The notes under the pieces: generated by a model
Database searches by the model: none
The model's input: the letters and a program-made list of their open reading frames with translations, nothing else
Told to the model about the DNA's origin: nothing
Position numbers and translations under genes: made by a program
Shown here: positions 1-64,000 of the stretch, piece after piece
How the letters are laid out: each line of letters opens with the position of its first letter
How positions within the stretch are numbered: position 1 is the stretch's first letter
From: Desulfovibrio sp. Huiquan2017
GTDB lineage: Bacteria; Desulfobacterota; Desulfovibrionia; Desulfovibrionales; Desulfovibrionaceae
Length of the DNA: 64,000 nucleotides
Assembly: GCF_017351175.1 (NCBI RefSeq)
Contig: NZ_JAFMPN010000008.1
Location: forward strand, 124,001-188,000
Reading direction: 5' to 3'

Positions 1-587
1 CCGAGCCCGCCCTGTGTGGAGGTGAGGATCACCGGGACGCCGAGCGCGGTGTTCTCCACCTCGTCCCGGCATGTCGCCGGAGATTCGTGGAGGTCCGCCT
101 TGGTCAGGACAATCACCGGGGCCATGGCGCAATTATAGACCAGGGCCAGGTAGCGCTCGATCCGGCGCAGGTTGTAGTCACGGTCCAGGCCGCAAACGAT
201 GAACACCGTGTCGATGTTCGCGGCCAATGGCTGTTCGCGCCGGGACGCGCCCTCCTGCCTTCCGCGTGAGCCCGCCTCGCCCCGGCACAGTGTGTTCCGG
301 CGCGGGAGGACGCGTTGGATCACGGTTTCGTCCACGAGCACCCAGTCTCCGGTGACCGGATAGTCCTGCCCCAGGGGGCGGCGCATCCTGCCGGACGGGG
401 TGCAGAGCCATTGCGCGCGCCCGTCGGAGACCGGAAAACGGTCCCGCTGCGCGCTGAGGACCCGGGCCATGCGGCTCATGTCGAGGTTTTCGTCGGCCGC
501 CAGGCGGTCGAAGCGTTCGCTCCAGCCGAGTCGGCGGAGGTTGTCTGTCAGTTCGTCCTGATTCGTGGAAAAGGTCTGTCTCTTCAT
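1..587 (-). CDS. rsgA: Ribosome small subunit-dependent GTPase A, 5' part (runs off window start)
   Basis: Translation from the ATG at 585-587 gives 195 residues before the window edge. The protein starts MKRQTFSTNQDEL, has an OB-fold-like segment around residues 55-100 (VTGDWVLVDE), then a block (AANIDTVFIVCGLDRDYNLR) typical of the RsgA GTPase domain. The G4 motif of this circularly permuted GTPase is visible as LTKADL. RsgA is a circularly permuted GTPase that helps 30S subunit maturation. The P-loop and zinc-binding C-terminus lie outside the window. No downstream partner can be judged. The identification rests on the permuted order (G4 motif before the missing G1) and the OB-fold start, and is fairly secure. 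Confidence 0.85.
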   Translation of the reverse strand, partial: MKRQTFSTNQDELTDNLRRLGWSERFDRLAADENLDMSRMARVLSAQRDRFPVSDGRAQWLCTPSGRMRRPLGQDYPVTGDWVLVDETVIQRVLPRRNTLCRGEAGSRGRQEGASRREQPLAANIDTVFIVCGLDRDYNLRRIERYLALVYNCAMAPVIVLTKADLHESPATCRDEVENTALGVPVILTSTQGGL

Positions 588-1046
588 CTTGATTCCATTG
601 CGGTTGCATCGAAGGGAGCCTTCGATCGTGTCGGATCACGGCCGGCCGACGCTGCGGCCGACGGTCAACGGTAAACGGAATGGGGGATATGGAAAGGGCG
701 TCGAAAAAGACCTGTTTCAGGCGAAACAAGACCTGGCTGGCTGAGTCAACCATAGGGGAGGGCCGCGCCGGGGCGCGGCGCAGAGGCTGCTTAGACCTGC
801 GGGTCGCCCTTTTCCATATTTCGGGCGGCAAGATCCAGAGACCGGGAAATCATCCAAACTCCTTGGTTACACGAGGAGGCTTATCGCAAACGCAATGCTT
901 GTCAAGAGGCTTTACGCGGGGCCCAAGGGGATACCGCTGGGGCGGGTTCCGCTGAAAACAGCAAGCCCCGGAAGCGTTGCGCCCGGGGCTTGCACCTGGG
1001 GCCGTCTGGTTGCGAACAAACGGCCTGCATGGGGTTGGGGTGAGGT
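588..1046. other. Intergenic region between rsgA and the racemase gene
   Basis: This 459-base stretch separates rsgA from the end of the racemase gene, both on the minus strand. Apart from the terminator-like hairpin at 961-993 I see no gene. The short open frames here have no recognisable product and no convincing ribosome binding site. The rsgA promoter should lie here, but I cannot point to a clear one. Confidence 0.5.
961..993 (-). terminator. Hairpin downstream of the racemase gene
   Basis: Eleven bases (GCAAGCCCCGG, 961-971) pair perfectly with 983-993 across an 11-base loop. Read on the minus strand the stem is followed by a T-rich stretch (TGTTTTC). It lies about 55 bases past the stop codon of the last gene of the amino-acid operon, so a rho-independent terminator for that operon is the natural reading. 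Confidence 0.6.
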
Positions 1047-2051
1047 CTATTGCAAGGAAAATCCGTATTTTACCGGATCGTCTTCATCTATCACATATTG
1101 CCCGTAGCCCGTGATATACGCGCTGCCGGTGATCTCCGGGATGATGGCCTTGTACGGCCCGACGGTCGTCTCCCGCTTGGCTTTGCCGATGAATTTGGTG
1201 TTTATGACGCTTTCATAGACAAAGGGTTCGTCCAAGGCCAGCTCGCCTCTGGCCCACAATGTCGCGACCTTCGCGCAAGTCCCGGTGCCGCAAGGAGAGC
1301 GGTCGATTTGGCCGTCGAAGATGGTGATGTTCTGCATGTCGGTGTCCGGCGATTTGGCCGGGCCGTAGATCTCGCACAAATCGATGGTGGTGATGTGCGG
1401 CAGCTCCGGGTGGATGATCTCGATCTGCTCATTCGCGGCCCGGAGAATGGCCATGCCCGCATCGGTCAGCTTGGACGCATTCTCGGTGCAGATTTCGAGC
1501 CCCAGCTTTTTGGAGTCGATGATGGCGAAGAAGCTTCCGCCGAAAGAGATGTCCATCGTCAATTTCCCATAGCCGGGAACATCGACTTCGGCATCCTTGC
1601 GGTACAGAAAGGCTGGAACATTCTCGAACGACACGCTTTTGGCCTTTCCGCCTTCAACGTTCACGTTCACGCTGACCAGACCGGCCGGGGTCTCCATCTT
1701 CACGGACGTATTCGGTTCCTGGACTTCGATCATGCCGGTTTCGACCATGATGGTGTTGGTGGCGATGGTGCCGTGGCCGCACATGTTGTGATAGCCGTTC
1801 CCGTGCATGAATATCACGCCGAAATCGGCGTCGGGATTACACGGCGAGGTCAAGACCGCGCCATACATGTTGCAGTGCCCTCGCGGCTCCAAGATCAGAG
1901 CCCGATGCAGATCATCATAATGCTCCATGAAGTATGCCTTTTTTTCCGGCATGCTGCTCCCTTTCACTTTCGGGAATCCGCCGACGATCAGCCGCAAGGA
2001 TTCTCCCATCGTGTGGGACTCGACTGTGAATATATGACGATTTGATTTCAT
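1047..2051 (-). CDS. Proline racemase / 4-hydroxyproline 2-epimerase family protein
   Basis: This 334-residue cytosolic enzyme belongs to the proline racemase superfamily, which interconverts L- and D-configured proline or hydroxyproline using two acid/base cysteines. Both are present: Cys91 in NMCGHGTIA and Cys254 in SPCGTGTCAK. This argues against the trans-3-hydroxyproline dehydratase branch, where the first cysteine is replaced. Length fits 4-hydroxyproline epimerase (about 310-335 residues). I chose the ATG at 2049-2051 because GGAGG lies 8 bases upstream; an in-frame ATG at 2066 overlaps that ribosome binding site. It is the last gene of the minus-strand operon, after a TauE-type permease. 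The D-isomer it makes is a logical substrate for the three-subunit dehydrogenase at 3333-6235. Proline versus hydroxyproline cannot be decided from the sequence. Confidence 0.85.
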   Translation of the reverse strand: MKSNRHIFTVESHTMGESLRLIVGGFPKVKGSSMPEKKAYFMEHYDDLHRALILEPRGHCNMYGAVLTSPCNPDADFGVIFMHGNGYHNMCGHGTIATNTIMVETGMIEVQEPNTSVKMETPAGLVSVNVNVEGGKAKSVSFENVPAFLYRKDAEVDVPGYGKLTMDISFGGSFFAIIDSKKLGLEICTENASKLTDAGMAILRAANEQIEIIHPELPHITTIDLCEIYGPAKSPDTDMQNITIFDGQIDRSPCGTGTCAKVATLWARGELALDEPFVYESVINTKFIGKAKRETTVGPYKAIIPEITGSAYITGYGQYVIDEDDPVKYGFSLQ

Positions 2052-2133
2052 GGAAAAAACCTCCATCGTGTGAGTTTATATGTTTTTCATTGAAATGCTT
2101 GGAAGCATGGTTTGCTGCTGTAAAAGCCGGCAA

Positions 2134-3039
2134 TTACGGTGTGTTGCTTTCCGGAATGGCATCGGCGGCCGGGGCGTTCTGGCGCCAGTCCTTGAACATG
2201 CTGTAGATCATGGAGGCGGCAGTGTAGAGAATCACGCCGATGACTACCCATTTCAGTACGAACAGGGGCAGAGACTTGACCAGGAATGCGGCGACGAGCA
2301 CACCGGGAATGCCGGCCATCATGTAGATCAGGGCAACCTTGCGGTCGAGCGCGCCTTCCTTGATGAATTTCAGCGAAGCAATGGGCATGAGAAACGCGCA
2401 GGAGCCCATCATGATGGGGAAGGCCGCCCGGGGGGACATGCCCAGGAAGTAGATGAGCGCCATACATGGCGCGTACAGGCCGATGCCCGCCGTCATCAGA
2501 ATGCCCAGGATGAAATTGCCCACGACGGCGATAACCAGGTTTATCCCGGTCAGTCCGGTGGCTTCGCCGCCGCTCGGCATCCAGCCCATCATGCCCAGGA
2601 ACATCACCACGGCGGTGACGAGCAGGGCAACACCCATGGTCAGGCGGACCTTCTGCACGGAAAAGTGCGAGATGATGGAGGCGCCGAAATACGCGCCCAC
2701 AGAGCTGGAAACCAACATGCTGATCAGCGTCACGGGGTCCACGTCGATGGTCGTGATCAGAATACAGCCGGAAAACACTTCCGGAAGGGAAGTGAACACA
2801 TTCAGCGTTCCCGGAATCTTCTGGTCCTCGATTTGCTTGAAGAACCGCAGCAGGGCCGTGGCGGGGGCGAAGTTGCCTATCCCGAGCGTATCCCCGAACA
2901 TCGTCAAAAACCCGATGGGAGCGACCGCGCCGACGGTTGCTGTACTTTTCACGTGACGATTCGCACGATAGTCCTTCAAAAAGACAAACAGGAAATATGC
3001 ACCAAGAAGCACGAGTAACCCGGTGAGAATTCGAACCAT
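2134..3039 (-). CDS. TauE/SafE-family membrane permease
   Basis: About 301 residues with roughly eight hydrophobic segments in two repeat halves. The glycine-rich pattern (FLTMFGDTLGIGNFAPATAL near the start and FILGILMTAGIGLYAPCMAL in the second half) is that of the TauE/SafE permease family. Members export sulfite, sulfoacetate or other small organic anions, and many have no known substrate. The ATG at 3037-3039 follows GGAGG by 5 bases; a GTG four codons upstream is possible. It lies between the dehydrogenase genes and the racemase gene and may move a pathway substrate or an end product. A large hairpin at 3228-3272 separates it from the upstream genes, so its expression may differ from theirs. 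Confidence 0.7.
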   Translation of the reverse strand: MVRILTGLLVLLGAYFLFVFLKDYRANRHVKSTATVGAVAPIGFLTMFGDTLGIGNFAPATALLRFFKQIEDQKIPGTLNVFTSLPEVFSGCILITTIDVDPVTLISMLVSSSVGAYFGASIISHFSVQKVRLTMGVALLVTAVVMFLGMMGWMPSGGEATGLTGINLVIAVVGNFILGILMTAGIGLYAPCMALIYFLGMSPRAAFPIMMGSCAFLMPIASLKFIKEGALDRKVALIYMMAGIPGVLVAAFLVKSLPLFVLKWVVIGVILYTAASMIYSMFKDWRQNAPAADAIPESNTP

Positions 3040-3227
3040 TTTGCCCTCCACCGTAGCACGGCAAGCTTGAAATCTTTGTTATCTCATGGTCGGAGTCTTC
3101 GGTCGTCCGACGGCCGGAACAATCTCTCACCACGCCATCAGCTCTTGATGTCGCTTCCGATATCGGTTTTCCCCTCCGGAGCGGTCGCCCAAACCACTCC
3201 GAAGATGGCGCTCACGATTGAGCTTCA

Positions 3228-3272
3228 ATGCAGTCCCGGCGGTAGCGCCCGTGCATCCCGCCGGGACTGCAT
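3228..3272 (-). repeat. 15-bp perfect inverted repeat inside the operon
   Basis: Bases 3228-3242 pair with 3258-3272 over a 15-base loop. It lies between the stop of the dehydrogenase alpha gene (3333) and the permease start (3039). There is no following T-run on the minus strand, so it could be a weak terminator, an mRNA-stabilising stem or a processing site. Confidence 0.6.
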
Positions 3273-3332
3273 GTCCCTGACGTCAGGAACTATTTCAATC
3301 AGTTGACAAGGTTATATATCCACAGCTCGCGC

Positions 3333-4718
3333 CTACAGCAGGTCGGACGGGCTGGGCATCTCGATGAGCTCCCCCAAACGGAGCGGGAAGAGAGGTGGTT
3401 GCGCTGTGTACAGCGGCAGATTCTCCAGCGGCATCCCCTGGGCGTCGGCGATCATCTCGACAACGGCCTGGCCGCAGACGCGCCCCTGGCAGGTGCCCAT
3501 GCCCGGCCGGGCCTGGGCCTTCAGGCCGTCGGGCGAATAGCAGCCACCGCGAATTGCTTCGCTCAGGTCCCTGGCCGTCAGTTCTTCGCATCGGCAGACG
3601 ATGGCGTCCGGGTGCGGTTGCAGCATGGCGGGTGTGGGGGCGAAGTATTCGTCCAGGAAAGGCTGTAAAGCCTTGCAGCGCCTGATGGTCCGCAGGAAGG
3701 GCCGAGCCTCCCTGTCGCGTTCCGCCAGGGGCAGGCGGCCGAGTTCGCGGCAGATATCCAAGCCGACAAGGCTGCCTTCGGCACGGGCCGCCAGCGCTCC
3801 GCGGACAGTGACGGTGTCACCGGCCGTGCGCAGGCCCGGCGCGGAGGTCTGGCCCCACATGTCCGCATCCACGTGCCAATAGCGCTGCGTCTGGTCCCAG
3901 GCGTGGCGCAGCCGCGCCAGGCGGGTGATGCGACTTTCGGAGACAACCCCCTCGTGGAGCAGCACCGTGGAGGCGGCCAGGCTTTTGCGTTTGCCGCTGC
4001 GGGTGGCGAAGCTCACGCTCAGACCCTGCCCGCTTTCGCGGATGGACACGTCCTGCGCGCCCAACACGCACTTTTGCCCGAGGAAAGTCTTGGCCGCCAT
4101 GTTCATTCCATGGAGGAAATACCCCGGACGGGCCAGTATCCCGGACGCATGCTTCATGGCGCGCATGGCGTTCCCGAGCCTGCCCGTCAGCAGGACGCCG
4201 GCCACGGGGACCTTGAAGTGGCTCAAGTGCACGGCCGCCTGAAGGATCAGCGGGCCGTTGCCGCACAAGACCACCGGACCTTCGGGCAGGAGGCCTGCCG
4301 ATTTCAGCAGCACGTCCGAAGCACCGGACCCCATGACGCCGGGCAGGGTCCAGCCGGGCAGGGGGACGGGGCGTTCCATGGCGCCGGTGGCCAGCAGTAC
4401 CTGACGCGCCCGGACGAATTGGCTCTTGCCCTGTTGGCTGTAGTACACCCGGTCCGGAGCGATATCCCAGACGTTGGCCCCGGCTTCGAATTGTGCGCCG
4501 CATTGAAGAAAGCGCTTTACGAGCGGAAGGCCGTCGGCATAGTCGCTGCCCAGCTTGCCGGACATGGGAGAGGAACCGACGCTGCGGTAGATCTGCCCTC
4601 CCGGTTCGGTCTGCCGGTCCACCACCAGGGTGGACAGCCCGTGCCCGGCGGTCTCGATGGCGGCGGACATGCCCGCAGGCCCCGCACCGACGATGATCAC
4701 ATCCCAAACCTTACTCAT
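3333..4718 (-). CDS. NAD(P)/FAD-dependent oxidoreductase, alpha subunit of an HcnABC/LhpBEF-like dehydrogenase
   Basis: 461 residues. An N-terminal FAD-binding fold (VIIVGAGPAGMSAA, residues 8-21) is followed by a second nucleotide-binding segment (VVLCGNGPLIL). The C-terminus carries a BFD-like [2Fe-2S] cysteine set: CRCEEL, then GMGTCQGRVCG. This architecture matches the large subunit of hydrogen cyanide synthase, opine oxidase and heteromeric D-hydroxyproline dehydrogenases. Start chosen at the ATG 4716-4718, immediately before the FAD motif; it overlaps the stop of the small [2Fe-2S] subunit by 8 bases, indicating translational coupling. With that subunit and the DAO-family subunit it should form a membrane-linked or soluble complex that oxidizes a cyclic or D-amino acid to its imine. 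The electron acceptor is not evident. Confidence 0.8.
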   Translation of the reverse strand: MSKVWDVIIVGAGPAGMSAAIETAGHGLSTLVVDRQTEPGGQIYRSVGSSPMSGKLGSDYADGLPLVKRFLQCGAQFEAGANVWDIAPDRVYYSQQGKSQFVRARQVLLATGAMERPVPLPGWTLPGVMGSGASDVLLKSAGLLPEGPVVLCGNGPLILQAAVHLSHFKVPVAGVLLTGRLGNAMRAMKHASGILARPGYFLHGMNMAAKTFLGQKCVLGAQDVSIRESGQGLSVSFATRSGKRKSLAASTVLLHEGVVSESRITRLARLRHAWDQTQRYWHVDADMWGQTSAPGLRTAGDTVTVRGALAARAEGSLVGLDICRELGRLPLAERDREARPFLRTIRRCKALQPFLDEYFAPTPAMLQPHPDAIVCRCEELTARDLSEAIRGGCYSPDGLKAQARPGMGTCQGRVCGQAVVEMIADAQGMPLENLPLYTAQPPLFPLRLGELIEMPSPSDLL

Positions 4719-5019
4719 GGCTGTTCTCCTTGTGGAAATCGGGCACGCCGTTCTGGCGGAAGACCTGCATGCCTTCGACAACGGCCGTCAGGCAGGCCTG
4801 TTGATTGGGAACGCCGTCTATCGTCATGAGGCATTCATGGCACACGCCCATCTGACAGTAGGGGCCGCGTTTTTGCCCGCCGTGGGAAGTGCGGGTCCAG
4901 CCGTGGGAGGGGCCCAGGACCGCAGCCGCCACGGTCATTCCCTCTTCGACTTCAAGGGGCTGCCCTTCGAAGTATATTGTGATGGTTTTTCCCTTGGACT
5001 CACTGACTTTCTTAAACAT
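4711..5019 (-). CDS. [2Fe-2S] small subunit of the HcnABC/LhpBEF-like dehydrogenase
   Basis: A 102-residue protein with a single [2Fe-2S] ferredoxin-like domain. The ligand cysteines are spaced C-x4-C-x2-C-x11-C (YCQMGVCHEC ... QQAC), as in HcnA and the gamma subunits of heteromeric amino-acid dehydrogenases. The ATG at 5017-5019 is preceded by AGGAGG at 6 bases; longer in-frame starts would run into the upstream gene. The gene begins 10 bases after the DAO-type subunit stops and overlaps the alpha subunit gene, so the three are co-translated. It should relay electrons between the flavins of the two larger subunits. Confidence 0.8.
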   Translation of the reverse strand: MFKKVSESKGKTITIYFEGQPLEVEEGMTVAAAVLGPSHGWTRTSHGGQKRGPYCQMGVCHECLMTIDGVPNQQACLTAVVEGMQVFRQNGVPDFHKENSHE

Positions 5020-5029
5020 TTGCTTCCTC

Positions 5030-6235
5030 CTACGCCGACGTTTCCCCGACGGGCAACGCCGGAGGGTTGAAGCCAAAACGATCAATGCTCATGTAGCTGG
5101 TGTCGATGAACGGCGTTTCGCCGCGAACGAGTTCCGACATGATCTTGCCCGTGATCAGCGAGAGGCTGATGCCGAGGCCCTCATGGCCTGCCCCGACGAA
5201 CAGGCCCGGGACATGGGTTGTGGAAATGATGGGCAATTCATCCGAAGTCGCGGGGCGCACACCGGCGTAACAACGCAGGAGACGCATGTCCGACAGGGTC
5301 GGGAAGAAGTGATTTCCGCGCTCGGCCACGGCCCGCATGACCGCGGGATGGGGGCGGATGTCCATACCCACGAAGCGGCGGCTGCTGCCGACCAGCACCG
5401 TACCCGCCGAGGACGGCTCGATGACGAAGGCCACACCGAATTTGTCCATGTCGGGAGTCACGTTTTCACGCTTCAGGCCGTGCTTGGTCAGCAGGTAGCC
5501 GTATTCCACGTATGCCTTGCTCAGCAGGCCCTTGACCCGCTCGGTGACCAGGATGTGGCCCTGGCGCGGGCGGATGGGGATGTTCACGCCCAGCATGGCC
5601 CCCAGTTGCGGGGTCCACACGCCGGAGGCGAGGATGACGTTTTTGGTGGCGATAAAGCCCTTGTCGGTCTCAACGCCGCTAACCCGGCCATTCTCCGTGC
5701 GCAGGCTCGTGACCTGCGTGCGGGACAGGATGGTCGCGCCGTTGGCCTCGGCGTGTTTGGCCAGGCCAAAGCAGAGGCGCATGGGATTCAGGGTACAGTC
5801 GTTGTTGAAGTTCAGGCAGGCGAGGACCTTGTCGCCGATATTGGGTTCGCGGTGGCGCAACTCGTCCCGGTCCCAAAGGGTGACGTCGTATCCCTCTTTC
5901 TTTTTGCCTTCGTAGTTTTCCTTGACCGTTTCGAGGTGGCTTTCATCGTCCACCAACAGGCCGATGCCCTCGGGGGTGAATTCGAAATCCACCGGCAGGA
6001 ATTTCTGGGCCTCGTAAAACAGGTTCTGCCCTGTTTTGCAGAATACGCTGTAGTCGCCGGGAGGCGTGTCATAGGTGACCACGTGCCCTTCGCATCGACG
6101 GCTGGTGCCCCAGGCGAATTCGCCGCGTTCCACCAACGTCACGTCCACCCCGCCCATGGCGAGGTAACAGGCGACAGCCGTTCCAACGGCCCCGCCACCG
6201 ATGACGACGGCTCCGGCTGTTCGTTTGCTGCTCAT
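5030..6235 (-). CDS. DAO-family FAD-dependent amino-acid dehydrogenase, catalytic subunit
   Basis: 401 residues of the D-amino-acid oxidase (DadA/ThiO/sarcosine oxidase) fold. The N-terminal dinucleotide motif is AVVIGGGAVGTAVACYLA and the C-terminal FAD-contacting segment is GLFVGAGHEGLGISLSLITG. This is the catalytic subunit type (HcnC, LhpB) that oxidizes an amino acid at C-alpha to an imine. Next to a proline racemase-family enzyme, D-proline or cis-4-hydroxy-D-proline is the best-supported substrate, giving a delta-1-pyrroline-2-carboxylate. It heads the three dehydrogenase genes; 167 bases separate it from the MFS gene upstream. Family assignment is firm, substrate is inferred from context. 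Confidence 0.85.
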   Translation of the reverse strand: MSSKRTAGAVVIGGGAVGTAVACYLAMGGVDVTLVERGEFAWGTSRRCEGHVVTYDTPPGDYSVFCKTGQNLFYEAQKFLPVDFEFTPEGIGLLVDDESHLETVKENYEGKKKEGYDVTLWDRDELRHREPNIGDKVLACLNFNNDCTLNPMRLCFGLAKHAEANGATILSRTQVTSLRTENGRVSGVETDKGFIATKNVILASGVWTPQLGAMLGVNIPIRPRQGHILVTERVKGLLSKAYVEYGYLLTKHGLKRENVTPDMDKFGVAFVIEPSSAGTVLVGSSRRFVGMDIRPHPAVMRAVAERGNHFFPTLSDMRLLRCYAGVRPATSDELPIISTTHVPGLFVGAGHEGLGISLSLITGKIMSELVRGETPFIDTSYMSIDRFGFNPPALPVGETSA

Positions 6236-6402
6236 GTCATTTCTCCTTACTACCCTGTGGTCTTCGGGGAATCCGCAACACGCCCCAGGCCCAGAGATGC
6301 TTATGAATTTTTAATGGTTGAGATGTCCCATCTGGCTTCGGAATTTTCCCGGCCGCGCACGGCCCGTCAAACATCCAAGGGGACGAGGCATTGCCGTATC
6401 CG

Positions 6403-7791
6403 CTAGCGCGCTTCGGAGGCCGAAGAGCTCGGTTCAAGGTAGACGCTTGCTCCCGGCTCCGGGCAACAGGCAGCCTCCTCCAGCGTACAGTGCTTGGTTT
6501 CGGGAGCCATCTTCAGGCTCACTAGGTAGCCGATTGCCGTAATGAACGCCGCCGCCCATACCGTTCCGCTGATACCCAGCCTTTCGAGGGACAAAGGCAC
6601 GAAATAGGTGCCGATGGCCGCCCCTATCCGGCTCAAGGATGAGGCCAGGCCGACGGCCGAGGCCCGGATCTCCGTCGGAAACAGCTCGTTGGGATAAACG
6701 AACTGCAAATTCTGGGAACATCCCGTGGCCAGGGCGTAAACCGAGAACAGCAACAGGATGAGGAAGGGGTTGGCGTTCGTGAAAAGGCCGAGGAGGAATA
6801 AGGCCACGGCCGACCAGAAGAAACTGTGCAGCAGGGAGGAGCGGCGGCCCATCTTGTTGATGAGCGGCAGGGGGAGGAGACACCCGAACATGAAGATGAC
6901 GGTGGTGACCACCGAGCTCATGGTGCCGTGGTCGTGGTTGAGCCCCAGGGCAGCCAGGATCTTCGGCGCAAAGGCGTATACCGAGTACATCGGCAGGATC
7001 GCGCACGTCCAAAAGACGGCGATGAACAGCATGCGGGTGCCGTAGCCCGACTTGAACAGTTGCCGGACGCTGGCGGTCTTGGTCGATACGTCCATCGACT
7101 TGATCGTTTTCAAGGGAACAGTGGCGTCATACACCAGCTTGAACACCGCGCGGGCCTCTTCATAACGCTGCTGCTTGATGAGCCAGCGGGGTGATTCAGG
7201 GGTATGCCTCCGCATGAACAGGAACAGCGTCGCGGGAAGCGCCGCGCTGGCGAGCATCCAGCGCCACGCGTCGGGGCTGTAGGGCAGCATGATGCTTCCG
7301 ACAACGTAGGCGACAGTCACGCCGAAGGCCCACATGACCACGAGTCCGCCGATGAAGGGACCGCGATATTTCTTCGGGGTGAACTCGGCCATGAGCGCCG
7401 TGGCGATGGGGTAGTCGGCGCCGACGGCGACACCGAGCAGGAACCGGATGACGAAGAGATAAAAGGGCGTTTCGGCCCAGAACTGGAGAACCGAACAAAG
7501 GCCGAGCGCGATCAGGTCGAGGGTATACAGCAACTGGCGGCCGTATTTGTCCGTCACCCAGCCGCCGGTGAAGCCTCCCAGAAACATGCCCGCCATGGTG
7601 GACGCCCCGAGCATCCCTTCCCAAAAGACCGACAGGTTCATGTACGGGGTTATTTGCACCAGGGCGATGCCGATCATGCCCATCACATATCCATCCAGGA
7701 ACGGTCCCCCCGACGAATAAAAGGCCAGGCGCTTGTGAAAACTGTTCAGAGGCGCATTGTCGCAAAGTTCGGTTAATGATCCACAGCCCAT
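6403..7791 (-). CDS. Major facilitator superfamily transporter (sugar/aromatic acid:H+ symporter type)
   Basis: 462 residues with about twelve hydrophobic segments. The loop 2-3 signature GGWVTDKYGRQLLY (D and GR conserved) and a partial repeat in the second half (NKMGRRSSLLHS) identify an MFS proton symporter of the metabolite:H+ type. The ATG at 7789-7791 follows GGAGGGA by about 7 bases; an in-frame ATG five codons earlier overlaps that site. Context suggests it imports the amino acid or betaine-like substrate degraded by this operon. The substrate cannot be read from the sequence. Confidence 0.8.
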   Translation of the reverse strand: MGCGSLTELCDNAPLNSFHKRLAFYSSGGPFLDGYVMGMIGIALVQITPYMNLSVFWEGMLGASTMAGMFLGGFTGGWVTDKYGRQLLYTLDLIALGLCSVLQFWAETPFYLFVIRFLLGVAVGADYPIATALMAEFTPKKYRGPFIGGLVVMWAFGVTVAYVVGSIMLPYSPDAWRWMLASAALPATLFLFMRRHTPESPRWLIKQQRYEEARAVFKLVYDATVPLKTIKSMDVSTKTASVRQLFKSGYGTRMLFIAVFWTCAILPMYSVYAFAPKILAALGLNHDHGTMSSVVTTVIFMFGCLLPLPLINKMGRRSSLLHSFFWSAVALFLLGLFTNANPFLILLLFSVYALATGCSQNLQFVYPNELFPTEIRASAVGLASSLSRIGAAIGTYFVPLSLERLGISGTVWAAAFITAIGYLVSLKMAPETKHCTLEEAACCPEPGASVYLEPSSSASEAR

Positions 7792-7930
7792 CTCTCTTCC
7801 CTCCATAAACTTGGTAATTATCCGCGCAGTTCGACTGCTGCGTGAGTCTGCTTCCGCTTGCGAGAGTCTGTTTTCCTCGCGGCATGACTCATCTGAAATC
7901 TTGATCTCCCAGTTTTGAGTGCAATGGGGG

Positions 7931-8000
7931 GGCGGGTGGTGGCTGAACGCTTCCGAATCGTTCAGAATCGGGGGCTAAGACGAGCAGCCCGCCACCCGCC
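7931..8000 (-). terminator. Nested hairpin between ridA and the MFS gene
   Basis: Outer arms GGCGGGTGG (7931-7939) and CCACCCGCC (7992-8000) enclose a second stem TGAACG/CGTTCA (starting 7944 and 7958). No strong T-run follows on the minus strand. It may terminate or attenuate transcription between the enzyme genes and the transporter, or stabilise the upstream mRNA. Confidence 0.45.
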
Positions 8001-8011
8001 GAAGGCGTTGG

Positions 8012-8386
8012 TTAAGAGAATTCTGCGGTAAACTCCATTTCGATGAGCGCCCCCTGGGCGAGGCGGCTCACTTCGACGGTGGCGCGCGCCGGTTTGTGAG
8101 CGCCCATGTACTTCTTGTAGACTTCGTTGTAGCCCGCGAAATCATCCCAATTGGTGAGGTACACGGAGGCCCGAACCACGCTCGTCATATCCAGCCCGGC
8201 GGAGTCCAGGAGGGATTTGAGATTCTGCATGGCTTGCTCGGTCTGCTCGGTGATGTTCGATCCCACCAACTCACCGGTTTTCCCGAAAGGTCCCTGGCCG
8301 GCAAGAAAGAGCAGGTTGCCGCTTCGGATGGCGTCGGTATAGTGACCCAGAGGAGCCGGGCCATTTTTATCGTTGATGAATTCCAT
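8012..8386 (-). CDS. ridA: RidA/YjgF family enamine/imine deaminase
   Basis: 124 residues, the usual RidA length. The active-site arginine lies in PARATVEVSRL (Arg101, equivalent to Arg105 of E. coli RidA) and the catalytic-pocket glutamate in LIEMEF (Glu116). RidA trimers hydrolyse reactive 2-imino acids to 2-oxoacids and ammonia. Here the gene sits between a 2-oxoacid oxidoreductase/acyl-CoA synthetase block and an imine-producing dehydrogenase. It therefore probably has a dedicated role in releasing the nitrogen in this pathway, not just housekeeping. Strong hairpins flank it on both sides. Confidence 0.9.
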   Translation of the reverse strand: MEFINDKNGPAPLGHYTDAIRSGNLLFLAGQGPFGKTGELVGSNITEQTEQAMQNLKSLLDSAGLDMTSVVRASVYLTNWDDFAGYNEVYKKYMGAHKPARATVEVSRLAQGALIEMEFTAEFS

Positions 8387-8424
8387 AATGATTCCTCCAG
8401 GGTAAGAGTTGGCAATTCGTTATG

Positions 8425-8462
8425 CACATTCCCCCGGCGGCCGAAACCGCCGGGGGAATGTG
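8425..8462 (-). terminator. 16-bp perfect hairpin after the acyl-CoA synthetase gene
   Basis: Bases 8425-8440 pair perfectly with 8447-8462 across a 6-base loop (CCGAAA). It lies 3 bases past the stop of the acyl-CoA synthetase gene. There is no T-run after the stem on the minus strand. Because the next gene on the same strand starts only about 40 bases on, partial termination or protection of the upstream message is more likely than a full stop. Confidence 0.6.
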
Positions 8463-8465
8463 GTG

Positions 8466-10634
8466 TTATTTGTTTTCCGTGGGATGCAGTACGATCCGTG
8501 CGTCCACGATTTCGATGCCGTTTTCCGTTGCGAACACGGGGTTCAAGTCCACTTCGGCCACATCGGACGACAGTTCGGCGACCATGTAGGATAGACGGCT
8601 GACGCCTTCCTCCAGGGCGGGCACGTTGGCGCCGGACTGGCCGCGGACGCCCGTCAGCATCGGATATCCCTTGATCTCGCGGATCATGCGGCCCGCTTCG
8701 GGGGTGTTCACCGGAGCGACCCGGAAGGACACGTCCTTGAGGACTTCGACGAAAATGCCGCCGAGACCGAACATGACCGAGGGCCCGAAGGTGCTGTCAT
8801 AGCTGCTGCCGATGATGCATTCTATGCCGCCGGGCAGCATGGGGGTCAGCATCACGCCGAAGACGTCGGCGTCGGCCTTGTAGGCCCGGCCGTTGGCGAT
8901 AAGCTGGTTGTAGGCCTCCCGGGCCTTGGCCGTGCTGTCGACATGCAGGATGACGCCGCCGGCGTCGGTCTTGTGCAGGATATCGGGAGAGACAATCTTC
9001 ATGACCACCTTGTCGGCGCCCATCTCGGTGAATAGCTTGGCCGCCTCGTCCGGGCTGGTGGCCAGGAGATGGTTCGGCAGGTCAAAGCCGTATGCGCGCA
9101 GCACTTCGCGGGCTTCGGTCTCCACCAGGTTGATCCGATTCTGGGACCGGACGGTCTTGAAGATGGCGTCGACCTTGGACTTGCGGTCTTCGGGAAGCTG
9201 CGGCGGGGTGGCCGCCAGCTCTTCCTTGATCTTTTCCTGGCGGGAGTTGAAGCCGACCAGGGCGCCCATCGCCCGCATGGCGGAATCAATGGAGCCGTAA
9301 ACCGGGAAGCCGTGCTTGCGGATGTAGGTCAGGCTTTCGGGCTGTTGGGCGTAGTACATGGAGTGCATGAGCACCGGCTTGTCCGAATTGTTCGCCCGCT
9401 CGACCAGGCTCTTGGCCACATCCATCTCCATCTGGCGGAATTCCTCGGAGAAGTCGCAGTAGCCGCCGTAGAGACCGGCGATGACCAGGCCATCGACCTC
9501 GGGATCGGCCAGCAGCACTTCGGCGCAACGGTCGAAGACCCACATGTCGTGCTCAGGCGTGCCCGCGAGATCAACGGGGTTCTTGATCGGGCAATGGGGC
9601 ATGAGGATGGCGCGCAGCTTCTTCTGGGTCTCCTCGGAAAGCACGAAGGCGTCCAGGCCTAGGGGTTCGGCCATGTCCGTGGCCATGACGCCATGGCCGC
9701 CGCCGTCGGTCAGGATGGCGATGCGGTTGCCCTTGGGCTTCTTGCAGCGGGCAAAGGCCTCGCCGACATCCAGGAGTTCCTGCGGCGTCTCGACCCGGAC
9801 GACGCCGGCTTGGTTGAGGGCGGCATCAAAGATCTTCTCGCTGCCGGCCAGGGAGCCCGTGTGCGATGCCGCGGCGCGGGCTCCGGCCTGGCTGCGACCG
9901 ATCTTGATGGCGGAGAGGGGTTTCTTGAGCGTGGCCAGGCGGGCGTTGTGCAGAAAGTTCCGGCCGTCGTCCACGGAGGCGACGCGGAGCCCTTCCATAT
10001 ACATCATGACCACGCGGGTGGCATCGTCCTGGCCCATGTACTCCACGAAGTCCGCAAAGCGCAGGTCCATCTGATTGCCGATGCTGGCCCAGGCGCTGTA
10101 GCCGATGCCCCGAGTTTTGGCGTTGAAGTTGATGTCGATGCCGAAGTTGCCGCTCTGGAGTACCAGACCCATGGGGCCGTCGGCCAGATCGATGGTGCTG
10201 GCGTTGAGGTGGACGGGCGAGCTGAAGATGCCCATGCAGTTGGGACCCTGGATCCGCATGCCGGCCTTTTGGGCGATGGCGACGATCTTTTTTTCCAGTT
10301 CCTTGCCCTCGGGGCCGGTCTCGCCGAAGCCGGTGGCGACCACGACCAGGGCCTTGACACCCTTGTCGGCGCACTCCTGGATGACGGGCAGAATATATTT
10401 GGGGGAAATGCCGACGATGGCCATATCCACGGGACCCGGGACATCGGAAATGCTGGCATAGGGTTTCTTGCCCAGAATATCGGCCGCGGCAGTCCTGGAG
10501 ATGAAGTACAGATCGCCGGTGAACTTGCTGTCGATCAAGCCCTTTGCGGTCCAGTACCCGTATTTTTTCGGATCCGAAGAAGCGCCGATCAGCGCAACGC
10601 TCTTGGGTCGAAAAAGAGGATTCAAATCAGACAT
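8466..10634 (-). CDS. ADP-forming acetate/acyl-CoA synthetase, fused alpha-beta type
   Basis: 722 residues. Domains in order: CoA-binding (about 1-135, SVALIGASSDPKKYGY), succinyl-CoA-ligase-like domains (about 150-460), and a C-terminal ATP-grasp domain (about 490-720). The phosphorylated histidine of the alpha half is His258 in ASHTGSLAG, matching His257 of archaeal ACD; the ATP-grasp half has SPDILHKTDAGGV with its conserved histidine. The enzyme converts acyl-CoA, ADP and phosphate to the free acid, CoA and ATP. It lies directly downstream of a four-subunit 2-oxoacid:ferredoxin oxidoreductase, so the acyl-CoA made there would be cashed in for ATP here. Acyl specificity is not predictable. 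Confidence 0.9.
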   Translation of the reverse strand: MSDLNPLFRPKSVALIGASSDPKKYGYWTAKGLIDSKFTGDLYFISRTAAADILGKKPYASISDVPGPVDMAIVGISPKYILPVIQECADKGVKALVVVATGFGETGPEGKELEKKIVAIAQKAGMRIQGPNCMGIFSSPVHLNASTIDLADGPMGLVLQSGNFGIDINFNAKTRGIGYSAWASIGNQMDLRFADFVEYMGQDDATRVVMMYMEGLRVASVDDGRNFLHNARLATLKKPLSAIKIGRSQAGARAAASHTGSLAGSEKIFDAALNQAGVVRVETPQELLDVGEAFARCKKPKGNRIAILTDGGGHGVMATDMAEPLGLDAFVLSEETQKKLRAILMPHCPIKNPVDLAGTPEHDMWVFDRCAEVLLADPEVDGLVIAGLYGGYCDFSEEFRQMEMDVAKSLVERANNSDKPVLMHSMYYAQQPESLTYIRKHGFPVYGSIDSAMRAMGALVGFNSRQEKIKEELAATPPQLPEDRKSKVDAIFKTVRSQNRINLVETEAREVLRAYGFDLPNHLLATSPDEAAKLFTEMGADKVVMKIVSPDILHKTDAGGVILHVDSTAKAREAYNQLIANGRAYKADADVFGVMLTPMLPGGIECIIGSSYDSTFGPSVMFGLGGIFVEVLKDVSFRVAPVNTPEAGRMIREIKGYPMLTGVRGQSGANVPALEEGVSRLSYMVAELSSDVAEVDLNPVFATENGIEIVDARIVLHPTENK

Positions 10635-10659
10635 TTTCTATTTTCCTTGTTCCAAAGTA

Positions 10660-10881
10660 TTAGTTTGCTTCGATGACGCCGATGGCGACATCGGGGCAGA
10701 CAATCCGGCAGACATTGCACTTGATGCATTTCTCGGGAGCCACCTGGATCACGTAGGCATAGCCCTGGGGGTTCAAATCGGAACCGATGGCGAGGGTTTG
10801 CTTGGGACACGCCTCGACACACAGGCCGCAAGACTTGCAACGCACGCTCTCGATCAAATGCAGTTTCATTTTCTTGCTCAT
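10660..10881 (-). CDS. 2x[4Fe-4S] ferredoxin subunit of 2-oxoacid:ferredoxin oxidoreductase
   Basis: 73 residues with two complete clusters, CKSCGLCVEACPK and CIKCNVCRIVCPD. This is the delta (PorD/VorD/KorD-like) subunit of heterotetrameric 2-oxoacid:ferredoxin oxidoreductases. The ATG at 10879-10881 overlaps the gamma gene's stop as ATGA and has AGGAGG 7 bases upstream; a TTG two codons earlier is less likely. It takes electrons from the thiamine-diphosphate centre and passes them to soluble ferredoxin. Confidence 0.85.
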   Translation of the reverse strand: MSKKMKLHLIESVRCKSCGLCVEACPKQTLAIGSDLNPQGYAYVIQVAPEKCIKCNVCRIVCPDVAIGVIEAN

Positions 10882-11432
10882 TTGCAAGCCTCCTTTTCCG
10901 CGGCTTCGATGCCGGCGTTCAGGGCCTGGATGTTCACTTCGAGTAACGCGGCCTTTTTCTTGCCCATGGCGTCGGTAAGCGCGGCAACGACGGCGTCGGT
11001 GCCCAGCATGCCGACGGTCTTGACCACGGCGCCCAGCATGATGATGTTGGCCACCCGCACATTGCCCATGTCCTGAGCCATCTCGGAAACCGGCAGGCGC
11101 ACTTGTGTCACCTCGGGCCGGGTCAGTTCCTTCTTGACCATGGAGCTGTTCACGAACAGCGTGCCGCCGTCCTTCATGCCTTCCAAGGTGGCCTGGTAGA
11201 TGCTTTCGCTCATGGCCACGCCGATATCCGCGTCGGATTCGACAATGGGATTGCCGATGGGGGTATCGGAAAGGACGACGAAGCCCGTGGAATCACCACC
11301 GCGCTGCTCGACCCCGTAGGTCTGGGTCATGACAACCTGCTTGTTTTCCTTGATGCCCGCGTAGCAAGTGAGCTTCGCCATCAGAGCAGCCCCCTGGCCG
11401 CCGGAACCTGAAAATGCACACTTATACTTCAT
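10878..11432 (-). CDS. 2-oxoacid:ferredoxin oxidoreductase, gamma subunit
   Basis: 184 residues of the pyruvate/ketoisovalerate oxidoreductase gamma domain. The N-terminus CAFSGSGGQGAALMAKLTCY is the GxGGQG signature that contacts CoA, and a conserved QTYGVEQRGGDS segment follows. Start chosen at the ATG 11430-11432, with GGAG about 8 bases upstream; it overlaps the beta gene by 11 bases. Together with the alpha, beta and ferredoxin subunits it forms the enzyme that decarboxylates a 2-oxoacid oxidatively to acyl-CoA. Confidence 0.85.
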   Translation of the reverse strand: MKYKCAFSGSGGQGAALMAKLTCYAGIKENKQVVMTQTYGVEQRGGDSTGFVVLSDTPIGNPIVESDADIGVAMSESIYQATLEGMKDGGTLFVNSSMVKKELTRPEVTQVRLPVSEMAQDMGNVRVANIIMLGAVVKTVGMLGTDAVVAALTDAMGKKKAALLEVNIQALNAGIEAAEKEACK

Positions 11433-12183
11433 CGCTTTTCTCCAATTCATTTTTGAAAACTTGAGGTTTGAAGTAGCTGAGGGTTTCTTTGGCGGCGTAG
11501 GCGTAGGCGTCGGGCACCGACAGATGGAGCCCGGTCGGACAGGGCGAGATGACTTCCACGAAGGCGAAGCCCAGGCCCTTGACCTGACATTCGAAGGCGT
11601 TGCGGATGCTCTTGGCGGCCCGGTTGATGCTCTTCACGTCGACGACGGTTTCCCGGGCGAGGTAGGCGACGCCTTTCATTGCCCGCATCATCTCCGGCAC
11701 CAGCAGCGGATAGCCGTGGATATGGACGTCGCGTCCCTTGGTCGTGGTGGTGGTCACCTGTCCGGGGATGGTCGTGGGAGACATCTGTCCGCCGGTCATG
11801 CCGAACACGGAGTTGTTGACCATGATGCAGGTGATGGGCATGCCGCGGTTGGCCGCATGCATGATTTCATGCAGGCCGATGGCGCTTGTGTCGCCGTCGC
11901 CCTGGTAGGTGAAAACGACGTGGTCGGGCATGGCGATCTTGTAGCCGATGGCCGTGGCCGGAGCGCGCCCGTGGATGGCCTCGATGGCGTCGACTTCCAG
12001 ATAATGGTGGGAAAAGCCGCCGCAGCCGATGCCGACCACGGACATGGTCTTTTCCCGGATTCCCATGGATTCGATGGTCTCGGCCACCAGGCGGGTGACG
12101 ATGCCGTGCCCGCAACCGGGGCAATAACTGGTGAGCTTGTCGAATTTCAGCGTTTTGCCGTAATAATCTGCTAATGTCTGCAT
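11422..12183 (-). CDS. 2-oxoacid:ferredoxin oxidoreductase, beta subunit (thiamine diphosphate binding)
   Basis: 253 residues. It carries the YCPGCGHG motif near the N-terminus and the thiamine-diphosphate/Mg motif GDGD ... IMVNN (QGDGDTSAIG through NNSVFGMTGGQ). The order and length match VorA/KorB-type beta subunits of 2-oxoisovalerate or 2-oxoglutarate:ferredoxin oxidoreductases. The ATG at 12181-12183 is one base past the alpha stop, with GAGGGAGAG before it. The neighbouring dehydrogenase and RidA suggest a 2-oxoacid derived from an amino acid. Which 2-oxoacid is not decidable here. Confidence 0.88.
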   Translation of the reverse strand: MQTLADYYGKTLKFDKLTSYCPGCGHGIVTRLVAETIESMGIREKTMSVVGIGCGGFSHHYLEVDAIEAIHGRAPATAIGYKIAMPDHVVFTYQGDGDTSAIGLHEIMHAANRGMPITCIMVNNSVFGMTGGQMSPTTIPGQVTTTTTKGRDVHIHGYPLLVPEMMRAMKGVAYLARETVVDVKSINRAAKSIRNAFECQVKGLGFAFVEVISPCPTGLHLSVPDAYAYAAKETLSYFKPQVFKNELEKSDEV

Positions 12184-12184
12184 G

Positions 12185-13255
12185 CTACTCTCCCTCAAGC
12201 AGTTTGCTGGCTTCACGGGTCATGTCCGCCAAGGTGCACATGGGGATGTCGCCGCCGGTCTTGCCCAGGAAGTGCACCGGCACTCTCCCGTTTACGGCCA
12301 GGCGCACATCGTCGACCATCTGTCCGTGATTCATTTCCACGACCAGGATCGACTTGACCGAAGCGGGGATGTTCTCGAAGGCCTTGTTGGGGAAGGGCCA
12401 GAGCGTGATGGGACGGATAAAGCCCACGCGCTTGCCCTGCGCCCGAAACGATTCCACCAGGTCCTTGCACATGCGGCCGTGGATGCCGAAGGCGACGACC
12501 AACACTTCGGCGTCGTCCACTTCCTCCTGCTCCCACATCTGCTCTTTTTCCGCGATTTCCGCATACTTGCGGCGCATGCGTTCGTTCATCTCGTAGCCCT
12601 GCTCATGCGTGTAGCTGCCGGTCAGGAGGAAACGCTTGGGATGATCCGCCGTGCCGGTGTAGGCCCAATCCGAGGTGTCGAAGTCCGCCGTGTAGTCGTA
12701 CGGCTCGTCGAAAGTCGTCGTTTCGGTCATCTGGCAGGTGACGCCGTCAACCACGAAAAGGACCGGGTTGCGGTAGGTCAGCGCCAGCTTGATGCCCTGG
12801 GGCATGAGTTCGGCGATTTCCTGCCCGCATGAGGGGGCGAGTACGATGACGCGGTAGTCGCCATGCCCGCCGCCGCGGGTCGCCTGGAAATAGGTGCTTT
12901 GCGCACCGATGATGTCACCGTCGCCGGGGCCGACGCGCATGGCGTCGAGCATGATACAGGGCAGTTCGCCCGCCGCCATGAAGCCGATGGCTTCCTGCAT
13001 CAGCGTCATGCCCGGTCCCGAAGAGGACGTGGCGCCCAGTTTGCCTGCACAGGCGTAGCCCGCCAGCGCGTTGGATACCGCCAGTTCGCTTTCCATCTGC
13101 ACCATGCGGCCGCCGACTTCGGGCAACATCCTGGACGTATATTTCATGACGTCCGTCGCCGGAGTAATCGGATAGGCAAAGTGGCAACGTATCCCGCAGC
13201 GAATCATGCTTTCGGCGAACGCTTCCGTGTTTTTCAAAAACAATGTTTCTTTCAT
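12185..13255 (-). CDS. 2-oxoacid:ferredoxin oxidoreductase, alpha subunit (VorB/KorA type)
   Basis: 356 residues. The N-terminal pyrimidine-binding domain contains HFAYPITPATDVMKY and MESELAVSNALAGYACAG; GATSSSGPGMTLMQEA is the conserved SGPG block. A C-terminal transketolase-like domain ends with VVEMNHGQMVDDVR. The length and the alpha-beta-gamma-ferredoxin order point to the VorB/KorA branch, not PFOR. It is the first gene of the minus-strand amino-acid operon. Its upstream region carries a promoter-like sequence and a motif repeated near the divergent IclR regulator gene. Confidence 0.88.
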   Translation of the reverse strand: MKETLFLKNTEAFAESMIRCGIRCHFAYPITPATDVMKYTSRMLPEVGGRMVQMESELAVSNALAGYACAGKLGATSSSGPGMTLMQEAIGFMAAGELPCIMLDAMRVGPGDGDIIGAQSTYFQATRGGGHGDYRVIVLAPSCGQEIAELMPQGIKLALTYRNPVLFVVDGVTCQMTETTTFDEPYDYTADFDTSDWAYTGTADHPKRFLLTGSYTHEQGYEMNERMRRKYAEIAEKEQMWEQEEVDDAEVLVVAFGIHGRMCKDLVESFRAQGKRVGFIRPITLWPFPNKAFENIPASVKSILVVEMNHGQMVDDVRLAVNGRVPVHFLGKTGGDIPMCTLADMTREASKLLEGE

Positions 13256-13325
13256 CCTGACTCCTCGCAGAGTTTAAAAGGTATCGGCGCTCAAGAGCGC
13301 TCATTTCGACCTTGTCCCGCATTGC

Positions 13326-13338
13326 GGTATGTCGTACC
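13326..13338. promoter_or_regulatory. Candidate operator copy 1 (GGTATGTCGTACC)
   Basis: A GGTA-N5-TACC dyad about 71 bases upstream of the operon's first gene and just downstream of the putative -10. It shares its sequence with two more copies in the same intergenic region, one beside the regulator gene. The position fits a repressor site. Confidence 0.5.
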
Positions 13339-13353
13339 ATTCTTAAAACGAGA

Positions 13354-13381
13354 ACTACATGATAAAAAATATTTCTGTCAA
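13354..13381 (-). promoter_or_regulatory. Putative sigma-70 promoter of the amino-acid operon
   Basis: On the minus strand, TTGACA (13376-13381) is followed after 16 bases by TGTAGT (13354-13359). The -35 is consensus but the -10 is weak, which would suit an activated or regulated promoter. It is about 100 bases upstream of the alpha subunit start. Confidence 0.4.
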
Positions 13382-13548
13382 CAAAAAATTATTGTCGCCT
13401 TGTACTATCCAATATAAGTAACTGAAATAAAAAATTAAAATTTATAACTTTTTTGTTTAAAAAATCCGTATAATGCTCCTGTGTAGCCGATTTCATACTC
13501 CGCTGAGCGGTTGGTGAAGGGCAGATATGAGCACGATAAAATACGAAA

Positions 13549-13565
13549 ACGGTATAGCGTACCGT
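13549..13565. promoter_or_regulatory. Candidate operator copy 2 (6+5+6 palindrome)
   Basis: ACGGTATAGCGTACCGT is a perfect dyad with 6-base arms, the best-formed of the three related motifs. It lies in the middle of the divergent region, suitable for looping between the flanking copies. Confidence 0.5.
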
Positions 13566-13901
13566 ATGTAAATGTGCAGTGAGGGAGGAGCGTGTTGCGA
13601 CCATGCCGCCAGCCGACGGCCTGGGTACGGCACGGATCCCGGAATGGGGGAAAAGGCGAGCCGTGAGGCGCGCCGGATCAACGGTGCCGGGTTGGTTGAG
13701 ACCCCGGCGTCGTCCCGAGTTGCGGATTGTCGAAGAGAGCGGGAAAAGTCAGAAATCAGACTTTTTACGTATGGAAATATGGACGATTTTACTATAGTCC
13801 TGTGAGGCGTGCCGAGGAAGCGCTACGGCCCGGTTGTGGCACCGCAACGACCGCAGGGTACCATTTCCCGGATCGTGTTCGGCGGAGGGAGCCCATGTTT
13901 C

Positions 13902-13916
13902 TTGTCCGTTGGACAA
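13902..13916. promoter_or_regulatory. Palindrome TTGTCC-GTT-GGACAA near the regulator promoter
   Basis: A perfect 6+3+6 inverted repeat 6 bases before operator copy 3 and upstream of the regulator's putative -35. It could be a second regulator-binding site. Confidence 0.35.
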
Positions 13917-13921
13917 TTTTC

Positions 13922-13934
13922 GGAATGGCGTACC
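13922..13934. promoter_or_regulatory. Candidate operator copy 3 (GGAATGGCGTACC)
   Basis: Differs from copy 2 (GGTATAGCGTACC) at two positions. It lies directly upstream of the putative -35 of the IclR-type gene, where autoregulation is common in this family. Confidence 0.45.
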
Positions 13935-13940
13935 GCTCTA

Positions 13941-13969
13941 TTGCCCTTCCTACTATTTTAACCTACGAT
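13941..13969 (+). promoter_or_regulatory. Putative promoter of the IclR-type regulator gene
   Basis: TTGCCC (13941-13946), a 17-base spacer, then TACGAT (13964-13969). The predicted transcript would start about 35 bases before the GTG start codon. Confidence 0.4.
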
Positions 13970-14013
13970 AAAAAAAATCACTAAAACAATATACAAAAAC
14001 ACGTGGAGCCGTC

Positions 14014-14817
14014 GTGGTTAAAACCGAAAAAAAATATTATGAAATCAGTGCGATTACGAAATGTTGTCTGCTGATTGAGAAGCTGTCGACCCAGAAAACC
14101 TGGGAGCTTGCCGATCTCAGTCGGGCTATGGGACTTCCCAAGACCACCGTACACCGCATGTTGCTGACCCTGGTGGACAACGGGTATGTCTATCAGGAAA
14201 AGGAGCGCGGCGAATACAGCCTGACTTTCAAGCTCTTCTCCATGGGGAGCAAGGTGCTGCGCCATTCCAGCGTGGTTGACGTGGCGCGGCCCTATTGCCG
14301 GGAACTCCTCGGTGCCGTGGACGAGACCGTCAACCTCTGCGTCGCCTCGGGCACGGAAATGCTCGTGGTGGACAAGCAGGTCACCTCCCAGATGCTCCGG
14401 CAGGACTCCATCATCGGCAGTTCCTTCCCTCTGTTTCAATCCGCATCCGGCAAGATTTTTCTCGCCTTTGCAGAGGAAGAGGAGGCCGAAAGAGTGCTCA
14501 ATCTCATTCGCGAACAATCCCCGCAACGGGACATAGACCGCGCACTGCCGGGCCTGCGTTCGGAATTGGAGGAAGTGCGTCGGACCGGTCTCGCCTACGA
14601 TTATGAAGAGGTCTTCAAGGGTGTCCGCTGCACGGCGGTGCCCATTTTCGATTTTCAGAACAGGCTCGTGGCCACTCTCAGCGTCTCGGCTCCGACGGTA
14701 CGCCTGAACGAAGTCACCAGCGCCAACATCGAGCGGAACATCATCCGGGCCGCGATCGGCATCTCCCAACGCCTCGGGGCCTCTCCCGCCATCCTGCCCT
14801 TCAATATCGCCGGCTAG
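14014..14817 (+). CDS. IclR-family transcriptional regulator
   Basis: 267 residues. The N-terminal winged helix-turn-helix (about residues 11-65; WELADLSRAMGLPKTTVHRM is the recognition region) is followed by the IclR effector-binding domain (about 85-260; FQSASGKIFLAF and GLAYDYEEVFKGVRCTAVPI are typical). The start is GTG at 14014 with GGAG about 7 bases upstream. IclR proteins bind small metabolites and usually control an adjacent catabolic operon. The gene is divergent from the 12-gene operon and a repeated palindromic motif lies between them, so it is very likely the local regulator. Activator or repressor cannot be told. Confidence 0.88.
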   Translation: MVKTEKKYYEISAITKCCLLIEKLSTQKTWELADLSRAMGLPKTTVHRMLLTLVDNGYVYQEKERGEYSLTFKLFSMGSKVLRHSSVVDVARPYCRELLGAVDETVNLCVASGTEMLVVDKQVTSQMLRQDSIIGSSFPLFQSASGKIFLAFAEEEEAERVLNLIREQSPQRDIDRALPGLRSELEEVRRTGLAYDYEEVFKGVRCTAVPIFDFQNRLVATLSVSAPTVRLNEVTSANIERNIIRAAIGISQRLGASPAILPFNIAG

Positions 14818-14968
14818 CCCCGGATAACCGGAGGCTTTCGCCGCTCCCGGCTCCCGTCTGCGTCGAGGACCTGAGGGTGGTTGTGTCGATTGCCTAACGA
14901 AAGCCATGGCTCGGCGGCCTTCGGCGGGCAGGGGATAGCCCCACCCTCCGAAGGCTCCGTCGGGATCG

Positions 14969-16711
14969 CTACAGCTCCAGCCCCCACCGGGACCAGACCT
15001 CCGCGCGCCAGGCTGCGAAAGCCTCGGCAAAACCATCCAGCGGCAGCTCCGTTTTCTCACTGGTTTTTCGGTCCTTGGCCTCGATGATTCCTTTTTCGAA
15101 GCTTTTTCCGCCCAGAACGAGCTGCATGGGATAACCCACCAGATCTGCTTCGGCGAACTTGACGCCTGGGCGCTCCCCGCGCTCATCAAAGGCCACGTCC
15201 ACACCCATGTCCGTGATGTTCGCGTAGAGTTCCTCGGCCTTGGCCGCCACGTCCTCATCCGCGCCCGCCAGGGAGATCAGGCAGACTTCGTAGGGGGCGA
15301 TGGACGGCGGGAAACAACAGCCGTTCTCATCGTTGTTCTGTTCGATGGCCGCAGCCACGATGCGCGAAACCCCGATTCCGTAACAGCCCATGACCATGGG
15401 CTTGCTGTCGCCGTTCTCATCCAGGAACGTGGCATCCATCTTGGCGGAATATTTGAGGCCCAGCTTGAAGACGTGTCCCACTTCGATTCCTTCGGTAAAC
15501 TCGATGGCCCCCCCGCATTCCGGGCAGGGATCGGAGGGTTCGATGGTGCGCAGGTCCGCAAATTTATCGATCCGGCAGTCGCGGCCCAGGGAAAGGTGGC
15601 GAAGGAGGGTGTCCGGCGCATTGTCGCGGGCCGTCCAATCGGTCGCCAGGCGCAGCTCGTTGTCCGCATACATGGGAATGTCTTCGGCGAGACCCACGGG
15701 ACCGGCGAACTCCCCGGACGCTCCGGTCAGCCGACGGATCACGGCCGCGTCCGCGAACTCGATGTCGTTGCCGCCGACCAGGTTGCGCAGCTTGACCTCG
15801 TTGAGCTCCCGATCCCCGCGCACCAGGGCTGCTACAGGCCTGTCGCCGTCCACGACCAGGAGCAACGCCTTGATGAACTTGTCCGGGGATGTGCCGAGCG
15901 CGGCACAGGCTTTGTCAATGGTGCGGGCGTCTGCAGCGGCCACGCGCTCCAGTGTCGGGCAGTCGGCGCGGGTCATGTCCTCGCCTTCGGGCACGGTCAC
16001 GCGGGCCTTTTCCAGGTTGGCGGCGAATTCGCAGGCGGTGCAGGACGCGAGCGTGTCCTCGCCGGTCTTTGCCAATACCATGAATTCGTGGGAGAAATCT
16101 CCCCCTATGGCCCCGGAGTCCGCCTGAACAGGTTTGAAGCGAAGGCCGATGCGGGCGAACGTCTTCTTGTAGGCCTCGAACATGGCCCGATAGGATTCTT
16201 CGGCACCTTTCTCGTCCCTGTCGAAGGAGTAGCCGTCCTTCATGATGAACTCGCGGCCGCGCATGAGACCGAAGCGGGGCCGTATCTCGTCCCGAAATTT
16301 GGTTTGGATCTGGTACAGGTTGAGGGGCAATTGCTTATAGGATCGGGTCTCGCCGCGCACCAAGTCGGTGATGACTTCCTCGTGCGTTGGTCCAAGACAA
16401 TAGTCGCGGTCGTGCCGGTCGTTGAAACGAAGCAATTCTTTGCCGTAATAGTCCCATCGCCCGGTCTCCTGCCAGAGGCTGGCGGGTTGGACCATGGGCA
16501 ACAGGACCTCCAGCGCCCCGGCGCGGCTCATCTCCTCGCGCACGATCTGTGAAACCTTGTTGATGGAGCGCAGCCCGAGCGGCAGATAGCAGTAAATGCC
16601 GCTGGTCAGCTTGCGGATCATTCCCGCGCGCAGCAACAACTTGTGGGAGATCACCTCGGCATCGGCCGGGCTCTCTTTGAGAGTGGGGACGTAGTAGCGG
16701 GAAAGACGCAT
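14969..16711 (-). CDS. proS: Prolyl-tRNA synthetase, bacterial type with editing domain
   Basis: 580 residues, the usual length of bacterial ProS. Class II motif 2 is visible in [19 protein letters not shown] and motif 3 in [17 protein letters not shown]. The insertion (editing) domain occupies about residues 230-390, and the anticodon-binding domain lies at the C-terminus. The enzyme charges tRNA-Pro and clears mischarged Ala-tRNA-Pro. It is convergent with the IclR gene and probably transcribed alone. Its closeness to a proline-type catabolic operon may be coincidence. Confidence 0.97.
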
Positions 16712-17169
16712 GGATCAACCTCTCTTTTTGTGATGAACAGCTTTACCTTCGCCGCCGCTCCCGATTGTCCGCGTCGGCCCGGATCCCATTGAGGGGAGTT
16801 TTTCCGAGGAAGACGGTTTCGCGGTTGTCCGGGGCCGGGTGAACTCCGGTGCGCACCTCCGCTTCAGGCCAGCGCCGCCCGGCGGCCGACCAGGAAGCGG
16901 CGGTTGGTTTTTGCTGTGAATTAAACGGGACGCTATACCATTTTTATCGTCAAGCCAAGTAGATACGATTTTTTCCCCGCAAGTGTGATTTCTAATTATT
17001 TAATTATATGATGATGTTGCATTAATAATGAGAGGGGTATTTAAAAAAATAAGATGATGTGCCGCAATGCGGGATGATGTCTTTTTTCCCCTTTTGGCGA
17101 GCCGCGGGAAGGGTGTCGGCGGCTGGACGTCCAAGGGGGGGCTCCCCGTTCCCCAGGCCCAGGCAGGCC

Positions 17170-17226
17170 GGACCAACAATGAAGGCCGGGCGGCTACTGC
17201 GGATGCCCGGCCTTCATTGTTGGTCC
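17170..17226. repeat. 22-bp perfect inverted repeat
   Basis: Bases 17170-17191 pair perfectly with 17205-17226 over a 13-base loop. The stem mixes an AT-rich outer part (ACCAACAATGAA) and a GC-rich inner part (GGCCGGGC). No T-run follows on either strand. It is not adjacent to any gene end, so an ordinary terminator role is not obvious. It may be a structured RNA, a mobile-element remnant or a protein site. Confidence 0.7.
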
Positions 17227-17601
17227 CTGCGCGTCACGGCGCTTTGTTTGGAATTGGAGCATTCCAGGCTTACGCGGCGCGCTGCGGACCCGGGTTTGGA
17301 GAAGCTGATTTCACCGGCGCCCGGGGGGGAGAGTCCCAAGCCAGAATGCCGCCGTGGGTGTGTGGATTGTTCTGTTTGCGTCGGGATTGTCGGGGCAGCC
17401 GTTTGGCTAGGCAATCCCGTGGCGTGTTGAACGGGATGCCTGCGTGCCCTTGCTTCAGAGTGCATATGTTAGTTTAAACAAGTCAGAATTGTAGGTGTAG
17501 TGGTTTTTCATGGCCGATAGGCCTGGAGATTGATTGGATTGCTGTTCGTTGCATTATGTCAATGTATTGATGCTATATTTAACATAAGAACCGCCCCTAT
17601 A

Positions 17602-17650
17602 TGACCCGCCTGAAATGACTTGTCGGGTCATTCGGACCCGAATTCCGGAA
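17602..17650. promoter_or_regulatory. Candidate enhancer-binding sites (TGACCCG/CGGGTCA half-sites)
   Basis: Three related half-sites: TGACCCG (17602-17608), CGGGTCA (17634-17640) and GACCCG (17645-17650). The last two form a 6+5+6 palindrome. They lie about 150-200 bases upstream of the sigma-54 promoter, the usual distance for activator binding. Confidence 0.45.
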
Positions 17651-17797
17651 TAATCAAAATCCTCATTCCCATCCTTTGTATGGAGTTGCGAGTCGTTTCC
17701 CGCCACGCCGGGTAAAATTTAATCGCCAGCAACTTTCCGACGTTATCGACATGCGGTCAATGGACGGTGCCAATGGCGGCCGCTTGAGCTGCGGCCC

Positions 17798-17812
17798 TGG
17801 CACCCATCTTGC
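17798..17812 (+). promoter_or_regulatory. Sigma-54 (-24/-12) promoter of the ferredoxin/AOR operon
   Basis: TGGCAC-N5-TTGC with the GG and GC elements 10 bases apart, matching the RpoN consensus. The expected start is about 17824, 40 bases before the GTG of the ferredoxin gene. Confidence 0.6.
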
Positions 17813-17863
17813 CTTGTGGGGCGTAATGTTGATTCCACAATCGCCCATACCAAGGAGGACACT

Positions 17864-18529
17864 GTGAGCGAGAGTTCAACCAAAAACGTGCCTGAGTCCA
17901 TGGCGGCGTCTTTTCCCGAAGAACAAAGGGAAAAGGAGCAGCCGCCCGAGAAGAAGCTGGTCGTCAGCCGTAGAAAGATGCTGGGGTTTCTGGGCATCCA
18001 GATAGCCGCGGGAGCTCTGGCCGTCACCGAGGTTGTGGCCGCGCCCAAGAACTTCCGGCCGGAGTGCACCAATCGGGGCATCACCCCCGAGCAGCTTCCC
18101 AACGCCCGGGCCTGGCTCATGACCAACCCGACCACCTGCGTGGGCTGCCGGACCTGCGAGATTGTCTGCTCCCTGTCCCATGACGGCATCTGTCAGCCGA
18201 ACATTGCCCGCATTCACACCGTGTACGATCCCCTGCATTCTCTGAGCAAGCTGTGCGCCATGCCCTATGCGTGCAAGCAGTGCAACATGGCGGACTGTTA
18301 TCTGGCCTGTGAGTACGACGCCCTGGTCCTGGACAAGAAGACCGGGGCCCGGGTCATTGATCCCGAGAAGTGCCAGGCCTGCGGCGAATGTTTGGCGGCC
18401 TGTCCCTGGGACATGGTGGTCCACAACGAGGCCAAGGACACCTACAGCAAGTGCGACCTCTGCGGCGGCGACCCGCAATGCGTGAAGTATTGCCCGGCCG
18501 ACGCGATCAAGTTCATTGAACTGGGATAA
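17864..18529 (+). CDS. Tat-targeted four-cluster ferredoxin (YdhY-like partner of aldehyde oxidoreductase)
   Basis: 221 residues starting at a GTG (17864) with AAGGAGG 5 bases upstream. A twin-arginine motif (SRRKMLGF, about residues 44-51) precedes a hydrophobic segment ending VVAAP, so it is probably exported or membrane-anchored. Cysteine groups CVGCRTCEIVC, CKQCNMADCYLAC, CQACGECLAACPW and CDLCGGDPQCVKYCP would hold four [4Fe-4S] clusters. This resembles YdhY and AOR-associated ferredoxins. The large AOR-family gene follows 24 bases downstream, and this protein most likely carries its electrons. The AOR itself has no visible export signal, which leaves the location of the complex unclear. 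Confidence 0.8.
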   Translation: MSESSTKNVPESMAASFPEEQREKEQPPEKKLVVSRRKMLGFLGIQIAAGALAVTEVVAAPKNFRPECTNRGITPEQLPNARAWLMTNPTTCVGCRTCEIVCSLSHDGICQPNIARIHTVYDPLHSLSKLCAMPYACKQCNMADCYLACEYDALVLDKKTGARVIDPEKCQACGECLAACPWDMVVHNEAKDTYSKCDLCGGDPQCVKYCPADAIKFIELG

Positions 18530-18553
18530 TCCCGTTTGAAAGGAGCATCTACA

Positions 18554-20701
18554 ATGTATGGATGGGCTGGGAAAATATTGAGGGTGGACCTGACCAATGG
18601 TTCCATCTCCACGGTAGACACCAAGAAGTACACCGACTACATGGGCGGCCTCGGTTTCGGGTACAAGATCATTTTCGACGAAGCGCCCAAAGCGGGTCCT
18701 TTTGACCCGGAGAACCGTTTGATCTTCGCCATCGGCCCTCTGACCGGCACCATGGCGCCCTCTACTTCGCGGCCGGAAATCATCAGTATTTCGCCGCACT
18801 CCTACGCGACGCAGGCCAAGCATCCCATGGCTTCGCGGAGCAATTTCGGCGGCTACTGGGGGGCGGAATTGAAGTTCGCGGGCTTTGATGCGGTCATCGT
18901 CCAGGGCAAGTCCCCCAAGCCGGTGTACATCAACATCAACAACGACAAGGTGACCATCGAGGACGCCTCGGCCGTATGGGGCAAGGACGGCCTGGCCGCT
19001 CAGGAAGTCATCAAGGCGGAGCAGAAGGACAACGATGTCCAGATAGCGACCATCGGTCCCGCCGGCGAACGGATGGTCCGCATCGCGCCCATTATTCACC
19101 GCCTCGGCAATGTGGCCAGGCAGGGCGGCTTCGGTGCCGTCATGGGCTCCAAGAACCTCAAGGCCATTGCCGTGCGCGGTACCCACGGCGTCGAGGTGGC
19201 GGATAAGAAAGGGTTGATCGAGTACGTCAAGACCGTGCGCGAGTTCCAGCCCGCTCCGCTGGGCGCGACCCCGCTGTCCAGCGGCCCGCTGAGCTGGACC
19301 GGGAAGCACATTGACCCCAAGAACATCAACCAGCAGGCACAGCGCTTCAACCAGACCGAGAGCAATGCGCCCTGGCTGAACAAATACCACCTCAAGACGC
19401 AGTCCTGCTACGCCTGTCCCCAGGGGTGCTACACGTATATGAAGGTGCCCAAGCTGGGCACGGGCGCAGTCAGCTGCACCCAGTGGTTTTACGCATGGAT
19501 GGGCAACAAGGACGAGGCCACTTTCCAGGCCAGTCAGTTGGTCAACAAGCTGGGCCTGGATTCCTTCGAGATGTTCCCCATGATCCAGTTCATCTGGTTC
19601 CTGCAGGACGAAAAGGTGAACGGCAAGAGCCTGCTCCGGCACATGTACGACAAGAAGCTGGTCAGCAAGAAGAACCTCGATGTCCTGGAGGCCGCGCACT
19701 ATCCCCGCGAAGGGGGCGATCTGGGTTCCGCCGGCCTGGAAGGCATGCTGAAGTTGATGGCCTATCGTGAAGACTTCCTGGGTGACGCCCTGGGCGAGGG
19801 TTTCCGGCGGGCCATGGACATCCTTTCGGACGAGTTCAAGAGGCTCAAGATGCCCGAGGTGGCCGATGGGGTCATGAAGTTCGTCAAGATGGAAGGCATC
19901 ATGGGCGGCGTGGTTGGCGGCAACGGCGGCTGGGGCATGTCCGCCCACTACGATCCCAGGACATTCGGCTACTACTGGGCCGTGAACTTCGCCATGGAGA
20001 ACTGCGACCCCATGCGCCATTCCATGACCAACCTGATCGAATGGACGGGGCTTTCCTTTGAGCAGGCCATGCCCGTGGCCAAGAAGCATTGGGGTGCGGA
20101 GATCGCGGAGAACGGATTGAGCGACATCCACCGCAGCCGCGACATCCCTTTGACCTGGCATGGCGCGAAGTCGGCCAAGGCCAACGCCGCCCTGAGCCAG
20201 TTCATTCATTACCGGGGCTGTATCAAGGACAGCATGACGGGCTGCGACTGGGTCTATCCCGTCATGACCAGCGGCCGCGAAGACCGGGGCTATGCCGGAG
20301 ACATCTCGGTGGAGTACAAGCTCCTCGGGCTGGTTACCGGGGAAAAGATGACTCAGGAGAAACTGAACGAGCAGGCCGCCAGAACCTGGACCCTGCACCG
20401 GCTCCTGACGGTTCTGGAATGGAACGACGGCCAGCCGGTGAACATGCGCGAGGAACATGACCAGATCCCGGATCACTTCTTCGCTCCGGTGGACACCCGG
20501 CTTTTGCCCGCCTATCCCCCGGCCGATCCGCCGCACCCGCCCCTGATTCGCGAGAACTTCGAGGCGACCAAGACGGAATACTACAAGCTCATGGGCTGGG
20601 ACGTGGAAACCGGGCTGCCGACCCGCAGCCTGCTCAAAAAGCTGGGCATGGAGGACGTGCTGGCCGCCTTCGAAGCCCAGGCCTTCAGACTGCCGAGTTG
20701 A
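18554..20701 (+). CDS. Aldehyde ferredoxin oxidoreductase family tungsten/molybdenum enzyme (YdhV-like)
   Basis: 715 residues, longer than classical archaeal AOR (about 605) and close to YdhV (about 700). The N-terminal domain MYGWAGKILRVDLTNGSIST is diagnostic of the family. [4Fe-4S] ligands Cys285, Cys288 and Cys292 lie in SCYACPQGC; a fourth is probably in DSMTGCDW. Family members bind W or Mo in a bis-pyranopterin cofactor and oxidize aldehydes or reduce acids. The start ATG at 18554 has AGGAG at 8 bases. The upstream four-cluster ferredoxin is its likely electron partner. The substrate is unknown; YdhV itself has no firmly assigned reaction. Confidence 0.88.
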   Translation: MYGWAGKILRVDLTNGSISTVDTKKYTDYMGGLGFGYKIIFDEAPKAGPFDPENRLIFAIGPLTGTMAPSTSRPEIISISPHSYATQAKHPMASRSNFGGYWGAELKFAGFDAVIVQGKSPKPVYININNDKVTIEDASAVWGKDGLAAQEVIKAEQKDNDVQIATIGPAGERMVRIAPIIHRLGNVARQGGFGAVMGSKNLKAIAVRGTHGVEVADKKGLIEYVKTVREFQPAPLGATPLSSGPLSWTGKHIDPKNINQQAQRFNQTESNAPWLNKYHLKTQSCYACPQGCYTYMKVPKLGTGAVSCTQWFYAWMGNKDEATFQASQLVNKLGLDSFEMFPMIQFIWFLQDEKVNGKSLLRHMYDKKLVSKKNLDVLEAAHYPREGGDLGSAGLEGMLKLMAYREDFLGDALGEGFRRAMDILSDEFKRLKMPEVADGVMKFVKMEGIMGGVVGGNGGWGMSAHYDPRTFGYYWAVNFAMENCDPMRHSMTNLIEWTGLSFEQAMPVAKKHWGAEIAENGLSDIHRSRDIPLTWHGAKSAKANAALSQFIHYRGCIKDSMTGCDWVYPVMTSGREDRGYAGDISVEYKLLGLVTGEKMTQEKLNEQAARTWTLHRLLTVLEWNDGQPVNMREEHDQIPDHFFAPVDTRLLPAYPPADPPHPPLIRENFEATKTEYYKLMGWDVETGLPTRSLLKKLGMEDVLAAFEAQAFRLPS

Positions 20702-20750
20702 CCGACGACGCAATGGGTCTTGAACGGCGACTTCATTCCGTAAGACCTAC

Positions 20751-20798
20751 GAGTCCCGGCCTCCCGAGCATATCGGACCCTCGGGGGGCCGGGGACTC
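20751..20798 (+). terminator. Long hairpin after the AOR gene
   Basis: GAGTCCCGGCC plus TCCCGAG (20751-20767) pairs with CTCGG...GGCCGGGGACTC (20780-20798) with a small bulge. It lies 50 bases past the AOR stop. There is no clear T-run, so termination is probable but not certain. Confidence 0.45.
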
Positions 20799-20867
20799 AT
20801 CCTCCGCGAACCGGGCCGCCTCGCGGCGGTCCGGCCGCGTCTGCTTCATAATGGAAGGATGGTTCGC

Positions 20868-22304
20868 ATGAAAATTCTGCTTTTGGCTCCCCCGGCCACG
20901 CGGCTCATGAATCCGGCCACTTTCGTGGCGGACCTGCTGCCGCCCAAGACCTGGGTGCCCCTGGGGATCGCCTCCCTGGCCTCAGCCCTGCGGGCCGACG
21001 GGTTCACGGCGGACTACCTGGATTTGCACGGCTACGACTGGCCTTTCGTCGAGGCCCTGCTGACCGGGAGCGATCCCGATCTGGTGGGCATCAGCTGCTT
21101 CACCTTCGGCCGGGGAAATGCCATGCGCCTGGCTGCGCTGTCCAAGCGTTTGCTGCCCGACGTCCCGGTGGTCATGGGCGGCCCCCACGCCACTTTTTTC
21201 CCGGACCAGGTCCTGGCCGACGGCAACGTGGACCTGGTGGCGATGGGCGAAGGGGAAGTCACCATGGTGGAACTGGCCCGGCGTTTGGCCCCGGGGACGG
21301 GGCTGCGTCCGGTCCCGGAATGCGTCCGGAACCGCGAGTTGGACGATATTCGGGGCATCGCCTTTCTCCGGGACGGAAGCGTGCATCTGACACCGGCCCG
21401 GGAGAGCGCCACCGACCTGGATGTCTTTCCCTTTCCGGCCTATGACGCCTTTGAGCTGGCGGAATACAAGTCCCCGGAGATCCCCCCGCAGTACCAGTCC
21501 CTTCCGGGGACCCACGTCATGACTTCCCGGGGGTGTCCCTTTAAATGCGAGTTTTGCTCGGTGAACCGGTTCTTCAAGGGCAAGTGGGCCTTCCGTTCGC
21601 CGGGCAACGTGGCAGATGAATTGGAGAAGTTGGTCGCCGACCTCGGGGTGCGGCACGTATATTTCTCCGACGACCTGTTTTCGCTGAACGCCCAGCGGAC
21701 CATCGGCATCTGCAAGGAAATACTGGATCGGAAACTGGATCTCGTCTGGATGGCCGAGACCCGGGTGGACTGCGTCAACGAGGAGATGCTGGGCTGGATG
21801 CGCAAGGCCGGGTGCTACCGGGTCTACTACGGCGTGGAGTCCGGCAGCCCGCGCATCCTGCGGTCCATCAACAAGGGCTTCACCACGGCCCAGGTGCGCC
21901 GGGCCTTCCGCATGACGCATCAGGCGGGCATGGAGCCCTGCTGTTTTCTCATGGTCGGCAATCCCGGCGAGACCCCGGACACCATTGACGAGACCATCGA
22001 GCTCATCCGGGAGATCCGGCCGGGCACGTCCCCCATTATAGGCATCACCACCATCCTGCCGGGCACCCGGCAATACGCGCTGTCCAAGCGGCAGGGGCTC
22101 ATCTCCGACGACTATTGGCGGTCGGACGCGGCGCCTCCCCTGTATACCGGCGAGTATGACGTGGACGACCTGATCCAGTTGCAGATCCGCCTGGCCAGAG
22201 GGGTTTGTCCCGAGGTCTATGAGGAGATGCGCGCCCTGGGCCTGGACGACAATTACTTCCGCCTGCGCCGTATGATGGGGAGTCGGCATGACCGCACGGC
22301 GTGA
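20868..22304 (+). CDS. B12-binding-domain radical SAM protein
   Basis: 478 residues. The N-terminal half (about 1-150) is a cobalamin-binding Rossmann-like domain (LVGISCFTFGRGNAMR, VVMGGPHATFFPDQVL). The radical SAM core has its CxxxCxxC motif in GCPFKCEFCS (Cys223, Cys227, Cys230). A BchE/HpnJ-like organisation is clear; such proteins do methylations, cyclizations or other radical steps. I chose the ATG at 20868 because GGAAGG lies just before it; a second ATG is three codons upstream. Between an AOR and a molybdopterin-binding gene, a role in cofactor or substrate modification is possible but unproven. Confidence 0.8.
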   Translation: MKILLLAPPATRLMNPATFVADLLPPKTWVPLGIASLASALRADGFTADYLDLHGYDWPFVEALLTGSDPDLVGISCFTFGRGNAMRLAALSKRLLPDVPVVMGGPHATFFPDQVLADGNVDLVAMGEGEVTMVELARRLAPGTGLRPVPECVRNRELDDIRGIAFLRDGSVHLTPARESATDLDVFPFPAYDAFELAEYKSPEIPPQYQSLPGTHVMTSRGCPFKCEFCSVNRFFKGKWAFRSPGNVADELEKLVADLGVRHVYFSDDLFSLNAQRTIGICKEILDRKLDLVWMAETRVDCVNEEMLGWMRKAGCYRVYYGVESGSPRILRSINKGFTTAQVRRAFRMTHQAGMEPCCFLMVGNPGETPDTIDETIELIREIRPGTSPIIGITTILPGTRQYALSKRQGLISDDYWRSDAAPPLYTGEYDVDDLIQLQIRLARGVCPEVYEEMRALGLDDNYFRLRRMMGSRHDRTA

Positions 22305-22504
22305 GCGCGCAGTCCCCCCGCCCGCCGCGTTCCGCGCGACCGGCCTTTCCTTGGGCCTGCCCGGAAACGGCGGACCGGGCCGTCTTGCCGATATCGAATC
22401 TCGCGGCCGGTCCCGGATCGTCGAACCCGGCCCCTTTTCCCGCGAATGTCACCAAACCAAATCACCGTGTTCCACGCCATAGGCGGAAGACAGGGAGGCC
22501 ATGC

Positions 22505-23530
22505 ATGAAAGTCATCAATGTTGAAGAAGCCGTCGGTACGGTATTGTGTCACGACATCACCCGGATCGTGCCCGGAAAAAGCAAGGGGCCGGGCTTCCGC
22601 AGAGGGCATGTGGTCCGTCCGGAAGATGTTTTCGAACTGCGCAAGATCGGGAAAGAGCATCTCTACGTGTTCGATCTCGCGGATGACTTCGTCCACGAGG
22701 ACGACGCGGCCCGCCGCATCGCCAGGGCGGCGGCCGGGCCCGGCCTGGAGTTGGACGAGCCCGTGGAGGGCAAGATCACCTTCACCGCGGGCATGGACGG
22801 GATGGTCGAAATCGACGCCGCGCGCTTGCTCCGGCTCAATTCCCTGGGAGACGTCCTTTTCGCCACCATTCACGGCAACCAGCTCGTGCGCAGGGGGCGT
22901 AAACTTGCCGGGGTCCGGGTGCTCCCCCTGGCCGTTCCGGAAACTTTGGTCGCCGCCGCCGAACGACTGCTGGCGGAAGAAGGGCCGATCGTCCGATTGC
23001 GGCCGCTGAAACCCGCCCGGGTGGGGATAGTGGTCACCGGCAGCGAGGTCTACAATGGGCTCATCGAGGACAAATTCGGCCCGGTGGTCCAAGGCAAGTT
23101 CGAGAGCTACGGCTGCACGGTCCTGGGCAAGCGGCTCGTCTCCGACGACGAGGTCATGACAGCGAAGGCCATTCGCGGCTTCCTGGGCGAGGGCGCGGAG
23201 TTCATCGTGGTCACCGGCGGCATGTCCGTGGATCCCGACGACCGGACTCCCGCCGCCATCCGTGCCGCCGGGGCCGAGGTGATCTCCTACGGGGCTCCGA
23301 TCCTGCCTGGGGCCATGTTCATGCTGGCGCGTGTCGGCGGCGTTCCCGTGTTGGGGCTTCCCGGTTGCGTCATGTACTATCGGGCGAGCGTGTTCGACCT
23401 GGTGGTTCCCAGGCTCCTCAGTGGCGACGAGGTGACCCGCGACGACATTCTCGCTTTGGGGTATGGCGGGTTTTGCGAGGGTTGCGCCACTTGCCGTTAT
23501 CCCGCCTGCGGCTTCGGCAAGGGGGCGTAA
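22505..23530 (+). CDS. MoeA/MogA-like molybdopterin-binding protein with Cys-rich tail
   Basis: 341 residues from the ATG at 22505 (AGGGAGG just upstream). About residues 175-320 form a MoCF-biosynthesis domain: VGIVVTGSEVYNG, VVTGGMSVDPDD (the pterin-binding TGG.S...D motif) and VPVLGLPGCVMYYRA. The N-terminal part is unlike full MoeA and resembles stand-alone molybdopterin-binding proteins near molybdo/tungsto-enzymes. The C-terminus ends CEGCATCRYPACGFGKGA, a cysteine group that could bind Fe-S or zinc. It may insert or shuttle the pterin cofactor for the neighbouring AOR and formate dehydrogenase. That role is inference. Confidence 0.75.
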   Translation: MKVINVEEAVGTVLCHDITRIVPGKSKGPGFRRGHVVRPEDVFELRKIGKEHLYVFDLADDFVHEDDAARRIARAAAGPGLELDEPVEGKITFTAGMDGMVEIDAARLLRLNSLGDVLFATIHGNQLVRRGRKLAGVRVLPLAVPETLVAAAERLLAEEGPIVRLRPLKPARVGIVVTGSEVYNGLIEDKFGPVVQGKFESYGCTVLGKRLVSDDEVMTAKAIRGFLGEGAEFIVVTGGMSVDPDDRTPAAIRAAGAEVISYGAPILPGAMFMLARVGGVPVLGLPGCVMYYRASVFDLVVPRLLSGDEVTRDDILALGYGGFCEGCATCRYPACGFGKGA

Positions 23531-23909
23531 TCCCCGTTTTCGGGATCGTGCGTCCTGCCGGGCGGCGCATTCACGCATCGCAACGCCCGCCACGCCCTCT
23601 CCGGGGGCGGGCATAGGCCCCCGGGAGGCTGGTGGGTGCAGACAAGGCCCGGCTCCCGCTGGGTCAGGGCTGCGGTCCGGGTGCGGAAAGGCAGTGGTGG
23701 AAAATGCGAAAATCGTGATTCCGGCAAGTTTCGGACCGGTTGTGCCTGGGGCGGATGCTCGAAATTGTTGCATGCCGACCTGAAGTGGACTATCAGGTGA
23801 CGACCAAATGCGGATTGTTGGAAATCCGGGCCGATACATGCGTGGAGGGGTTCCGGCGGCGTGCGGTCGAGGGGGATTTCCCGTCCCGAACGCTCTGGAG
23901 GGAGATATC
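23531..23909. other. Intergenic region before the ABC transporter operon
   Basis: 379 bases without a credible gene. A GC-rich stem GCCCGCC/GGCGGGC (23585-23612) could terminate the upstream transcript. I looked for but did not find a recognisable riboswitch core or sigma-54 promoter here. Confidence 0.4.
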
Positions 23910-24866
23910 ATGAAACGCATTGTCCTGTTGGCCTGCGCACTCGTTCTCTGTGCTTCCACTGCCTTTGCGGGTACGCCCGTGAAGGTGGCCCACGCCACCT
24001 GGGTCGGTTACGGCCCGCTATATATCGCAAAGGAACTCGGTTACTTCGACAAGGAAGGCCTGGACGTGGACCTGGTCATCATCGAGGATGAAGCCCAGTA
24101 CGCCGCGGCGTTGGCCTCCGGCAACATCGACGGTCTGGGCAACGTGCTCGACCGCGAGGTCATCCATTACGCCAAGGGCACCCCCGAGGTCGTGGTCTTC
24201 GGCATGGACGAATCCTCGGGCGGCGACGGCGTGGTCGCCTCGGGCGAGATCAAGACCGTGGCCGACCTCAAGGGCAAGACCGTGGGCCTGGACAAGTCTT
24301 CCACCTCCTATTTCTTCTTTTTGTCCATCCTGGCCAAATACGGCGTGGATGAGAAGGACATCAACATTATGGAAATGGGCGCCTCCGACGCGGGAGCCGC
24401 CTTTGTGGCCGGGCGCATCGACGCCGCCGTGACCTGGGAGCCCTGGCTGACCAATGCGGGCCAGCGCGAGGGCGGCCACGTGCTCGTCTCCTCCAAGGAC
24501 ATGCCCAAGACCATAGTGGACGTGTTCGTGCTCAACGCCGATTACGTCAAGGCGCATCCCGAGGTGCCCGCCAAGATGACCCGATGCTGGAATCAGGCCG
24601 TTGCCTGGTATGCGCAGAATCCGGACAAGGGTAACGAGATCATGGCCAAGGCCATGGGCCTCGAAACCCAGGAAATGGCCGACATGGCCGCGGGCGTGAC
24701 GTTCATCGGCAAGGACGACAACAAGGCCTTCTTCGACAAGTCCAAGGCCAACAGCGTGTATGCGGTCGCCGAACGGGCCATCGCCTTCTGGAAGTCCAAG
24801 GGCATCATCACCAAGGACGTGTCCGTGGACGCGCTCATCAGCTCCGACTACGTCAACGCGGACTAG
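23910..24866 (+). CDS. ABC transporter substrate-binding protein (SsuA/TauA/NrtA type)
   Basis: 318 residues from the ATG at 23910 with GGAGGGA at 6-7 bases. A Sec signal peptide (MKRIVLLACALVLCASTAFA, cleavage after AFA) leads into an NMT1/SsuA-like fold: VAHATWVGYGPLYIAKELGY, then DLKGKTVGLDKSSTSYFF and a WEPWLTNAG segment. These periplasmic proteins bind sulfonates, nitrate, thiamine precursors or bicarbonate. Permease and ATPase genes follow directly. The ligand cannot be assigned; its place between a molybdopterin protein and formate dehydrogenase does not settle it. Confidence 0.85.
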   Translation: MKRIVLLACALVLCASTAFAGTPVKVAHATWVGYGPLYIAKELGYFDKEGLDVDLVIIEDEAQYAAALASGNIDGLGNVLDREVIHYAKGTPEVVVFGMDESSGGDGVVASGEIKTVADLKGKTVGLDKSSTSYFFFLSILAKYGVDEKDINIMEMGASDAGAAFVAGRIDAAVTWEPWLTNAGQREGGHVLVSSKDMPKTIVDVFVLNADYVKAHPEVPAKMTRCWNQAVAWYAQNPDKGNEIMAKAMGLETQEMADMAAGVTFIGKDDNKAFFDKSKANSVYAVAERAIAFWKSKGIITKDVSVDALISSDYVNAD

Positions 24867-24867
24867 C

Positions 24868-25641
24868 ATGAAATTGGGAATTCCGACGGTGCGGAGAGGG
24901 GCGTGGCTGGCGGCCGCGTCCCTGTCCGTCGTTTTTGGCGTCTGGGCCGCCCTGGCCTATACCGGCTCGGTCAAGCCCCTGTTCCTGCCGCCGCCGCACA
25001 AGGTCTTGCTGTCCTTTGGCGAGATGTACCGGGAAGGGATTCTCTTCTCGTACACTTGGGACAGCATCTACCGCGTCATGGTCGGCTGGTCCCTGGCGGC
25101 CGTGACGGCCGTGCCCCTGGGGTTGCTCATCGCCACCTCGCGGCGTGCCGCGCACATGGTCGCTCCGGTCATGGAGTTCGCCCGCTACCTGCCGGTGGTG
25201 GCCCTGGTCCCCCTGACCTTGCTCTATTTCGGCATCGGCGACGCGCAGAAATTCGCCATCATCTTCCTGGGGACCTTCTTCCAGTTGGTGCTGATGGTCG
25301 CCGACAGCGTGTCCTCGGTGCCCGCCGACCTGAGCCGGGCCGCGGCCACATTGGGCGCGAACCGCATGCAGACCTATCGGCTGGTCCTGTTCCCCGGCGC
25401 GTTGCCGGGCATCATGGACGACCTGCGCATCACCGTGGGCTGGGCCTGGACCTACCTGGTGGTGGCCGAGCTGGTGGCCGCCAATTCCGGCTTGGGCTAC
25501 ATGATCCTGCGCGCCCAGCGTTTCCTGGCCATTGACCGGATCTTCGCCGGGCTGATCATCATCGGCGTGCTCGGCTTGCTGACCGACTACCTGTTCAAGC
25601 TGTTCGGGCGCATCATAACCCCCTGGAGCGAGAGGCGATGA
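24868..25641 (+). CDS. ABC transporter permease (SsuC/TauC type)
   Basis: 257 residues with about six membrane segments. The EAA-like loop that contacts the ATPase is visible in LSRAAATLGANRMQTYRLVL. The start ATG at 24868 lies one base after the binding-protein stop. It forms the membrane channel with the ATPase encoded next, whose ATG overlaps its stop. Confidence 0.85.
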   Translation: MKLGIPTVRRGAWLAAASLSVVFGVWAALAYTGSVKPLFLPPPHKVLLSFGEMYREGILFSYTWDSIYRVMVGWSLAAVTAVPLGLLIATSRRAAHMVAPVMEFARYLPVVALVPLTLLYFGIGDAQKFAIIFLGTFFQLVLMVADSVSSVPADLSRAAATLGANRMQTYRLVLFPGALPGIMDDLRITVGWAWTYLVVAELVAANSGLGYMILRAQRFLAIDRIFAGLIIIGVLGLLTDYLFKLFGRIITPWSERR

Positions 25642-26405
25642 CCATGCTTTCCATCGACAACCTGGGCAAGGTCTTCGACTCCAACAAGGGGGAGGTGACC
25701 GCGCTGGAGGACATCAACCTGACCGTGGACCGGGGCGAACTGGCGGTCATCGTCGGGCCGTCCGGCTGCGGCAAGTCCACCCTGCTGAATATCGTGGCCG
25801 GGCTGGAACGGGCCTCTTCGGGCGCGGCCGTGCTCGAAGGCAGTCCCATCACCGGGCCCGGCGCGGACCGGGGCATGGTCTTCCAGTCCTACACGCTCTT
25901 CCCCTGGCTGACCGTGCGCAAAAACGTGGAGTTCGGCCTGCGCCTCAAGGGCGTGGCCCCGGCGAAACGCGCGCGGATCGCCCGCAAATACATTGAGCTG
26001 GTCGGCCTGGCCGAGTTCGAGAACGCCTTGCCCAAGGAGCTTTCGGGCGGCATGAAGCAGCGCGTGGCCATCGCCCGTGTGCTGGCCAACAGCCCGGTCA
26101 TGCTGCTCATGGATGAACCGTTCGGGGCCCTGGACGCCCAGACCCGGCTGCTGTTGCAGGAGCTGCTGCTGGACGTCTGGCGCAAGGAGTCGAGCACCAT
26201 TCTGTTCATCACCCACGACATCGACGAGGCCATCCTGCTGGCCGACAACGTCTACATCATGTCCAGACGGCCGGGGCGCATCAAGGCCCGCGTACCCGTG
26301 GACATTCCCCGCCCCCGGGACCACAAGGCCTCGCTGACCCCGGAGTTCTCCCGGGTCAAGTCGCAGATCATGGACCTCCTTTGGGAGGAGATCGCGGCGG
26401 GGTAG
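25638..26405 (+). CDS. ABC transporter ATP-binding protein (SsuB/TauB type)
   Basis: 255 residues with Walker A GPSGCGKST, Q-loop VFQSYTLFPW, signature LSGGMKQR, Walker B VMLLMDEPFGALD and the switch histidine in FITHDIDEA. All residues for ATP hydrolysis are present. It starts inside the permease stop (4-base ATGA overlap), so the three transporter genes form one operon, which ends at the strong terminator at 26432. Confidence 0.9.
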   Translation: MTMLSIDNLGKVFDSNKGEVTALEDINLTVDRGELAVIVGPSGCGKSTLLNIVAGLERASSGAAVLEGSPITGPGADRGMVFQSYTLFPWLTVRKNVEFGLRLKGVAPAKRARIARKYIELVGLAEFENALPKELSGGMKQRVAIARVLANSPVMLLMDEPFGALDAQTRLLLQELLLDVWRKESSTILFITHDIDEAILLADNVYIMSRRPGRIKARVPVDIPRPRDHKASLTPEFSRVKSQIMDLLWEEIAAG

Positions 26406-26431
26406 CCCGCCGCCTCGGCAGACCCGAAAGA

Positions 26432-26457
26432 CCCCGGCCTCGTGCCGGGTTTTTTTT
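26432..26457 (+). terminator. Rho-independent terminator of the ABC transporter operon
   Basis: Stem CCCGGC (26433-26438) / GCCGGG (26444-26449) with a 5-base loop, followed by eight T (26450-26457). It lies 27 bases past the ATPase stop. Confidence 0.9.
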
Positions 26458-26460
26458 GGG

Positions 26461-26958
26461 ATTATCCCTTTAATTCCCTGGGAAAAACAGGCGTTGAAAG
26501 CCGCTTCGCGGCGAAAATCAAAAGGATTTCGCCTCCGGCGGGCAAGGACTCGCGCCCTTGCATCCCGTTTTTACGCCTTCGGGTTGCCGCCCCGCGTGCT
26601 CCGCTCTCGTCCTGCCGCGTCTTCGCTGAAAGTCGCTTGCCGGCCTCGGCATTCGCTTCTGACTGTACCACACTTCGGCACTGAAAAGCGCTTTCCTGCA
26701 AGATGCCATACGATCAAAAGGATAGATAAAATCAATAGTAAATATTGATATCGTAAATGGATAAATTCAAAAAAACAGGGTCGTTAGGGGATGATTTCCC
26801 TCTTTCTCAGGCGGATATCTTTTCGCGATTTGCCTACTTGCTCAATTTAACACATTGCAATAATTGACTTTTATTTTAAAATTAGACGGAATTATCAGCA
26901 GCGTATTTTTTTAGTTTGCAGCGGCGTGCTCGCCTCTGCCCAACCAAGGAGGCCATCC
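26461..26958. other. Intergenic region upstream of formate dehydrogenase
   Basis: The first 250 bases are GC-rich and non-coding, with small stems such as GCCGC/GCGGC near 26502. The last 250 bases are AT-rich and should hold the formate dehydrogenase promoter. A TTGACT near 26864 is a possible -35, but no -10 is well placed and I do not assign a promoter. Confidence 0.5.
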
Positions 26959-29900
26959 ATGAAATGTGACCGCCGGAGATTTTTGAAGCTCACTGCCTCA
27001 TCGGCAGCGTGTCTTTCCCTGGCCCAACTCGGCGTCAGCCTGACGCCGATCAAGAGCTATGCCGCCGGGCTGAAAATCGACGGGGCGAAGGAAGTGCTCA
27101 CCGTCTGTCCGTTCTGCTCCGTGAGCTGTTTTGCCATCGGCTACGTCAAGAACGGCAAACTGGTCAGCGTCGAGGGCGACCCGGACTACCCCATCAACGA
27201 AGGTTCCCTGTGCGCCAAGGGCGCGGCCATGTTCAGCATGACCACCAGCCATCACCGGGTGCAGAAGCCCATGTATCGCGCTCCGTACAGCGACAAGTGG
27301 GAGGAGAAGAGCTGGGATTGGATGGTTGAGCGCATCGCCCGCAAGGTCAAGGAGACCCGGGACAAGGAATTCGTGGCCAAGAACAAGGCCGGCCGTCAGG
27401 TCAACCGTCTGGAATCCATGTTCCTGATGGGCACGTCCCACGCCAGCAACGAGGAGTGTGCCCTGACCCACCAGTTCGCCCGCGGACTCGGCGTGGTCCA
27501 TATGGACCACCAGGCGCGCGTCTGCCATAGCTCCACCGTGGCCGCGCTTGGCGAGAGTTTCGGCCGGGGGGCCATGACCAATCACTGGATCGACATCAAG
27601 AACGCCGATGCGATCCTGATCATGGGCAGCAACGCCGCCGAGCACCATCCCATCTCGTTCAAGTGGGTGCTCCGGGCCAAAGACAAGGGTGCCACGGTCA
27701 TGCATGTGGACCCGAAGTTTTCGCGCACCTCTGCCCGGTCCGATTTCCACGTGCCCCTGCGCTCGGGCACGGATATCGCCTTTTTGGGCGGCATGATCAA
27801 ATACATCCTCGACAACGAGAAGTACTTCAAGGAATACGTCACCGAGTACACCAATGCCTCGCTTATCGTGGGCAAGGACTTCGGATTCAAGGACGGCCTG
27901 TTCTCGGGGTATGATCCCAAGACCCGCTCCTACGACAAGAGCAAATGGAACCTGGAGTTCGACGCCGACGGCGTGCCCAAGCGGGACAAGACCCTTCAGG
28001 ACCCGCGCTGCGTGTTCCAATTGTTGAAGGAGCACTACTCGCGCTATTCGTTGGACAAGGTCTCCTCGACCACGGGCGTGCCGGAGAAGACCCTGCTGCG
28101 CGTGTATGAGACCTATGCGGCCACGGGCACCGGCACCAAGGCCGGAACCGTGCTCTACGCCCTGGGCTGGACCCAGCACACCGTGGGCGTGCAGAACATC
28201 CGCACCTCGGGCATCATCCAGCTCCTGCTCGGCAACATCGGCATCGCGGGCGGCGGCATCAACGCCCTGCGCGGCGAGCCCAACGTGCAGGGGTCCACGG
28301 ACCATGCCCTGCTTTATCACATCCTGCCCGGCTACATGGCCATGCCGTGCGACGAGTGGGACAGCTATGCGACCTACAACAAGGCCAACACCCCGATCAG
28401 CAACGATCCGCAGTCCGCCAACTGGTGGCAGCACAAGCCCCAGTACTTCGCCTCCCTGCTCAAGGGCTGGTTCGGCGACAACGCCAATGCCGAAAACGGC
28501 TACTGTTACGAGCTGTTGCCCAAGGTGGACAAGGGCGGAGACTATTCCTACCTGTTCATGTTCGACCGCATGTTCCGGGGCGAGATGACCGGCGGCTTCT
28601 TCATGGGACTGAACCCCATGAACAGCGTGCCCAACACCAACAAGATCCGCAAGGCCATGGACAACCTGGACTGGGTCGTCTGCGCCGAGCTGCACAACTC
28701 CGAGACCACGGACAACTGGCACCGTCCGGGTGTTGATCCCAAGAAGGTCAAGACCGAGTTCTTCCTGCTTCCGTCGGCCCACCGGCTGGAAAAGGGCGGC
28801 TCGGTGACCAACTCCGGCCGGTGGCTGCTGTGGCACGCCCAGGCCGTTCCGCCCCAGTTCGAGGCGCGGCCTTTCGGCGAGATGTACGTCCCCATCATGA
28901 ACAAGATCCGCGAGCTCTACGCCAAGGAGGGCGGGACATTCCCCGATCCGGTGCTCAAGCTCGACTGGCCCGCGAAGTTCGATCCCAAGGATTTGTGCCA
29001 GCGCATCAACGGCCGTTTCACCCGCGACACCGTGGTCAAGGGCAAGCAATACAAGAAGGGGCAGCTGGTACCGTCCTTCGTGGCCCTGGGCGACGACGGC
29101 TCGACCTCCAGCCTGAACTGGCTCTACTGCGGCAGTTGGACGGAGGAGGACGGCAACAAGTGTCTGCGCCGCGATCCGAAGCAGACCCCCATGCAGGAGA
29201 AGATCGGCCTGTATCCCAACTGGTCCTGGTGTTGGCCGGTTAACCGGCGCATCCTGTACAACCGCGCCTCGGTGGACCTCAACGGCAAGCCGTTCAATCC
29301 AGACAAGGCCGTCATCGAGTGGAAGGATGGCAAGTGGATCGGCGACGTGCCCGACGGCGGTTGGCCGCCCATGGCCACCGGCAAGGGCAAGTACCCGTTC
29401 ATCATGCATACGCACGGCCTGGGCCATCTCTTCGGGCCGGGTAGGCAGGACGGTCCCTTCCCCGAGCATTACGAGCCGGTGGAGACCCCGGTGAAGAGCA
29501 ACCTGTTCTCCAAGCAGTTGAACAGCCCGGTCTACAAGTTCGTTTCGAGTTCCATGGACGTGCTCTCCGAACCCGCCAACCCGAAGTATCCCATCGTGCT
29601 GACCACCTACAGCCTGACCGAACATTGGTGCGGCGGCGGCGAAACCCGAAACGTGCCCAACCTGCTTGAGGCCGAGCCGCAACTGTACGTGGAGATGAGC
29701 CCGGAATTGGCCAAGGAGAAGGGCATCAGCAACGGCGACGTGATCATCGTCGAATCCATCCGGGGCCGGGTGGAGGCGGTGGCCATGGTCACCGTGCGCA
29801 TGCGCCCGCTCAAGGTGCACGGCCGGATCATCCACGAAATAGGCATGCCCTACTGCTTCGGCTGGACCACGCCCGGCAGCGGCGACTCCACCAATCGGCT

Positions 29901-30003
29901 GACGCCGTCGGTGGGCGACCCGAACACGACCATTCCGGAGTACAAGGCGAGTTGCGTGAATATCCGCAAGGCGGACAAGACCACTGAACTGGCCACCCCG
30001 TAA
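26959..30003 (+). CDS. fdhA: Formate dehydrogenase catalytic subunit, Tat-exported, cysteine form
   Basis: 1014 residues. A twin-arginine signal (CDRRRFLKL, residues 3-11; hydrophobic stretch ending SYAAG) sends it to the periplasm. A [4Fe-4S] cluster is bound by Cys50, Cys53, Cys57 and Cys85, followed by molybdopterin oxidoreductase domains and a C-terminal MPT-binding domain. The metal ligand is Cys189 (codon TGC at 27523-27525) in HQARVCHSST; many Desulfovibrio homologs have selenocysteine here. The adjacent His and the GSNAAEHHP segment support formate dehydrogenase over nitrate reductase. It oxidizes formate to CO2 using a bis-MGD Mo or W centre. AAGGAGG lies 6 bases before the ATG. fdhB follows after 15 bases. 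Confidence 0.92.
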   Translation: MKCDRRRFLKLTASSAACLSLAQLGVSLTPIKSYAAGLKIDGAKEVLTVCPFCSVSCFAIGYVKNGKLVSVEGDPDYPINEGSLCAKGAAMFSMTTSHHRVQKPMYRAPYSDKWEEKSWDWMVERIARKVKETRDKEFVAKNKAGRQVNRLESMFLMGTSHASNEECALTHQFARGLGVVHMDHQARVCHSSTVAALGESFGRGAMTNHWIDIKNADAILIMGSNAAEHHPISFKWVLRAKDKGATVMHVDPKFSRTSARSDFHVPLRSGTDIAFLGGMIKYILDNEKYFKEYVTEYTNASLIVGKDFGFKDGLFSGYDPKTRSYDKSKWNLEFDADGVPKRDKTLQDPRCVFQLLKEHYSRYSLDKVSSTTGVPEKTLLRVYETYAATGTGTKAGTVLYALGWTQHTVGVQNIRTSGIIQLLLGNIGIAGGGINALRGEPNVQGSTDHALLYHILPGYMAMPCDEWDSYATYNKANTPISNDPQSANWWQHKPQYFASLLKGWFGDNANAENGYCYELLPKVDKGGDYSYLFMFDRMFRGEMTGGFFMGLNPMNSVPNTNKIRKAMDNLDWVVCAELHNSETTDNWHRPGVDPKKVKTEFFLLPSAHRLEKGGSVTNSGRWLLWHAQAVPPQFEARPFGEMYVPIMNKIRELYAKEGGTFPDPVLKLDWPAKFDPKDLCQRINGRFTRDTVVKGKQYKKGQLVPSFVALGDDGSTSSLNWLYCGSWTEEDGNKCLRRDPKQTPMQEKIGLYPNWSWCWPVNRRILYNRASVDLNGKPFNPDKAVIEWKDGKWIGDVPDGGWPPMATGKGKYPFIMHTHGLGHLFGPGRQDGPFPEHYEPVETPVKSNLFSKQLNSPVYKFVSSSMDVLSEPANPKYPIVLTTYSLTEHWCGGGETRNVPNLLEAEPQLYVEMSPELAKEKGISNGDVIIVESIRGRVEAVAMVTVRMRPLKVHGRIIHEIGMPYCFGWTTPGSGDSTNRLTPSVGDPNTTIPEYKASCVNIRKADKTTELATP

Positions 30004-30018
30004 GATAAGGAGACCGTC

Positions 30019-30753
30019 ATGTCCAAAACCATACTGATTGATACCTCCCGTTGCACGGCGTGCCGCGGGTGCCAGATAGCCTGCAAGGAGTGGCACGGGC
30101 TCCCGGCCAACAAGACCTACCAGGTCGGCTGGGGCAGCCACCAGAATCCGCAGGACCTGAACCCCAACAACTACAAACTCGTCCGGTTCAGCGAGAACCT
30201 GGACAATGGGGTGGTGCGCTGGAACTTCTTCCCGGACCAGTGCCGCCACTGCGAGATAGCGCCGTGTAAGGAAACCGGCGATATGTACATCGAGGAGGCC
30301 ATCGTCCAGGACGAGAAGACCGGGGCGATCCTCTACACGGACAAGACCAAGGGATTCAGCAAGGAGCAGTTCGAGGAAATCCGCGAATCCTGCCCCTACA
30401 ACATCCCCAGGCGGCAGGAGCAGACCGGGCTCATGGTCAAGTGTACCATGTGCAACGATCGCATCCACAACGGCATGCCGCCCGCCTGCGTCAAGTCCTG
30501 TCCCACCGGGGCCATGCAGTTCGGCGAACGCGCGGACATGCTCAAATTCGCCCGTGAGCGCCTGGCCGTACTCAAGAAGGACTGGCCCGAGGCCATGTTG
30601 GCGGACCCGGATTCGGTGAACGTCATCTTCCTGCTCATCGACAAGCCCGAGCATTACCACAAGTATGCCGTGGCCCAGGCCAACATCGGCCCGTTGACCA
30701 AGCAGCAGTTCCTCGCCACCCTGGCGCGTCCCTTCAAAGCCATGAAAGGGTAA
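30019..30753 (+). CDS. fdhB: Formate dehydrogenase iron-sulfur (beta) subunit
   Basis: 244 residues with four cysteine groups: CTACRGCQIACKEW, CRHCEIAPC, a third beginning CPYNIP and CTMCNDR, and CVKSCPTGA. Together they would hold four [4Fe-4S] clusters, as in FdnH/FdhB. No signal peptide or membrane segment is present, so it should be exported folded together with the Tat-tagged catalytic subunit. No cytochrome or membrane subunit gene follows. The enzyme therefore resembles soluble periplasmic FdhAB, which passes electrons to the cytochrome c3 pool. Confidence 0.92.
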   Translation: MSKTILIDTSRCTACRGCQIACKEWHGLPANKTYQVGWGSHQNPQDLNPNNYKLVRFSENLDNGVVRWNFFPDQCRHCEIAPCKETGDMYIEEAIVQDEKTGAILYTDKTKGFSKEQFEEIRESCPYNIPRRQEQTGLMVKCTMCNDRIHNGMPPACVKSCPTGAMQFGERADMLKFARERLAVLKKDWPEAMLADPDSVNVIFLLIDKPEHYHKYAVAQANIGPLTKQQFLATLARPFKAMKG

Positions 30754-30775
30754 CACCTCCCAAACCTCTCCCTCC

Positions 30776-30804
30776 GGCCGGGGCGTCCACGCGACGCCCC
30801 GGCC
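30776..30804 (+). terminator. 12-bp perfect hairpin between fdhB and fdhD
   Basis: GGCCGGGGCGTC (30776-30787) pairs with 30793-30804 over a 5-base loop. There is no T-run after it. It probably lowers expression of fdhD relative to fdhAB or stabilises the fdhAB message. Confidence 0.55.
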
Positions 30805-30865
30805 CAGGGGGCACGGCGGCCGGTTTTCCCCGGTCCGCCGTAACATTTCATCCAGGCGGCTCTCC

Positions 30866-31633
30866 ATGACCACATCGCTCCTGCGCCTCCCGACGATTCC
30901 CCCGCTCTTCGCCCCGGAACCAGCCTCGCGGTCGTGTACCATGCCCCTGCGGCGATTGCGGGAGGGGCGGCTGGTGGACGGAGAGGATCTCGTCGCCGTG
31001 GAGGCGGAGCTTCGGGTGCGTGTCCAGAACGGCCCCGACGCGATCCTGTCCCGGACTCCCGGGGACGACCTGAATCTGGTCGTGGGCCATCTTTTCTGCG
31101 CCGGCCTGATCGAGGGGCCGGGGGAGGTGGAGCGCATCGGTTTTTCCTGCCGCGCCCCGTCTCGCGCGGACGTGATTTTGCACGGCTCTCCGGTCATCCG
31201 CCCGGTCCCGGAACTTCCCGCCGCGCGGATCGAGCCCGAGGGACTGTTTCGGCTGAAGGAGGTCTTCGAGCGCCGCCAGAATCTCTTTCGCAACACCGGC
31301 TCCACCCACGCGGCGGCGTTATTCTCCCTGGACGGGCGGCTGTTTTCCTTCGGCGAGGACGTGGGGCGGCACAACGCCTTCGACAAGGCTGTGGGCCGGG
31401 CCCTGCTTGAAGGGACTCTTGGCCGGGCGGCCATCGCCATGCTTTCCTCGCGGATCGCCGCGGAGATGGCGGGCAAGGCGGCCCGGGCGGGCATCCCGGT
31501 GCTGTGCGGCTTTTCCGCCGCCACCACGTCGGGCGTGGCCGTGGCTCTGGAACGGGGCATCACCCTGGTGGGCCGTCTGCGCGGGCGTTCCTTCGATGTC
31601 TACGCCAACGCCTGGCGGCTGACGGAGGCGTAG
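30866..31633 (+). CDS. fdhD: FdhD-family formate dehydrogenase accessory protein, lacking the CxxC motif
   Basis: 255 residues. Family features are clear: TPGDDLNLVVGHLF, NTGSTHAAALFS, FGEDVGRHNAFDKAVG, and a C-terminal block AAEMAGKAARAGIPVL. FdhD moves sulfur from the desulfurase IscS to the Mo/W centre of formate dehydrogenase. In E. coli this uses a CxxC pair that should lie ahead of the NTGSTHAA segment. Here that stretch has only a single cysteine (GFSCRAP) and no CxxC exists anywhere in the protein. FdsC-type relatives also lack it. The start ATG at 30866 has AGGCGG about 7 bases upstream. It probably serves fdhA next door by a non-standard mechanism. Confidence 0.85.
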   Translation: MTTSLLRLPTIPPLFAPEPASRSCTMPLRRLREGRLVDGEDLVAVEAELRVRVQNGPDAILSRTPGDDLNLVVGHLFCAGLIEGPGEVERIGFSCRAPSRADVILHGSPVIRPVPELPAARIEPEGLFRLKEVFERRQNLFRNTGSTHAAALFSLDGRLFSFGEDVGRHNAFDKAVGRALLEGTLGRAAIAMLSSRIAAEMAGKAARAGIPVLCGFSAATTSGVAVALERGITLVGRLRGRSFDVYANAWRLTEA

Positions 31634-31708
31634 CTTCCCGGTTCCCCATTTTGCAAACGGTCCGGCCGCGTCCTGATTGCGGCGGTACGGACGCCTTTCG
31701 GCACGACG

Positions 31709-31742
31709 AAAAAGGCCGCGCCCCGGATGTCGGGACGCGGCC
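31709..31742 (-). terminator. Rho-independent terminator of the RND operon
   Basis: On the minus strand a 12-base stem (31731-31742 with 31714-31725, one mismatch) is followed by TTTTT (31709-31713). It lies 24 bases past the efflux gene stop and may also stop fdhD transcription from the other side. Confidence 0.8.
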
Positions 31743-31765
31743 GTGTTGCGCGTGGTGCGGAGCGG

Positions 31766-34700
31766 CTAGGCCGCGCCGTCCGGGTAAACCGGCGTGTCCG
31801 GCTTGACCGGTGCGGGCTCGTCGTCGAAGTGCTCGGTGGGTTTGAACTTGAAGACCTTGCGCAGCCCCACGTAGAGCAGGGGAATAAAGAAGATTCCCAG
31901 CACGGTGGCTGCGATCATGCCGCCCATGACGCCGATACCCACGGAGTTCTGCGCGCCCGAGCCCGCGCCCGAAGCCACGGCCAGGGGGGTCACGCCGAGG
32001 ATGAAGGCGAAGGAGGTCATCAGGATGGGCCGCAACCTGAGTCGCGCGGCGGTCAGAGTGGCCTCGATGACTCCGGCTCCCTGTTCCTGTTGGGCCACGG
32101 CGAACTCCACGATGAGAATGGCGTTCTTGGCGGCCAGGCCGATGGTGGTCAGCAGGCCGACCTTGAAGTAGACGTCGTTGCTCTGGCCGAAGAGGGTGGC
32201 CGCCAGCAGGGCGCCGAAGATGCCCACGGGCACCGCGAGGATGACCGCGAACGGGATGGACCAGCTTTCATACAGAGCCGCCAGGCAGAGGAAGACCACC
32301 AGGATGGACAGGGCGTAGAGGGGCGCGGCCTGGTTGCCGGAGAGTTCCTCCTGGGCCGACAGCCCGGTCCACTGGAGGTTGAAGCCAGCGGGCAACTGGG
32401 AGACGAGCCGGGCGACTTCCTTCATGGCGTCGCCGGAGCTGACCCCCCGGGCCGCCTGGCCCTGGATCTCAACGGCCGATGAACCGTTGTAGCGCTCCAG
32501 CCGGGGGGAGTCGTAGGCCCACCGACCCGAGGCGAAGGACGCGAACGGGACCATGCCGCCTTTATCGTTGCGCACGAACCAGCGGTTCACGTCACTCGGC
32601 TGCATGCGGAACTGCGCGTCGCCCTGCAAATACACGGGCTTGACGCGGCCCCGGTCGATGAAGTCGTTGACGTAGTCACTGCCCCAGGCTGTGGACAGGG
32701 TCGTGTTGATGTCCGAGAAGGAGAGCCCCAGGGCGCTGGCCTTTTCCGGGTCGATGTCGATATGGTACTGCGGCTGGTCCTCCTGGCCGTTGGGACGGGT
32801 GTTGGACAGCAGCGGGCTCTGGGTGGCCATGCCCAGGAACTGGTTGCGCACCTGCATGAGTTTTTCATGCCCGGCGCCCTTGATGTCCTGGAGGAAGAAG
32901 TCGAAGCCGTTGGACGTGCCCATGCCGTGGATGGCGGGCGGGGCCAGGGCGAAGATGCGGGCTTCGTGGATCTGCGAAAACGCGCCCATGGCGCGGCCGG
33001 CCACGGCCTGGGCCGACAGGGCCGGGGAATGCCGTTCCTCGAAGGGCTTGAGCCGGATGAAGGCGATGCCCACGTTTTGGCCCGCACCGCTGAAGCTGAA
33101 ACCCACGGTGGTGAAGACGCCCTCCACGGCCTCTTTTTCCTGGGTGCGGAAATACTTGGTTACCTTGTCCAGGACCCGCTGAGTGCGCTCCTCGGTGGCA
33201 CCCACCGGGAGCTGGGCGCTGGCGATGAGGATGCCCTGGTCCTCCATGGGGAGGAACGAACTCGGCAGCTTGGCGAACATCCAGCCCATGGCTGCCGTGA
33301 GGAGCAGGAAGATGATCAGGCAGCGGCCGGTGCGCTGTAGAATCCAGGCCGTGCCGTCGTGGTAGGCCTCGGTGGAGCGGTCGAACCAGCGGTTGAACCA
33401 GCGGAAGCAGCAAAGCGGCTTATTGTGGTTCACGGGCCGCAGGATGGAGGCGCACAGGGCCGGGGTCAGTATCAGGGCCACCAGGACCGAAAGGATCATG
33501 GCCGAGACGATGGTCAGGGAGAACTGGCGGTAGATGACGCCCACGGACCCGCCGAAGAAGGCCATGGGCACGAAGACCGCGGACAGGACCGTGGCGATGC
33601 CCACCAGGGCCCCGGAGATTTCCTTCATGGACTTGCGCGTGGCCTCGCGCGGGCTGAGCCCCTCGGTGGCCATGACGCGTTCCACGTTTTCCACCACCAC
33701 GATGGCGTCATCCACGAGCAGGCCGATGGCCAGGACCATGGCGAACATGGTCAGGGTGTTGATGGAATACCCGGCCACCGAGAGCACCGCGAAGGTTCCG
33801 AGCAGGACCACGGGCACGGCGATGGTCGGGATAAAGGTGGCCCGGATGTTCTGCAGGAAGAGGAACATGACCAGGAAGACCAGGATGATGGCCTCGATCA
33901 GCGTCTCGATCACGTCGGCGATGGACAGCTTGACGAACGGGGTGGTGTCGTAGGGATAGACCACCTCGATGCCCCGGGGGAAAGTCGGCGAGAGCTTGGC
34001 GATGGCCGCTTCCACGGCCTCGGCGGTCTGGATGGCGTTGGCGCCGGTAGCCAGCTTGATGGCCAGGCCCGCCGACGGCATGCCGTTGTACAGGCCGTTG
34101 GTGGTATAGCTTTCGGCCCCGAGTTCGACCTCGGCCACGTCGGACAGGCGGACGATGGAGCCGTTGGCGGAACTCTTCAGGATGATGTTGCGGAATTGAT
34201 CGGCCGTTTGCAGGCGGCTGCGGGCGGTGATGGTGGCGTTGAGCTGCTGGCCCTTCACGGCGGGCAGGCCGCCGAGCTGGCCTGCGGAGATCTGGGTGTT
34301 TTGCGCTTCGATGGCCTTGGCCACATCGCCGGGCATGAGCGAATATCCGGCCAGCTTGTCCGGGTTGAGCCAGATGCGCATGGCGTAGGCCGAGGCGAAG
34401 AGCTGGGTGTCGCCCACGCCTTTGACGCGCTTCAGGGTGTCGTTCAGGGAGCTGTCTACGTAGTCGGCGATGTCCACCGAGGACATGCTGCCGTCCGAAG
34501 ACACGAAGCCGATGACCATGAGGAAGCTGGCCGAGGACTTGGTCACGCTGACGCCGTTGTTTTCGACCACGTCCGGCAGTTGCGAGGTGACCTGCTGGAG
34601 CTTGTTTTGGACCTGCATCTGGGCCACGTCGGGGTTGGCCGCGTTGGTGAAGGTCAGAGTGATCTCCGACTCTCCCGTAGAGGTGGACGTGGAGGTCATG

Positions 34701-34930
34701 TAGTCGAGGTTGTCGATGCCGGTCATGCCCTGCTCGATGACCTTGGTCACCGAGTTCTCCACGGTCTTGGCGTCCGCGCCGGGGTAATTGCAGTTGACCC
34801 GTACCGAGGTGGGCGCGATGTCCGGGTACTGGGAAATGGACAGGGTGTCGAGGGCCAGCAGGCCCGCGAGCATGATGACGATGGCGATGACCCAGGCGAA
34901 GATGGGCCGTTTGATGAAAAATTCGGACAT
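31766..34930 (-). CDS. RND multidrug efflux transporter, HAE1/AcrB family
   Basis: 1054 residues. The N-terminus [20 protein letters not shown] is typical of AcrB/MexB. Two transmembrane halves and two large periplasmic loops are evident. The proton-relay aspartates lie in [18 protein letters not shown], around residues 400-410. The start ATG at 34928-34930 is 7 bases after the adaptor gene stop. With the adaptor and an outer-membrane channel from elsewhere it should pump hydrophobic toxicants out in exchange for protons. A divergent TetR-type gene probably controls it. Confidence 0.93.
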
Positions 34931-34937
34931 GATCGGG

Positions 34938-36188
34938 TTAGCCTTCCGCACCCGCTGGCGCGGTCTGTGCGGGGGTTGCATCCTCCACGGGCTTGACGCT
35001 GCCGGTGGCGTCGTCCACGACCATCTCCTTGGTGGTCACGGCCTGGCCGATGCCCACGAACTGGGAGCCCTCGACCACCAGCTTGTCGCCGGCCTGGATG
35101 CCGGATTCCACCAGCCAGGAGTTGCCCACGTTGCGGCTGATCGACAGGACCCGCTGTTCGATCTTGTTGTCCTTGTTGACGAACAGGGCCACGGGCTCGC
35201 CCTTGGTGTTCCGGCTGACCGCTCGCTGGGGAACCAGGTAGCAATTGTCCACCACGCCTTCCTCGATGACGGCGCGGACGTACATGCCGGGCAGGAGCAG
35301 GCGGTTCGGGTTGGGGAACTCGGCGCGCACGGTGAAGGTGCCGGTGCCCTCGTCGACCTTGGTTTCGGAGAACTCCAGGGAGCCGGAGTAGGAGTAGAGG
35401 GTCCCGTTGTCGAGCTTCAGCTTCACGGCCATGGTCGTGCCGGTCACGTGGATGCGCCCGGAGGCGATGGCCTGGCGCAGGTTGAGCAGGCTGGTGCTCG
35501 ACTGGGTCATGTCCACGTTGATCGGGTCGAGCCGCCGGATGGTGGTCAGCGGGAAGCTTTGGTTGGCGGTAACCAGCGCGCCGGGCGTAAGGGCGGATTT
35601 TTCGATGCGTCCGCTGATGGGGGCCTTGATTTCGGTGTAGGCGAGGTTGATGCGCGCGCGTTCCACTTCGGCCGCGGCGGCGGCCACGGCGGCCCGGTCG
35701 GATTCGTAGATGGCTCGGGCATCCTCGTAGTCCTGGGAGCTGATGGCCTTGTCCTTGATCAGTTCGGAGTACCGTTGGGCCTTGTTCTCGGAACTGGGCA
35801 GGGCGGCCTGGGCCTTTTTCAGGGCGGCCACGGCGCTGTCGTAGGCGGCTCGATAGGAGGACGGCTCAATGCGGTAGAGCACGTCGCCCGCCTTGACTTC
35901 GCTGCCCTCGCGGAAGAGCCGTTCGCGGATAATGCCGTCCACCTGCGGGCGGACGTCGGCCACGAGCGAGGCCGCTGTCCGGCCTGGCAGTTCGGTGGTC
36001 AGGAGCACGGACTGCGGACGCAGGTTCTCCACGCCGACCTGGACCGGGGCCCGGGTGGCTTTGGCTTCGGGGGTCTTGTCCTCGCACCCGGCCAACCCGG
36101 TCAGGGCGAACAGGAAGATGAGGAGTATAGGCATGGCCGCAGCACGGCTTATGCTAGAAAAAAAATGGCTCTTGGACAGGATCTGCAA
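34938..36188 (-). CDS. RND efflux periplasmic adaptor lipoprotein, AcrA/MexA family
   Basis: About 416 residues. A hydrophobic stretch ending [10 protein letters not shown] is a lipoprotein signal with the acylated cysteine in LAGC. The biotinyl-lipoyl-like domain ([20 protein letters not shown]), an alanine-rich coiled coil (about 100-170) and beta-barrel ([13 protein letters not shown]) follow. I place the start at TTG 36186-36188 because AAGGAGG lies exactly 8 bases upstream. An ATG at 36224 has no such site, and an ATG at 36134 would also leave a usable signal. It bridges the inner-membrane pump to an outer-membrane channel. Confidence 0.85.
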
Positions 36189-36205
36189 TGCGGATTCCTC
36201 CTTGA

Positions 36206-36217
36206 CGCTTGGAAGCG
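36206..36217. promoter_or_regulatory. Candidate TetR operator (CGCTT-GG-AAGCG)
   Basis: A perfect 5+2+5 dyad in the divergent region between the adaptor and TetR genes, just upstream of the adaptor's ribosome binding site. It suits repression by the TetR protein but is short. Confidence 0.3.
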
Positions 36218-36311
36218 ACGTCATTTACGGTACCAGGCAGTACTCATAGGGACGACGGGCCCCGCTGTCAATCGGTTAATTGGTGAAAAAATGTTAAATG
36301 GAGGGAGTCAG

Positions 36312-36950
36312 GTGGGCACGGAAGAGAAGACGAGGCGCGGTCGGCCCAAGGCCGTGCCCGATGGTGAGCGCCGCCGGCGAATCGTCCAGACGGCGGAAAA
36401 GCTCTTCGTGCGCAAGGGGTACGCCGGCACCTGCACCAGCGAGATCGCTTCCCGGTGCCGTATATCCAAACAGACCCTGTACCGGCTCTTTCCCGGCAAG
36501 ATAGACCTGTTCGCGGCCGTGGTCGAGGCCCATCGTCTGAAAATGATCGACCTGGAAAGCAGTCACGACGACCTCCCCCTGGACCAGGCCCTGGCGCGCA
36601 TATTCATGATCGACATGAATCAGGATGACTACGAGCTGCGCGCGGGCTTTTTGCGTACGGCCAACTTGGAGTCCCTGCATCACCCCCAATTGCTGGCAAT
36701 CCTGCGCCACCACGGCGGCCAGAAGGCCCTGGACGGGCTGGCCGTCTGGCTGGATCGACAGTGTAGCCTGGGCAGGCTGGTCATCGGCGATACCAACCAG
36801 GCTGCCCACATGCTCTTGGATATGTTCACCGGCGCGGTCTTCCTCGACGCCCTGGGCGGGTTCGGCTGGACCTGTCGGGAGGAGCGCATTGCCCATTTCC
36901 GCCAGTGTATCGATATCTTTCTCCACGGGGCCCTGCCCGACGGGAAGTAG
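36312..36950 (+). CDS. TetR/AcrR-family transcriptional regulator
   Basis: 212 residues from GTG at 36312 with GGAGG 7 bases upstream. The N-terminal helix-turn-helix is IVQTAEKLFVRKGYAGTCTS followed by IASRCRISKQTLYRLFPGK. The rest is a helical ligand-binding domain of the AcrR type (AefR-like C-terminus). It is divergent from the RND pump genes, the classic arrangement for a local repressor released by pump substrates. Confidence 0.88.
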   Translation: MGTEEKTRRGRPKAVPDGERRRRIVQTAEKLFVRKGYAGTCTSEIASRCRISKQTLYRLFPGKIDLFAAVVEAHRLKMIDLESSHDDLPLDQALARIFMIDMNQDDYELRAGFLRTANLESLHHPQLLAILRHHGGQKALDGLAVWLDRQCSLGRLVIGDTNQAAHMLLDMFTGAVFLDALGGFGWTCREERIAHFRQCIDIFLHGALPDGK

Positions 36951-37576
36951 ATTCCGCCCGATCCCGCCCGTCTTCCGGCGCGGCTTTCGGCTTCACTCCC
37001 GCTGGATTTGTGGTGTGTTGAGATCAAACGAGAATCGTTCCGGGGTTGCCGGTGCGGATCCCTCCAACCAGCGCCAGACTCCCATGAGCGGACAACTTCC
37101 TCTGCTTGAGGTGACCAGAGTCCTTTCTCTTATAAGGTAGTGGGACGCGTGATCCGGGAGGGTCTCTCGCCGCGCTAAGCCGTGGAGTGCTCTCCGCCCG
37201 ACCCCAGGGTGGCTTCCCGTCCAATCGCCCGGAACCGATCGTCCCCTTCCCTCTCTTCATCACGGCACGGGGCGGGCTCCCCGACCTTTCAACCTGTTTT
37301 CTTCGACGGCCTGGATCGTCCTTTCGGCAGTATCCCTTTCCCGGTTGCGGCGGCGGGATTTTTTTTTGCCTGTGGTCTTGCCAGGCCCCGAAAAGGGCTT
37401 ATATTTTGATTGACCGATCAGTTAAAAAGTGAAGTTTTTTTAAAAATGTAAATAAAACGATAAGTTAAAGAGGGAAGTTTTACTTCACATTTTGTTACGA
37501 TGTGGTAGATGAAAGGTGTTGCCGGTTGGGAACCGGTATTTGGGAGCCAATAAATTTATAAAGAGAGGATATTGTC
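36951..37576. other. 626-base intergenic region before the BOF gene
   Basis: No recognisable gene. The last 150 bases are AT-rich. They hold an imperfect dyad (TGACCGATCAGTTA near 37410), inverted GTGAAG/CTTCAC elements around 37430-37487 and the palindrome at 37522-37536, so the promoter and control sites of the BOF gene are probably here. Confidence 0.45.
37522..37536. promoter_or_regulatory. Palindrome CCGGTT-GGG-AACCGG upstream of the BOF gene
   Basis: A perfect 6+3+6 inverted repeat 40 bases before the start codon. It could be an operator or a leader hairpin. Confidence 0.35.
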
Positions 37577-37936
37577 ATGAAGCGTTTTACCCTTGCCCTG
37601 ATGTTTGTATTTACCGTCAGTGTCGCCACCGCGTTTGCCGCCGCCACCACGTTTGCGGGCGCTTTCCAGTCCCATGACACGAAGGCCCACACCGTGGCCG
37701 AAGCCAATGCATCGAGCGTGGACACCGGTGTTGCCCTGCACGGGCACATCGTCAAGGTCATCAACGACGACAGCGTGCTGTTTGCCGACAATACCGGCGA
37801 ACTCCTCGTGCACATGAAGAATGCCGAATCCAACAAGGCCGCCATCACCAATGCCGATGTGGACGTTAACGGCAAGATCGTCAGCGACCTCATGTACACC
37901 GAGGTTCAGGCCGACTCCGTGACCGCGCACAACTAA
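37577..37936 (+). CDS. Periplasmic BOF (YgiW/YdeI/NirD-type OB-fold) protein
   Basis: 119 residues. A Sec signal peptide (MKRFTLALMFVFTVSVATAFA) precedes a single OB-fold domain, about residues 48-115: VALHGHIVKVINDDSVLFAD, ELLVHMKNA, VDVNGKIVSD. E. coli YgiW and YdeI of this family are linked to stress and metal/peroxide tolerance. The ligand is unknown. The gene stands alone between two long intergenic regions and ends at a strong terminator. Confidence 0.8.
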   Translation: MKRFTLALMFVFTVSVATAFAAATTFAGAFQSHDTKAHTVAEANASSVDTGVALHGHIVKVINDDSVLFADNTGELLVHMKNAESNKAAITNADVDVNGKIVSDLMYTEVQADSVTAHN

Positions 37937-37954
37937 GCCGGATCGGAAACGAAT

Positions 37955-37990
37955 AAAAAAAGGGACGCCCTCCGGGGCGTCCCTTTTTTT
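37955..37990 (+). terminator. Rho-independent terminator of the BOF gene
   Basis: GGGACGCCC (37962-37970) pairs with GGGCGTCCC (37975-37983) over a TCCG tetraloop, flanked by A7 and T7, so it could act in both directions. Confidence 0.92.
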
Positions 37991-38198
37991 GTGCCTTCGG
38001 CGTCCAGAACCTTCCGTCGCCACTCCGTGGGGGGCTGGCTCGTAAGTTCTTGTTTTATCGAGCTTCTTTTCCTTTGCGGATATGGTGTTGATTCAACCAC
38101 CTGCATTCCGCCCCCTCCCCCGTGAAGCGGCAATAAAAAGGCTGGGAAAAGGAGGGGATGGGGACCGGGGAAAGGGGAGGCTTCTTCCCAAAAGAAGA

Positions 38199-38225
38199 GG
38201 GCCTCCCGCCGGGGGCGGGAGGCCC
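38199..38225 (-). terminator. Terminator downstream of the pyruvate:ferredoxin oxidoreductase gene
   Basis: GGGCCTCCCGCC (38199-38210) pairs with 38214-38225 over a 3-base loop. On the minus strand a pyrimidine-rich stretch (CTTCTTTTG) follows. It lies about 75 bases past the PFOR stop. Confidence 0.65.
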
Positions 38226-38299
38226 ATAACGCGGGCGTGGTTCCTTAGGAGTATATTTTGCAAGTTGCGGTCACAAAACTCCACCCGCGTTATTGTCGG

Positions 38300-41935
<3,636 letters not shown>

Positions 41936-43141
41936 TTACGCCTCGACAAGAGCCTGAGTGGCGTGGGCGATCTCCATCTCTTCGTTGGTGGGGACCACCA
42001 GGACGGCCACCGGGCTGTCGTCGGTACTGATGCGTCGCACGCCTGGTTCGCGCGTCGTGTTGCGTTCCGGGGAGAGTTTGATGCCGAGCCCTTCCAGTCC
42101 TTCGCAGGCGGCGGCCCGGACGGCGTCGTCGTTCTCGCCGATACCCGCGGTGAAGACCACGGCGTCGGCCCGGCCGAGCACGGCCAGGTAGGCCCCGATG
42201 CGGGCCTTGACCCGGTAGGCGAACATCTCGAAGGCGAGCTGGGCTTGCTCGTCGCCCCGCTTGCGGGCAGCGTGCACGTCGCGCATGTCGTTCAGGCCGC
42301 AGATGCCGAGCAGGCCGCTTTGCTTGTTGAGCAGGGTGTCCACCTCGACTACGGACATTTTCCGGTGCTGGGCGATGAATGGGAACAGGGCCGGGTCCAC
42401 ATCGCCCGAACGGGTGCCCATCATCAGCCCTGCCAGGGGCGTCAGCCCCATGGTCGTGTCCACGCACCGGCCGCGTTTGACCGCGGCCATGGAGCAGCCG
42501 TTGCCCAGGTGGGCGGTGATCAGGTCGGTCTCGCCCACGGGCTTGCCGAGGAAGGCGGCGGCCTCGCGGGTGACGTATTTGTGCGAGGTGCCGTGGAAGC
42601 CGTACTTGCGGATTTTGAGATCCGTATAGAGGTCCATGGGCACGGGATAGAGATATGCCTTGGGCGGCATGGTCTGGTGGAATTCGGTGTCGAACACGGT
42701 CACGTTGGGCGTGTTGGGGAAGAGTTCCAGGGCGACCTCGATGCCCGCCAGGTTTGCGGCGTGCAGCGGTGCCAGGGGAATGTTGTCGCGGATGGTCTCG
42801 ACCACATCCGCATCCACCAGGACCGGAGCCGAGAAGGACTCGCCGCCCTGGACCACGCGGTGGCCCACGGCGTCGATGTCGGTCAGGGAGTCGATGACGC
42901 CCCAGTCCTCGCCGATGAGCTTGTCCACCATGAGCCCCATGGCCGCCTTGTGATTCGGAATGACCCGGTGCTCCACGGACTTGGCGTCGGGCCATTTGTC
43001 CGGGTTGGATTTCTGGGTGATGGAACCCATCTCCTCGCCAATGCGTTCGATGACGCCCAAGGCCATGACCCGGTCGTCGGCCATGTCGATGAGCTGGTAC
43101 TTGAGGGACGAACTGCCGGAGTTGATGACCAGGATGTGCAT
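41936..43141 (-). CDS. ackA: Acetate kinase
   Basis: 401 residues. The N-terminal phosphate-binding segment ILVINSGSSSLKYQL, the substrate region FDTEFHQTMPPKAY, HLGNGCSMAA, and the C-terminal AVVFTAGIGEND are all diagnostic. It converts acetyl phosphate and ADP to acetate and ATP. The start is one base after the pta stop, so the two are translated together. In this cluster it finishes the PFOR-Pta-AckA route for substrate-level ATP. Confidence 0.97.
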   Translation of the reverse strand: MHILVINSGSSSLKYQLIDMADDRVMALGVIERIGEEMGSITQKSNPDKWPDAKSVEHRVIPNHKAAMGLMVDKLIGEDWGVIDSLTDIDAVGHRVVQGGESFSAPVLVDADVVETIRDNIPLAPLHAANLAGIEVALELFPNTPNVTVFDTEFHQTMPPKAYLYPVPMDLYTDLKIRKYGFHGTSHKYVTREAAAFLGKPVGETDLITAHLGNGCSMAAVKRGRCVDTTMGLTPLAGLMMGTRSGDVDPALFPFIAQHRKMSVVEVDTLLNKQSGLLGICGLNDMRDVHAARKRGDEQAQLAFEMFAYRVKARIGAYLAVLGRADAVVFTAGIGENDDAVRAAACEGLEGLGIKLSPERNTTREPGVRRISTDDSPVAVLVVPTNEEMEIAHATQALVEA

Positions 43142-43142
43142 G

Positions 43143-45263
43143 CTAGATGCTCCTTTGAGCCTGGGCCTGGATGGCGGTGATGGCCACGGTGTTGACGATG
43201 TCGCGCACGCGGCAGCCGCGCGACAGGTCGTTGACCGGCTTGTTCAGTCCCTGGAGGACCGGGCCGATGGCCACGGAGCCGGGCACGGCCCGTTGCACCG
43301 CCTTGTAGGTGTTGTTGCCGGTGTTCAGATCCGGGAAGATGAAGACCGTGGCCTTGCCCGCCACTTCGGAGCCGGGCAGTTTGGTTCGGGCCACTTCGGG
43401 ATCCACAGCCGCGTCGTACTGCAACGGCCCTTCGATGGGCAGGGTCAGGCCGCGCTCCTCGGCCAGGGTCTTGGCGATGGCCGTGGCCTCCACGACCTTG
43501 TCCACGTCCGCGCCTGAGCCGGATCCGCCCGTGGAATAGGAGAGCATGGCCACATACGGGTCGATGCCGAAGAGCCGGGCGGTCTGGGCCGAGTTCAGGG
43601 CAATTTCGGCCAGTTGCCGGGCGTCGGGCTTCGGGTTGACCGCGCAATCGCCGAAACAGACTACGCGGTCGCCCATGCACATGAGGAACACGGACGAGAC
43701 GATGGAGGCGTCCGGCCGGGTCTTGATGAATTCGAAGGCGGGCCGGATGGTCTGGGCCGTGGTGGTCACGGAGCCGGAGACCATGCCGTCGGCGTGTCCG
43801 GCGTGGACCATCATGGTCCCGAAATACGTGGGGTCCACGATGCGGTCGCGGGCATCCTCCATGCGGATGCCCTTGTGCTTGCGGGCCTCGAAGTAGCGCC
43901 GGGCGTAGTCCTCGAACTGCGGGGACGCCGCCGGGTCCACCACCTGCGCGCCGTTGAGCTGCACGCCGAGGGCGGCGGCCTGGGCCGCGACGGCCTCCGG
44001 GTCGCCGAGCAGGGTGATGTCCGCCACGTTGCGCCGTTGCAATATCTCGATGGCCCGGAGGATGCGTTCGCTCGACCCCTCGGGCAGGACAATGCGCATG
44101 CGCCGGGCCCGGGCCGTCTCGATAAGGTTGTACTCGAACATGATCGGCGTGATCTTGGTGGACTGGGTGGTCACCAGCCGGTCGCGCAGTTCCTCGATGT
44201 CCACCCGGGCCTCGAACAGGCCTATGGCCGAAGCGATCTTGGTCGGGTGCTCGGGGTCAATGGTCCCGTGCAGGGCCTGGAGGGTCTGGGTGGCCTTGAA
44301 GGTGTGGTCCGTCACGCTCAGTATGGGCAGGGGCACGCCGGTCCAGCCTTCGATGAGTCGGTGCATGGCCACGGACGGCTGGATGCCGCCGGTCAGGACC
44401 ATGCCCGCGATGTTCCCGTAGGAGGCGGACTGGCGCGAGGAAATGGCCGCCAGGATGATGTCCATGCGGTCGCCCGGGGTGATGATCAGGGCGCCGTCCT
44501 CGATGTATTCCAGGAAATGGGTGATGTGCATGGCCGCGGTCAGGAAGCTGTCCACCGGGGTGTCCAGGCTGCCGTGCCCGTAGAGGACCTTGGCGTCCAG
44601 CCACTTGATGACGTCGTGGATGGTCGGGTTGCCCAACCGCTTGTCGTCCGGGATGGCATAGGTCAACAGGGGGTGCGCGGTGCGCGTCCGGGCCTTCAGG
44701 TCCTTGAGGGTCTCGGGGGAGAAGTCCGGCCGGGCGCGGTTGACGATCAGCCCCAGGACCTCCAGGCCGCGCTCCTCGAATATCTCCACCGTGCGCTGGG
44801 CCGAACTGCACAGTTCGTCGTCCGAACGGTCCAGGCCGTTGACCACGAGCAGGACCGGGCAGCCCAGGTTGGAGACGATGGCCGCGTTGATCTCGAATTC
44901 CAGGGTGGCGCTGCCGCCGATGTAGTCCGTGCCTTCGCACAGGACGAAGTCGTATTCCTTTTCCAGCTCCTTGAATTTGTTCAGGGTGTTCTCCAAGAGC
45001 AGGGCCTTGTTTCCACTGTTGATCAGCCTGCGCGCCTCGCTCAGGGTGTAGCCGTAGGTCCGCTCATAGGGCTGGTCGAGCTTGAAGTGGCGGAGCAGCA
45101 GGTCGATGTCGTGGTCGCGGCGGCCGTCCAGCGGATCGTTGATGACCGGGCGGAACACGGCCACGTTCTGGAGATTGGCGCGCAACAGGTGCATGACGCC
45201 GAGGACGATGGCGGATTTGCCGCTGCGGGCCTCGGTGGCCGCTATGTAGAGACTCTTGGACAT
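43143..45263 (-). CDS. pta: Phosphate acetyltransferase, long form with DRTGG domain
   Basis: 706 residues. An N-terminal dethiobiotin-synthetase-like P-loop domain (SLYIAATEARSGKSAIVLG), a middle DRTGG domain (GALIITPGDRMDIILAA; AGMVLTGGIQPS) and the C-terminal phosphotransacetylase domain (RMRIVLPEGSSERIL; YSTGGSGSG; VGPVLQGLNKPVNDLSRG-like end) match the enterobacterial long Pta. It interconverts acetyl-CoA and acetyl phosphate. Start at the ATG 45261-45263 with AAGGAG about 6 bases upstream. A strong hairpin separates it from rnfB. Confidence 0.95.
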   Translation of the reverse strand: MSKSLYIAATEARSGKSAIVLGVMHLLRANLQNVAVFRPVINDPLDGRRDHDIDLLLRHFKLDQPYERTYGYTLSEARRLINSGNKALLLENTLNKFKELEKEYDFVLCEGTDYIGGSATLEFEINAAIVSNLGCPVLLVVNGLDRSDDELCSSAQRTVEIFEERGLEVLGLIVNRARPDFSPETLKDLKARTRTAHPLLTYAIPDDKRLGNPTIHDVIKWLDAKVLYGHGSLDTPVDSFLTAAMHITHFLEYIEDGALIITPGDRMDIILAAISSRQSASYGNIAGMVLTGGIQPSVAMHRLIEGWTGVPLPILSVTDHTFKATQTLQALHGTIDPEHPTKIASAIGLFEARVDIEELRDRLVTTQSTKITPIMFEYNLIETARARRMRIVLPEGSSERILRAIEILQRRNVADITLLGDPEAVAAQAAALGVQLNGAQVVDPAASPQFEDYARRYFEARKHKGIRMEDARDRIVDPTYFGTMMVHAGHADGMVSGSVTTTAQTIRPAFEFIKTRPDASIVSSVFLMCMGDRVVCFGDCAVNPKPDARQLAEIALNSAQTARLFGIDPYVAMLSYSTGGSGSGADVDKVVEATAIAKTLAEERGLTLPIEGPLQYDAAVDPEVARTKLPGSEVAGKATVFIFPDLNTGNNTYKAVQRAVPGSVAIGPVLQGLNKPVNDLSRGCRVRDIVNTVAITAIQAQAQRSI

Positions 45264-45294
45264 ATTGGTCTCCTTGGACCGGCCCGGAGGAGAA

Positions 45295-45330
45295 CCGGGA
45301 GAAGGCGGTTGTCGGTGCGCCTTCTCCCGG
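45295..45330 (-). terminator. 13-bp perfect hairpin between rnfB and pta
   Basis: CCGGGAGAAGGCG (45295-45307) pairs with 45318-45330 over a 10-base loop, with no T-run after it on the minus strand. A second, 9-base stem (45333-45341 with 45365-45373) lies just upstream of it. Together they may terminate or attenuate transcription from the rnf genes into pta-ackA-por. Confidence 0.55.
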
Positions 45331-45409
45331 CCGGATGCCGTGGGTGACGTCGGGGCTGTTGACGACGGCATCCGCTATGCTCCGTAGGGCATGGGGTATG
45401 GCTTATCGG

Positions 45410-47509
45410 TCAGTTCTCGGCCGGGGTCTCCTTGGCCAGGAACGGTTCGTCCCGGTCGTAGCAGACCAGGCCGCAGCGCAGACAGCGGTCGGCTTCGGCC
45501 AGGGCCTGCTCCTGGTTGAGCGGCCCCTCCACCTCGCTGAAGGAGCAGGTGCGCTCGTCGTCGTGGCACAGCAGGGGCAGCACCGCCCGCTGCTTGCGCT
45601 CCACGTGGTCTATTTCCTTGAACAACGTGTAGGGAATCATGCCCTTCTGAGTGGTCTCCGGGACCGGAATGGCTGTTTGCGTCATGTAATAGTGGATGGA
45701 ACGGGCCGCCTTGCGCCCGTCGCCGATGGCCGAGATGACCAGGTCCGGGCCGGTGTAGACGTCGCCCGCGGTGAATACGCCGGGGATGGCCGTCTCGAAG
45801 GTATCGGGGTCGGCCACAATGGTCTGCCACTTGGTGGTCTCCAGGGGACAGGTTCCCTCGGGATTGTCCTCGTACAGGCAGGTGAGATCCGGCTTCTGCC
45901 CGATGGCCGGAATAATCAGGGAGGCCTCCATGCGCTGTTCGGACCCCTCCTTCTTGACCGGGCGGCGGCGTCCGGATTCGTCCGGCTCGCCGAGCTCCAT
46001 CTCGTAGTACTCCAGGTGAGTGGCCCGGCCGTTCTCGTCGCCGATGACCTTCGCCGGGGCAGCCAGGAATTTGAACTTCACGCCCTCGTCCTCGGCCCCG
46101 TCGATCTCTTCCACATCGGCGGGCATTTCGTTGCGCGTGCGCCGGTACATGAGCGTCACGTCGGCCCCGAGGCGGACGCAGGTGCGGGCCGCGTCGATGG
46201 CGGTGTTGCCGCCGCCGACCACGATGACCTTGTCCCCGGTCTCGGGCTTCTGGCCCAGGGCGTGGGCGGTCAGGAATTCGATGCCGCCCATGACGCCGTC
46301 CAGGTCCTCGCCCTCGGCGTACATGCCCGACGCCTTCCATGCGCCGATGCCGATGAAGACCGCGTCGAAGCCGTCGGCCTTGAGGGATTCCAGGGTGAAG
46401 TCGCGGCCGAACTTGGTGTTCATTCGCGTGTCGATGCCCAGGTCCAGGATGCCCTGGATCTCCCAGTCGAGGTCCGCCTTGGGCAGCCTGTATTCGGGGA
46501 TGCCGTAGCGGGTCTGGCCGCCGAGTTCGGGCATGGCGTCGAAGATGGTCGGATGGTGGCCCAGGCGGCGCAGGAAATAGGCGCAGGACAGGCCCGCCGG
46601 GCCGCCGCCGATGACGGCCACGCGTTTGCCGGTATCCTTGGCGCAAGGCACGGGCAGCCGTGCGCCCGAATGCAGCTCGCGGTCGGCCACGAACCTCTTC
46701 AGCATGTTGATGCCCACCGAGGTGTCCACGTACTGGCGGCGGCAGACCGTTTCGCACGGGCGGGGGCAGACCCGGCCGCAGGTGACCAGCAGCGGATTGC
46801 GTTCCTTGATGGTCATGACAGCGCCATCGAAGTCGCCCGCCTTGATCTGTTCGATGTACCGGGGGATGTTGATCTGGGCCGGGCACTTCTGGCGGCACGG
46901 AGCCAGACAGTCGGTGGTCTGGTTGAGGTGCAGCAGCCGGGTGGTCATGCCGGAGATGCCGATGACCCCGCGCGGGCAGGCGTCCACGCAGTTGCCGCAC
47001 GCCTTGCACTGGTTCGGGTCGATGACCGGCAGCCCCTCGGGTCCCATGTGGATGGCGTCGAACGGGCAGGCGCGCACACAGGTGCCGAGCCCCAGGCACC
47101 CCTCGGGGCAGGATTTGGACCCGCCGTAGAGCAGGTGGGCGGCCCGGCAGTCGAGCGCGCCCTCGTAGTGGAAGGCGTCCTCGGCCCGCAGCCCGCCGGT
47201 GCAGTCGCGCACGGCCAGCTCGGGCTCGCGCTCAATGACCTCCTGGCCCATGATGGCCGCGACGATCGCGATGGCCTCGGCGTCGGCCACGATGCAGACC
47301 GAGGCGGGCGCCTTGCCCGCCACGATGGCCGCCGCTGCGCCCGAACAGCCGGGGAAGCCGCAGCCTCCGCAGTTCGCGCCGGGCAGGTTGTCCTCGATGA
47401 GCGCGATGCGCGGGTCCTCCTTGACGAAGAGGAGCTTCGAGGCGAGGCCCAGGATGGCCGCGGCCAGCAGGCCGATGCCGAATAGAGTCAGTCCCGATGT
47501 CAGTATCAT
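45410..47509 (-). CDS. rnfB: RnfB fused to a GltD-like FAD/NAD(P) oxidoreductase
   Basis: 699 residues, far longer than ordinary RnfB (about 190-330). An N-terminal membrane helix (1-26) leads to the Fe-S domain cysteines Cys47, Cys50, Cys55, Cys72. Two ferredoxin clusters follow (Cys134/138/144/148 and Cys168/171/174/178). A Fer4_20-type cysteine domain (about 198-262) and a GltD-type flavoprotein then follow: FAD motif VIGGGPAGLSCA (about 299-310) and NAD(P) motif VVGGGNTAIDAA. A last cysteine cluster (CLRCGLVCYDRD) lies near the C-terminus. RnfB is the ferredoxin-oxidizing entry point of the Rnf complex. The fusion suggests that a pyridine nucleotide can also exchange electrons here. Confidence 0.9.
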   Translation of the reverse strand: MILTSGLTLFGIGLLAAAILGLASKLLFVKEDPRIALIEDNLPGANCGGCGFPGCSGAAAAIVAGKAPASVCIVADAEAIAIVAAIMGQEVIEREPELAVRDCTGGLRAEDAFHYEGALDCRAAHLLYGGSKSCPEGCLGLGTCVRACPFDAIHMGPEGLPVIDPNQCKACGNCVDACPRGVIGISGMTTRLLHLNQTTDCLAPCRQKCPAQINIPRYIEQIKAGDFDGAVMTIKERNPLLVTCGRVCPRPCETVCRRQYVDTSVGINMLKRFVADRELHSGARLPVPCAKDTGKRVAVIGGGPAGLSCAYFLRRLGHHPTIFDAMPELGGQTRYGIPEYRLPKADLDWEIQGILDLGIDTRMNTKFGRDFTLESLKADGFDAVFIGIGAWKASGMYAEGEDLDGVMGGIEFLTAHALGQKPETGDKVIVVGGGNTAIDAARTCVRLGADVTLMYRRTRNEMPADVEEIDGAEDEGVKFKFLAAPAKVIGDENGRATHLEYYEMELGEPDESGRRRPVKKEGSEQRMEASLIIPAIGQKPDLTCLYEDNPEGTCPLETTKWQTIVADPDTFETAIPGVFTAGDVYTGPDLVISAIGDGRKAARSIHYYMTQTAIPVPETTQKGMIPYTLFKEIDHVERKQRAVLPLLCHDDERTCSFSEVEGPLNQEQALAEADRCLRCGLVCYDRDEPFLAKETPAEN

Positions 47510-47531
47510 GATGTCGTCCCGTGCTTGTCCG

Positions 47532-48107
47532 TTAAATCATGCCCTTGAAGGCGAAGAAGGCCAGCGACATGAGTCCGGCCATGACCAGACCGATGGGCGT
47601 GCCCCGCATGGCCACGGGCAGCCGCCGTACGGCCAGTTTTTCGCGGATACCCGCCAGCAGGACCAGTGCGATCATGAAGCCCAGGCCCGAGGCGAAGGAG
47701 AACATGACCGTTTTGAGGAAGCCGAACTCCTCGCGCTGGCAGATGAGCGCGATGCCCATGACCGCGCAGTTGGTGGTGATGAGCGGCAGGAAGATGCCCA
47801 GCGACTTGTACAGCGGCGGGACCATCTTCTTGAGGAACATCTCCACGAACTGGACCAGGGCGGCGATGACCAGGATGAAGGCCAGCGTCTGGAGGAAGTC
47901 CAGGCCGAAGGGGGCCAGGACGTATTCCTGGACCAGCCAGGTGATGGCCGCGGCCATGACGGCCACGAAGACCACGGCTCCGCCCATGCCCAGCGCCACG
48001 CCCGTGTCCTTGGAGGTGCCGATGAACGGGCAGTTGCCCAGGTACTGGGCCAGGACGATGTTGTTGACGAACATCGCCCCGATGAAGAGAAGGAAGTATT
48101 CCTGCAT
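47532..48107 (-). CDS. rnfA: Rnf electron transport complex subunit A
   Basis: 191 residues with six membrane segments. The N-terminus YFLLFIGAMFVNNIVLAQYLG with the conserved NCPFIG cysteine is the RnfA/NqrE signature, and a second conserved cysteine lies in PLITTNCAVMG. In Rnf and Nqr these cysteines of RnfA and RnfE hold a buried [2Fe-2S] cluster that carries electrons across the membrane. It lies 18 bases after rnfE. Confidence 0.95.
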   Translation of the reverse strand: MQEYFLLFIGAMFVNNIVLAQYLGNCPFIGTSKDTGVALGMGGAVVFVAVMAAAITWLVQEYVLAPFGLDFLQTLAFILVIAALVQFVEMFLKKMVPPLYKSLGIFLPLITTNCAVMGIALICQREEFGFLKTVMFSFASGLGFMIALVLLAGIREKLAVRRLPVAMRGTPIGLVMAGLMSLAFFAFKGMI

Positions 48108-48125
48108 GATCGTTTCCCCCGGGGA

Positions 48126-48803
48126 TTAGCAGTTCTTGTGCCCGCAGCCGCCGCAGGCGCCGCAGTCGTGGGTGGGGCCCTGGACGGCCGCCAGTCCCCG
48201 GCGCTTGCGCCGGACGTTTTCCACGAAGGTCATGATACACAGCAGGATGCCGAGCGAGACGAACGCGCCCGGGGCCTGGACCATGATGCCGATGGGCTGG
48301 AATCCGTCCCAGGCCACGTTGACCCCGAAAATCATGCCCGTGCCGAGCAATTCGCGCAGGGCGCCCAGGAAGGTCAGGGACATGGTGAAGCCCACCCCCA
48401 TGCCGAGCCCGTCGGCCATGGATAGCAGCGGCGGGTTCTTGGACGCGAAGGCCTCGGCCCGGCCCAGGATGATGCAGTTGACCACGATCAGCGGCACGAA
48501 AATGCCGAGCTGTTGGTAGAGCGGATAGGCGAAGGCCTGCATGAGCAACTCGACGGCCACCACCAGCGAGGCGGCGACCACGATGAAGCAGGCGATGCGC
48601 ACCTTGGCCGGGATGATCTTCCTGAGCAGGGAGACCATCAGGTTGGACAGGGTCAGGACGAAGACCACAGCCACGCCCATGCCCAGCCCGTTGTTGGCCG
48701 TGTTGGTCACGGCCAGGGTGGGGCACAGCCCGAGGACCAGCTTGAACGGCGGCAGGTCCGTCCACAGCCCCTTGGAGAATTCCTTCCATAATCTGCTATT
48801 CAT
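48126..48803 (-). CDS. rnfE: Rnf electron transport complex subunit E
   Basis: 225 residues, six membrane segments, homologous to RnfA and NqrD. Conserved cysteines lie in LVLGLCPTLAVTN and PLIVVNCIILGRAEAFAS. I chose the ATG at 48801-48803 because GGAG lies 6 bases upstream; an ATG four codons earlier overlaps that site. The tail HDCGACGGCGHKNC is an unusual Cys/His-rich extension that could bind metal. Confidence 0.93.
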   Translation of the reverse strand: MNSRLWKEFSKGLWTDLPPFKLVLGLCPTLAVTNTANNGLGMGVAVVFVLTLSNLMVSLLRKIIPAKVRIACFIVVAASLVVAVELLMQAFAYPLYQQLGIFVPLIVVNCIILGRAEAFASKNPPLLSMADGLGMGVGFTMSLTFLGALRELLGTGMIFGVNVAWDGFQPIGIMVQAPGAFVSLGILLCIMTFVENVRRKRRGLAAVQGPTHDCGACGGCGHKNC

Positions 48804-48828
48804 TGTCGGCTCCATGCGGTGCGGCGGT

Positions 48829-49404
48829 TCAGGACCAGCCGCCGGCGAGTTTGCCTTTCAGGGCGTTGAATATGGCGATGGCATCGCGCACGGCGGTCAC
48901 GGTGCCGGTGGACGAGATGGTCGCCCCGGCCACGGCCTCGATGTCGCCGCCGTTTTTCTTGAGATCCACCTTGTCCAGTGAATGGCCCCGGAATTGGGTG
49001 GTGTAGCCGTGCTCGGCCACGCGCGCGCCCACACCCGGGGTCTCCTTGAGGGTGGTGATGCCGATGCCGGTCAGAGCCGCGCCCTGCATGTCAAAGCCGA
49101 CCATGACGCCGATGTCGCCGCCGTATCCCTTGCCCGAGGTCTCAAAGGCCAGGCCCACGAGCTTGCCGGAGTTCAGGGCCGGGAACACCATCACGGTCCG
49201 GCCGTCCACATCGAATTTCCGGCGGTCCTTGATCGGGTTGTTGTCGTAGCCGGTCAGGACGGATTCGATGGCCGGGGCCTGGACGTAGGTCAGGACCTGC
49301 TCCTCGATGATCGGGGCCGTGACCTGCTTGAGGGCGGCCAGGGTGATGCCCGCTATGCCGCAGATGAACGACAGGACGATCATCATTTTCATCATTTCCT
49401 TCAT
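48829..49404 (-). CDS. rnfG: Rnf electron transport complex subunit G (covalent flavoprotein)
   Basis: 191 residues: one N-terminal membrane helix and a periplasmic FMN-binding domain. The flavinylation motif reads AGATIS with acceptor Thr162; the usual first residue is serine and here it is alanine. ApbE attaches FMN to this threonine, and an apbE gene lies at the window's end. RnfG passes electrons between the periplasmic face and the membrane subunits. It starts 3 bases after rnfD. Confidence 0.92.
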   Translation of the reverse strand: MKEMMKMMIVLSFICGIAGITLAALKQVTAPIIEEQVLTYVQAPAIESVLTGYDNNPIKDRRKFDVDGRTVMVFPALNSGKLVGLAFETSGKGYGGDIGVMVGFDMQGAALTGIGITTLKETPGVGARVAEHGYTTQFRGHSLDKVDLKKNGGDIEAVAGATISSTGTVTAVRDAIAIFNALKGKLAGGWS

Positions 49405-49407
49405 GGC

Positions 49408-50358
49408 CTATCTCCTTCCGAACGGCTTGGGCCGGATGCGTTCCAGGACCGGGGTGAACAGGTTGGCCAGCAGGATGGCGAAGGGTACGCCGTCCGGGTA
49501 GACGCCCCAGGTCCGGATGATGACGATGAGCGCTCCGGTCAGCAGTCCGAAGAGGAGCATGGGAATTTGCCGGTTGGGCGAGGACGGTCCGTCCGTGGCC
49601 AGGAAGAAAGCGCCGAACAGGGTGGACCCGGTCAGCAGGTGGAACATCGGGGAGGCGTAGATGGACGGGTCCAGCCAGTGGAACAGGAAGGCGGTCAGGG
49701 CGACTCCGCCGATGACTCCCACCGGGATGATGGACGAGATGTGCTTGCGCATGACCAGGAGCAGGCCGCCCAGGAGCACGCCCGCGATCTGGACCGCGCC
49801 CAGTCCGCCGAGTTGCTTGCCCAGGAAGAGTTGGCGGGTGTCGGTGATCTGGACCGCGTCCAGGCCGAAGTTTTTGAGCTGGGCCAGGGGATAGGTCAGG
49901 TCCATGCCGAGCATGGAGGCGTCGATGTCCATGAAGGCGGGCCAGGAGATGCGGCACACGGCCCAGCCGATGAGCGGGGCGCAGAACGGGCTGCCGCCCA
50001 GGGGGCCGAAAATCATCTTGCCGAGGACGATGGCGGTCGCGCTGCCGAAGACCACCAGCCACCAGGGGGCTGAGGCGGGGAGCAGGAAGGCGAAGGACAG
50101 CCCCACGGTAAAGGCGTGGAAGTCGGCGACGTCGGTCTCCCGGTCCATGAAATAATCGCAGGCCATTTCGGCCAGCACGGCGGCGGCCATGGACAGGGCC
50201 ATGACCCGCACGGCGGGCATGCCGAAGGTTATGGCCGCCATGACGGCGGCGGGCAGCATGGCCACCAGGATGGTCAGCATCCGGTCCCGCACGGTGGTGC
50301 CGCAATGGCGATGGGGCGGGACCGAGACGGTCAGGGCAAAGGGATTGAGGGGCTTCAC
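49408..50358 (-). CDS. rnfD: Rnf electron transport complex subunit D
   Basis: 316 residues with about ten membrane segments of the NqrB/RnfD family (DFHAFTVGLSFAFLLPASAP, FATDGPSSP-like region LATDGPSSPNRQIP). The start is GTG at 50356-50358, overlapping the rnfC stop (GTGA) with GGAGG 10 bases upstream. RnfD carries covalent FMN and is thought to contribute to ion translocation; the threonine probably lies in the LLTGSTLFG segment, which I cannot confirm. Confidence 0.93.
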   Translation of the reverse strand: MKPLNPFALTVSVPPHRHCGTTVRDRMLTILVAMLPAAVMAAITFGMPAVRVMALSMAAAVLAEMACDYFMDRETDVADFHAFTVGLSFAFLLPASAPWWLVVFGSATAIVLGKMIFGPLGGSPFCAPLIGWAVCRISWPAFMDIDASMLGMDLTYPLAQLKNFGLDAVQITDTRQLFLGKQLGGLGAVQIAGVLLGGLLLVMRKHISSIIPVGVIGGVALTAFLFHWLDPSIYASPMFHLLTGSTLFGAFFLATDGPSSPNRQIPMLLFGLLTGALIVIIRTWGVYPDGVPFAILLANLFTPVLERIRPKPFGRR

Positions 50359-51458
50359 GGCTGGGTTTCCTCCCCGGACTGGGCTTTGGCCTTCGCCAAT
50401 TCGCTTTTGGCGAGCCGGATGTATTGGAGCATGGGGCGGCGGGCAATGCAGAAGTAGCCGCACAGGCCGCATTCGAAGCAGGCATCCACGGCCTCGGCCT
50501 CGGCCTTGGCGTATTGTCCGAACTCGGCGTAGCTGGTGATCATGGCCGGGTCGAGGCGGGCCGGACAGCGGCGCACACACTCGCCGCAGCCCACACAGGG
50601 GGCGTCCATGGCCACCGGGGCCGGGTTGCGCACCAGGCTGACGCAGGTGGTGGCGCGATCCACGCCTTGGGTGGGCGAAGCGGCGGCCCTGCCGCGAAGC
50701 ACGCCGCCCAGGACGATGCGGTCGCCGTCGCGGATGGTTCCGCCGTCGGTGGTCAGGATCTCGCCCACCGGGACGCCCAGGTCTATGAGCCGGGCCGTGT
50801 TGTCCACGGTGACCATGGTTTGCATGACCGGCAGGCCGGTCTTCATGACCAGCCCGGCATGGAAGACGGTCTCCAGACCGACCACCAGGGTGTGGTCCGG
50901 CGCCTCGATGCCGGTCACCGTCTTGGCCACCAGCGGGTCGAGGCCCTGGGGATACTGGTCCGAGACGACCTTGACGGTCATGTCCGGCAGGCTCTCCCGA
51001 ACGCCGCCGGCCACGGCCAGGACCGCGTCCACGGGCACGAAGCCCCGGACCAGGGCCTCGGCCCCGGCGCACAGGGTGTCGAGCTGTTCGGCCAGGAGGG
51101 TGCGCCGGGAGCGCAGGCCGGGTTCCTCGTCCACGCCGTTGATGATAAGGGTGTCCACCTGGGCGCAGGCCGGAATGTCGGCCCCCAGCTCACGCAGCCG
51201 GGTCAGGAGTTCCGGGCCGCTCAGACCGTCCAGAACCGCCGGGGCCACGGTCTTGCCCTCCTGGCGGGCGATGCGGATACGGTATGGGTCCACATGCAGG
51301 ACCTTGCCGGGAAACGGGGCGTGGATGTCGCCCGCGCCGGGCCGGGACGCCGTGGCGATGCGTTCGCCGCGCACGACCTCCTGCCCGCAGGAAACCAGCG
51401 GACAGTGGCGGTCCAGGGTCACTTCCGCCGGGGCTGGGGATGTCTCTTGCATAGTCAT
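50355..51458 (-). CDS. rnfC: Rnf electron transport complex subunit C
   Basis: 367 residues, on the short side for RnfC (commonly 430 or more). It has the barrel-sandwich segment HAPFPGKVLHVDPYRIRI near the start, the flavin/nucleotide-binding core, an SLBB-like domain and two C-terminal clusters, CVGCGECVRRCP and CFECGLCGYFC. In classical Rnf it docks NAD(H); in Desulfovibrio-like complexes electrons may go instead to the associated multiheme cytochrome. The start ATG at 51456-51458 lies 7 bases after the cytochrome gene. Confidence 0.9.
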   Translation of the reverse strand: MTMQETSPAPAEVTLDRHCPLVSCGQEVVRGERIATASRPGAGDIHAPFPGKVLHVDPYRIRIARQEGKTVAPAVLDGLSGPELLTRLRELGADIPACAQVDTLIINGVDEEPGLRSRRTLLAEQLDTLCAGAEALVRGFVPVDAVLAVAGGVRESLPDMTVKVVSDQYPQGLDPLVAKTVTGIEAPDHTLVVGLETVFHAGLVMKTGLPVMQTMVTVDNTARLIDLGVPVGEILTTDGGTIRDGDRIVLGGVLRGRAAASPTQGVDRATTCVSLVRNPAPVAMDAPCVGCGECVRRCPARLDPAMITSYAEFGQYAKAEAEAVDACFECGLCGYFCIARRPMLQYIRLAKSELAKAKAQSGEETQP

Positions 51459-51465
51459 TGTCGGT

Positions 51466-52230
51466 TTACCTGCTGATGTGGCATTGGTTGCAGTTGTCCG
51501 GGCCGTAGGGGCCCGCGCCCATTTCCTCATGGCAGGACATGCACTGGTCGTGGAAAGCGTTCATACGGGGCAGGACCAGTTCCCGGGTCTCGGACTCGTG
51601 GCATTGGTTACAGGCCGAAAAGTCGCCCTTGTAGTCGGTCATGTCCTTCTGAATGTGGCAGGATTTGCAACTGGATAATCCTTTGTCGAACATGTCCTCA
51701 TGACACTGGCCGCAACTCTCATGCCCGGCCTCGCGTATGGACAGGAGTTTGTCCGTGCTCTTTTCCGTGTGGCAGTTGGTGCACTTCTGGGGCTCGGGTT
51801 CGATCTCCTTGCCGTGGTGGCAGTCGTAACAGTCCGAGGCGTAGTCCTTGTGCGCATCGTGGTCGAAGCGGATCTTGTCGTACTCTATGTGATGGCAGCG
51901 TACGCAGTAGGATTCGTTGGGGAAGGAATCCATGTGGTTGTCCACGAAATTTTGATCGAAGTCGTTGGGATGGCAGGAGCCGCAGGCCAGGGCCCCGTCT
52001 TCCGGGGTGACGATGGGCTGGGACCTGTCATGATGACAGCGGGAGCATTCGATCTGGTAGTCCCGGTGGTGGACCAGGTGGGAAAAGATGACCTTGCCCC
52101 CGTTGTTCTCGAACAGGATGCGCATGGGCATCGGCTGCGTCTGGCCGGACCGGACATAGCCGACGATGGCCACCGCCAGGAGTACGATGGTCGCCGCCAG
52201 GACCGGAAATAATTTCGATTTTGAACGCAT
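51466..52230 (-). CDS. dhcF: Decaheme cytochrome c associated with Rnf
   Basis: 254 residues with ten CxxCH heme motifs (from CSRCHH to the C-terminal CNQCHI) and an uncleaved or signal-type N-terminal helix (LFPVLAATIVLLAVAIVGYV). It leads the rnf operon. Similar multiheme cytochromes precede rnf in Desulfovibrio and Methanosarcina and link the complex to periplasmic cytochrome c3 pools. It is therefore the likely periplasmic electron partner of Rnf. Confidence 0.93.
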   Translation of the reverse strand: MRSKSKLFPVLAATIVLLAVAIVGYVRSGQTQPMPMRILFENNGGKVIFSHLVHHRDYQIECSRCHHDRSQPIVTPEDGALACGSCHPNDFDQNFVDNHMDSFPNESYCVRCHHIEYDKIRFDHDAHKDYASDCYDCHHGKEIEPEPQKCTNCHTEKSTDKLLSIREAGHESCGQCHEDMFDKGLSSCKSCHIQKDMTDYKGDFSACNQCHESETRELVLPRMNAFHDQCMSCHEEMGAGPYGPDNCNQCHISR

Positions 52231-52294
52231 CTTTCCTCTCCGCCGCGATGAAACGGCAGCTCCGGTTGATTACAATGGACTGGTTTGTTGCAAT

Positions 52295-52320
52295 CTGCGG
52301 GCGGCCGGAGCCGCCCGCAG
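52295..52320 (-). terminator. Hairpin after the DASS transporter gene
   Basis: CTGCGGGCGGC (52295-52305) pairs with 52310-52320 over a CGGA tetraloop, 10 bases past the transporter stop. No strong T-run follows on the minus strand. Confidence 0.6.
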
Positions 52321-52330
52321 GGTTATGTCG

Positions 52331-53872
52331 TTACTTGGGAATGATCGCCCAACTCGGCACGGTGGTGAGATCGATGCCCCAGAGCGCCGGGAGGATGTAA
52401 ACCACGAAGCCCGTGATCAGGATCGTTCCTATGATGTTCAACCAGACGCCCGCCTTCGCCATCTGTTTGATGGTCACGCATCCGCTGCCGAAAATGACGG
52501 CGTTGGGCGGCGTGGCCACCGGGAGCATGAAGGCGTAGGAGGCCGCCACGCAGGCGCCGACGATGGTCGCGAACGGGTGCACGCCCATGGCGATGGCCGC
52601 GGAACCCATGATGGGCACGAGCAGGGTGGCGGTGGCGGTGTTGGAAGTGATCTCGGTCAGGAAGATGGTGATCAGGACCACCGCGCCGACGAAGACGATC
52701 ATGCTGGTGCCTTCAAGCGCGCCGAGCTGGCTCGCGATGTAGGCCGCCAGACCGGTCTTGGCGAAGCCGTTGGCGATGGCCAGGCCGCCGCCGAAGAGCA
52801 GGATCACGTCCCAAGGAATCTTCACGGCGGTTTTCCAGTCCAGGAGGAACTGGCCTTTTTTGAAGTCCACGGGAATGGCGAACAGGATCAGGGCGCCGAA
52901 AATAGCGATGGTGGCGTCGCCGATGTACTTGAAGTGGGGCAGGATGCCCAGGACGAAAGCGGATTTTGCCATGAAGCCGCGCGCCAGCCAGAAGGCGGCC
53001 ATGAAACAGCCTACGATGACGATTTTCTTTTCCGCGTTGGACATGGGGCCGAGTTTCTTCACTTCGTCGTTGATGATCTTGGCGCCACCGGCCAGTTCCA
53101 TGCCGCCGGTGGGGAAGAGGATCTTGGTCAGCAGGACCCAGGCGATGGCCATGGTGATGACCGCCAAGGGCACGCCGAAAATCATCCACTGGCCGAAGCC
53201 GATCTGCACGCCGAACATCTTTTCGACCATGCCCGCCATGACGGTGTTGGGCGGGGTGCCGATGATGGTGGCCACGCCGCCGATGGACGCGGCATAGGCG
53301 ATGCCGAGCATCAGGCCTCGGCCGAAGTTGAATTCGGGACCGATATTGGTGACGCTGTCGCGCAGGTGCTCGGAGTCGTAGCCTGTGGCCTGCTGGATGA
53401 CGGCCATGCCGATGGGCACCATCATCATGGCCGTGGCGGTGTTGGACACCCACATGGACAGGAAGCCGGTGGCCACCATGAAGCCCATGATCATTCGGGC
53501 CGGGCTGGTGCCGATGGCTTTGATGGTATACAGGGCCACGCGGCGGTGCAGGTTCCAGCGCTCCATGGTCACGGCCAGGAAGAAGCCGCCCATGAACAGG
53601 TAAATCAGGTGATTGGCGTAGGGGGCCGTGGAAGCCGAAGACTTCATGACGCCCAACAACGGGAAAAGGGCGATGGGCATGAGGGAGGTCGCCGGAATGG
53701 GGATTGCCTCGGTGATCCACCAAATGGCCATCAGGACGGTCACTGCCGCCACGCGCCATGCTTCGAGCTTCATACCTTCGGGAGCCGGAATGAGCAGCAT
53801 GGCGATAAACACGATGGGTCCGAGAAAGAACCCTATCTGTTTGCCCTTGTTGGATTCAGCCTGATCAGACAT
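52331..53872 (-). CDS. DASS/SLC13-family sodium:dicarboxylate (anion) symporter
   Basis: 513 residues with eleven or more membrane segments. Both Na+-site motifs are present (WVSNTATAMMM and TSNTATATLL), each followed by a proline-rich loop (GTPPNTV and ATPPNAV). The start ATG at 53870-53872 has GAGGAG upstream. The family moves succinate, fumarate, malate or sulfate with sodium. Being next to malic enzyme, fumarase and fumarate reductase, and near DctB/DctD-type genes, C4-dicarboxylates are the likely cargo. Confidence 0.87.
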   Translation of the reverse strand: MSDQAESNKGKQIGFFLGPIVFIAMLLIPAPEGMKLEAWRVAAVTVLMAIWWITEAIPIPATSLMPIALFPLLGVMKSSASTAPYANHLIYLFMGGFFLAVTMERWNLHRRVALYTIKAIGTSPARMIMGFMVATGFLSMWVSNTATAMMMVPIGMAVIQQATGYDSEHLRDSVTNIGPEFNFGRGLMLGIAYAASIGGVATIIGTPPNTVMAGMVEKMFGVQIGFGQWMIFGVPLAVITMAIAWVLLTKILFPTGGMELAGGAKIINDEVKKLGPMSNAEKKIVIVGCFMAAFWLARGFMAKSAFVLGILPHFKYIGDATIAIFGALILFAIPVDFKKGQFLLDWKTAVKIPWDVILLFGGGLAIANGFAKTGLAAYIASQLGALEGTSMIVFVGAVVLITIFLTEITSNTATATLLVPIMGSAAIAMGVHPFATIVGACVAASYAFMLPVATPPNAVIFGSGCVTIKQMAKAGVWLNIIGTILITGFVVYILPALWGIDLTTVPSWAIIPK

Positions 53873-53942
53873 ATTACACTCCTCACTAAGTAAGACGTTT
53901 TCACCTCGGAAAGGACCGCAACCCCAGACGGCGCTGAGGGAA

Positions 53943-53977
53943 AAAGCCGGGCGGAGCACCCCGCTCCACCCGGCTTT
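53943..53977 (-). terminator. Rho-independent terminator after the malic enzyme gene
   Basis: A stem of 9+5 base pairs with one C-A mismatch (53943-53957 with 53963-53977) and a 5-base loop is followed on the minus strand by a T-run. It begins 5 bases past the malic enzyme stop. Confidence 0.85.
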
Positions 53978-53982
53978 CGTTT

Positions 53983-55305
53983 TTAGATTCCGAGATGATA
54001 GGTTTCAACGAACGCGCTCACGCGGGCGCCGGAATCGGCGATGCGCTTGCTGAGCGACGCCTTGTATTTTTCCAGATCGAGCGGCTTGCGGGCCACGCCC
54101 TCCTCCATGGCTGCCTTGGCCACGGCCACGGAGACGTACTCGATGAGCCGCAGGTCCAGGGCCTTGGGGATGACGTAGTCGGTGCCGAATTCAAGCTTGT
54201 CCACACCGAAGGCTTCGCAGACGTATTGCGGGGCCTCGGTCTTGGCCAGATCGGCCAGGGCCTTGGCGGCCGCCAACTTCATGCCCTCGGTGATGGAGGA
54301 GGCTCTGCAGTCCAGCGCGCCGCGGAAGATGAACGGGAAACCGAGCACGTTGTTGACCTGGTTGGGGAAGTCGGAACGGCCGGTGCCCATGATGCAGTCC
54401 GGGCGCGCCGCCTTGGCGTCGTCGTAGGTGATCTCCGGGTCCGGGTTGGCGCAGGCGAAGATGATCGGGCAGTTGTCGGACATGGACTTGACCATCTCCT
54501 GGGAGACGATGCCGCCCTTGGACAGGCCCAGGAAGCAGTCCGCGCCGACCATGGCCTCGGCCAGGGAGCCGTAGGCCTTCTCGGTGGCGTACTGTTGCTT
54601 GAACTCGTTGAGGTCGGTGCGGGCCTTGTTGATGTGGCCGCGGGAATCGAACATGGCGATGTTCTCGAACTTGACGCCCATGTTCCGGTACAGATTGGTG
54701 CAGGCGATGGCCGCCGCGCCCGCGCCGGAGATGACCACGCGCATGTCGGCCGGATTCTTGCCCGAGATCTCGATGGCGTTCATCATGCCCGCGGCCGTGA
54801 CGATGGCCGTGCCGTGCTGATCGTCATGGAAGACCGGGATGTTCATTTCCTTTTTCAGCTTCTCCTCGATGTAGAAGCATTCGGGGGCCTTGATGTCTTC
54901 GAGGTTGATGCCGCCGAAGGTCGGCTCCAGGGCCTTGACCACTTCGCACAGCTTGTCGGGATCGGTCACGTCCAGGTCGATGTCGTAGACGTCCACGTCG
55001 CCGAAGACCTTGAACAGCACGCCCTTGCCTTCCATGACCGGCTTGCCGGCCAGGGGGCCGATGTTGCCCAGGCCGAGCACGGCGGTGCCGTTGGAGACCA
55101 CGCCCACCAGGTTGCCCTTGCCGGTGTATTCGTAAACCAGTTCGGGATCGGCGTGGATCGCCTTGCACGCCTCGGCGACGCCGGGGCTGTACGCCATGGA
55201 CAGATGCTTCTGGGTCTTGCACGGCTTGACCGGAACGACCTCGACCTTCCCCTTGCGGCCGATGGAATGGTAGTCCAGGGCCTCCTGTTTGGTGAACAAT
55301 GCCAT
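53983..55305 (-). CDS. maeB: Malic enzyme (malate dehydrogenase, decarboxylating)
   Basis: 440 residues, the short bacterial type without a phosphotransacetylase domain. The metal/substrate motifs [15 protein letters not shown] and the dinucleotide fold [16 protein letters not shown] are clear, and [14 protein letters not shown] is the conserved N-terminal block. It converts malate to pyruvate, CO2 and NAD(P)H. It sits downstream of fumarase in the same operon, so fumarate can run to pyruvate and on to PFOR. Confidence 0.95.
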
Positions 55306-55330
55306 TTTGGAATCTCCTTGTGGTTGTGCG

Positions 55331-55888
55331 TTATTCGATGCCCGCGGCCTTGCGGTCGGGCACGGCGTACAGTTCGCCGCCGTGGGAATCGTTGATGACG
55401 AGCAGGGGGAAGTCCTCGACCTTCATTTCGCGAATGGCCTCGGGGCCGAGTTCGTCAAAGGCGATGACGGTGGACTCCACGATGGAATTGGACAGCAGCG
55501 CGCCCGCGCCGCCGGTGGCGCCGAAGTACACGGCGGTGTAATCCTGCATGGCCTGCCGGGTGGCCTCGTCGCGCTTGCCCTTGCCGATGGTTGCCTTGAG
55601 CCCGAGCGAGTAGAGACGCGGGGCGAAGGAGTCCATGCGGTAGCTGGTGGTCGGTCCGGCCGCGCCGATGGGGCGGCCCGGAGGCGCCGGAGAGGGGCCG
55701 ACGTAATAGATGGCCGCGCCCTTGAGATCGAAGGGCAGTTCCTTGCCCGCGTCGAGCAGGTCCACGAGTTTCTTGTGAGCCGCGTCGCGCGCGGAATAGA
55801 TGGTCCCGGTCAGGAAGACCACGTCGCCCGCCTTGAGCTGGGCGATGTCCTCATCGGTCAATGGGGTGTTCAGTTTGTATTCAGCCAT
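55331..55888 (-). CDS. Class I fumarate hydratase, beta subunit
   Basis: 185 residues of the C-terminal fumarase/tartrate dehydratase domain. The catalytic loop YVGPSPAPPGRPIGAAGPTT and SYRMDSFAPRLY are diagnostic. It overlaps the alpha subunit gene by one base (TAATG), a mark of coupled translation. With the alpha subunit it hydrates fumarate to L-malate. Confidence 0.93.
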   Translation of the reverse strand: MAEYKLNTPLTDEDIAQLKAGDVVFLTGTIYSARDAAHKKLVDLLDAGKELPFDLKGAAIYYVGPSPAPPGRPIGAAGPTTSYRMDSFAPRLYSLGLKATIGKGKRDEATRQAMQDYTAVYFGATGGAGALLSNSIVESTVIAFDELGPEAIREMKVEDFPLLVINDSHGGELYAVPDRKAAGIE

Positions 55889-56727
55889 TAGAGTATGACC
55901 TCCTCATGCCGCTGGGAGTGGCATTGCACGTTGACGGCCAGAGGCAGGCTCGCCAGGTGGCACGGCTCCATGGTGATCTTCACGCTGAGCACGGTGGTCT
56001 TGCCGCCGAGCCCCATGGGGCCGATGCCCAGCGCGTTGATGGCGTCCGTGAGCTCCTGTTCCTTGGCCGCGATATCCGGATCGGGATGGGTGTCGTCGAG
56101 TTTGCGCAGCAGACCGCGCTTGGCGATCTTGGCCGCGTGCTCGAAGGTCCCGCCAATGCCCACGCCGATGACCGTGGGCGGGCAGGGGTTCGGGCCCGCT
56201 TCGGCCACGCGGTTGACCACGAACTTCTTGATTCCTTCCCAGCCCTGGGCCGGGGCGAGCATGGTCACGCGGGACATGTTTTCGGCGCCGCCCCCCTTGG
56301 CCATGAAGGAGATCTTCAGCTTGTCGCCGGGCACGAAATCGAAGTGGATGATGGCCGGGGTGCCGTCGCCGGTGTTGGCCCGGGTCAGCGGGTCGCAGGC
56401 GGACTTGCGCAGGTAGCCTTCCTTGTAGCCCTTGCGGGTGCCCTCGTTGATGGCCTCGCGCAGGTTGCCGCCCTCGATGCGCACGTCGTCGCCCACTTCC
56501 ACGAAGAAGACGGCCAGTCCGGTGTCCTGGCACAGTGGCAGTTTGGTCTCGTGGGCCAGGTCCGCGTTTTCCAGGAGCTGGCGGAGCACTTCCTTGGCGG
56601 AAGGGCTGGTTTCCTCTGCCATGGCCTTTTCCAACTTGCCGCGCACGTCGGCGGGCAGTTCGGTGTTGGCACTGACGCACATCTTGGCGACGGCGTCGAT
56701 GATGTCGCTGGTCTGAATGGTACGCAT
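55888..56727 (-). CDS. Class I fumarate hydratase, alpha subunit ([4Fe-4S])
   Basis: 279 residues. The three cluster cysteines lie in LPLCQDTG, PNPCPPTVIGVG and TMEPCHLASLP. The labile iron of the [4Fe-4S] cluster acts as the Lewis acid. Such enzymes are oxygen-sensitive, fitting an anaerobe. It begins one base after frdB ends, so it belongs to the fumarate reductase operon. Confidence 0.94.
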   Translation of the reverse strand: MRTIQTSDIIDAVAKMCVSANTELPADVRGKLEKAMAEETSPSAKEVLRQLLENADLAHETKLPLCQDTGLAVFFVEVGDDVRIEGGNLREAINEGTRKGYKEGYLRKSACDPLTRANTGDGTPAIIHFDFVPGDKLKISFMAKGGGAENMSRVTMLAPAQGWEGIKKFVVNRVAEAGPNPCPPTVIGVGIGGTFEHAAKIAKRGLLRKLDDTHPDPDIAAKEQELTDAINALGIGPMGLGGKTTVLSVKITMEPCHLASLPLAVNVQCHSQRHEEVIL

Positions 56728-56728
56728 G

Positions 56729-57469
56729 CTATTTCTTCCTGAAGATCTGCTTCATTGCGGTGATGCCCATCTTGCGGCGCAGGAAGCCGAGCTGGTTCTG
56801 CAAGGGCAGCCCCTTGGGACAGACGTCTTCGCAGGCGAGAAGGCCCATGCAGCCGAAGATGCCGTTGTCGTTGCCGATGACCTCGAAGTACTGCTCGTCC
56901 GTGCGTTCGTCGCGGGGATCGACCACGAAGCGGGCGATGCGGTTCAGGGCCGCGGCCCCCATGAAGTCGTCGCGCAGGCGGGCGGTTCCACAGGCCGAGA
57001 TGCAGCAGCCGCACTCGATACAGCGTTCGAGTTCGTAAATCTGCTCGGCCACGGAGTTGTCCATGCGCTCCTCTTCCTTGGCGGGGTCGAAGACCTTCTT
57101 GGTGTGCACCCAGGACTCGGTCTTGGCGTACATCTCGCGGAACCAGACGCCCGTATCCACGGACAGGTCGCCGACGAGTTTGAAGACCGGCAGGGGGTGC
57201 AGGATAATGTGTCCGGGCAGGTCCTTGGTCTTGGTTTGGCAGGCCAGGCCCGGGCGGCCGTTGATGACCATGGCGCACGCCCCGCAGATGCCCGCGCGGC
57301 AGCAGAAGTCGAAGATCAGACTCGGGTCCTGCTCCTCGCGCAGCCTGTTCAGGGCGATGAACAGGGTCATGTTCGGGTGCTCGTCGAGGATGTACTCCTG
57401 CATGTGCGGGACATCACCCTTCCTTTCGGGATTGTACCGGAATATCTCGAATTTTATTTGTCTACCCAT
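56729..57469 (-). CDS. frdB: Fumarate reductase/succinate dehydrogenase iron-sulfur subunit
   Basis: 246 residues. The [2Fe-2S] site is in CCRAGICGACAMVING plus a later cysteine (GLACQTK). The C-terminal domain has CIECGCCISAC and CEDVCPKGLP, with another cysteine in FGCMGLLAC, giving the [4Fe-4S] and [3Fe-4S] clusters. It passes electrons between the diheme cytochrome b subunit and the flavoprotein subunit. Confidence 0.95.
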   Translation of the reverse strand: MGRQIKFEIFRYNPERKGDVPHMQEYILDEHPNMTLFIALNRLREEQDPSLIFDFCCRAGICGACAMVINGRPGLACQTKTKDLPGHIILHPLPVFKLVGDLSVDTGVWFREMYAKTESWVHTKKVFDPAKEEERMDNSVAEQIYELERCIECGCCISACGTARLRDDFMGAAALNRIARFVVDPRDERTDEQYFEVIGNDNGIFGCMGLLACEDVCPKGLPLQNQLGFLRRKMGITAMKQIFRKK

Positions 57470-57493
57470 GATGCGTTCCTTTATTGATCCGGG

Positions 57494-59374
57494 TTACTTC
57501 TTCTTGCCGATTTCGGTGACGGGGCTCTTGACGGTGCGATCCTTGACGTACTTTTCGTCCGCCGGGATGATCTTGCCGCCGCCATAGCCGCGGTCGCCCG
57601 GAGGCAGTTCGAAGAGCGGCGTGGTGTCCTCGTACTTGAGGTCGGGCATGTCCGCGCCCATGGGCCAGTAGGCCAGGGTACGGTTGAGCCATTCCTTGTC
57701 GTTGCGCGCGGGGAAGTCCTCGCGGTTGTGAGAGCCGCGGGATTCCGTGCGCACGAGGGCCGCCTGGGCGATGCACATGGCCAGCCGGACCTGTCCCTCG
57801 ATCTTGAGGGCGGCGGCCAGCTCGTGGTTGCAGCCCACGCCGTCGGAGACCAGGCCGACCTTGCGGGCCTTCTCGATGGTCCCCTGGAGGGTGGCGACGC
57901 ACTCTTCGAGCCCGTCCTTGTTGCGGAAGACGAAGCAGCCCTTCATGAGCGCTTCCTGCATCTCGTTGCGTACGTCATAGACGTTCAACTTGCCGTTGCG
58001 CCCGTGGATGACGTCGTGGATACGCTCCTGCTGGCGCTTGATCTCGGCGTTGATGACCCGGGTGTCGAAGGTGGTCTCGTATCCCTTCAGGAACTCGACG
58101 ATCTTGGCACCGATGATGCCGCCCGCGACCACGGTCTCGGCCAGGGAGTTGCCGCCCAGGCGGTTGAATCCGTGCATGTCCCAGCAGGCCGCCTCGCCGG
58201 CGGAGTAGAGGCCCTTGAGGCCGTAGACCGCGCCGTCCTTGTCGGTCCGGATGCCCGCCATGGTGTAGTGCTGGGTGGGACGCACCGGAATGAGCTGGGT
58301 GCGCGGGTCGATGCCCAGGAAGTGATGGCAGATCTCGTCCACTTCGCGCAGCTTGGTGGAGATGTGCTTGTCGCCCAGGTGGCGGATGTCCAGCCAGAGG
58401 TGCTCGCCGTAGGGGGACTTCACGCCCTTGCCCGCGCGCATGTGCTCGGTCATCCGGCGGGAGACCACGTCGCGGGAGGCCAGCTCGGCCTTTTCCGGCT
58501 CGTAGATGTGCATGAACCGCTCTTCGTTGACGTCGAGCAGGGTTCCGCCGTCGCCGCGGCAACCCTCGGTGACGAGGATGTCGGTAGGCACGATGCCGGT
58601 GGGGTGGAACTGGATGGATTCGGGGTTGCCGATGGGAACCAGCCCGGTTTCGTGGGCCAGGATATGGCCGCCGCCGTCGCAGATGACCGCGTTGGTGGTG
58701 GCCTTGTAGATGCGGCCGAAACCGCCGGTGCAGATGGCCGTGGCCTTGGCCAGGTGAACTTCCAGCTCGCCGTTGCGCAAGTCGCGGACCACCGCGCCCA
58801 TGCACTTGTCGCCGTCATGGATCAGCGAGATGGCTTCTTTCTTGTCGAAGACGTCGATGCCCAGTTGGGCGCAGCGGTTGTCCATGGTGCACATGACCGC
58901 ATGGCCGGTGCCGTCGGAGGTGTAGCAGGTGCGCCATTTGGCCGTGCCGCCGAAGGAGCGGGCGGTGATCAGGCCCTCGTTTTCTTCCTTTTCGTACTTT
59001 TCGAATTTTTCGCCGCCCTTGAAGTAGAAGGACTGGCCGGGAACCACGCGGTTCCAGGGCACGCCCCAGGCCGCGAGTCGGCGCATTTCGATGGGCGCGG
59101 CGTCGGCGAAGAGGCGGGCGACCTCCTGGTCGCAGCCCCAGTCCGACCCCTTGACGGTGTCGATGAAGTGGATGTCCGGGGTGTCCCCTTCGCCCTTGGC
59201 ACTGTTGCCGAGTGCGGCCTGCATGCCGCCCTGGGCGGCCGAGGAATGGGAGCGCCGGGCCGGGACGATGGACAGGCAGGTGGCTTTGAATCCGTTCTGC
59301 GCGGCCTCGCAGGCCACGCGTTCGCCGGACAGTCCGGCGCCGATGACGAGCAGGTCGGAATAATATGTCTGCAT
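57494..59374 (-). CDS. frdA: Fumarate reductase/succinate dehydrogenase flavoprotein subunit
   Basis: 626 residues. The FAD motif LLVIGAGLSGERVACEAA, the histidine that binds FAD covalently (RRSHSSAAQGGMQAA) and the substrate/catalytic segments ESIQFHPTG, QHYTMAGI and ESRGSHNRED are present. The start ATG at 59372-59374 follows GAGG by about 8 bases; a GTG three codons earlier overlaps that site. It reduces fumarate to succinate or runs in reverse. Gene order C-A-B matches Wolinella-type quinol:fumarate reductase. Confidence 0.96.
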   Translation of the reverse strand: MQTYYSDLLVIGAGLSGERVACEAAQNGFKATCLSIVPARRSHSSAAQGGMQAALGNSAKGEGDTPDIHFIDTVKGSDWGCDQEVARLFADAAPIEMRRLAAWGVPWNRVVPGQSFYFKGGEKFEKYEKEENEGLITARSFGGTAKWRTCYTSDGTGHAVMCTMDNRCAQLGIDVFDKKEAISLIHDGDKCMGAVVRDLRNGELEVHLAKATAICTGGFGRIYKATTNAVICDGGGHILAHETGLVPIGNPESIQFHPTGIVPTDILVTEGCRGDGGTLLDVNEERFMHIYEPEKAELASRDVVSRRMTEHMRAGKGVKSPYGEHLWLDIRHLGDKHISTKLREVDEICHHFLGIDPRTQLIPVRPTQHYTMAGIRTDKDGAVYGLKGLYSAGEAACWDMHGFNRLGGNSLAETVVAGGIIGAKIVEFLKGYETTFDTRVINAEIKRQQERIHDVIHGRNGKLNVYDVRNEMQEALMKGCFVFRNKDGLEECVATLQGTIEKARKVGLVSDGVGCNHELAAALKIEGQVRLAMCIAQAALVRTESRGSHNREDFPARNDKEWLNRTLAYWPMGADMPDLKYEDTTPLFELPPGDRGYGGGKIIPADEKYVKDRTVKSPVTEIGKKK

Positions 59375-59387
59375 GGTGTTCACCTCG

Positions 59388-60035
59388 CTAGCTCAGCGTT
59401 ATGAAGCGGATCAGGGTGAGGACGCCGATGACCATGAAGATGGTGAACAGGGTCGACTCGAAGCGCTTGAAGCCCTTCCGCTGCTCGGATTTCACGAATC
59501 CCCATTTCACGCCGATGCGGTAGAAACCGACGCTGACGTGCAACTCCACGCTGGGAAGGAGGATCATGTAGAAGAGGAACCACCAGAAGTGCTGCATGCG
59601 GGCGGCGGACTTGGCGGCGGAGATGGGCAGGTCGTTCAGCACGACCCACATGTGGATGGCGCCCATGATCAGGATGATCATGGCGGTCACGGCCTGGATC
59701 ACCCACAGCCACGTGTCGCGGTGCTTGAGCATCTTCGCGTGGGCCAGGATGGTGCCCTGCCCCTCGGCGCGGAAGGGAATCTTGCGCGCGGCCATGGCGA
59801 AGTGGACCAGGAAGGTCAGGAAGATCAGCGGACCGCCCACCTGGGCCATGTAGGTGGCTTCGAAGAAATGGGCGATGGCGTTCATGACGCTCGGGGAGAT
59901 GACCACCGAGGATACGAGCAGCATGTGACACCACATGAAAAGGATCAGGCATGCTCCCGTCAGCATCTGCAGCCAGTCGAGGGCGGCGTCGGTGAGCGAC
60001 ACGCCTGGGACGGATGTCGTAAAGGTTTTCATCAT
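59388..60035 (-). CDS. frdC: Fumarate reductase diheme cytochrome b subunit
   Basis: 215 residues with five membrane segments. Histidines in MWCHML, FLVHFAM, GAIHMWV and VELHVSV are spaced like the four heme ligands of Wolinella succinogenes FrdC, so two b hemes are expected. It links the membrane quinone pool to FrdAB. It is the first gene of the frd-fum-mae operon, with a sigma-54 promoter 190 bases upstream. Confidence 0.93.
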   Translation of the reverse strand: MMKTFTTSVPGVSLTDAALDWLQMLTGACLILFMWCHMLLVSSVVISPSVMNAIAHFFEATYMAQVGGPLIFLTFLVHFAMAARKIPFRAEGQGTILAHAKMLKHRDTWLWVIQAVTAMIILIMGAIHMWVVLNDLPISAAKSAARMQHFWWFLFYMILLPSVELHVSVGFYRIGVKWGFVKSEQRKGFKRFESTLFTIFMVIGVLTLIRFITLS

Positions 60036-60224
60036 TCTTCACCTGTTGTTCTTGATTGATACGAAGTAGACCTTGCCTCTTGAACCGCCTCGGCCGTGGC
60101 GGATAGCCCGTCCCGTCGGAATAGGAGCCGACGGGCGCGTCCGCGCACGGTGCGATGCGCTTGCCGAGATCCTCCTTAAGAACCTCCTCAATACATCGGA
60201 TATGGATCGCAACGGTTTCGGAAA

Positions 60225-60240
60225 AGCAACAGGCATGCCA
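60225..60240 (-). promoter_or_regulatory. Sigma-54 (-24/-12) promoter of the frdCAB-fum-mae operon
   Basis: Minus-strand TGGCATG-N4-TTGCT, an exact match to the RpoN consensus (TGGCAYG-N4-TTGCW) with GG and GC 10 bases apart. A DctD-like sigma-54 activator is encoded directly upstream. The transcript would start near 60214. Confidence 0.75.
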
Positions 60241-60245
60241 GAATC

Positions 60246-60263
60246 CGTGACAAAAAAGTCACG
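60246..60263. promoter_or_regulatory. Palindrome CGTGAC-A6-GTCACG beside the sigma-54 promoter
   Basis: A perfect 6+6+6 dyad 5 bases upstream of the -24 element. It looks like a CRP/FNR-family site, but its half-site spacing is 2 bases longer than the CRP consensus. Confidence 0.4.
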
Positions 60264-60302
60264 CGATTACACGGCTATAATATGTCGAGAGAATGGAGAT
60301 GA

Positions 60303-60347
60303 GCGGATTCTTGCCGATCTGGGGTAATATGATCGGCAAGAATCCGC
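60303..60347. repeat. 17-bp perfect inverted repeat after dctD / upstream of the sigma-54 promoter
   Basis: Bases 60303-60319 pair with 60331-60347 over an 11-base loop. It begins 6 bases past the dctD stop, so it can be a terminator, although no T-run follows. It is also about 110 bases upstream of the frdC transcript start, where an activator would bind. Confidence 0.65.
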
Positions 60348-60353
60348 CGATAG

Positions 60354-61703
60354 TTATTCAGACCGTTTAAGTCCGTATTTGGTCATCTTTTCGTTCAGGG
60401 TGCGGCGGGGGATGCCGAGGTCGTCGATGACGTCCTTGATGACTCCGGCGTTGCGGTTCAGGGATTCCTGGATGAGGTGCCGCTCGAACAGGGCCACCTG
60501 GTCGCGGAGGCTGACGGCCTGGGGCGCGGTGTCGCCGGTCTTGGCGGCCATGATCTTGGCGATGCGTTCCTTGAACGGCAGGGGGGAGAGGATGTACCGT
60601 TCGGCCACGCTCTTGAGTTCGCGGACGTTGCCGGGCCAGTCGTGGCTCATCATCAGGGGCAGCCCCTCGGGACCGAGCGGGGCCGCGGTCATGCCGTAGG
60701 TGTCGGCCGTGCGCTCCAGGAAGAAGGAGAAGAGCAGGGGGATGTCGTTCATGCGTTCGCGCAGGGGCGGGACATTCAGCTCCACGGTGTTGATGCGGAA
60801 GTAGAGGTCCTCGCGCAGGCGGCCCTCGTCGATGGCCTTGCGCGGGTTTTCATTCATGGCGGAAATCAGCCGAAAGTGCACCGAGCGCGACGCATTGGCC
60901 CCCAGCGGAGTGATTTCGCGCATCTCCAGGGCGCGCAGCAGCTTGCCTTGGACGTCCAGGGGCATGGAGTTGAGTTCGTCGAGGAACAGGGTTCCGCCGT
61001 TGGCCGCTTCCAGCTTGCCTATGCGCTTGCCCTGGGCCCCGGTGAAGGCCCCGCTGACGTGGCCGAACAGCTCGCTCTCGGCCATGTCCACCGGAATGGT
61101 GGCGCAGTTGAGGGCCATGTAGGGGCCCTTGTTCGACAGAGAGAGGTTGTGGATGGCCCGGGCGATGACCTCCTTGCCCGTGCCGGTTTCGCCGAAAAGG
61201 AGCACGTTGGCCAGGGTGGGGGCTATGTGGGTGATTTCCTTCTTGAGCTCGCGCATGGGCTGGCTGGTGCCCACCAGCCGGGAATCAATCCCCTCGCAGT
61301 CGGACAGGGCCATCTTGAGCTGGCGGTTCTCGATCACCAGGCGTCGTTTTTCCAGGGCGCGCTTGATGGTCTCCACGATTTGTTCCGGATCGAAGGGCTT
61401 CTCCACGAAGTCGTAGGCCCCGCCCTGGATGGCCTCCACGGCCATGGCGATGTCGCCGTGCCCGGTGAACAGGACCACGGGGATGTGCTCGTCGATGGCC
61501 GCGATCTTCTTTTGGAAGGCCAGGCCGTCCAGGCCGGGCATCTTCACGTCGGTCAGGACGATGCCCGTGTAGTCCGGGGTGATGTCTCGCAGGGCCACGC
61601 GGGCGTCCGCGTAGTCGGCGACTTCGAAGTCCGAGAGTTCCAACCATTGTCGGGCGGAGTCCCGGACCGACTGCTCGTCGTCTACCAATATGACTTTCTT
61701 CAT
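60354..61703 (-). CDS. dctD: DctD-like sigma-54-dependent response regulator
   Basis: 449 residues. The receiver domain has Asp8/Asp9, phospho-acceptor Asp52 (LTDVKMPG) and Lys102. The AAA+ domain has Walker A GETGTGKE, the sigma-54-contacting loop GAFTGA and GGTLFLDELN. A C-terminal Fis-type HTH (DDLGIPRRTLNEKMTKYGLK) completes it. It overlaps the sensor kinase stop by 4 bases (ATGA). It should activate the sigma-54 promoter 114 bases downstream of its own stop, turning on fumarate/C4-dicarboxylate genes. Confidence 0.92.
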   Translation of the reverse strand: MKKVILVDDEQSVRDSARQWLELSDFEVADYADARVALRDITPDYTGIVLTDVKMPGLDGLAFQKKIAAIDEHIPVVLFTGHGDIAMAVEAIQGGAYDFVEKPFDPEQIVETIKRALEKRRLVIENRQLKMALSDCEGIDSRLVGTSQPMRELKKEITHIAPTLANVLLFGETGTGKEVIARAIHNLSLSNKGPYMALNCATIPVDMAESELFGHVSGAFTGAQGKRIGKLEAANGGTLFLDELNSMPLDVQGKLLRALEMREITPLGANASRSVHFRLISAMNENPRKAIDEGRLREDLYFRINTVELNVPPLRERMNDIPLLFSFFLERTADTYGMTAAPLGPEGLPLMMSHDWPGNVRELKSVAERYILSPLPFKERIAKIMAAKTGDTAPQAVSLRDQVALFERHLIQESLNRNAGVIKDVIDDLGIPRRTLNEKMTKYGLKRSE

Positions 61704-63481
61704 GATTTGTCTTCTTGTTGTTGCTTGGAAAGGGGCAGGATGACGAAGAATTCGGCCCCGATCGGGTCGCGGTTGGCCACCCGGAAATCGCCCTTCATGT
61801 CCTTCACGATCTTGTAGGAAATGGACAGGCCGAGTCCCACGCCGATGCCCTCCTTTTTGGTGGTCACGAAGGGCTCGAAGATTTTTTTGCCGACCTCTTC
61901 GGCGATGCCGGGCCCGTTGTCCCAGACGTGGATGGTAGACTTGTCGCCTTCCACGGACAGCCGCACGCCGATGAGCGGCGAGGCCGTTTCCTGGAGGGCG
62001 TCCAACCCGTTGCGGAATAGGTTGATGAGGACCTGCTCCATGCGCATGCGGTCGCCCCGGATGAGCACGGGCTGGCCGGGCATGGACAGCTTCAGATCGC
62101 AGTTTTCCACCATGAACTGGTGCTTCATCAGGTTGAGGGCTTCCTTGATGGCCAGACGCAGGTCGAATTCGATGTCCTTGTCCGTGGTCCGCCGGGCAAA
62201 GGACTTGAGCTGTCCCGTGACCTTGGCCATGCGGTCGCCCAACTCCGAGACTTTGAGCAGGGTGGGGTCGAGGTCTTCGAGCTTGTTGCGCTTGAGCATC
62301 AACCGGCAACTGGCCACGTAGGTCTTGGTGGCCGCGATGGGCTGGTTGAGTTCGTGGGCGATGGCCGTGGCCATCTCACCCAGCGCGGCCAGCTTGCCCG
62401 CCTGGACCAGTTCCTCCTGGGCCGCGCGCAGTTCGTGCTCGGTGCGCTTGCGCTCCTCCACCTCCTGGGCCAACTGGCGGTTGATGTCCCGGATGCGGTT
62501 GGCCTCCGCGGCCTGTTGGCGGGAGATCTGCCGTTGGCGGCGTTCGCGCAGGAAGAGGCGGGTCAGCACGGCCAGGCCGAGGAGCACGAAGGTGGTCAGG
62601 GACACGCCCAGCGTCCGTTCCCAGAGCGGTCCCTGGGGCGTGAGATAACTGATCTTCCAGTCCGTGCCCGGGATTCCCCGGGTGTTCAGCAGGAAGCGTT
62701 CGGTGCCGATGGTCGTCTCGCTGACGAAGCCGAAGCGGGTGCGCGTGTGCCAGGCCAGGTGCTTGAGTTGGTATTTGGGATAGTGTTCGCGGTCGTGGAT
62801 TTCCTGGATCATGCCCGCGTCCAGCGGTGTCAGGGTCATGTATTTCCAGGAAGGGCGACTGGTCAGGACGATGACCCCGTTGGAATCGGTCACGATCAGG
62901 GTCTCGCCGCCCTCCTTCCAGAGACGCTCCAGGGGAGAGAGGGCGATCTTGGCCACGGCCACGCCGAGAACCTCGTCGTTGTCCTTGATGGGGTGGGAGA
63001 TGTAGATGCCGGGTTCGCCCCGGGTGATGCCCACGCCGAAGAAGATTCCCTGGCTCCCGGACATGGCGTCCTTGAAGTAGGGCCGGAAGCCGAGGTCCAG
63101 GCCGACGAAGGCGTTGGGGCGATCCCAGTTGGAAGCCGCCTTGACGATTCCGTCCGTGCCGATGATGTAGACCACCGACGACTCGGCGATGGTGTTCACC
63201 CGCTTGAGAAAACGGTTGATGGGCGTTGCCTCGCCGCCCTTGGTCAGAAAGGCCGAGACCATGCCGTTCTCGGAAATGAGGTAAGGCAGGTATTCGTATT
63301 TGCGCAGTTCGGAATCCAGCGTCATCTCGTACAGGGTCAGGCGTTCCTCGGAGACCTGCTCCAGGTCCTGGAGATAGTCGTACTGCACCAGCAGGCCGAC
63401 AATGAACGGCAGGCCGATGAGCAGGAATATGCCGAGCGTTACGGCCGGGGTGTTGAAACGGGTTTCGTTGAAGGCTTTCAT
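61700..63481 (-). CDS. dctB: DctB-like C4-dicarboxylate sensor histidine kinase
   Basis: 593 residues. Membrane helices at about 13-33 and 290-312 bracket a periplasmic sensor of dCache/double-PAS type. A long coiled coil (RQISRQQAAEANRIRD through ELRAAQEEL) joins it to the kinase. The H box is AIAHELNQPIAA (His376), the N box NLFRNGLDAL, and G boxes DNGPGI and GVGLGLSIS. This is the DctB layout that senses external C4-dicarboxylates and phosphorylates DctD. The ligand is inferred from the neighbours. Confidence 0.9.
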   Translation of the reverse strand: MKAFNETRFNTPAVTLGIFLLIGLPFIVGLLVQYDYLQDLEQVSEERLTLYEMTLDSELRKYEYLPYLISENGMVSAFLTKGGEATPINRFLKRVNTIAESSVVYIIGTDGIVKAASNWDRPNAFVGLDLGFRPYFKDAMSGSQGIFFGVGITRGEPGIYISHPIKDNDEVLGVAVAKIALSPLERLWKEGGETLIVTDSNGVIVLTSRPSWKYMTLTPLDAGMIQEIHDREHYPKYQLKHLAWHTRTRFGFVSETTIGTERFLLNTRGIPGTDWKISYLTPQGPLWERTLGVSLTTFVLLGLAVLTRLFLRERRQRQISRQQAAEANRIRDINRQLAQEVEERKRTEHELRAAQEELVQAGKLAALGEMATAIAHELNQPIAATKTYVASCRLMLKRNKLEDLDPTLLKVSELGDRMAKVTGQLKSFARRTTDKDIEFDLRLAIKEALNLMKHQFMVENCDLKLSMPGQPVLIRGDRMRMEQVLINLFRNGLDALQETASPLIGVRLSVEGDKSTIHVWDNGPGIAEEVGKKIFEPFVTTKKEGIGVGLGLSISYKIVKDMKGDFRVANRDPIGAEFFVILPLSKQQQEDKS

Positions 63482-63612
63482 GCTTTGCCTGTGCCTGTTC
63501 CCGAACGAGCGGGGGTTGGATCTGTTTCGGTCCGCTTTTCAATAATAGGCGGAAATCCGCCGATCGGGCAAGGGCGAAAGCGGGCCGCTTGCAGGCCGCA
63601 TGTGTTCAACAT

Positions 63613-63641
63613 ACTGTATTTATTTAATTTGCTTGTGTTAA
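63613..63641 (-). promoter_or_regulatory. Putative promoter of the dctBD-like operon
   Basis: Minus-strand TTAACA (63636-63641), 17-base spacer, TACAGT (63613-63618), about 130 bases before the sensor kinase start, in an AT-rich stretch. Confidence 0.4.
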
Positions 63642-63732
63642 CGGGAGATTCCATGCCCATGATCTAGCAAATAGGATACCGACATCCCGGCGCGGGAGAT
63701 ATATTTCGTCGTTTGGGCCGGGGCGCGTGGAA

Positions 63733-64000
63733 TCAGTGCGGGAAATTCTCGGTGTAGGCCACGCTTCGATCGGGCAGGAACCAGATGCAGGCGCTCTTGG
63801 GCGAATACTCCTTGAGGAAGGCGGTCCCCCGGGCCGGGCCCATGATGAACAGGGTGGTGGCCAGGGCGTCGGCCAGTTCAGCGGTATCGGCTATGACGGT
63901 CACGCCGATGGATTTGTGGGCCGAGTCCATGGTCGAGGGGTTGATGATGTGGTGGTGCTTGATGGGCCCGCCCTGCTTGTCCGGGCTGACGAATTGCCGG
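63733..64000 (-). CDS. apbE: FAD:protein FMN transferase (ApbE), C-terminal part (runs off window end)
   Basis: The frame stays open to the window edge and gives 89 residues. HHHIINPSTMDSAHKSIGVT matches the conserved ApbE segment around the flavin/metal site, and TAELADALATTLFIMG is the family's Mg-binding aspartate block. ApbE transfers FMN from FAD to threonines of RnfG, RnfD and similar proteins. The N-terminus with its signal peptide lies outside. It is a plausible maturase for the Rnf complex in this window. Confidence 0.85.
   Translation of the reverse strand, partial: RQFVSPDKQGGPIKHHHIINPSTMDSAHKSIGVTVIADTAELADALATTLFIMGPARGTAFLKEYSPKSACIWFLPDRSVAYTENFPH

Follow-up and report, generated by a model that had tools for sequence, protein, structure and literature searches.

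Which substrate is broken down by the enzymes encoded between positions 1047 and 13255 of a 64,000-nucleotide stretch of the Desulfovibrio sp. Huiquan2017 genome (contig NZ_JAFMPN010000008.1, positions 124,001 to 188,000; here, the window), and which of these genes belong together? The original prediction had joined them into one amino acid fermentation operon running from a racemase to ATP. From a survey of 348 genomes of the order Desulfovibrionales, we propose with middling confidence that the locus forms a catabolic module, controlled by an IclR-family regulator, whose substrate is an alpha-amino or imino acid, here most likely L-proline, which would yield 4-aminobutyrate and ATP.

Gene content and operator

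All genes named in the original prediction are present, on the minus strand (Table 1). Domain profiles and open reading frames identify four subunits of a 2-oxoacid:ferredoxin oxidoreductase (OFOR), namely alpha, beta (TPP), gamma, and a delta subunit with two [4Fe-4S] motifs. According to Pfam profiles, the ADP-forming acyl-CoA synthetase (ACD) unites CoA-binding, Succ_CoA_lig, Ligase-CoA, and ATP-grasp (ATP-grasp_5) domains in one chain. NCBIfam models were discarded as a guide to ACD specificity: the top match, 4-hydroxybutyrate-CoA ligase, scores far under its cut-off, and other models differ in domain order. An aldehyde:ferredoxin oxidoreductase gene at 18554 to 20701 was also considered but is not supported as a pathway member; homologs lie near the module in L100 (70%) and L092 (distant, 25 to 28%).

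Table 1. Features of the module locus (positions in the window)
Feature	Position	Strand	Basis
OFOR alpha subunit, VorB-type, PRK07119 subfamily	12185..13255	-	PF01855 (POR_N) + PF17147 (PFOR_II); NF005507 VorB 400.7 bits (cut-off 399)
OFOR beta subunit, TPP-binding	11422..12183	-	PF02775 (TPP_enzyme_C); NF008820 and PorB_KorB under their cut-offs
OFOR gamma subunit	10878..11450	-	PF01558, 122.5 bits
OFOR delta subunit, two [4Fe-4S] motifs	10660..10881	-	ORF + Fer4 dicluster families
ACD, single chain	8466..10634	-	PF13380, PF13607, PF13549, PF19045
RidA, 2-iminoacid deaminase family	8012..8386	-	PF01042; TIGR00004 121.1 bits (cut-off 106.25)
MFS transporter	6403..7788	-	PF00083/PF07690
FAD dehydrogenase, DAO (catalytic, beta-type) subunit	5030..6235	-	PF01266, 228 bits
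FAD dehydrogenase, [2Fe-2S] subunit (Fer2_4)	4711..5025	-	PF13510
FAD dehydrogenase, Pyr_redox_2 + BFD subunit	3333..4721	-	PF07992 + PF04324 (Fer2_BFD)
TauE/SafE-family permease, possible imino acid transporter	2134..3051	-	PF01925
Proline-racemase-family enzyme, Cys/Cys, proline-racemase-like pocket, Tyr at site 1	1047..2066	-	PF05544, 400 bits
IclR-family regulator, divergent, probable local regulator	14014..14817	+	KdgR/BhcR-like, under cut-offs
Probable operator GGTA-N5-TACC, ~80 bases upstream of OFOR alpha	13326..13338	n/a	Palindrome
Second exact operator GGTA-N5-TACC	13551..13563	n/a	Palindrome
Third operator copy, imperfect (one mismatch), nearer IclR	13921..13935	n/a	

A divergent IclR gene and the probable operators in the gap between it and the OFOR genes had gone unremarked in that prediction. 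The exact palindrome GGTA-N5-TACC occurs twice in the whole window, both times in this gap (0.14 copies expected), and it lies within 350 bases upstream of the OFOR alpha gene in 21 of the 31 loci examined, the window included. In these upstream regions, 10,850 bases in total, there are 32 such sites, versus 3 in 637,030 bases elsewhere, an enrichment of about 600-fold. The IclR protein would be the factor that binds them; IclR homologs are encoded in the stretches around 29 of the 31 relatives described below and around G045, and the two misses are short contigs. A longer form of the operator has three copies in the genome, two of them in the OFOR-IclR gap. The absence of any copy of this form from the whole genome of G157 counts against our reading.

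Conserved core and exchange of feeding enzymes

At a threshold of E<=1e-250, ACD orthologs are found in 32 of the 348 genomes, that of the window included. The OFOR subunit genes, ACD, and RidA are clustered in 31/31 of the relatives recovered in this way, with some OFOR subunits out of view in G238 and G079, whose contigs end inside the cluster. Because all 31 keep these genes together, their grouping is not due to chance. A further genome, G045, lacks the orthologous ACD and has a split ACD inside the cluster, which brings the module to 33 of the 348 genomes (own genome counted), about a tenth of the set. The predicted chain from FAD dehydrogenase through RidA and OFOR to ACD is supported by the co-occurrence of its parts, by the operator at its head, and by the replacement of the ACD ortholog in G045, and the general logic of a conserved amino acid oxidation module is well supported. 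Relatives in which the genes do not travel together had been named as grounds for giving the prediction up; they exist for the racemase, but not for the remaining genes. The racemase, which had been regarded as an integral step, has no match at E<=1e-10 in 27 of the 33 module genomes and is likewise missing from two (G157 and G045) of the five genomes with a three-subunit dehydrogenase cluster. It stands outside the conserved chain and is an accessory to the module; its absence from G157 and G045 counts against our reading.

What feeds the core differs among the 33 genomes: a three-subunit FAD dehydrogenase in 5 (one clade), a single-chain FAD enzyme in 26, and neither of these but aconitase X (AcnX) genes in one, G131; the remaining locus runs into a contig end. 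Ten genomes were searched whole. The 5 three-subunit genomes contain no single-chain FAD enzyme, 4 genomes assigned to the single-chain type do contain it, and G131 has neither FAD type. From this pattern we conclude that the feeding enzymes replace one another. On the OFOR tree, the exchange of FAD type amounts to one event, not five, which weakens our reading.

The catalytic DAO subunit has matches in 14/348 genomes (own included) at E<=1e-120. Its gene and those of the Fer2_4 and Pyr_redox/BFD subunits lie side by side, as in LhpBCD-type D-hydroxyproline dehydrogenase; activity on cis-4-hydroxy-D-proline is putative. The single-chain FAD enzyme has no match among solved structures at E<=1e-8; its NCBIfam matches are pipecolate and aminophosphonate oxidases, far below cut-off, and a BCCT transporter is found near many copies.

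In G131, AcnX and swivel genes lie downstream of the MFS gene on the same strand. Pyrroline-2-carboxylate is the product of characterized single-chain aconitase X; its formation by two-subunit bacterial AcnX (type IIa) is putative. An AcnX with at least 90% identity to the G131 protein is encoded in 5 of the 348 genomes (G131 counted), and all five carry the module. The other four nevertheless count against our reading: their AcnX has no module gene beside it and is separated from ACD by about 14 kb in the near-identical genomes G178 and G197 and by 20 kb in G168, while in G172 the two are on different contigs. So do seven more genomes with distant AcnX (29 to 41% identity), among which only G045 has the module.

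The racemase and the choice of substrate

The racemase has the catalytic Cys/Cys pair, in the motifs MCGH and DRSPCGTG. NCBIfam scores favor ProR (506 bits) over 4HypE (321 bits); ProR (PRK13969) is the top-scoring model, although the 506.5 bits miss its cut-off of 556. The best solved relative is AsProR (7pb3; 392.6 bits). The criteria for ProR in PMC4364671 are Phe at sites 1 and 5 and no His at site 4. With sites 4 and 5 located by their spacing from the catalytic Cys, the pocket agrees with AsProR at site 4 (Leu) and site 5 (Phe), and site 1 holds Tyr rather than Phe. The signature of 4-hydroxyproline epimerase, Ser or Val at site 1 with His at site 4, is missing from it, and all five hydroxyproline-type cluster epimerases compared have Ser and His at these sites. 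By its residues and scores, the enzyme is closer to proline racemase than to hydroxyproline epimerase, with one unusual pocket residue; this Tyr and the missed ProR cut-off count against our reading. Of the two substrates first proposed, proline is therefore favored over 4-hydroxyproline, and the AcnX variant of G131 points to pyrroline-2-carboxylate, neither amounting to proof.

Other genes of proline metabolism bear on this choice. The genome holds a reading frame of 1114 residues that contains a Pro_dh domain and is presumably PutA, as well as one further Pro_dh match; ordinary proline oxidation is therefore available, which argues against our reading, as does the lack of a recognizable 4-aminobutyrate utilization gene within the cluster. 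Fourteen genomes have a proC gene near the module, but just two of them, G087 and G334, have it directly beside the module's MFS or IclR gene. In g1 it neighbors an lpxB-like gene, which it follows in L088 and L096, and it is probably background there; two proC copies also occur in G194, G168, and G045. The adjacency in G087 and G334 is a weak argument for proline.

Proposed route and competing readings

Beyond the observed gene content, conservation, operator, feeding-enzyme exchange, and racemase residues, each reaction, substrate, product, and electron acceptor of the route below is predicted. A transporter would import the substrate, and the FAD dehydrogenase would oxidize its C-N bond, with the respiratory chain taking up the electrons. 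The 2-oxoacid would then arise through RidA or by spontaneous hydrolysis, OFOR would convert it to acyl-CoA, CO2, and reduced ferredoxin, and ACD would form the free acid and recover ATP. Here, the feeding enzymes would be the proline-racemase-like enzyme and the three-subunit D-hydroxyproline/D-proline-type dehydrogenase, so that L-proline would pass via D-proline, pyrroline-2-carboxylate (in equilibrium with 5-amino-2-oxopentanoate), and 4-aminobutyryl-CoA to 4-aminobutyrate and ATP. It is conceivable, and we suggest it tentatively, that this is an undescribed proline pathway of anaerobic sulfate reducers, in which D-proline is oxidized to pyrroline-2-carboxylate, a dedicated OFOR decarboxylates 5-amino-2-oxopentanoate to 4-aminobutyryl-CoA, and interchangeable entries (racemase plus D-proline dehydrogenase, single-chain FAD enzyme, or cis-3-hydroxyproline dehydratase) lead into one core that gives 4-aminobutyrate and ATP. 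No description of this chain was found in the titles and abstract openings of papers listed by full-text searches of the open PMC literature. Desulfovibrio species are typically sulfate reducers. The label "fermentation" in the original prediction is unproven, and sulfate respiration is as likely, the named relatives being Desulfovibrio.

Parts of the route recall known systems. In Thermococcales, as described in PMC9986279, aminotransferase, OFOR, and NDP-forming acyl-CoA synthetase catabolize amino acids. The steps from 2-oxoacid via acyl-CoA to the free acid are alike, and so is the yield of reduced ferredoxin and ATP. In our cluster, however, OFOR would be fed by a flavin dehydrogenase together with RidA (or by AcnX), and profile searches of the cluster genes revealed no aminotransferase. 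Stickland-type D-proline reduction (ProR/PrdF, PrdAB) shares a proline racemase as its first step, but D-proline would here undergo oxidation, not reduction. A PF09338 (PrdA/PrdB) search of the genome gave zero matches, as it did in controls. In the papers examined on proline racemase and ferredoxin oxidoreductase, the racemase figures in reductive (Stickland-type) proline use or near reductase genes.

The bacterial hydroxyproline pathway (PMC4113996, PMC5144071) consists of 4HypE, trimeric or single-chain cis-4-hydroxy-D-proline dehydrogenase, Pyr4H2C deaminase, and alpha-KGSA dehydrogenase. The cluster shares with it the epimerase/racemase family and the three-subunit FAD dehydrogenase, but has the OFOR-ACD pair in place of the deaminase and aldehyde dehydrogenase. 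The canonical route, whose full set occurs in relatives such as L037, is ruled out for the cluster: no L037-type DapA-type deaminase or alpha-KGSA dehydrogenase is found in the window or around the four three-subunit relatives. A second gene of the DapA family in this genome shares 27% identity with that of L037, and its stretch contains no aldehyde dehydrogenase or racemase match. The same module might instead turn L-Hyp via D-Hyp and 4-hydroxypyrroline-2-carboxylate/5-amino-4-hydroxy-2-oxopentanoate into 4-amino-3-hydroxybutyrate and ATP. Orthologs of the FAD catalytic subunit do occur in hydroxyproline clusters, with 70 to 72% identity in four g3 genomes whose full clusters include a DapA-type deaminase, an aldehyde dehydrogenase, and a HypE-like epimerase, a similarity that also speaks for our own reading, and the Tyr at site 1 of the racemase might bind a hydroxyl group. 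Given the racemase residues and scores and the missing deaminase and aldehyde dehydrogenase described above, we regard this as improbable.

A module for a broader range of D- and L-amino acids (acyclic), with the racemase as a passenger feeding one of several substrates and a general branched-chain/aliphatic VOR-type OFOR, is a stronger contender, though still unlikely. RidA is known for acyclic imines, and its presence in all 31 relatives suggests such an imine, against our reading; the OFOR alpha subunit belongs to the broad VorB subfamily, and both the rarity of the racemase and the 26 single-chain genomes, with their other NCBIfam matches and BCCT transporters, fit as well. The G131 locus, with AcnX where the others have an FAD enzyme, points instead to a pyrroline, and in G181 a TauE gene adjoins a racemase gene without the OFOR module (L034 and L035), which suggests that this pair belongs to imino acid use. 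Least probable, in our view, are two unrelated neighbors, an OFOR-ACD-RidA unit and a racemase/FAD/TauE unit making pyrroline-2-carboxylate only for reduction to proline or for D-proline removal. The gap of some 220 bases that precedes the MFS gene, the 16-bp hairpin between ACD and RidA, and the restriction of exact operator copies to the head of the OFOR unit are in keeping with such a split. Yet the dehydrogenase is on one strand with the module in all 5 three-subunit genomes, those without the single-chain enzyme, and in G087 one-mismatch operators lie ahead of the OFOR unit as well as the MFS-FAD unit.

If the proline reading is true, it would add a further way of proline breakdown, by which anaerobic bacteria would obtain 4-aminobutyrate and ATP from proline or hydroxyproline (collagen, compatible solutes). 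The OFOR-ACD route would then also include an amino acid that, among others, possibly stays outside such a route in Thermococcus kodakarensis, as suggested in PMC9986279. Even apart from the question of its substrate, this conserved and operator-marked module, present in 33 of 348 genomes, is a ready experimental target.

Gene cluster and conserved core

The original prediction had described a racemase-to-ATP amino-acid fermentation operon, and every gene that it named is present on the minus strand. From 13255 downward, the cluster encodes the alpha, beta, gamma, and delta subunits of a 2-oxoacid:ferredoxin oxidoreductase (OFOR), an ADP-forming acyl-CoA synthetase (ACD), RidA, and an MFS transporter, followed by a three-subunit FAD dehydrogenase (the trimer; DAO, [2Fe-2S], and Pyr_redox/BFD), a TauE permease, and a proline-racemase-family enzyme. 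The named relatives of the FAD gene belong to an uncultured Desulfovibrio MAG (90%) and Desulfovibrio sp. MES5 (72%).

Coordinates of the cluster and of other features in the window and in relatives (G, genomes of the order; L, loci taken from them)
Sequence	Position	Strand	Feature
Window	1047-13255	minus	Gene cluster
Window	8425-8462		G+C-rich hairpin, 16 pairs, in the ACD-RidA gap, lacking a T run on the cluster strand; possible mRNA processing or attenuation site
Window	13326-13338		GGTA-N5-TACC
Window	13551-13563		GGTA-N5-TACC
Window	14014-14817	divergent from cluster	IclR-family gene
Window	17816-20701		Iron-sulfur protein and aldehyde:ferredoxin-oxidoreductase-like genes, near the cluster
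Window	26926-30003		Formate-dehydrogenase-like alpha subunit, no in-frame stop codon; Cys at the motif position where relatives commonly have Sec
L047 (G087)	9551-10666	divergent from module and its proC	Ser/Cys-type proline-racemase-family gene beside an MFS gene
L100 (G194)	2-2200		Homologs of the 17816-20701 iron-sulfur protein (63%) and aldehyde:ferredoxin-oxidoreductase-like gene (70%), near the module
L101 (G227)	5067-6187		Six clustered GGTA-N5-TACC upstream of the module, three outside the 350-base zone
L112 (G045)	2147-6830		ACD alpha and beta genes with a group II intron reverse transcriptase/maturase gene lying between them

A search with the ACD protein matched 32 of the 348 genomes of the order at an E value of ≤1e-250, the own genome (3.97 Mb) counted. 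When the stretches around the match were compared for all 31 relatives, ACD was found together with OFOR subunits and RidA (the module) in 31 of 31, the contigs of G238 and G079 stopping within the cluster. A 33rd module genome, G045, was recovered through the FAD protein; its cluster contains OFOR, RidA, MFS, TauE, and the trimer, and the orthologous ACD is absent, replaced by a distant split ACD pair (alpha and beta genes).

Enzymes adjoining the module

The trimer adjoins the module in 5 of the 33 genomes (own genome, G141, G324, G157, and G045), and a single-chain DAO-family enzyme is found in 26; G131 has neither FAD enzyme by its module, and for G238 the type was not assignable. Among ten genomes searched whole, the single-chain enzyme was present in four single-chain genomes and not found at E ≤1e-20 in the five trimer genomes and G131. 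When OFOR alpha and beta from 31 genomes with the module, plus an outgroup, were placed on a tree, all five trimer genomes fell into a single clade (support, 100/99), so the change of FAD type is one exchange rather than five; G087 and G334 cluster with this clade. G087, a single-chain genome, has an additional trimer, which belongs to a hydroxyproline cluster apart from the module.

The FAD catalytic subunit has orthologs with 70 to 72% identity in four g3 genomes (G065, G087, G097, and G099), in clusters that also hold a DapA-type gene, an aldehyde dehydrogenase, and an epimerase resembling hydroxyproline epimerase (HypE). Those with 55 to 62% identity (G186, G278, G299, G338, and G175) lie beside a DapA-type gene and an epimerase, the aldehyde dehydrogenase being seen in two of the five (G186 and G338), with two of the five contigs short. 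Hydroxyproline-type clusters (HypE-like epimerase, trimer, and DapA-type deaminase) were seen at L037, L038, L039, L040, L043, L113, L114, and L115, with aldehyde dehydrogenase at L037 to L040, L043, and L115; all eight loci come from Desulfovibrio-type genomes. Neither DapA-type nor aldehyde dehydrogenase genes had matches in the window.

In G131, MFS is followed, on its own strand, by genes for aconitase X (AcnX) and its swivel partner. This AcnX is of a two-subunit type; LhpI, a single-chain AcnX, dehydrates cis-3-hydroxy-L-proline to pyrroline-2-carboxylate, as described in PMC5144071. AcnX was matched in 12 of the 348 genomes at E ≤1e-30. Five (G131 counted) have AcnX at least 90% identical to that of G131, and all five have the module, although they are not five independent cases, since G178 and G197 are near-identical; among the seven with 29 to 41% identity, only G045 has the module. 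AcnX lies about 3 kb from ACD in G131, about 14 kb in G178 and G197, about 20 kb in G168, and on another contig in G172; outside G131, no module gene adjoins AcnX in the four other genomes of at least 90% identity.

The window racemase was matched at E ≤1e-10 in only 6 of the 33 module genomes. It adjoins the module in the own genome, G141, and G324; the matches in G317 and G148 are on contigs other than that of the module, and G087 has a different, Ser/Cys-type family member near its module. G181 (L034, L035, and L036) has three proline-racemase-family genes; two of these form pairs with a TauE-family permease where the module is absent, and the pairing suggests that the permease carries an imino acid.

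Both catalytic Cys residues are present in the window racemase. At pocket sites 4, 5, and 1 (as defined in PMC4364671) it has Leu, Phe, and Tyr, compared with Leu, Phe, and Phe in the solved proline racemase AsProR and His, Phe, and Ser in epimerases from five hydroxyproline-type clusters; sites 4 and 5 were inferred from spacing to the catalytic Cys, and the window enzyme has a one-residue gap beside site 5. Loci of 24 relatives entered this comparison; L018 and L027, which had no frame, were left out. NCBIfam scores (ProR, 506, versus hydroxyproline epimerase, 321) and the best solved relative (AsProR, 392.6 bits) agree with the residues in pointing to a proline-racemase-like enzyme. The site-1 Tyr leaves room for a substrate other than proline.

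A candidate operator

Both exact copies of GGTA-N5-TACC in the 64-kb window (0.14 expected) lie between the IclR gene and OFOR alpha; they are not independent evidence, because the motif was spotted there by eye and tested afterwards. We counted 31 loci, including the window and G045 and excluding L047 and L094 (flank too short) and G238 (no OFOR alpha gene). At least one exact copy lies in the 350 bases preceding OFOR alpha in 21 of the 31 loci, which derive partly from near-identical genomes, and in 20 of 30 with the window excluded. This zone holds 32 copies in a total of 10,850 bases, versus 3 in 637,030 elsewhere, all three from one locus. Among the ten loci lacking an exact copy, the longer form CGGTA-N5-TACCG was found with one mismatch in two, with two mismatches (frequent by chance) in four, and not at all in four. 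The longer pattern, YGGTAYNNNRTACCR, occurs three times in the own genome, two of them in the IclR-OFOR gap, and the reversed control pattern twice; G157 has no copy genome-wide, whereas G141 and G324 carry the pattern elsewhere in the genome, in totals no higher than those of their controls. From the position of the sites, we infer that IclR binds GGTA-N5-TACC.

Proposed route and substrate

Judging from family functions and the conserved company of the genes, the most likely route is that the flavin enzyme would oxidize an amino or imino acid, RidA would aid hydrolysis of the oxidized product, OFOR would oxidatively decarboxylate the resulting 2-oxoacid, and ACD would form ATP. The nearest known system in logic is the Thermococcales aminotransferase-OFOR-acyl-CoA synthetase scheme (PMC9986279), and in first steps the bacterial hydroxyproline pathway, surveyed in PMC4113996, the text of which never uses the word "ferredoxin". 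Our full-text literature search found no description of an FAD dehydrogenase-RidA-OFOR-ACD chain; in the papers examined that pair proline racemase with ferredoxin oxidoreductase, the racemase appears in reductive settings.

Several observations weigh against proline as the substrate. The own genome could oxidize proline in the ordinary way through a large Pro_dh-containing frame, the trimer genomes G157 and G045 lack the racemase (search at E ≤1e-10), and RidA, which every relative has, would be a better fit for an acyclic imine. Models assign no substrate to the single-chain FAD enzyme, the best ones (aminophosphonate and pipecolate oxidases) scoring far below cut-off, and the closeness of proC to the module is mostly background. 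Proline is nevertheless our best single guess for the own genome, because the racemase appears proline-racemase-like, the dehydrogenase is near the hydroxyproline-cluster type, and G131 offers the AcnX variant; if proline is the substrate, the end product would be 4-aminobutyrate.
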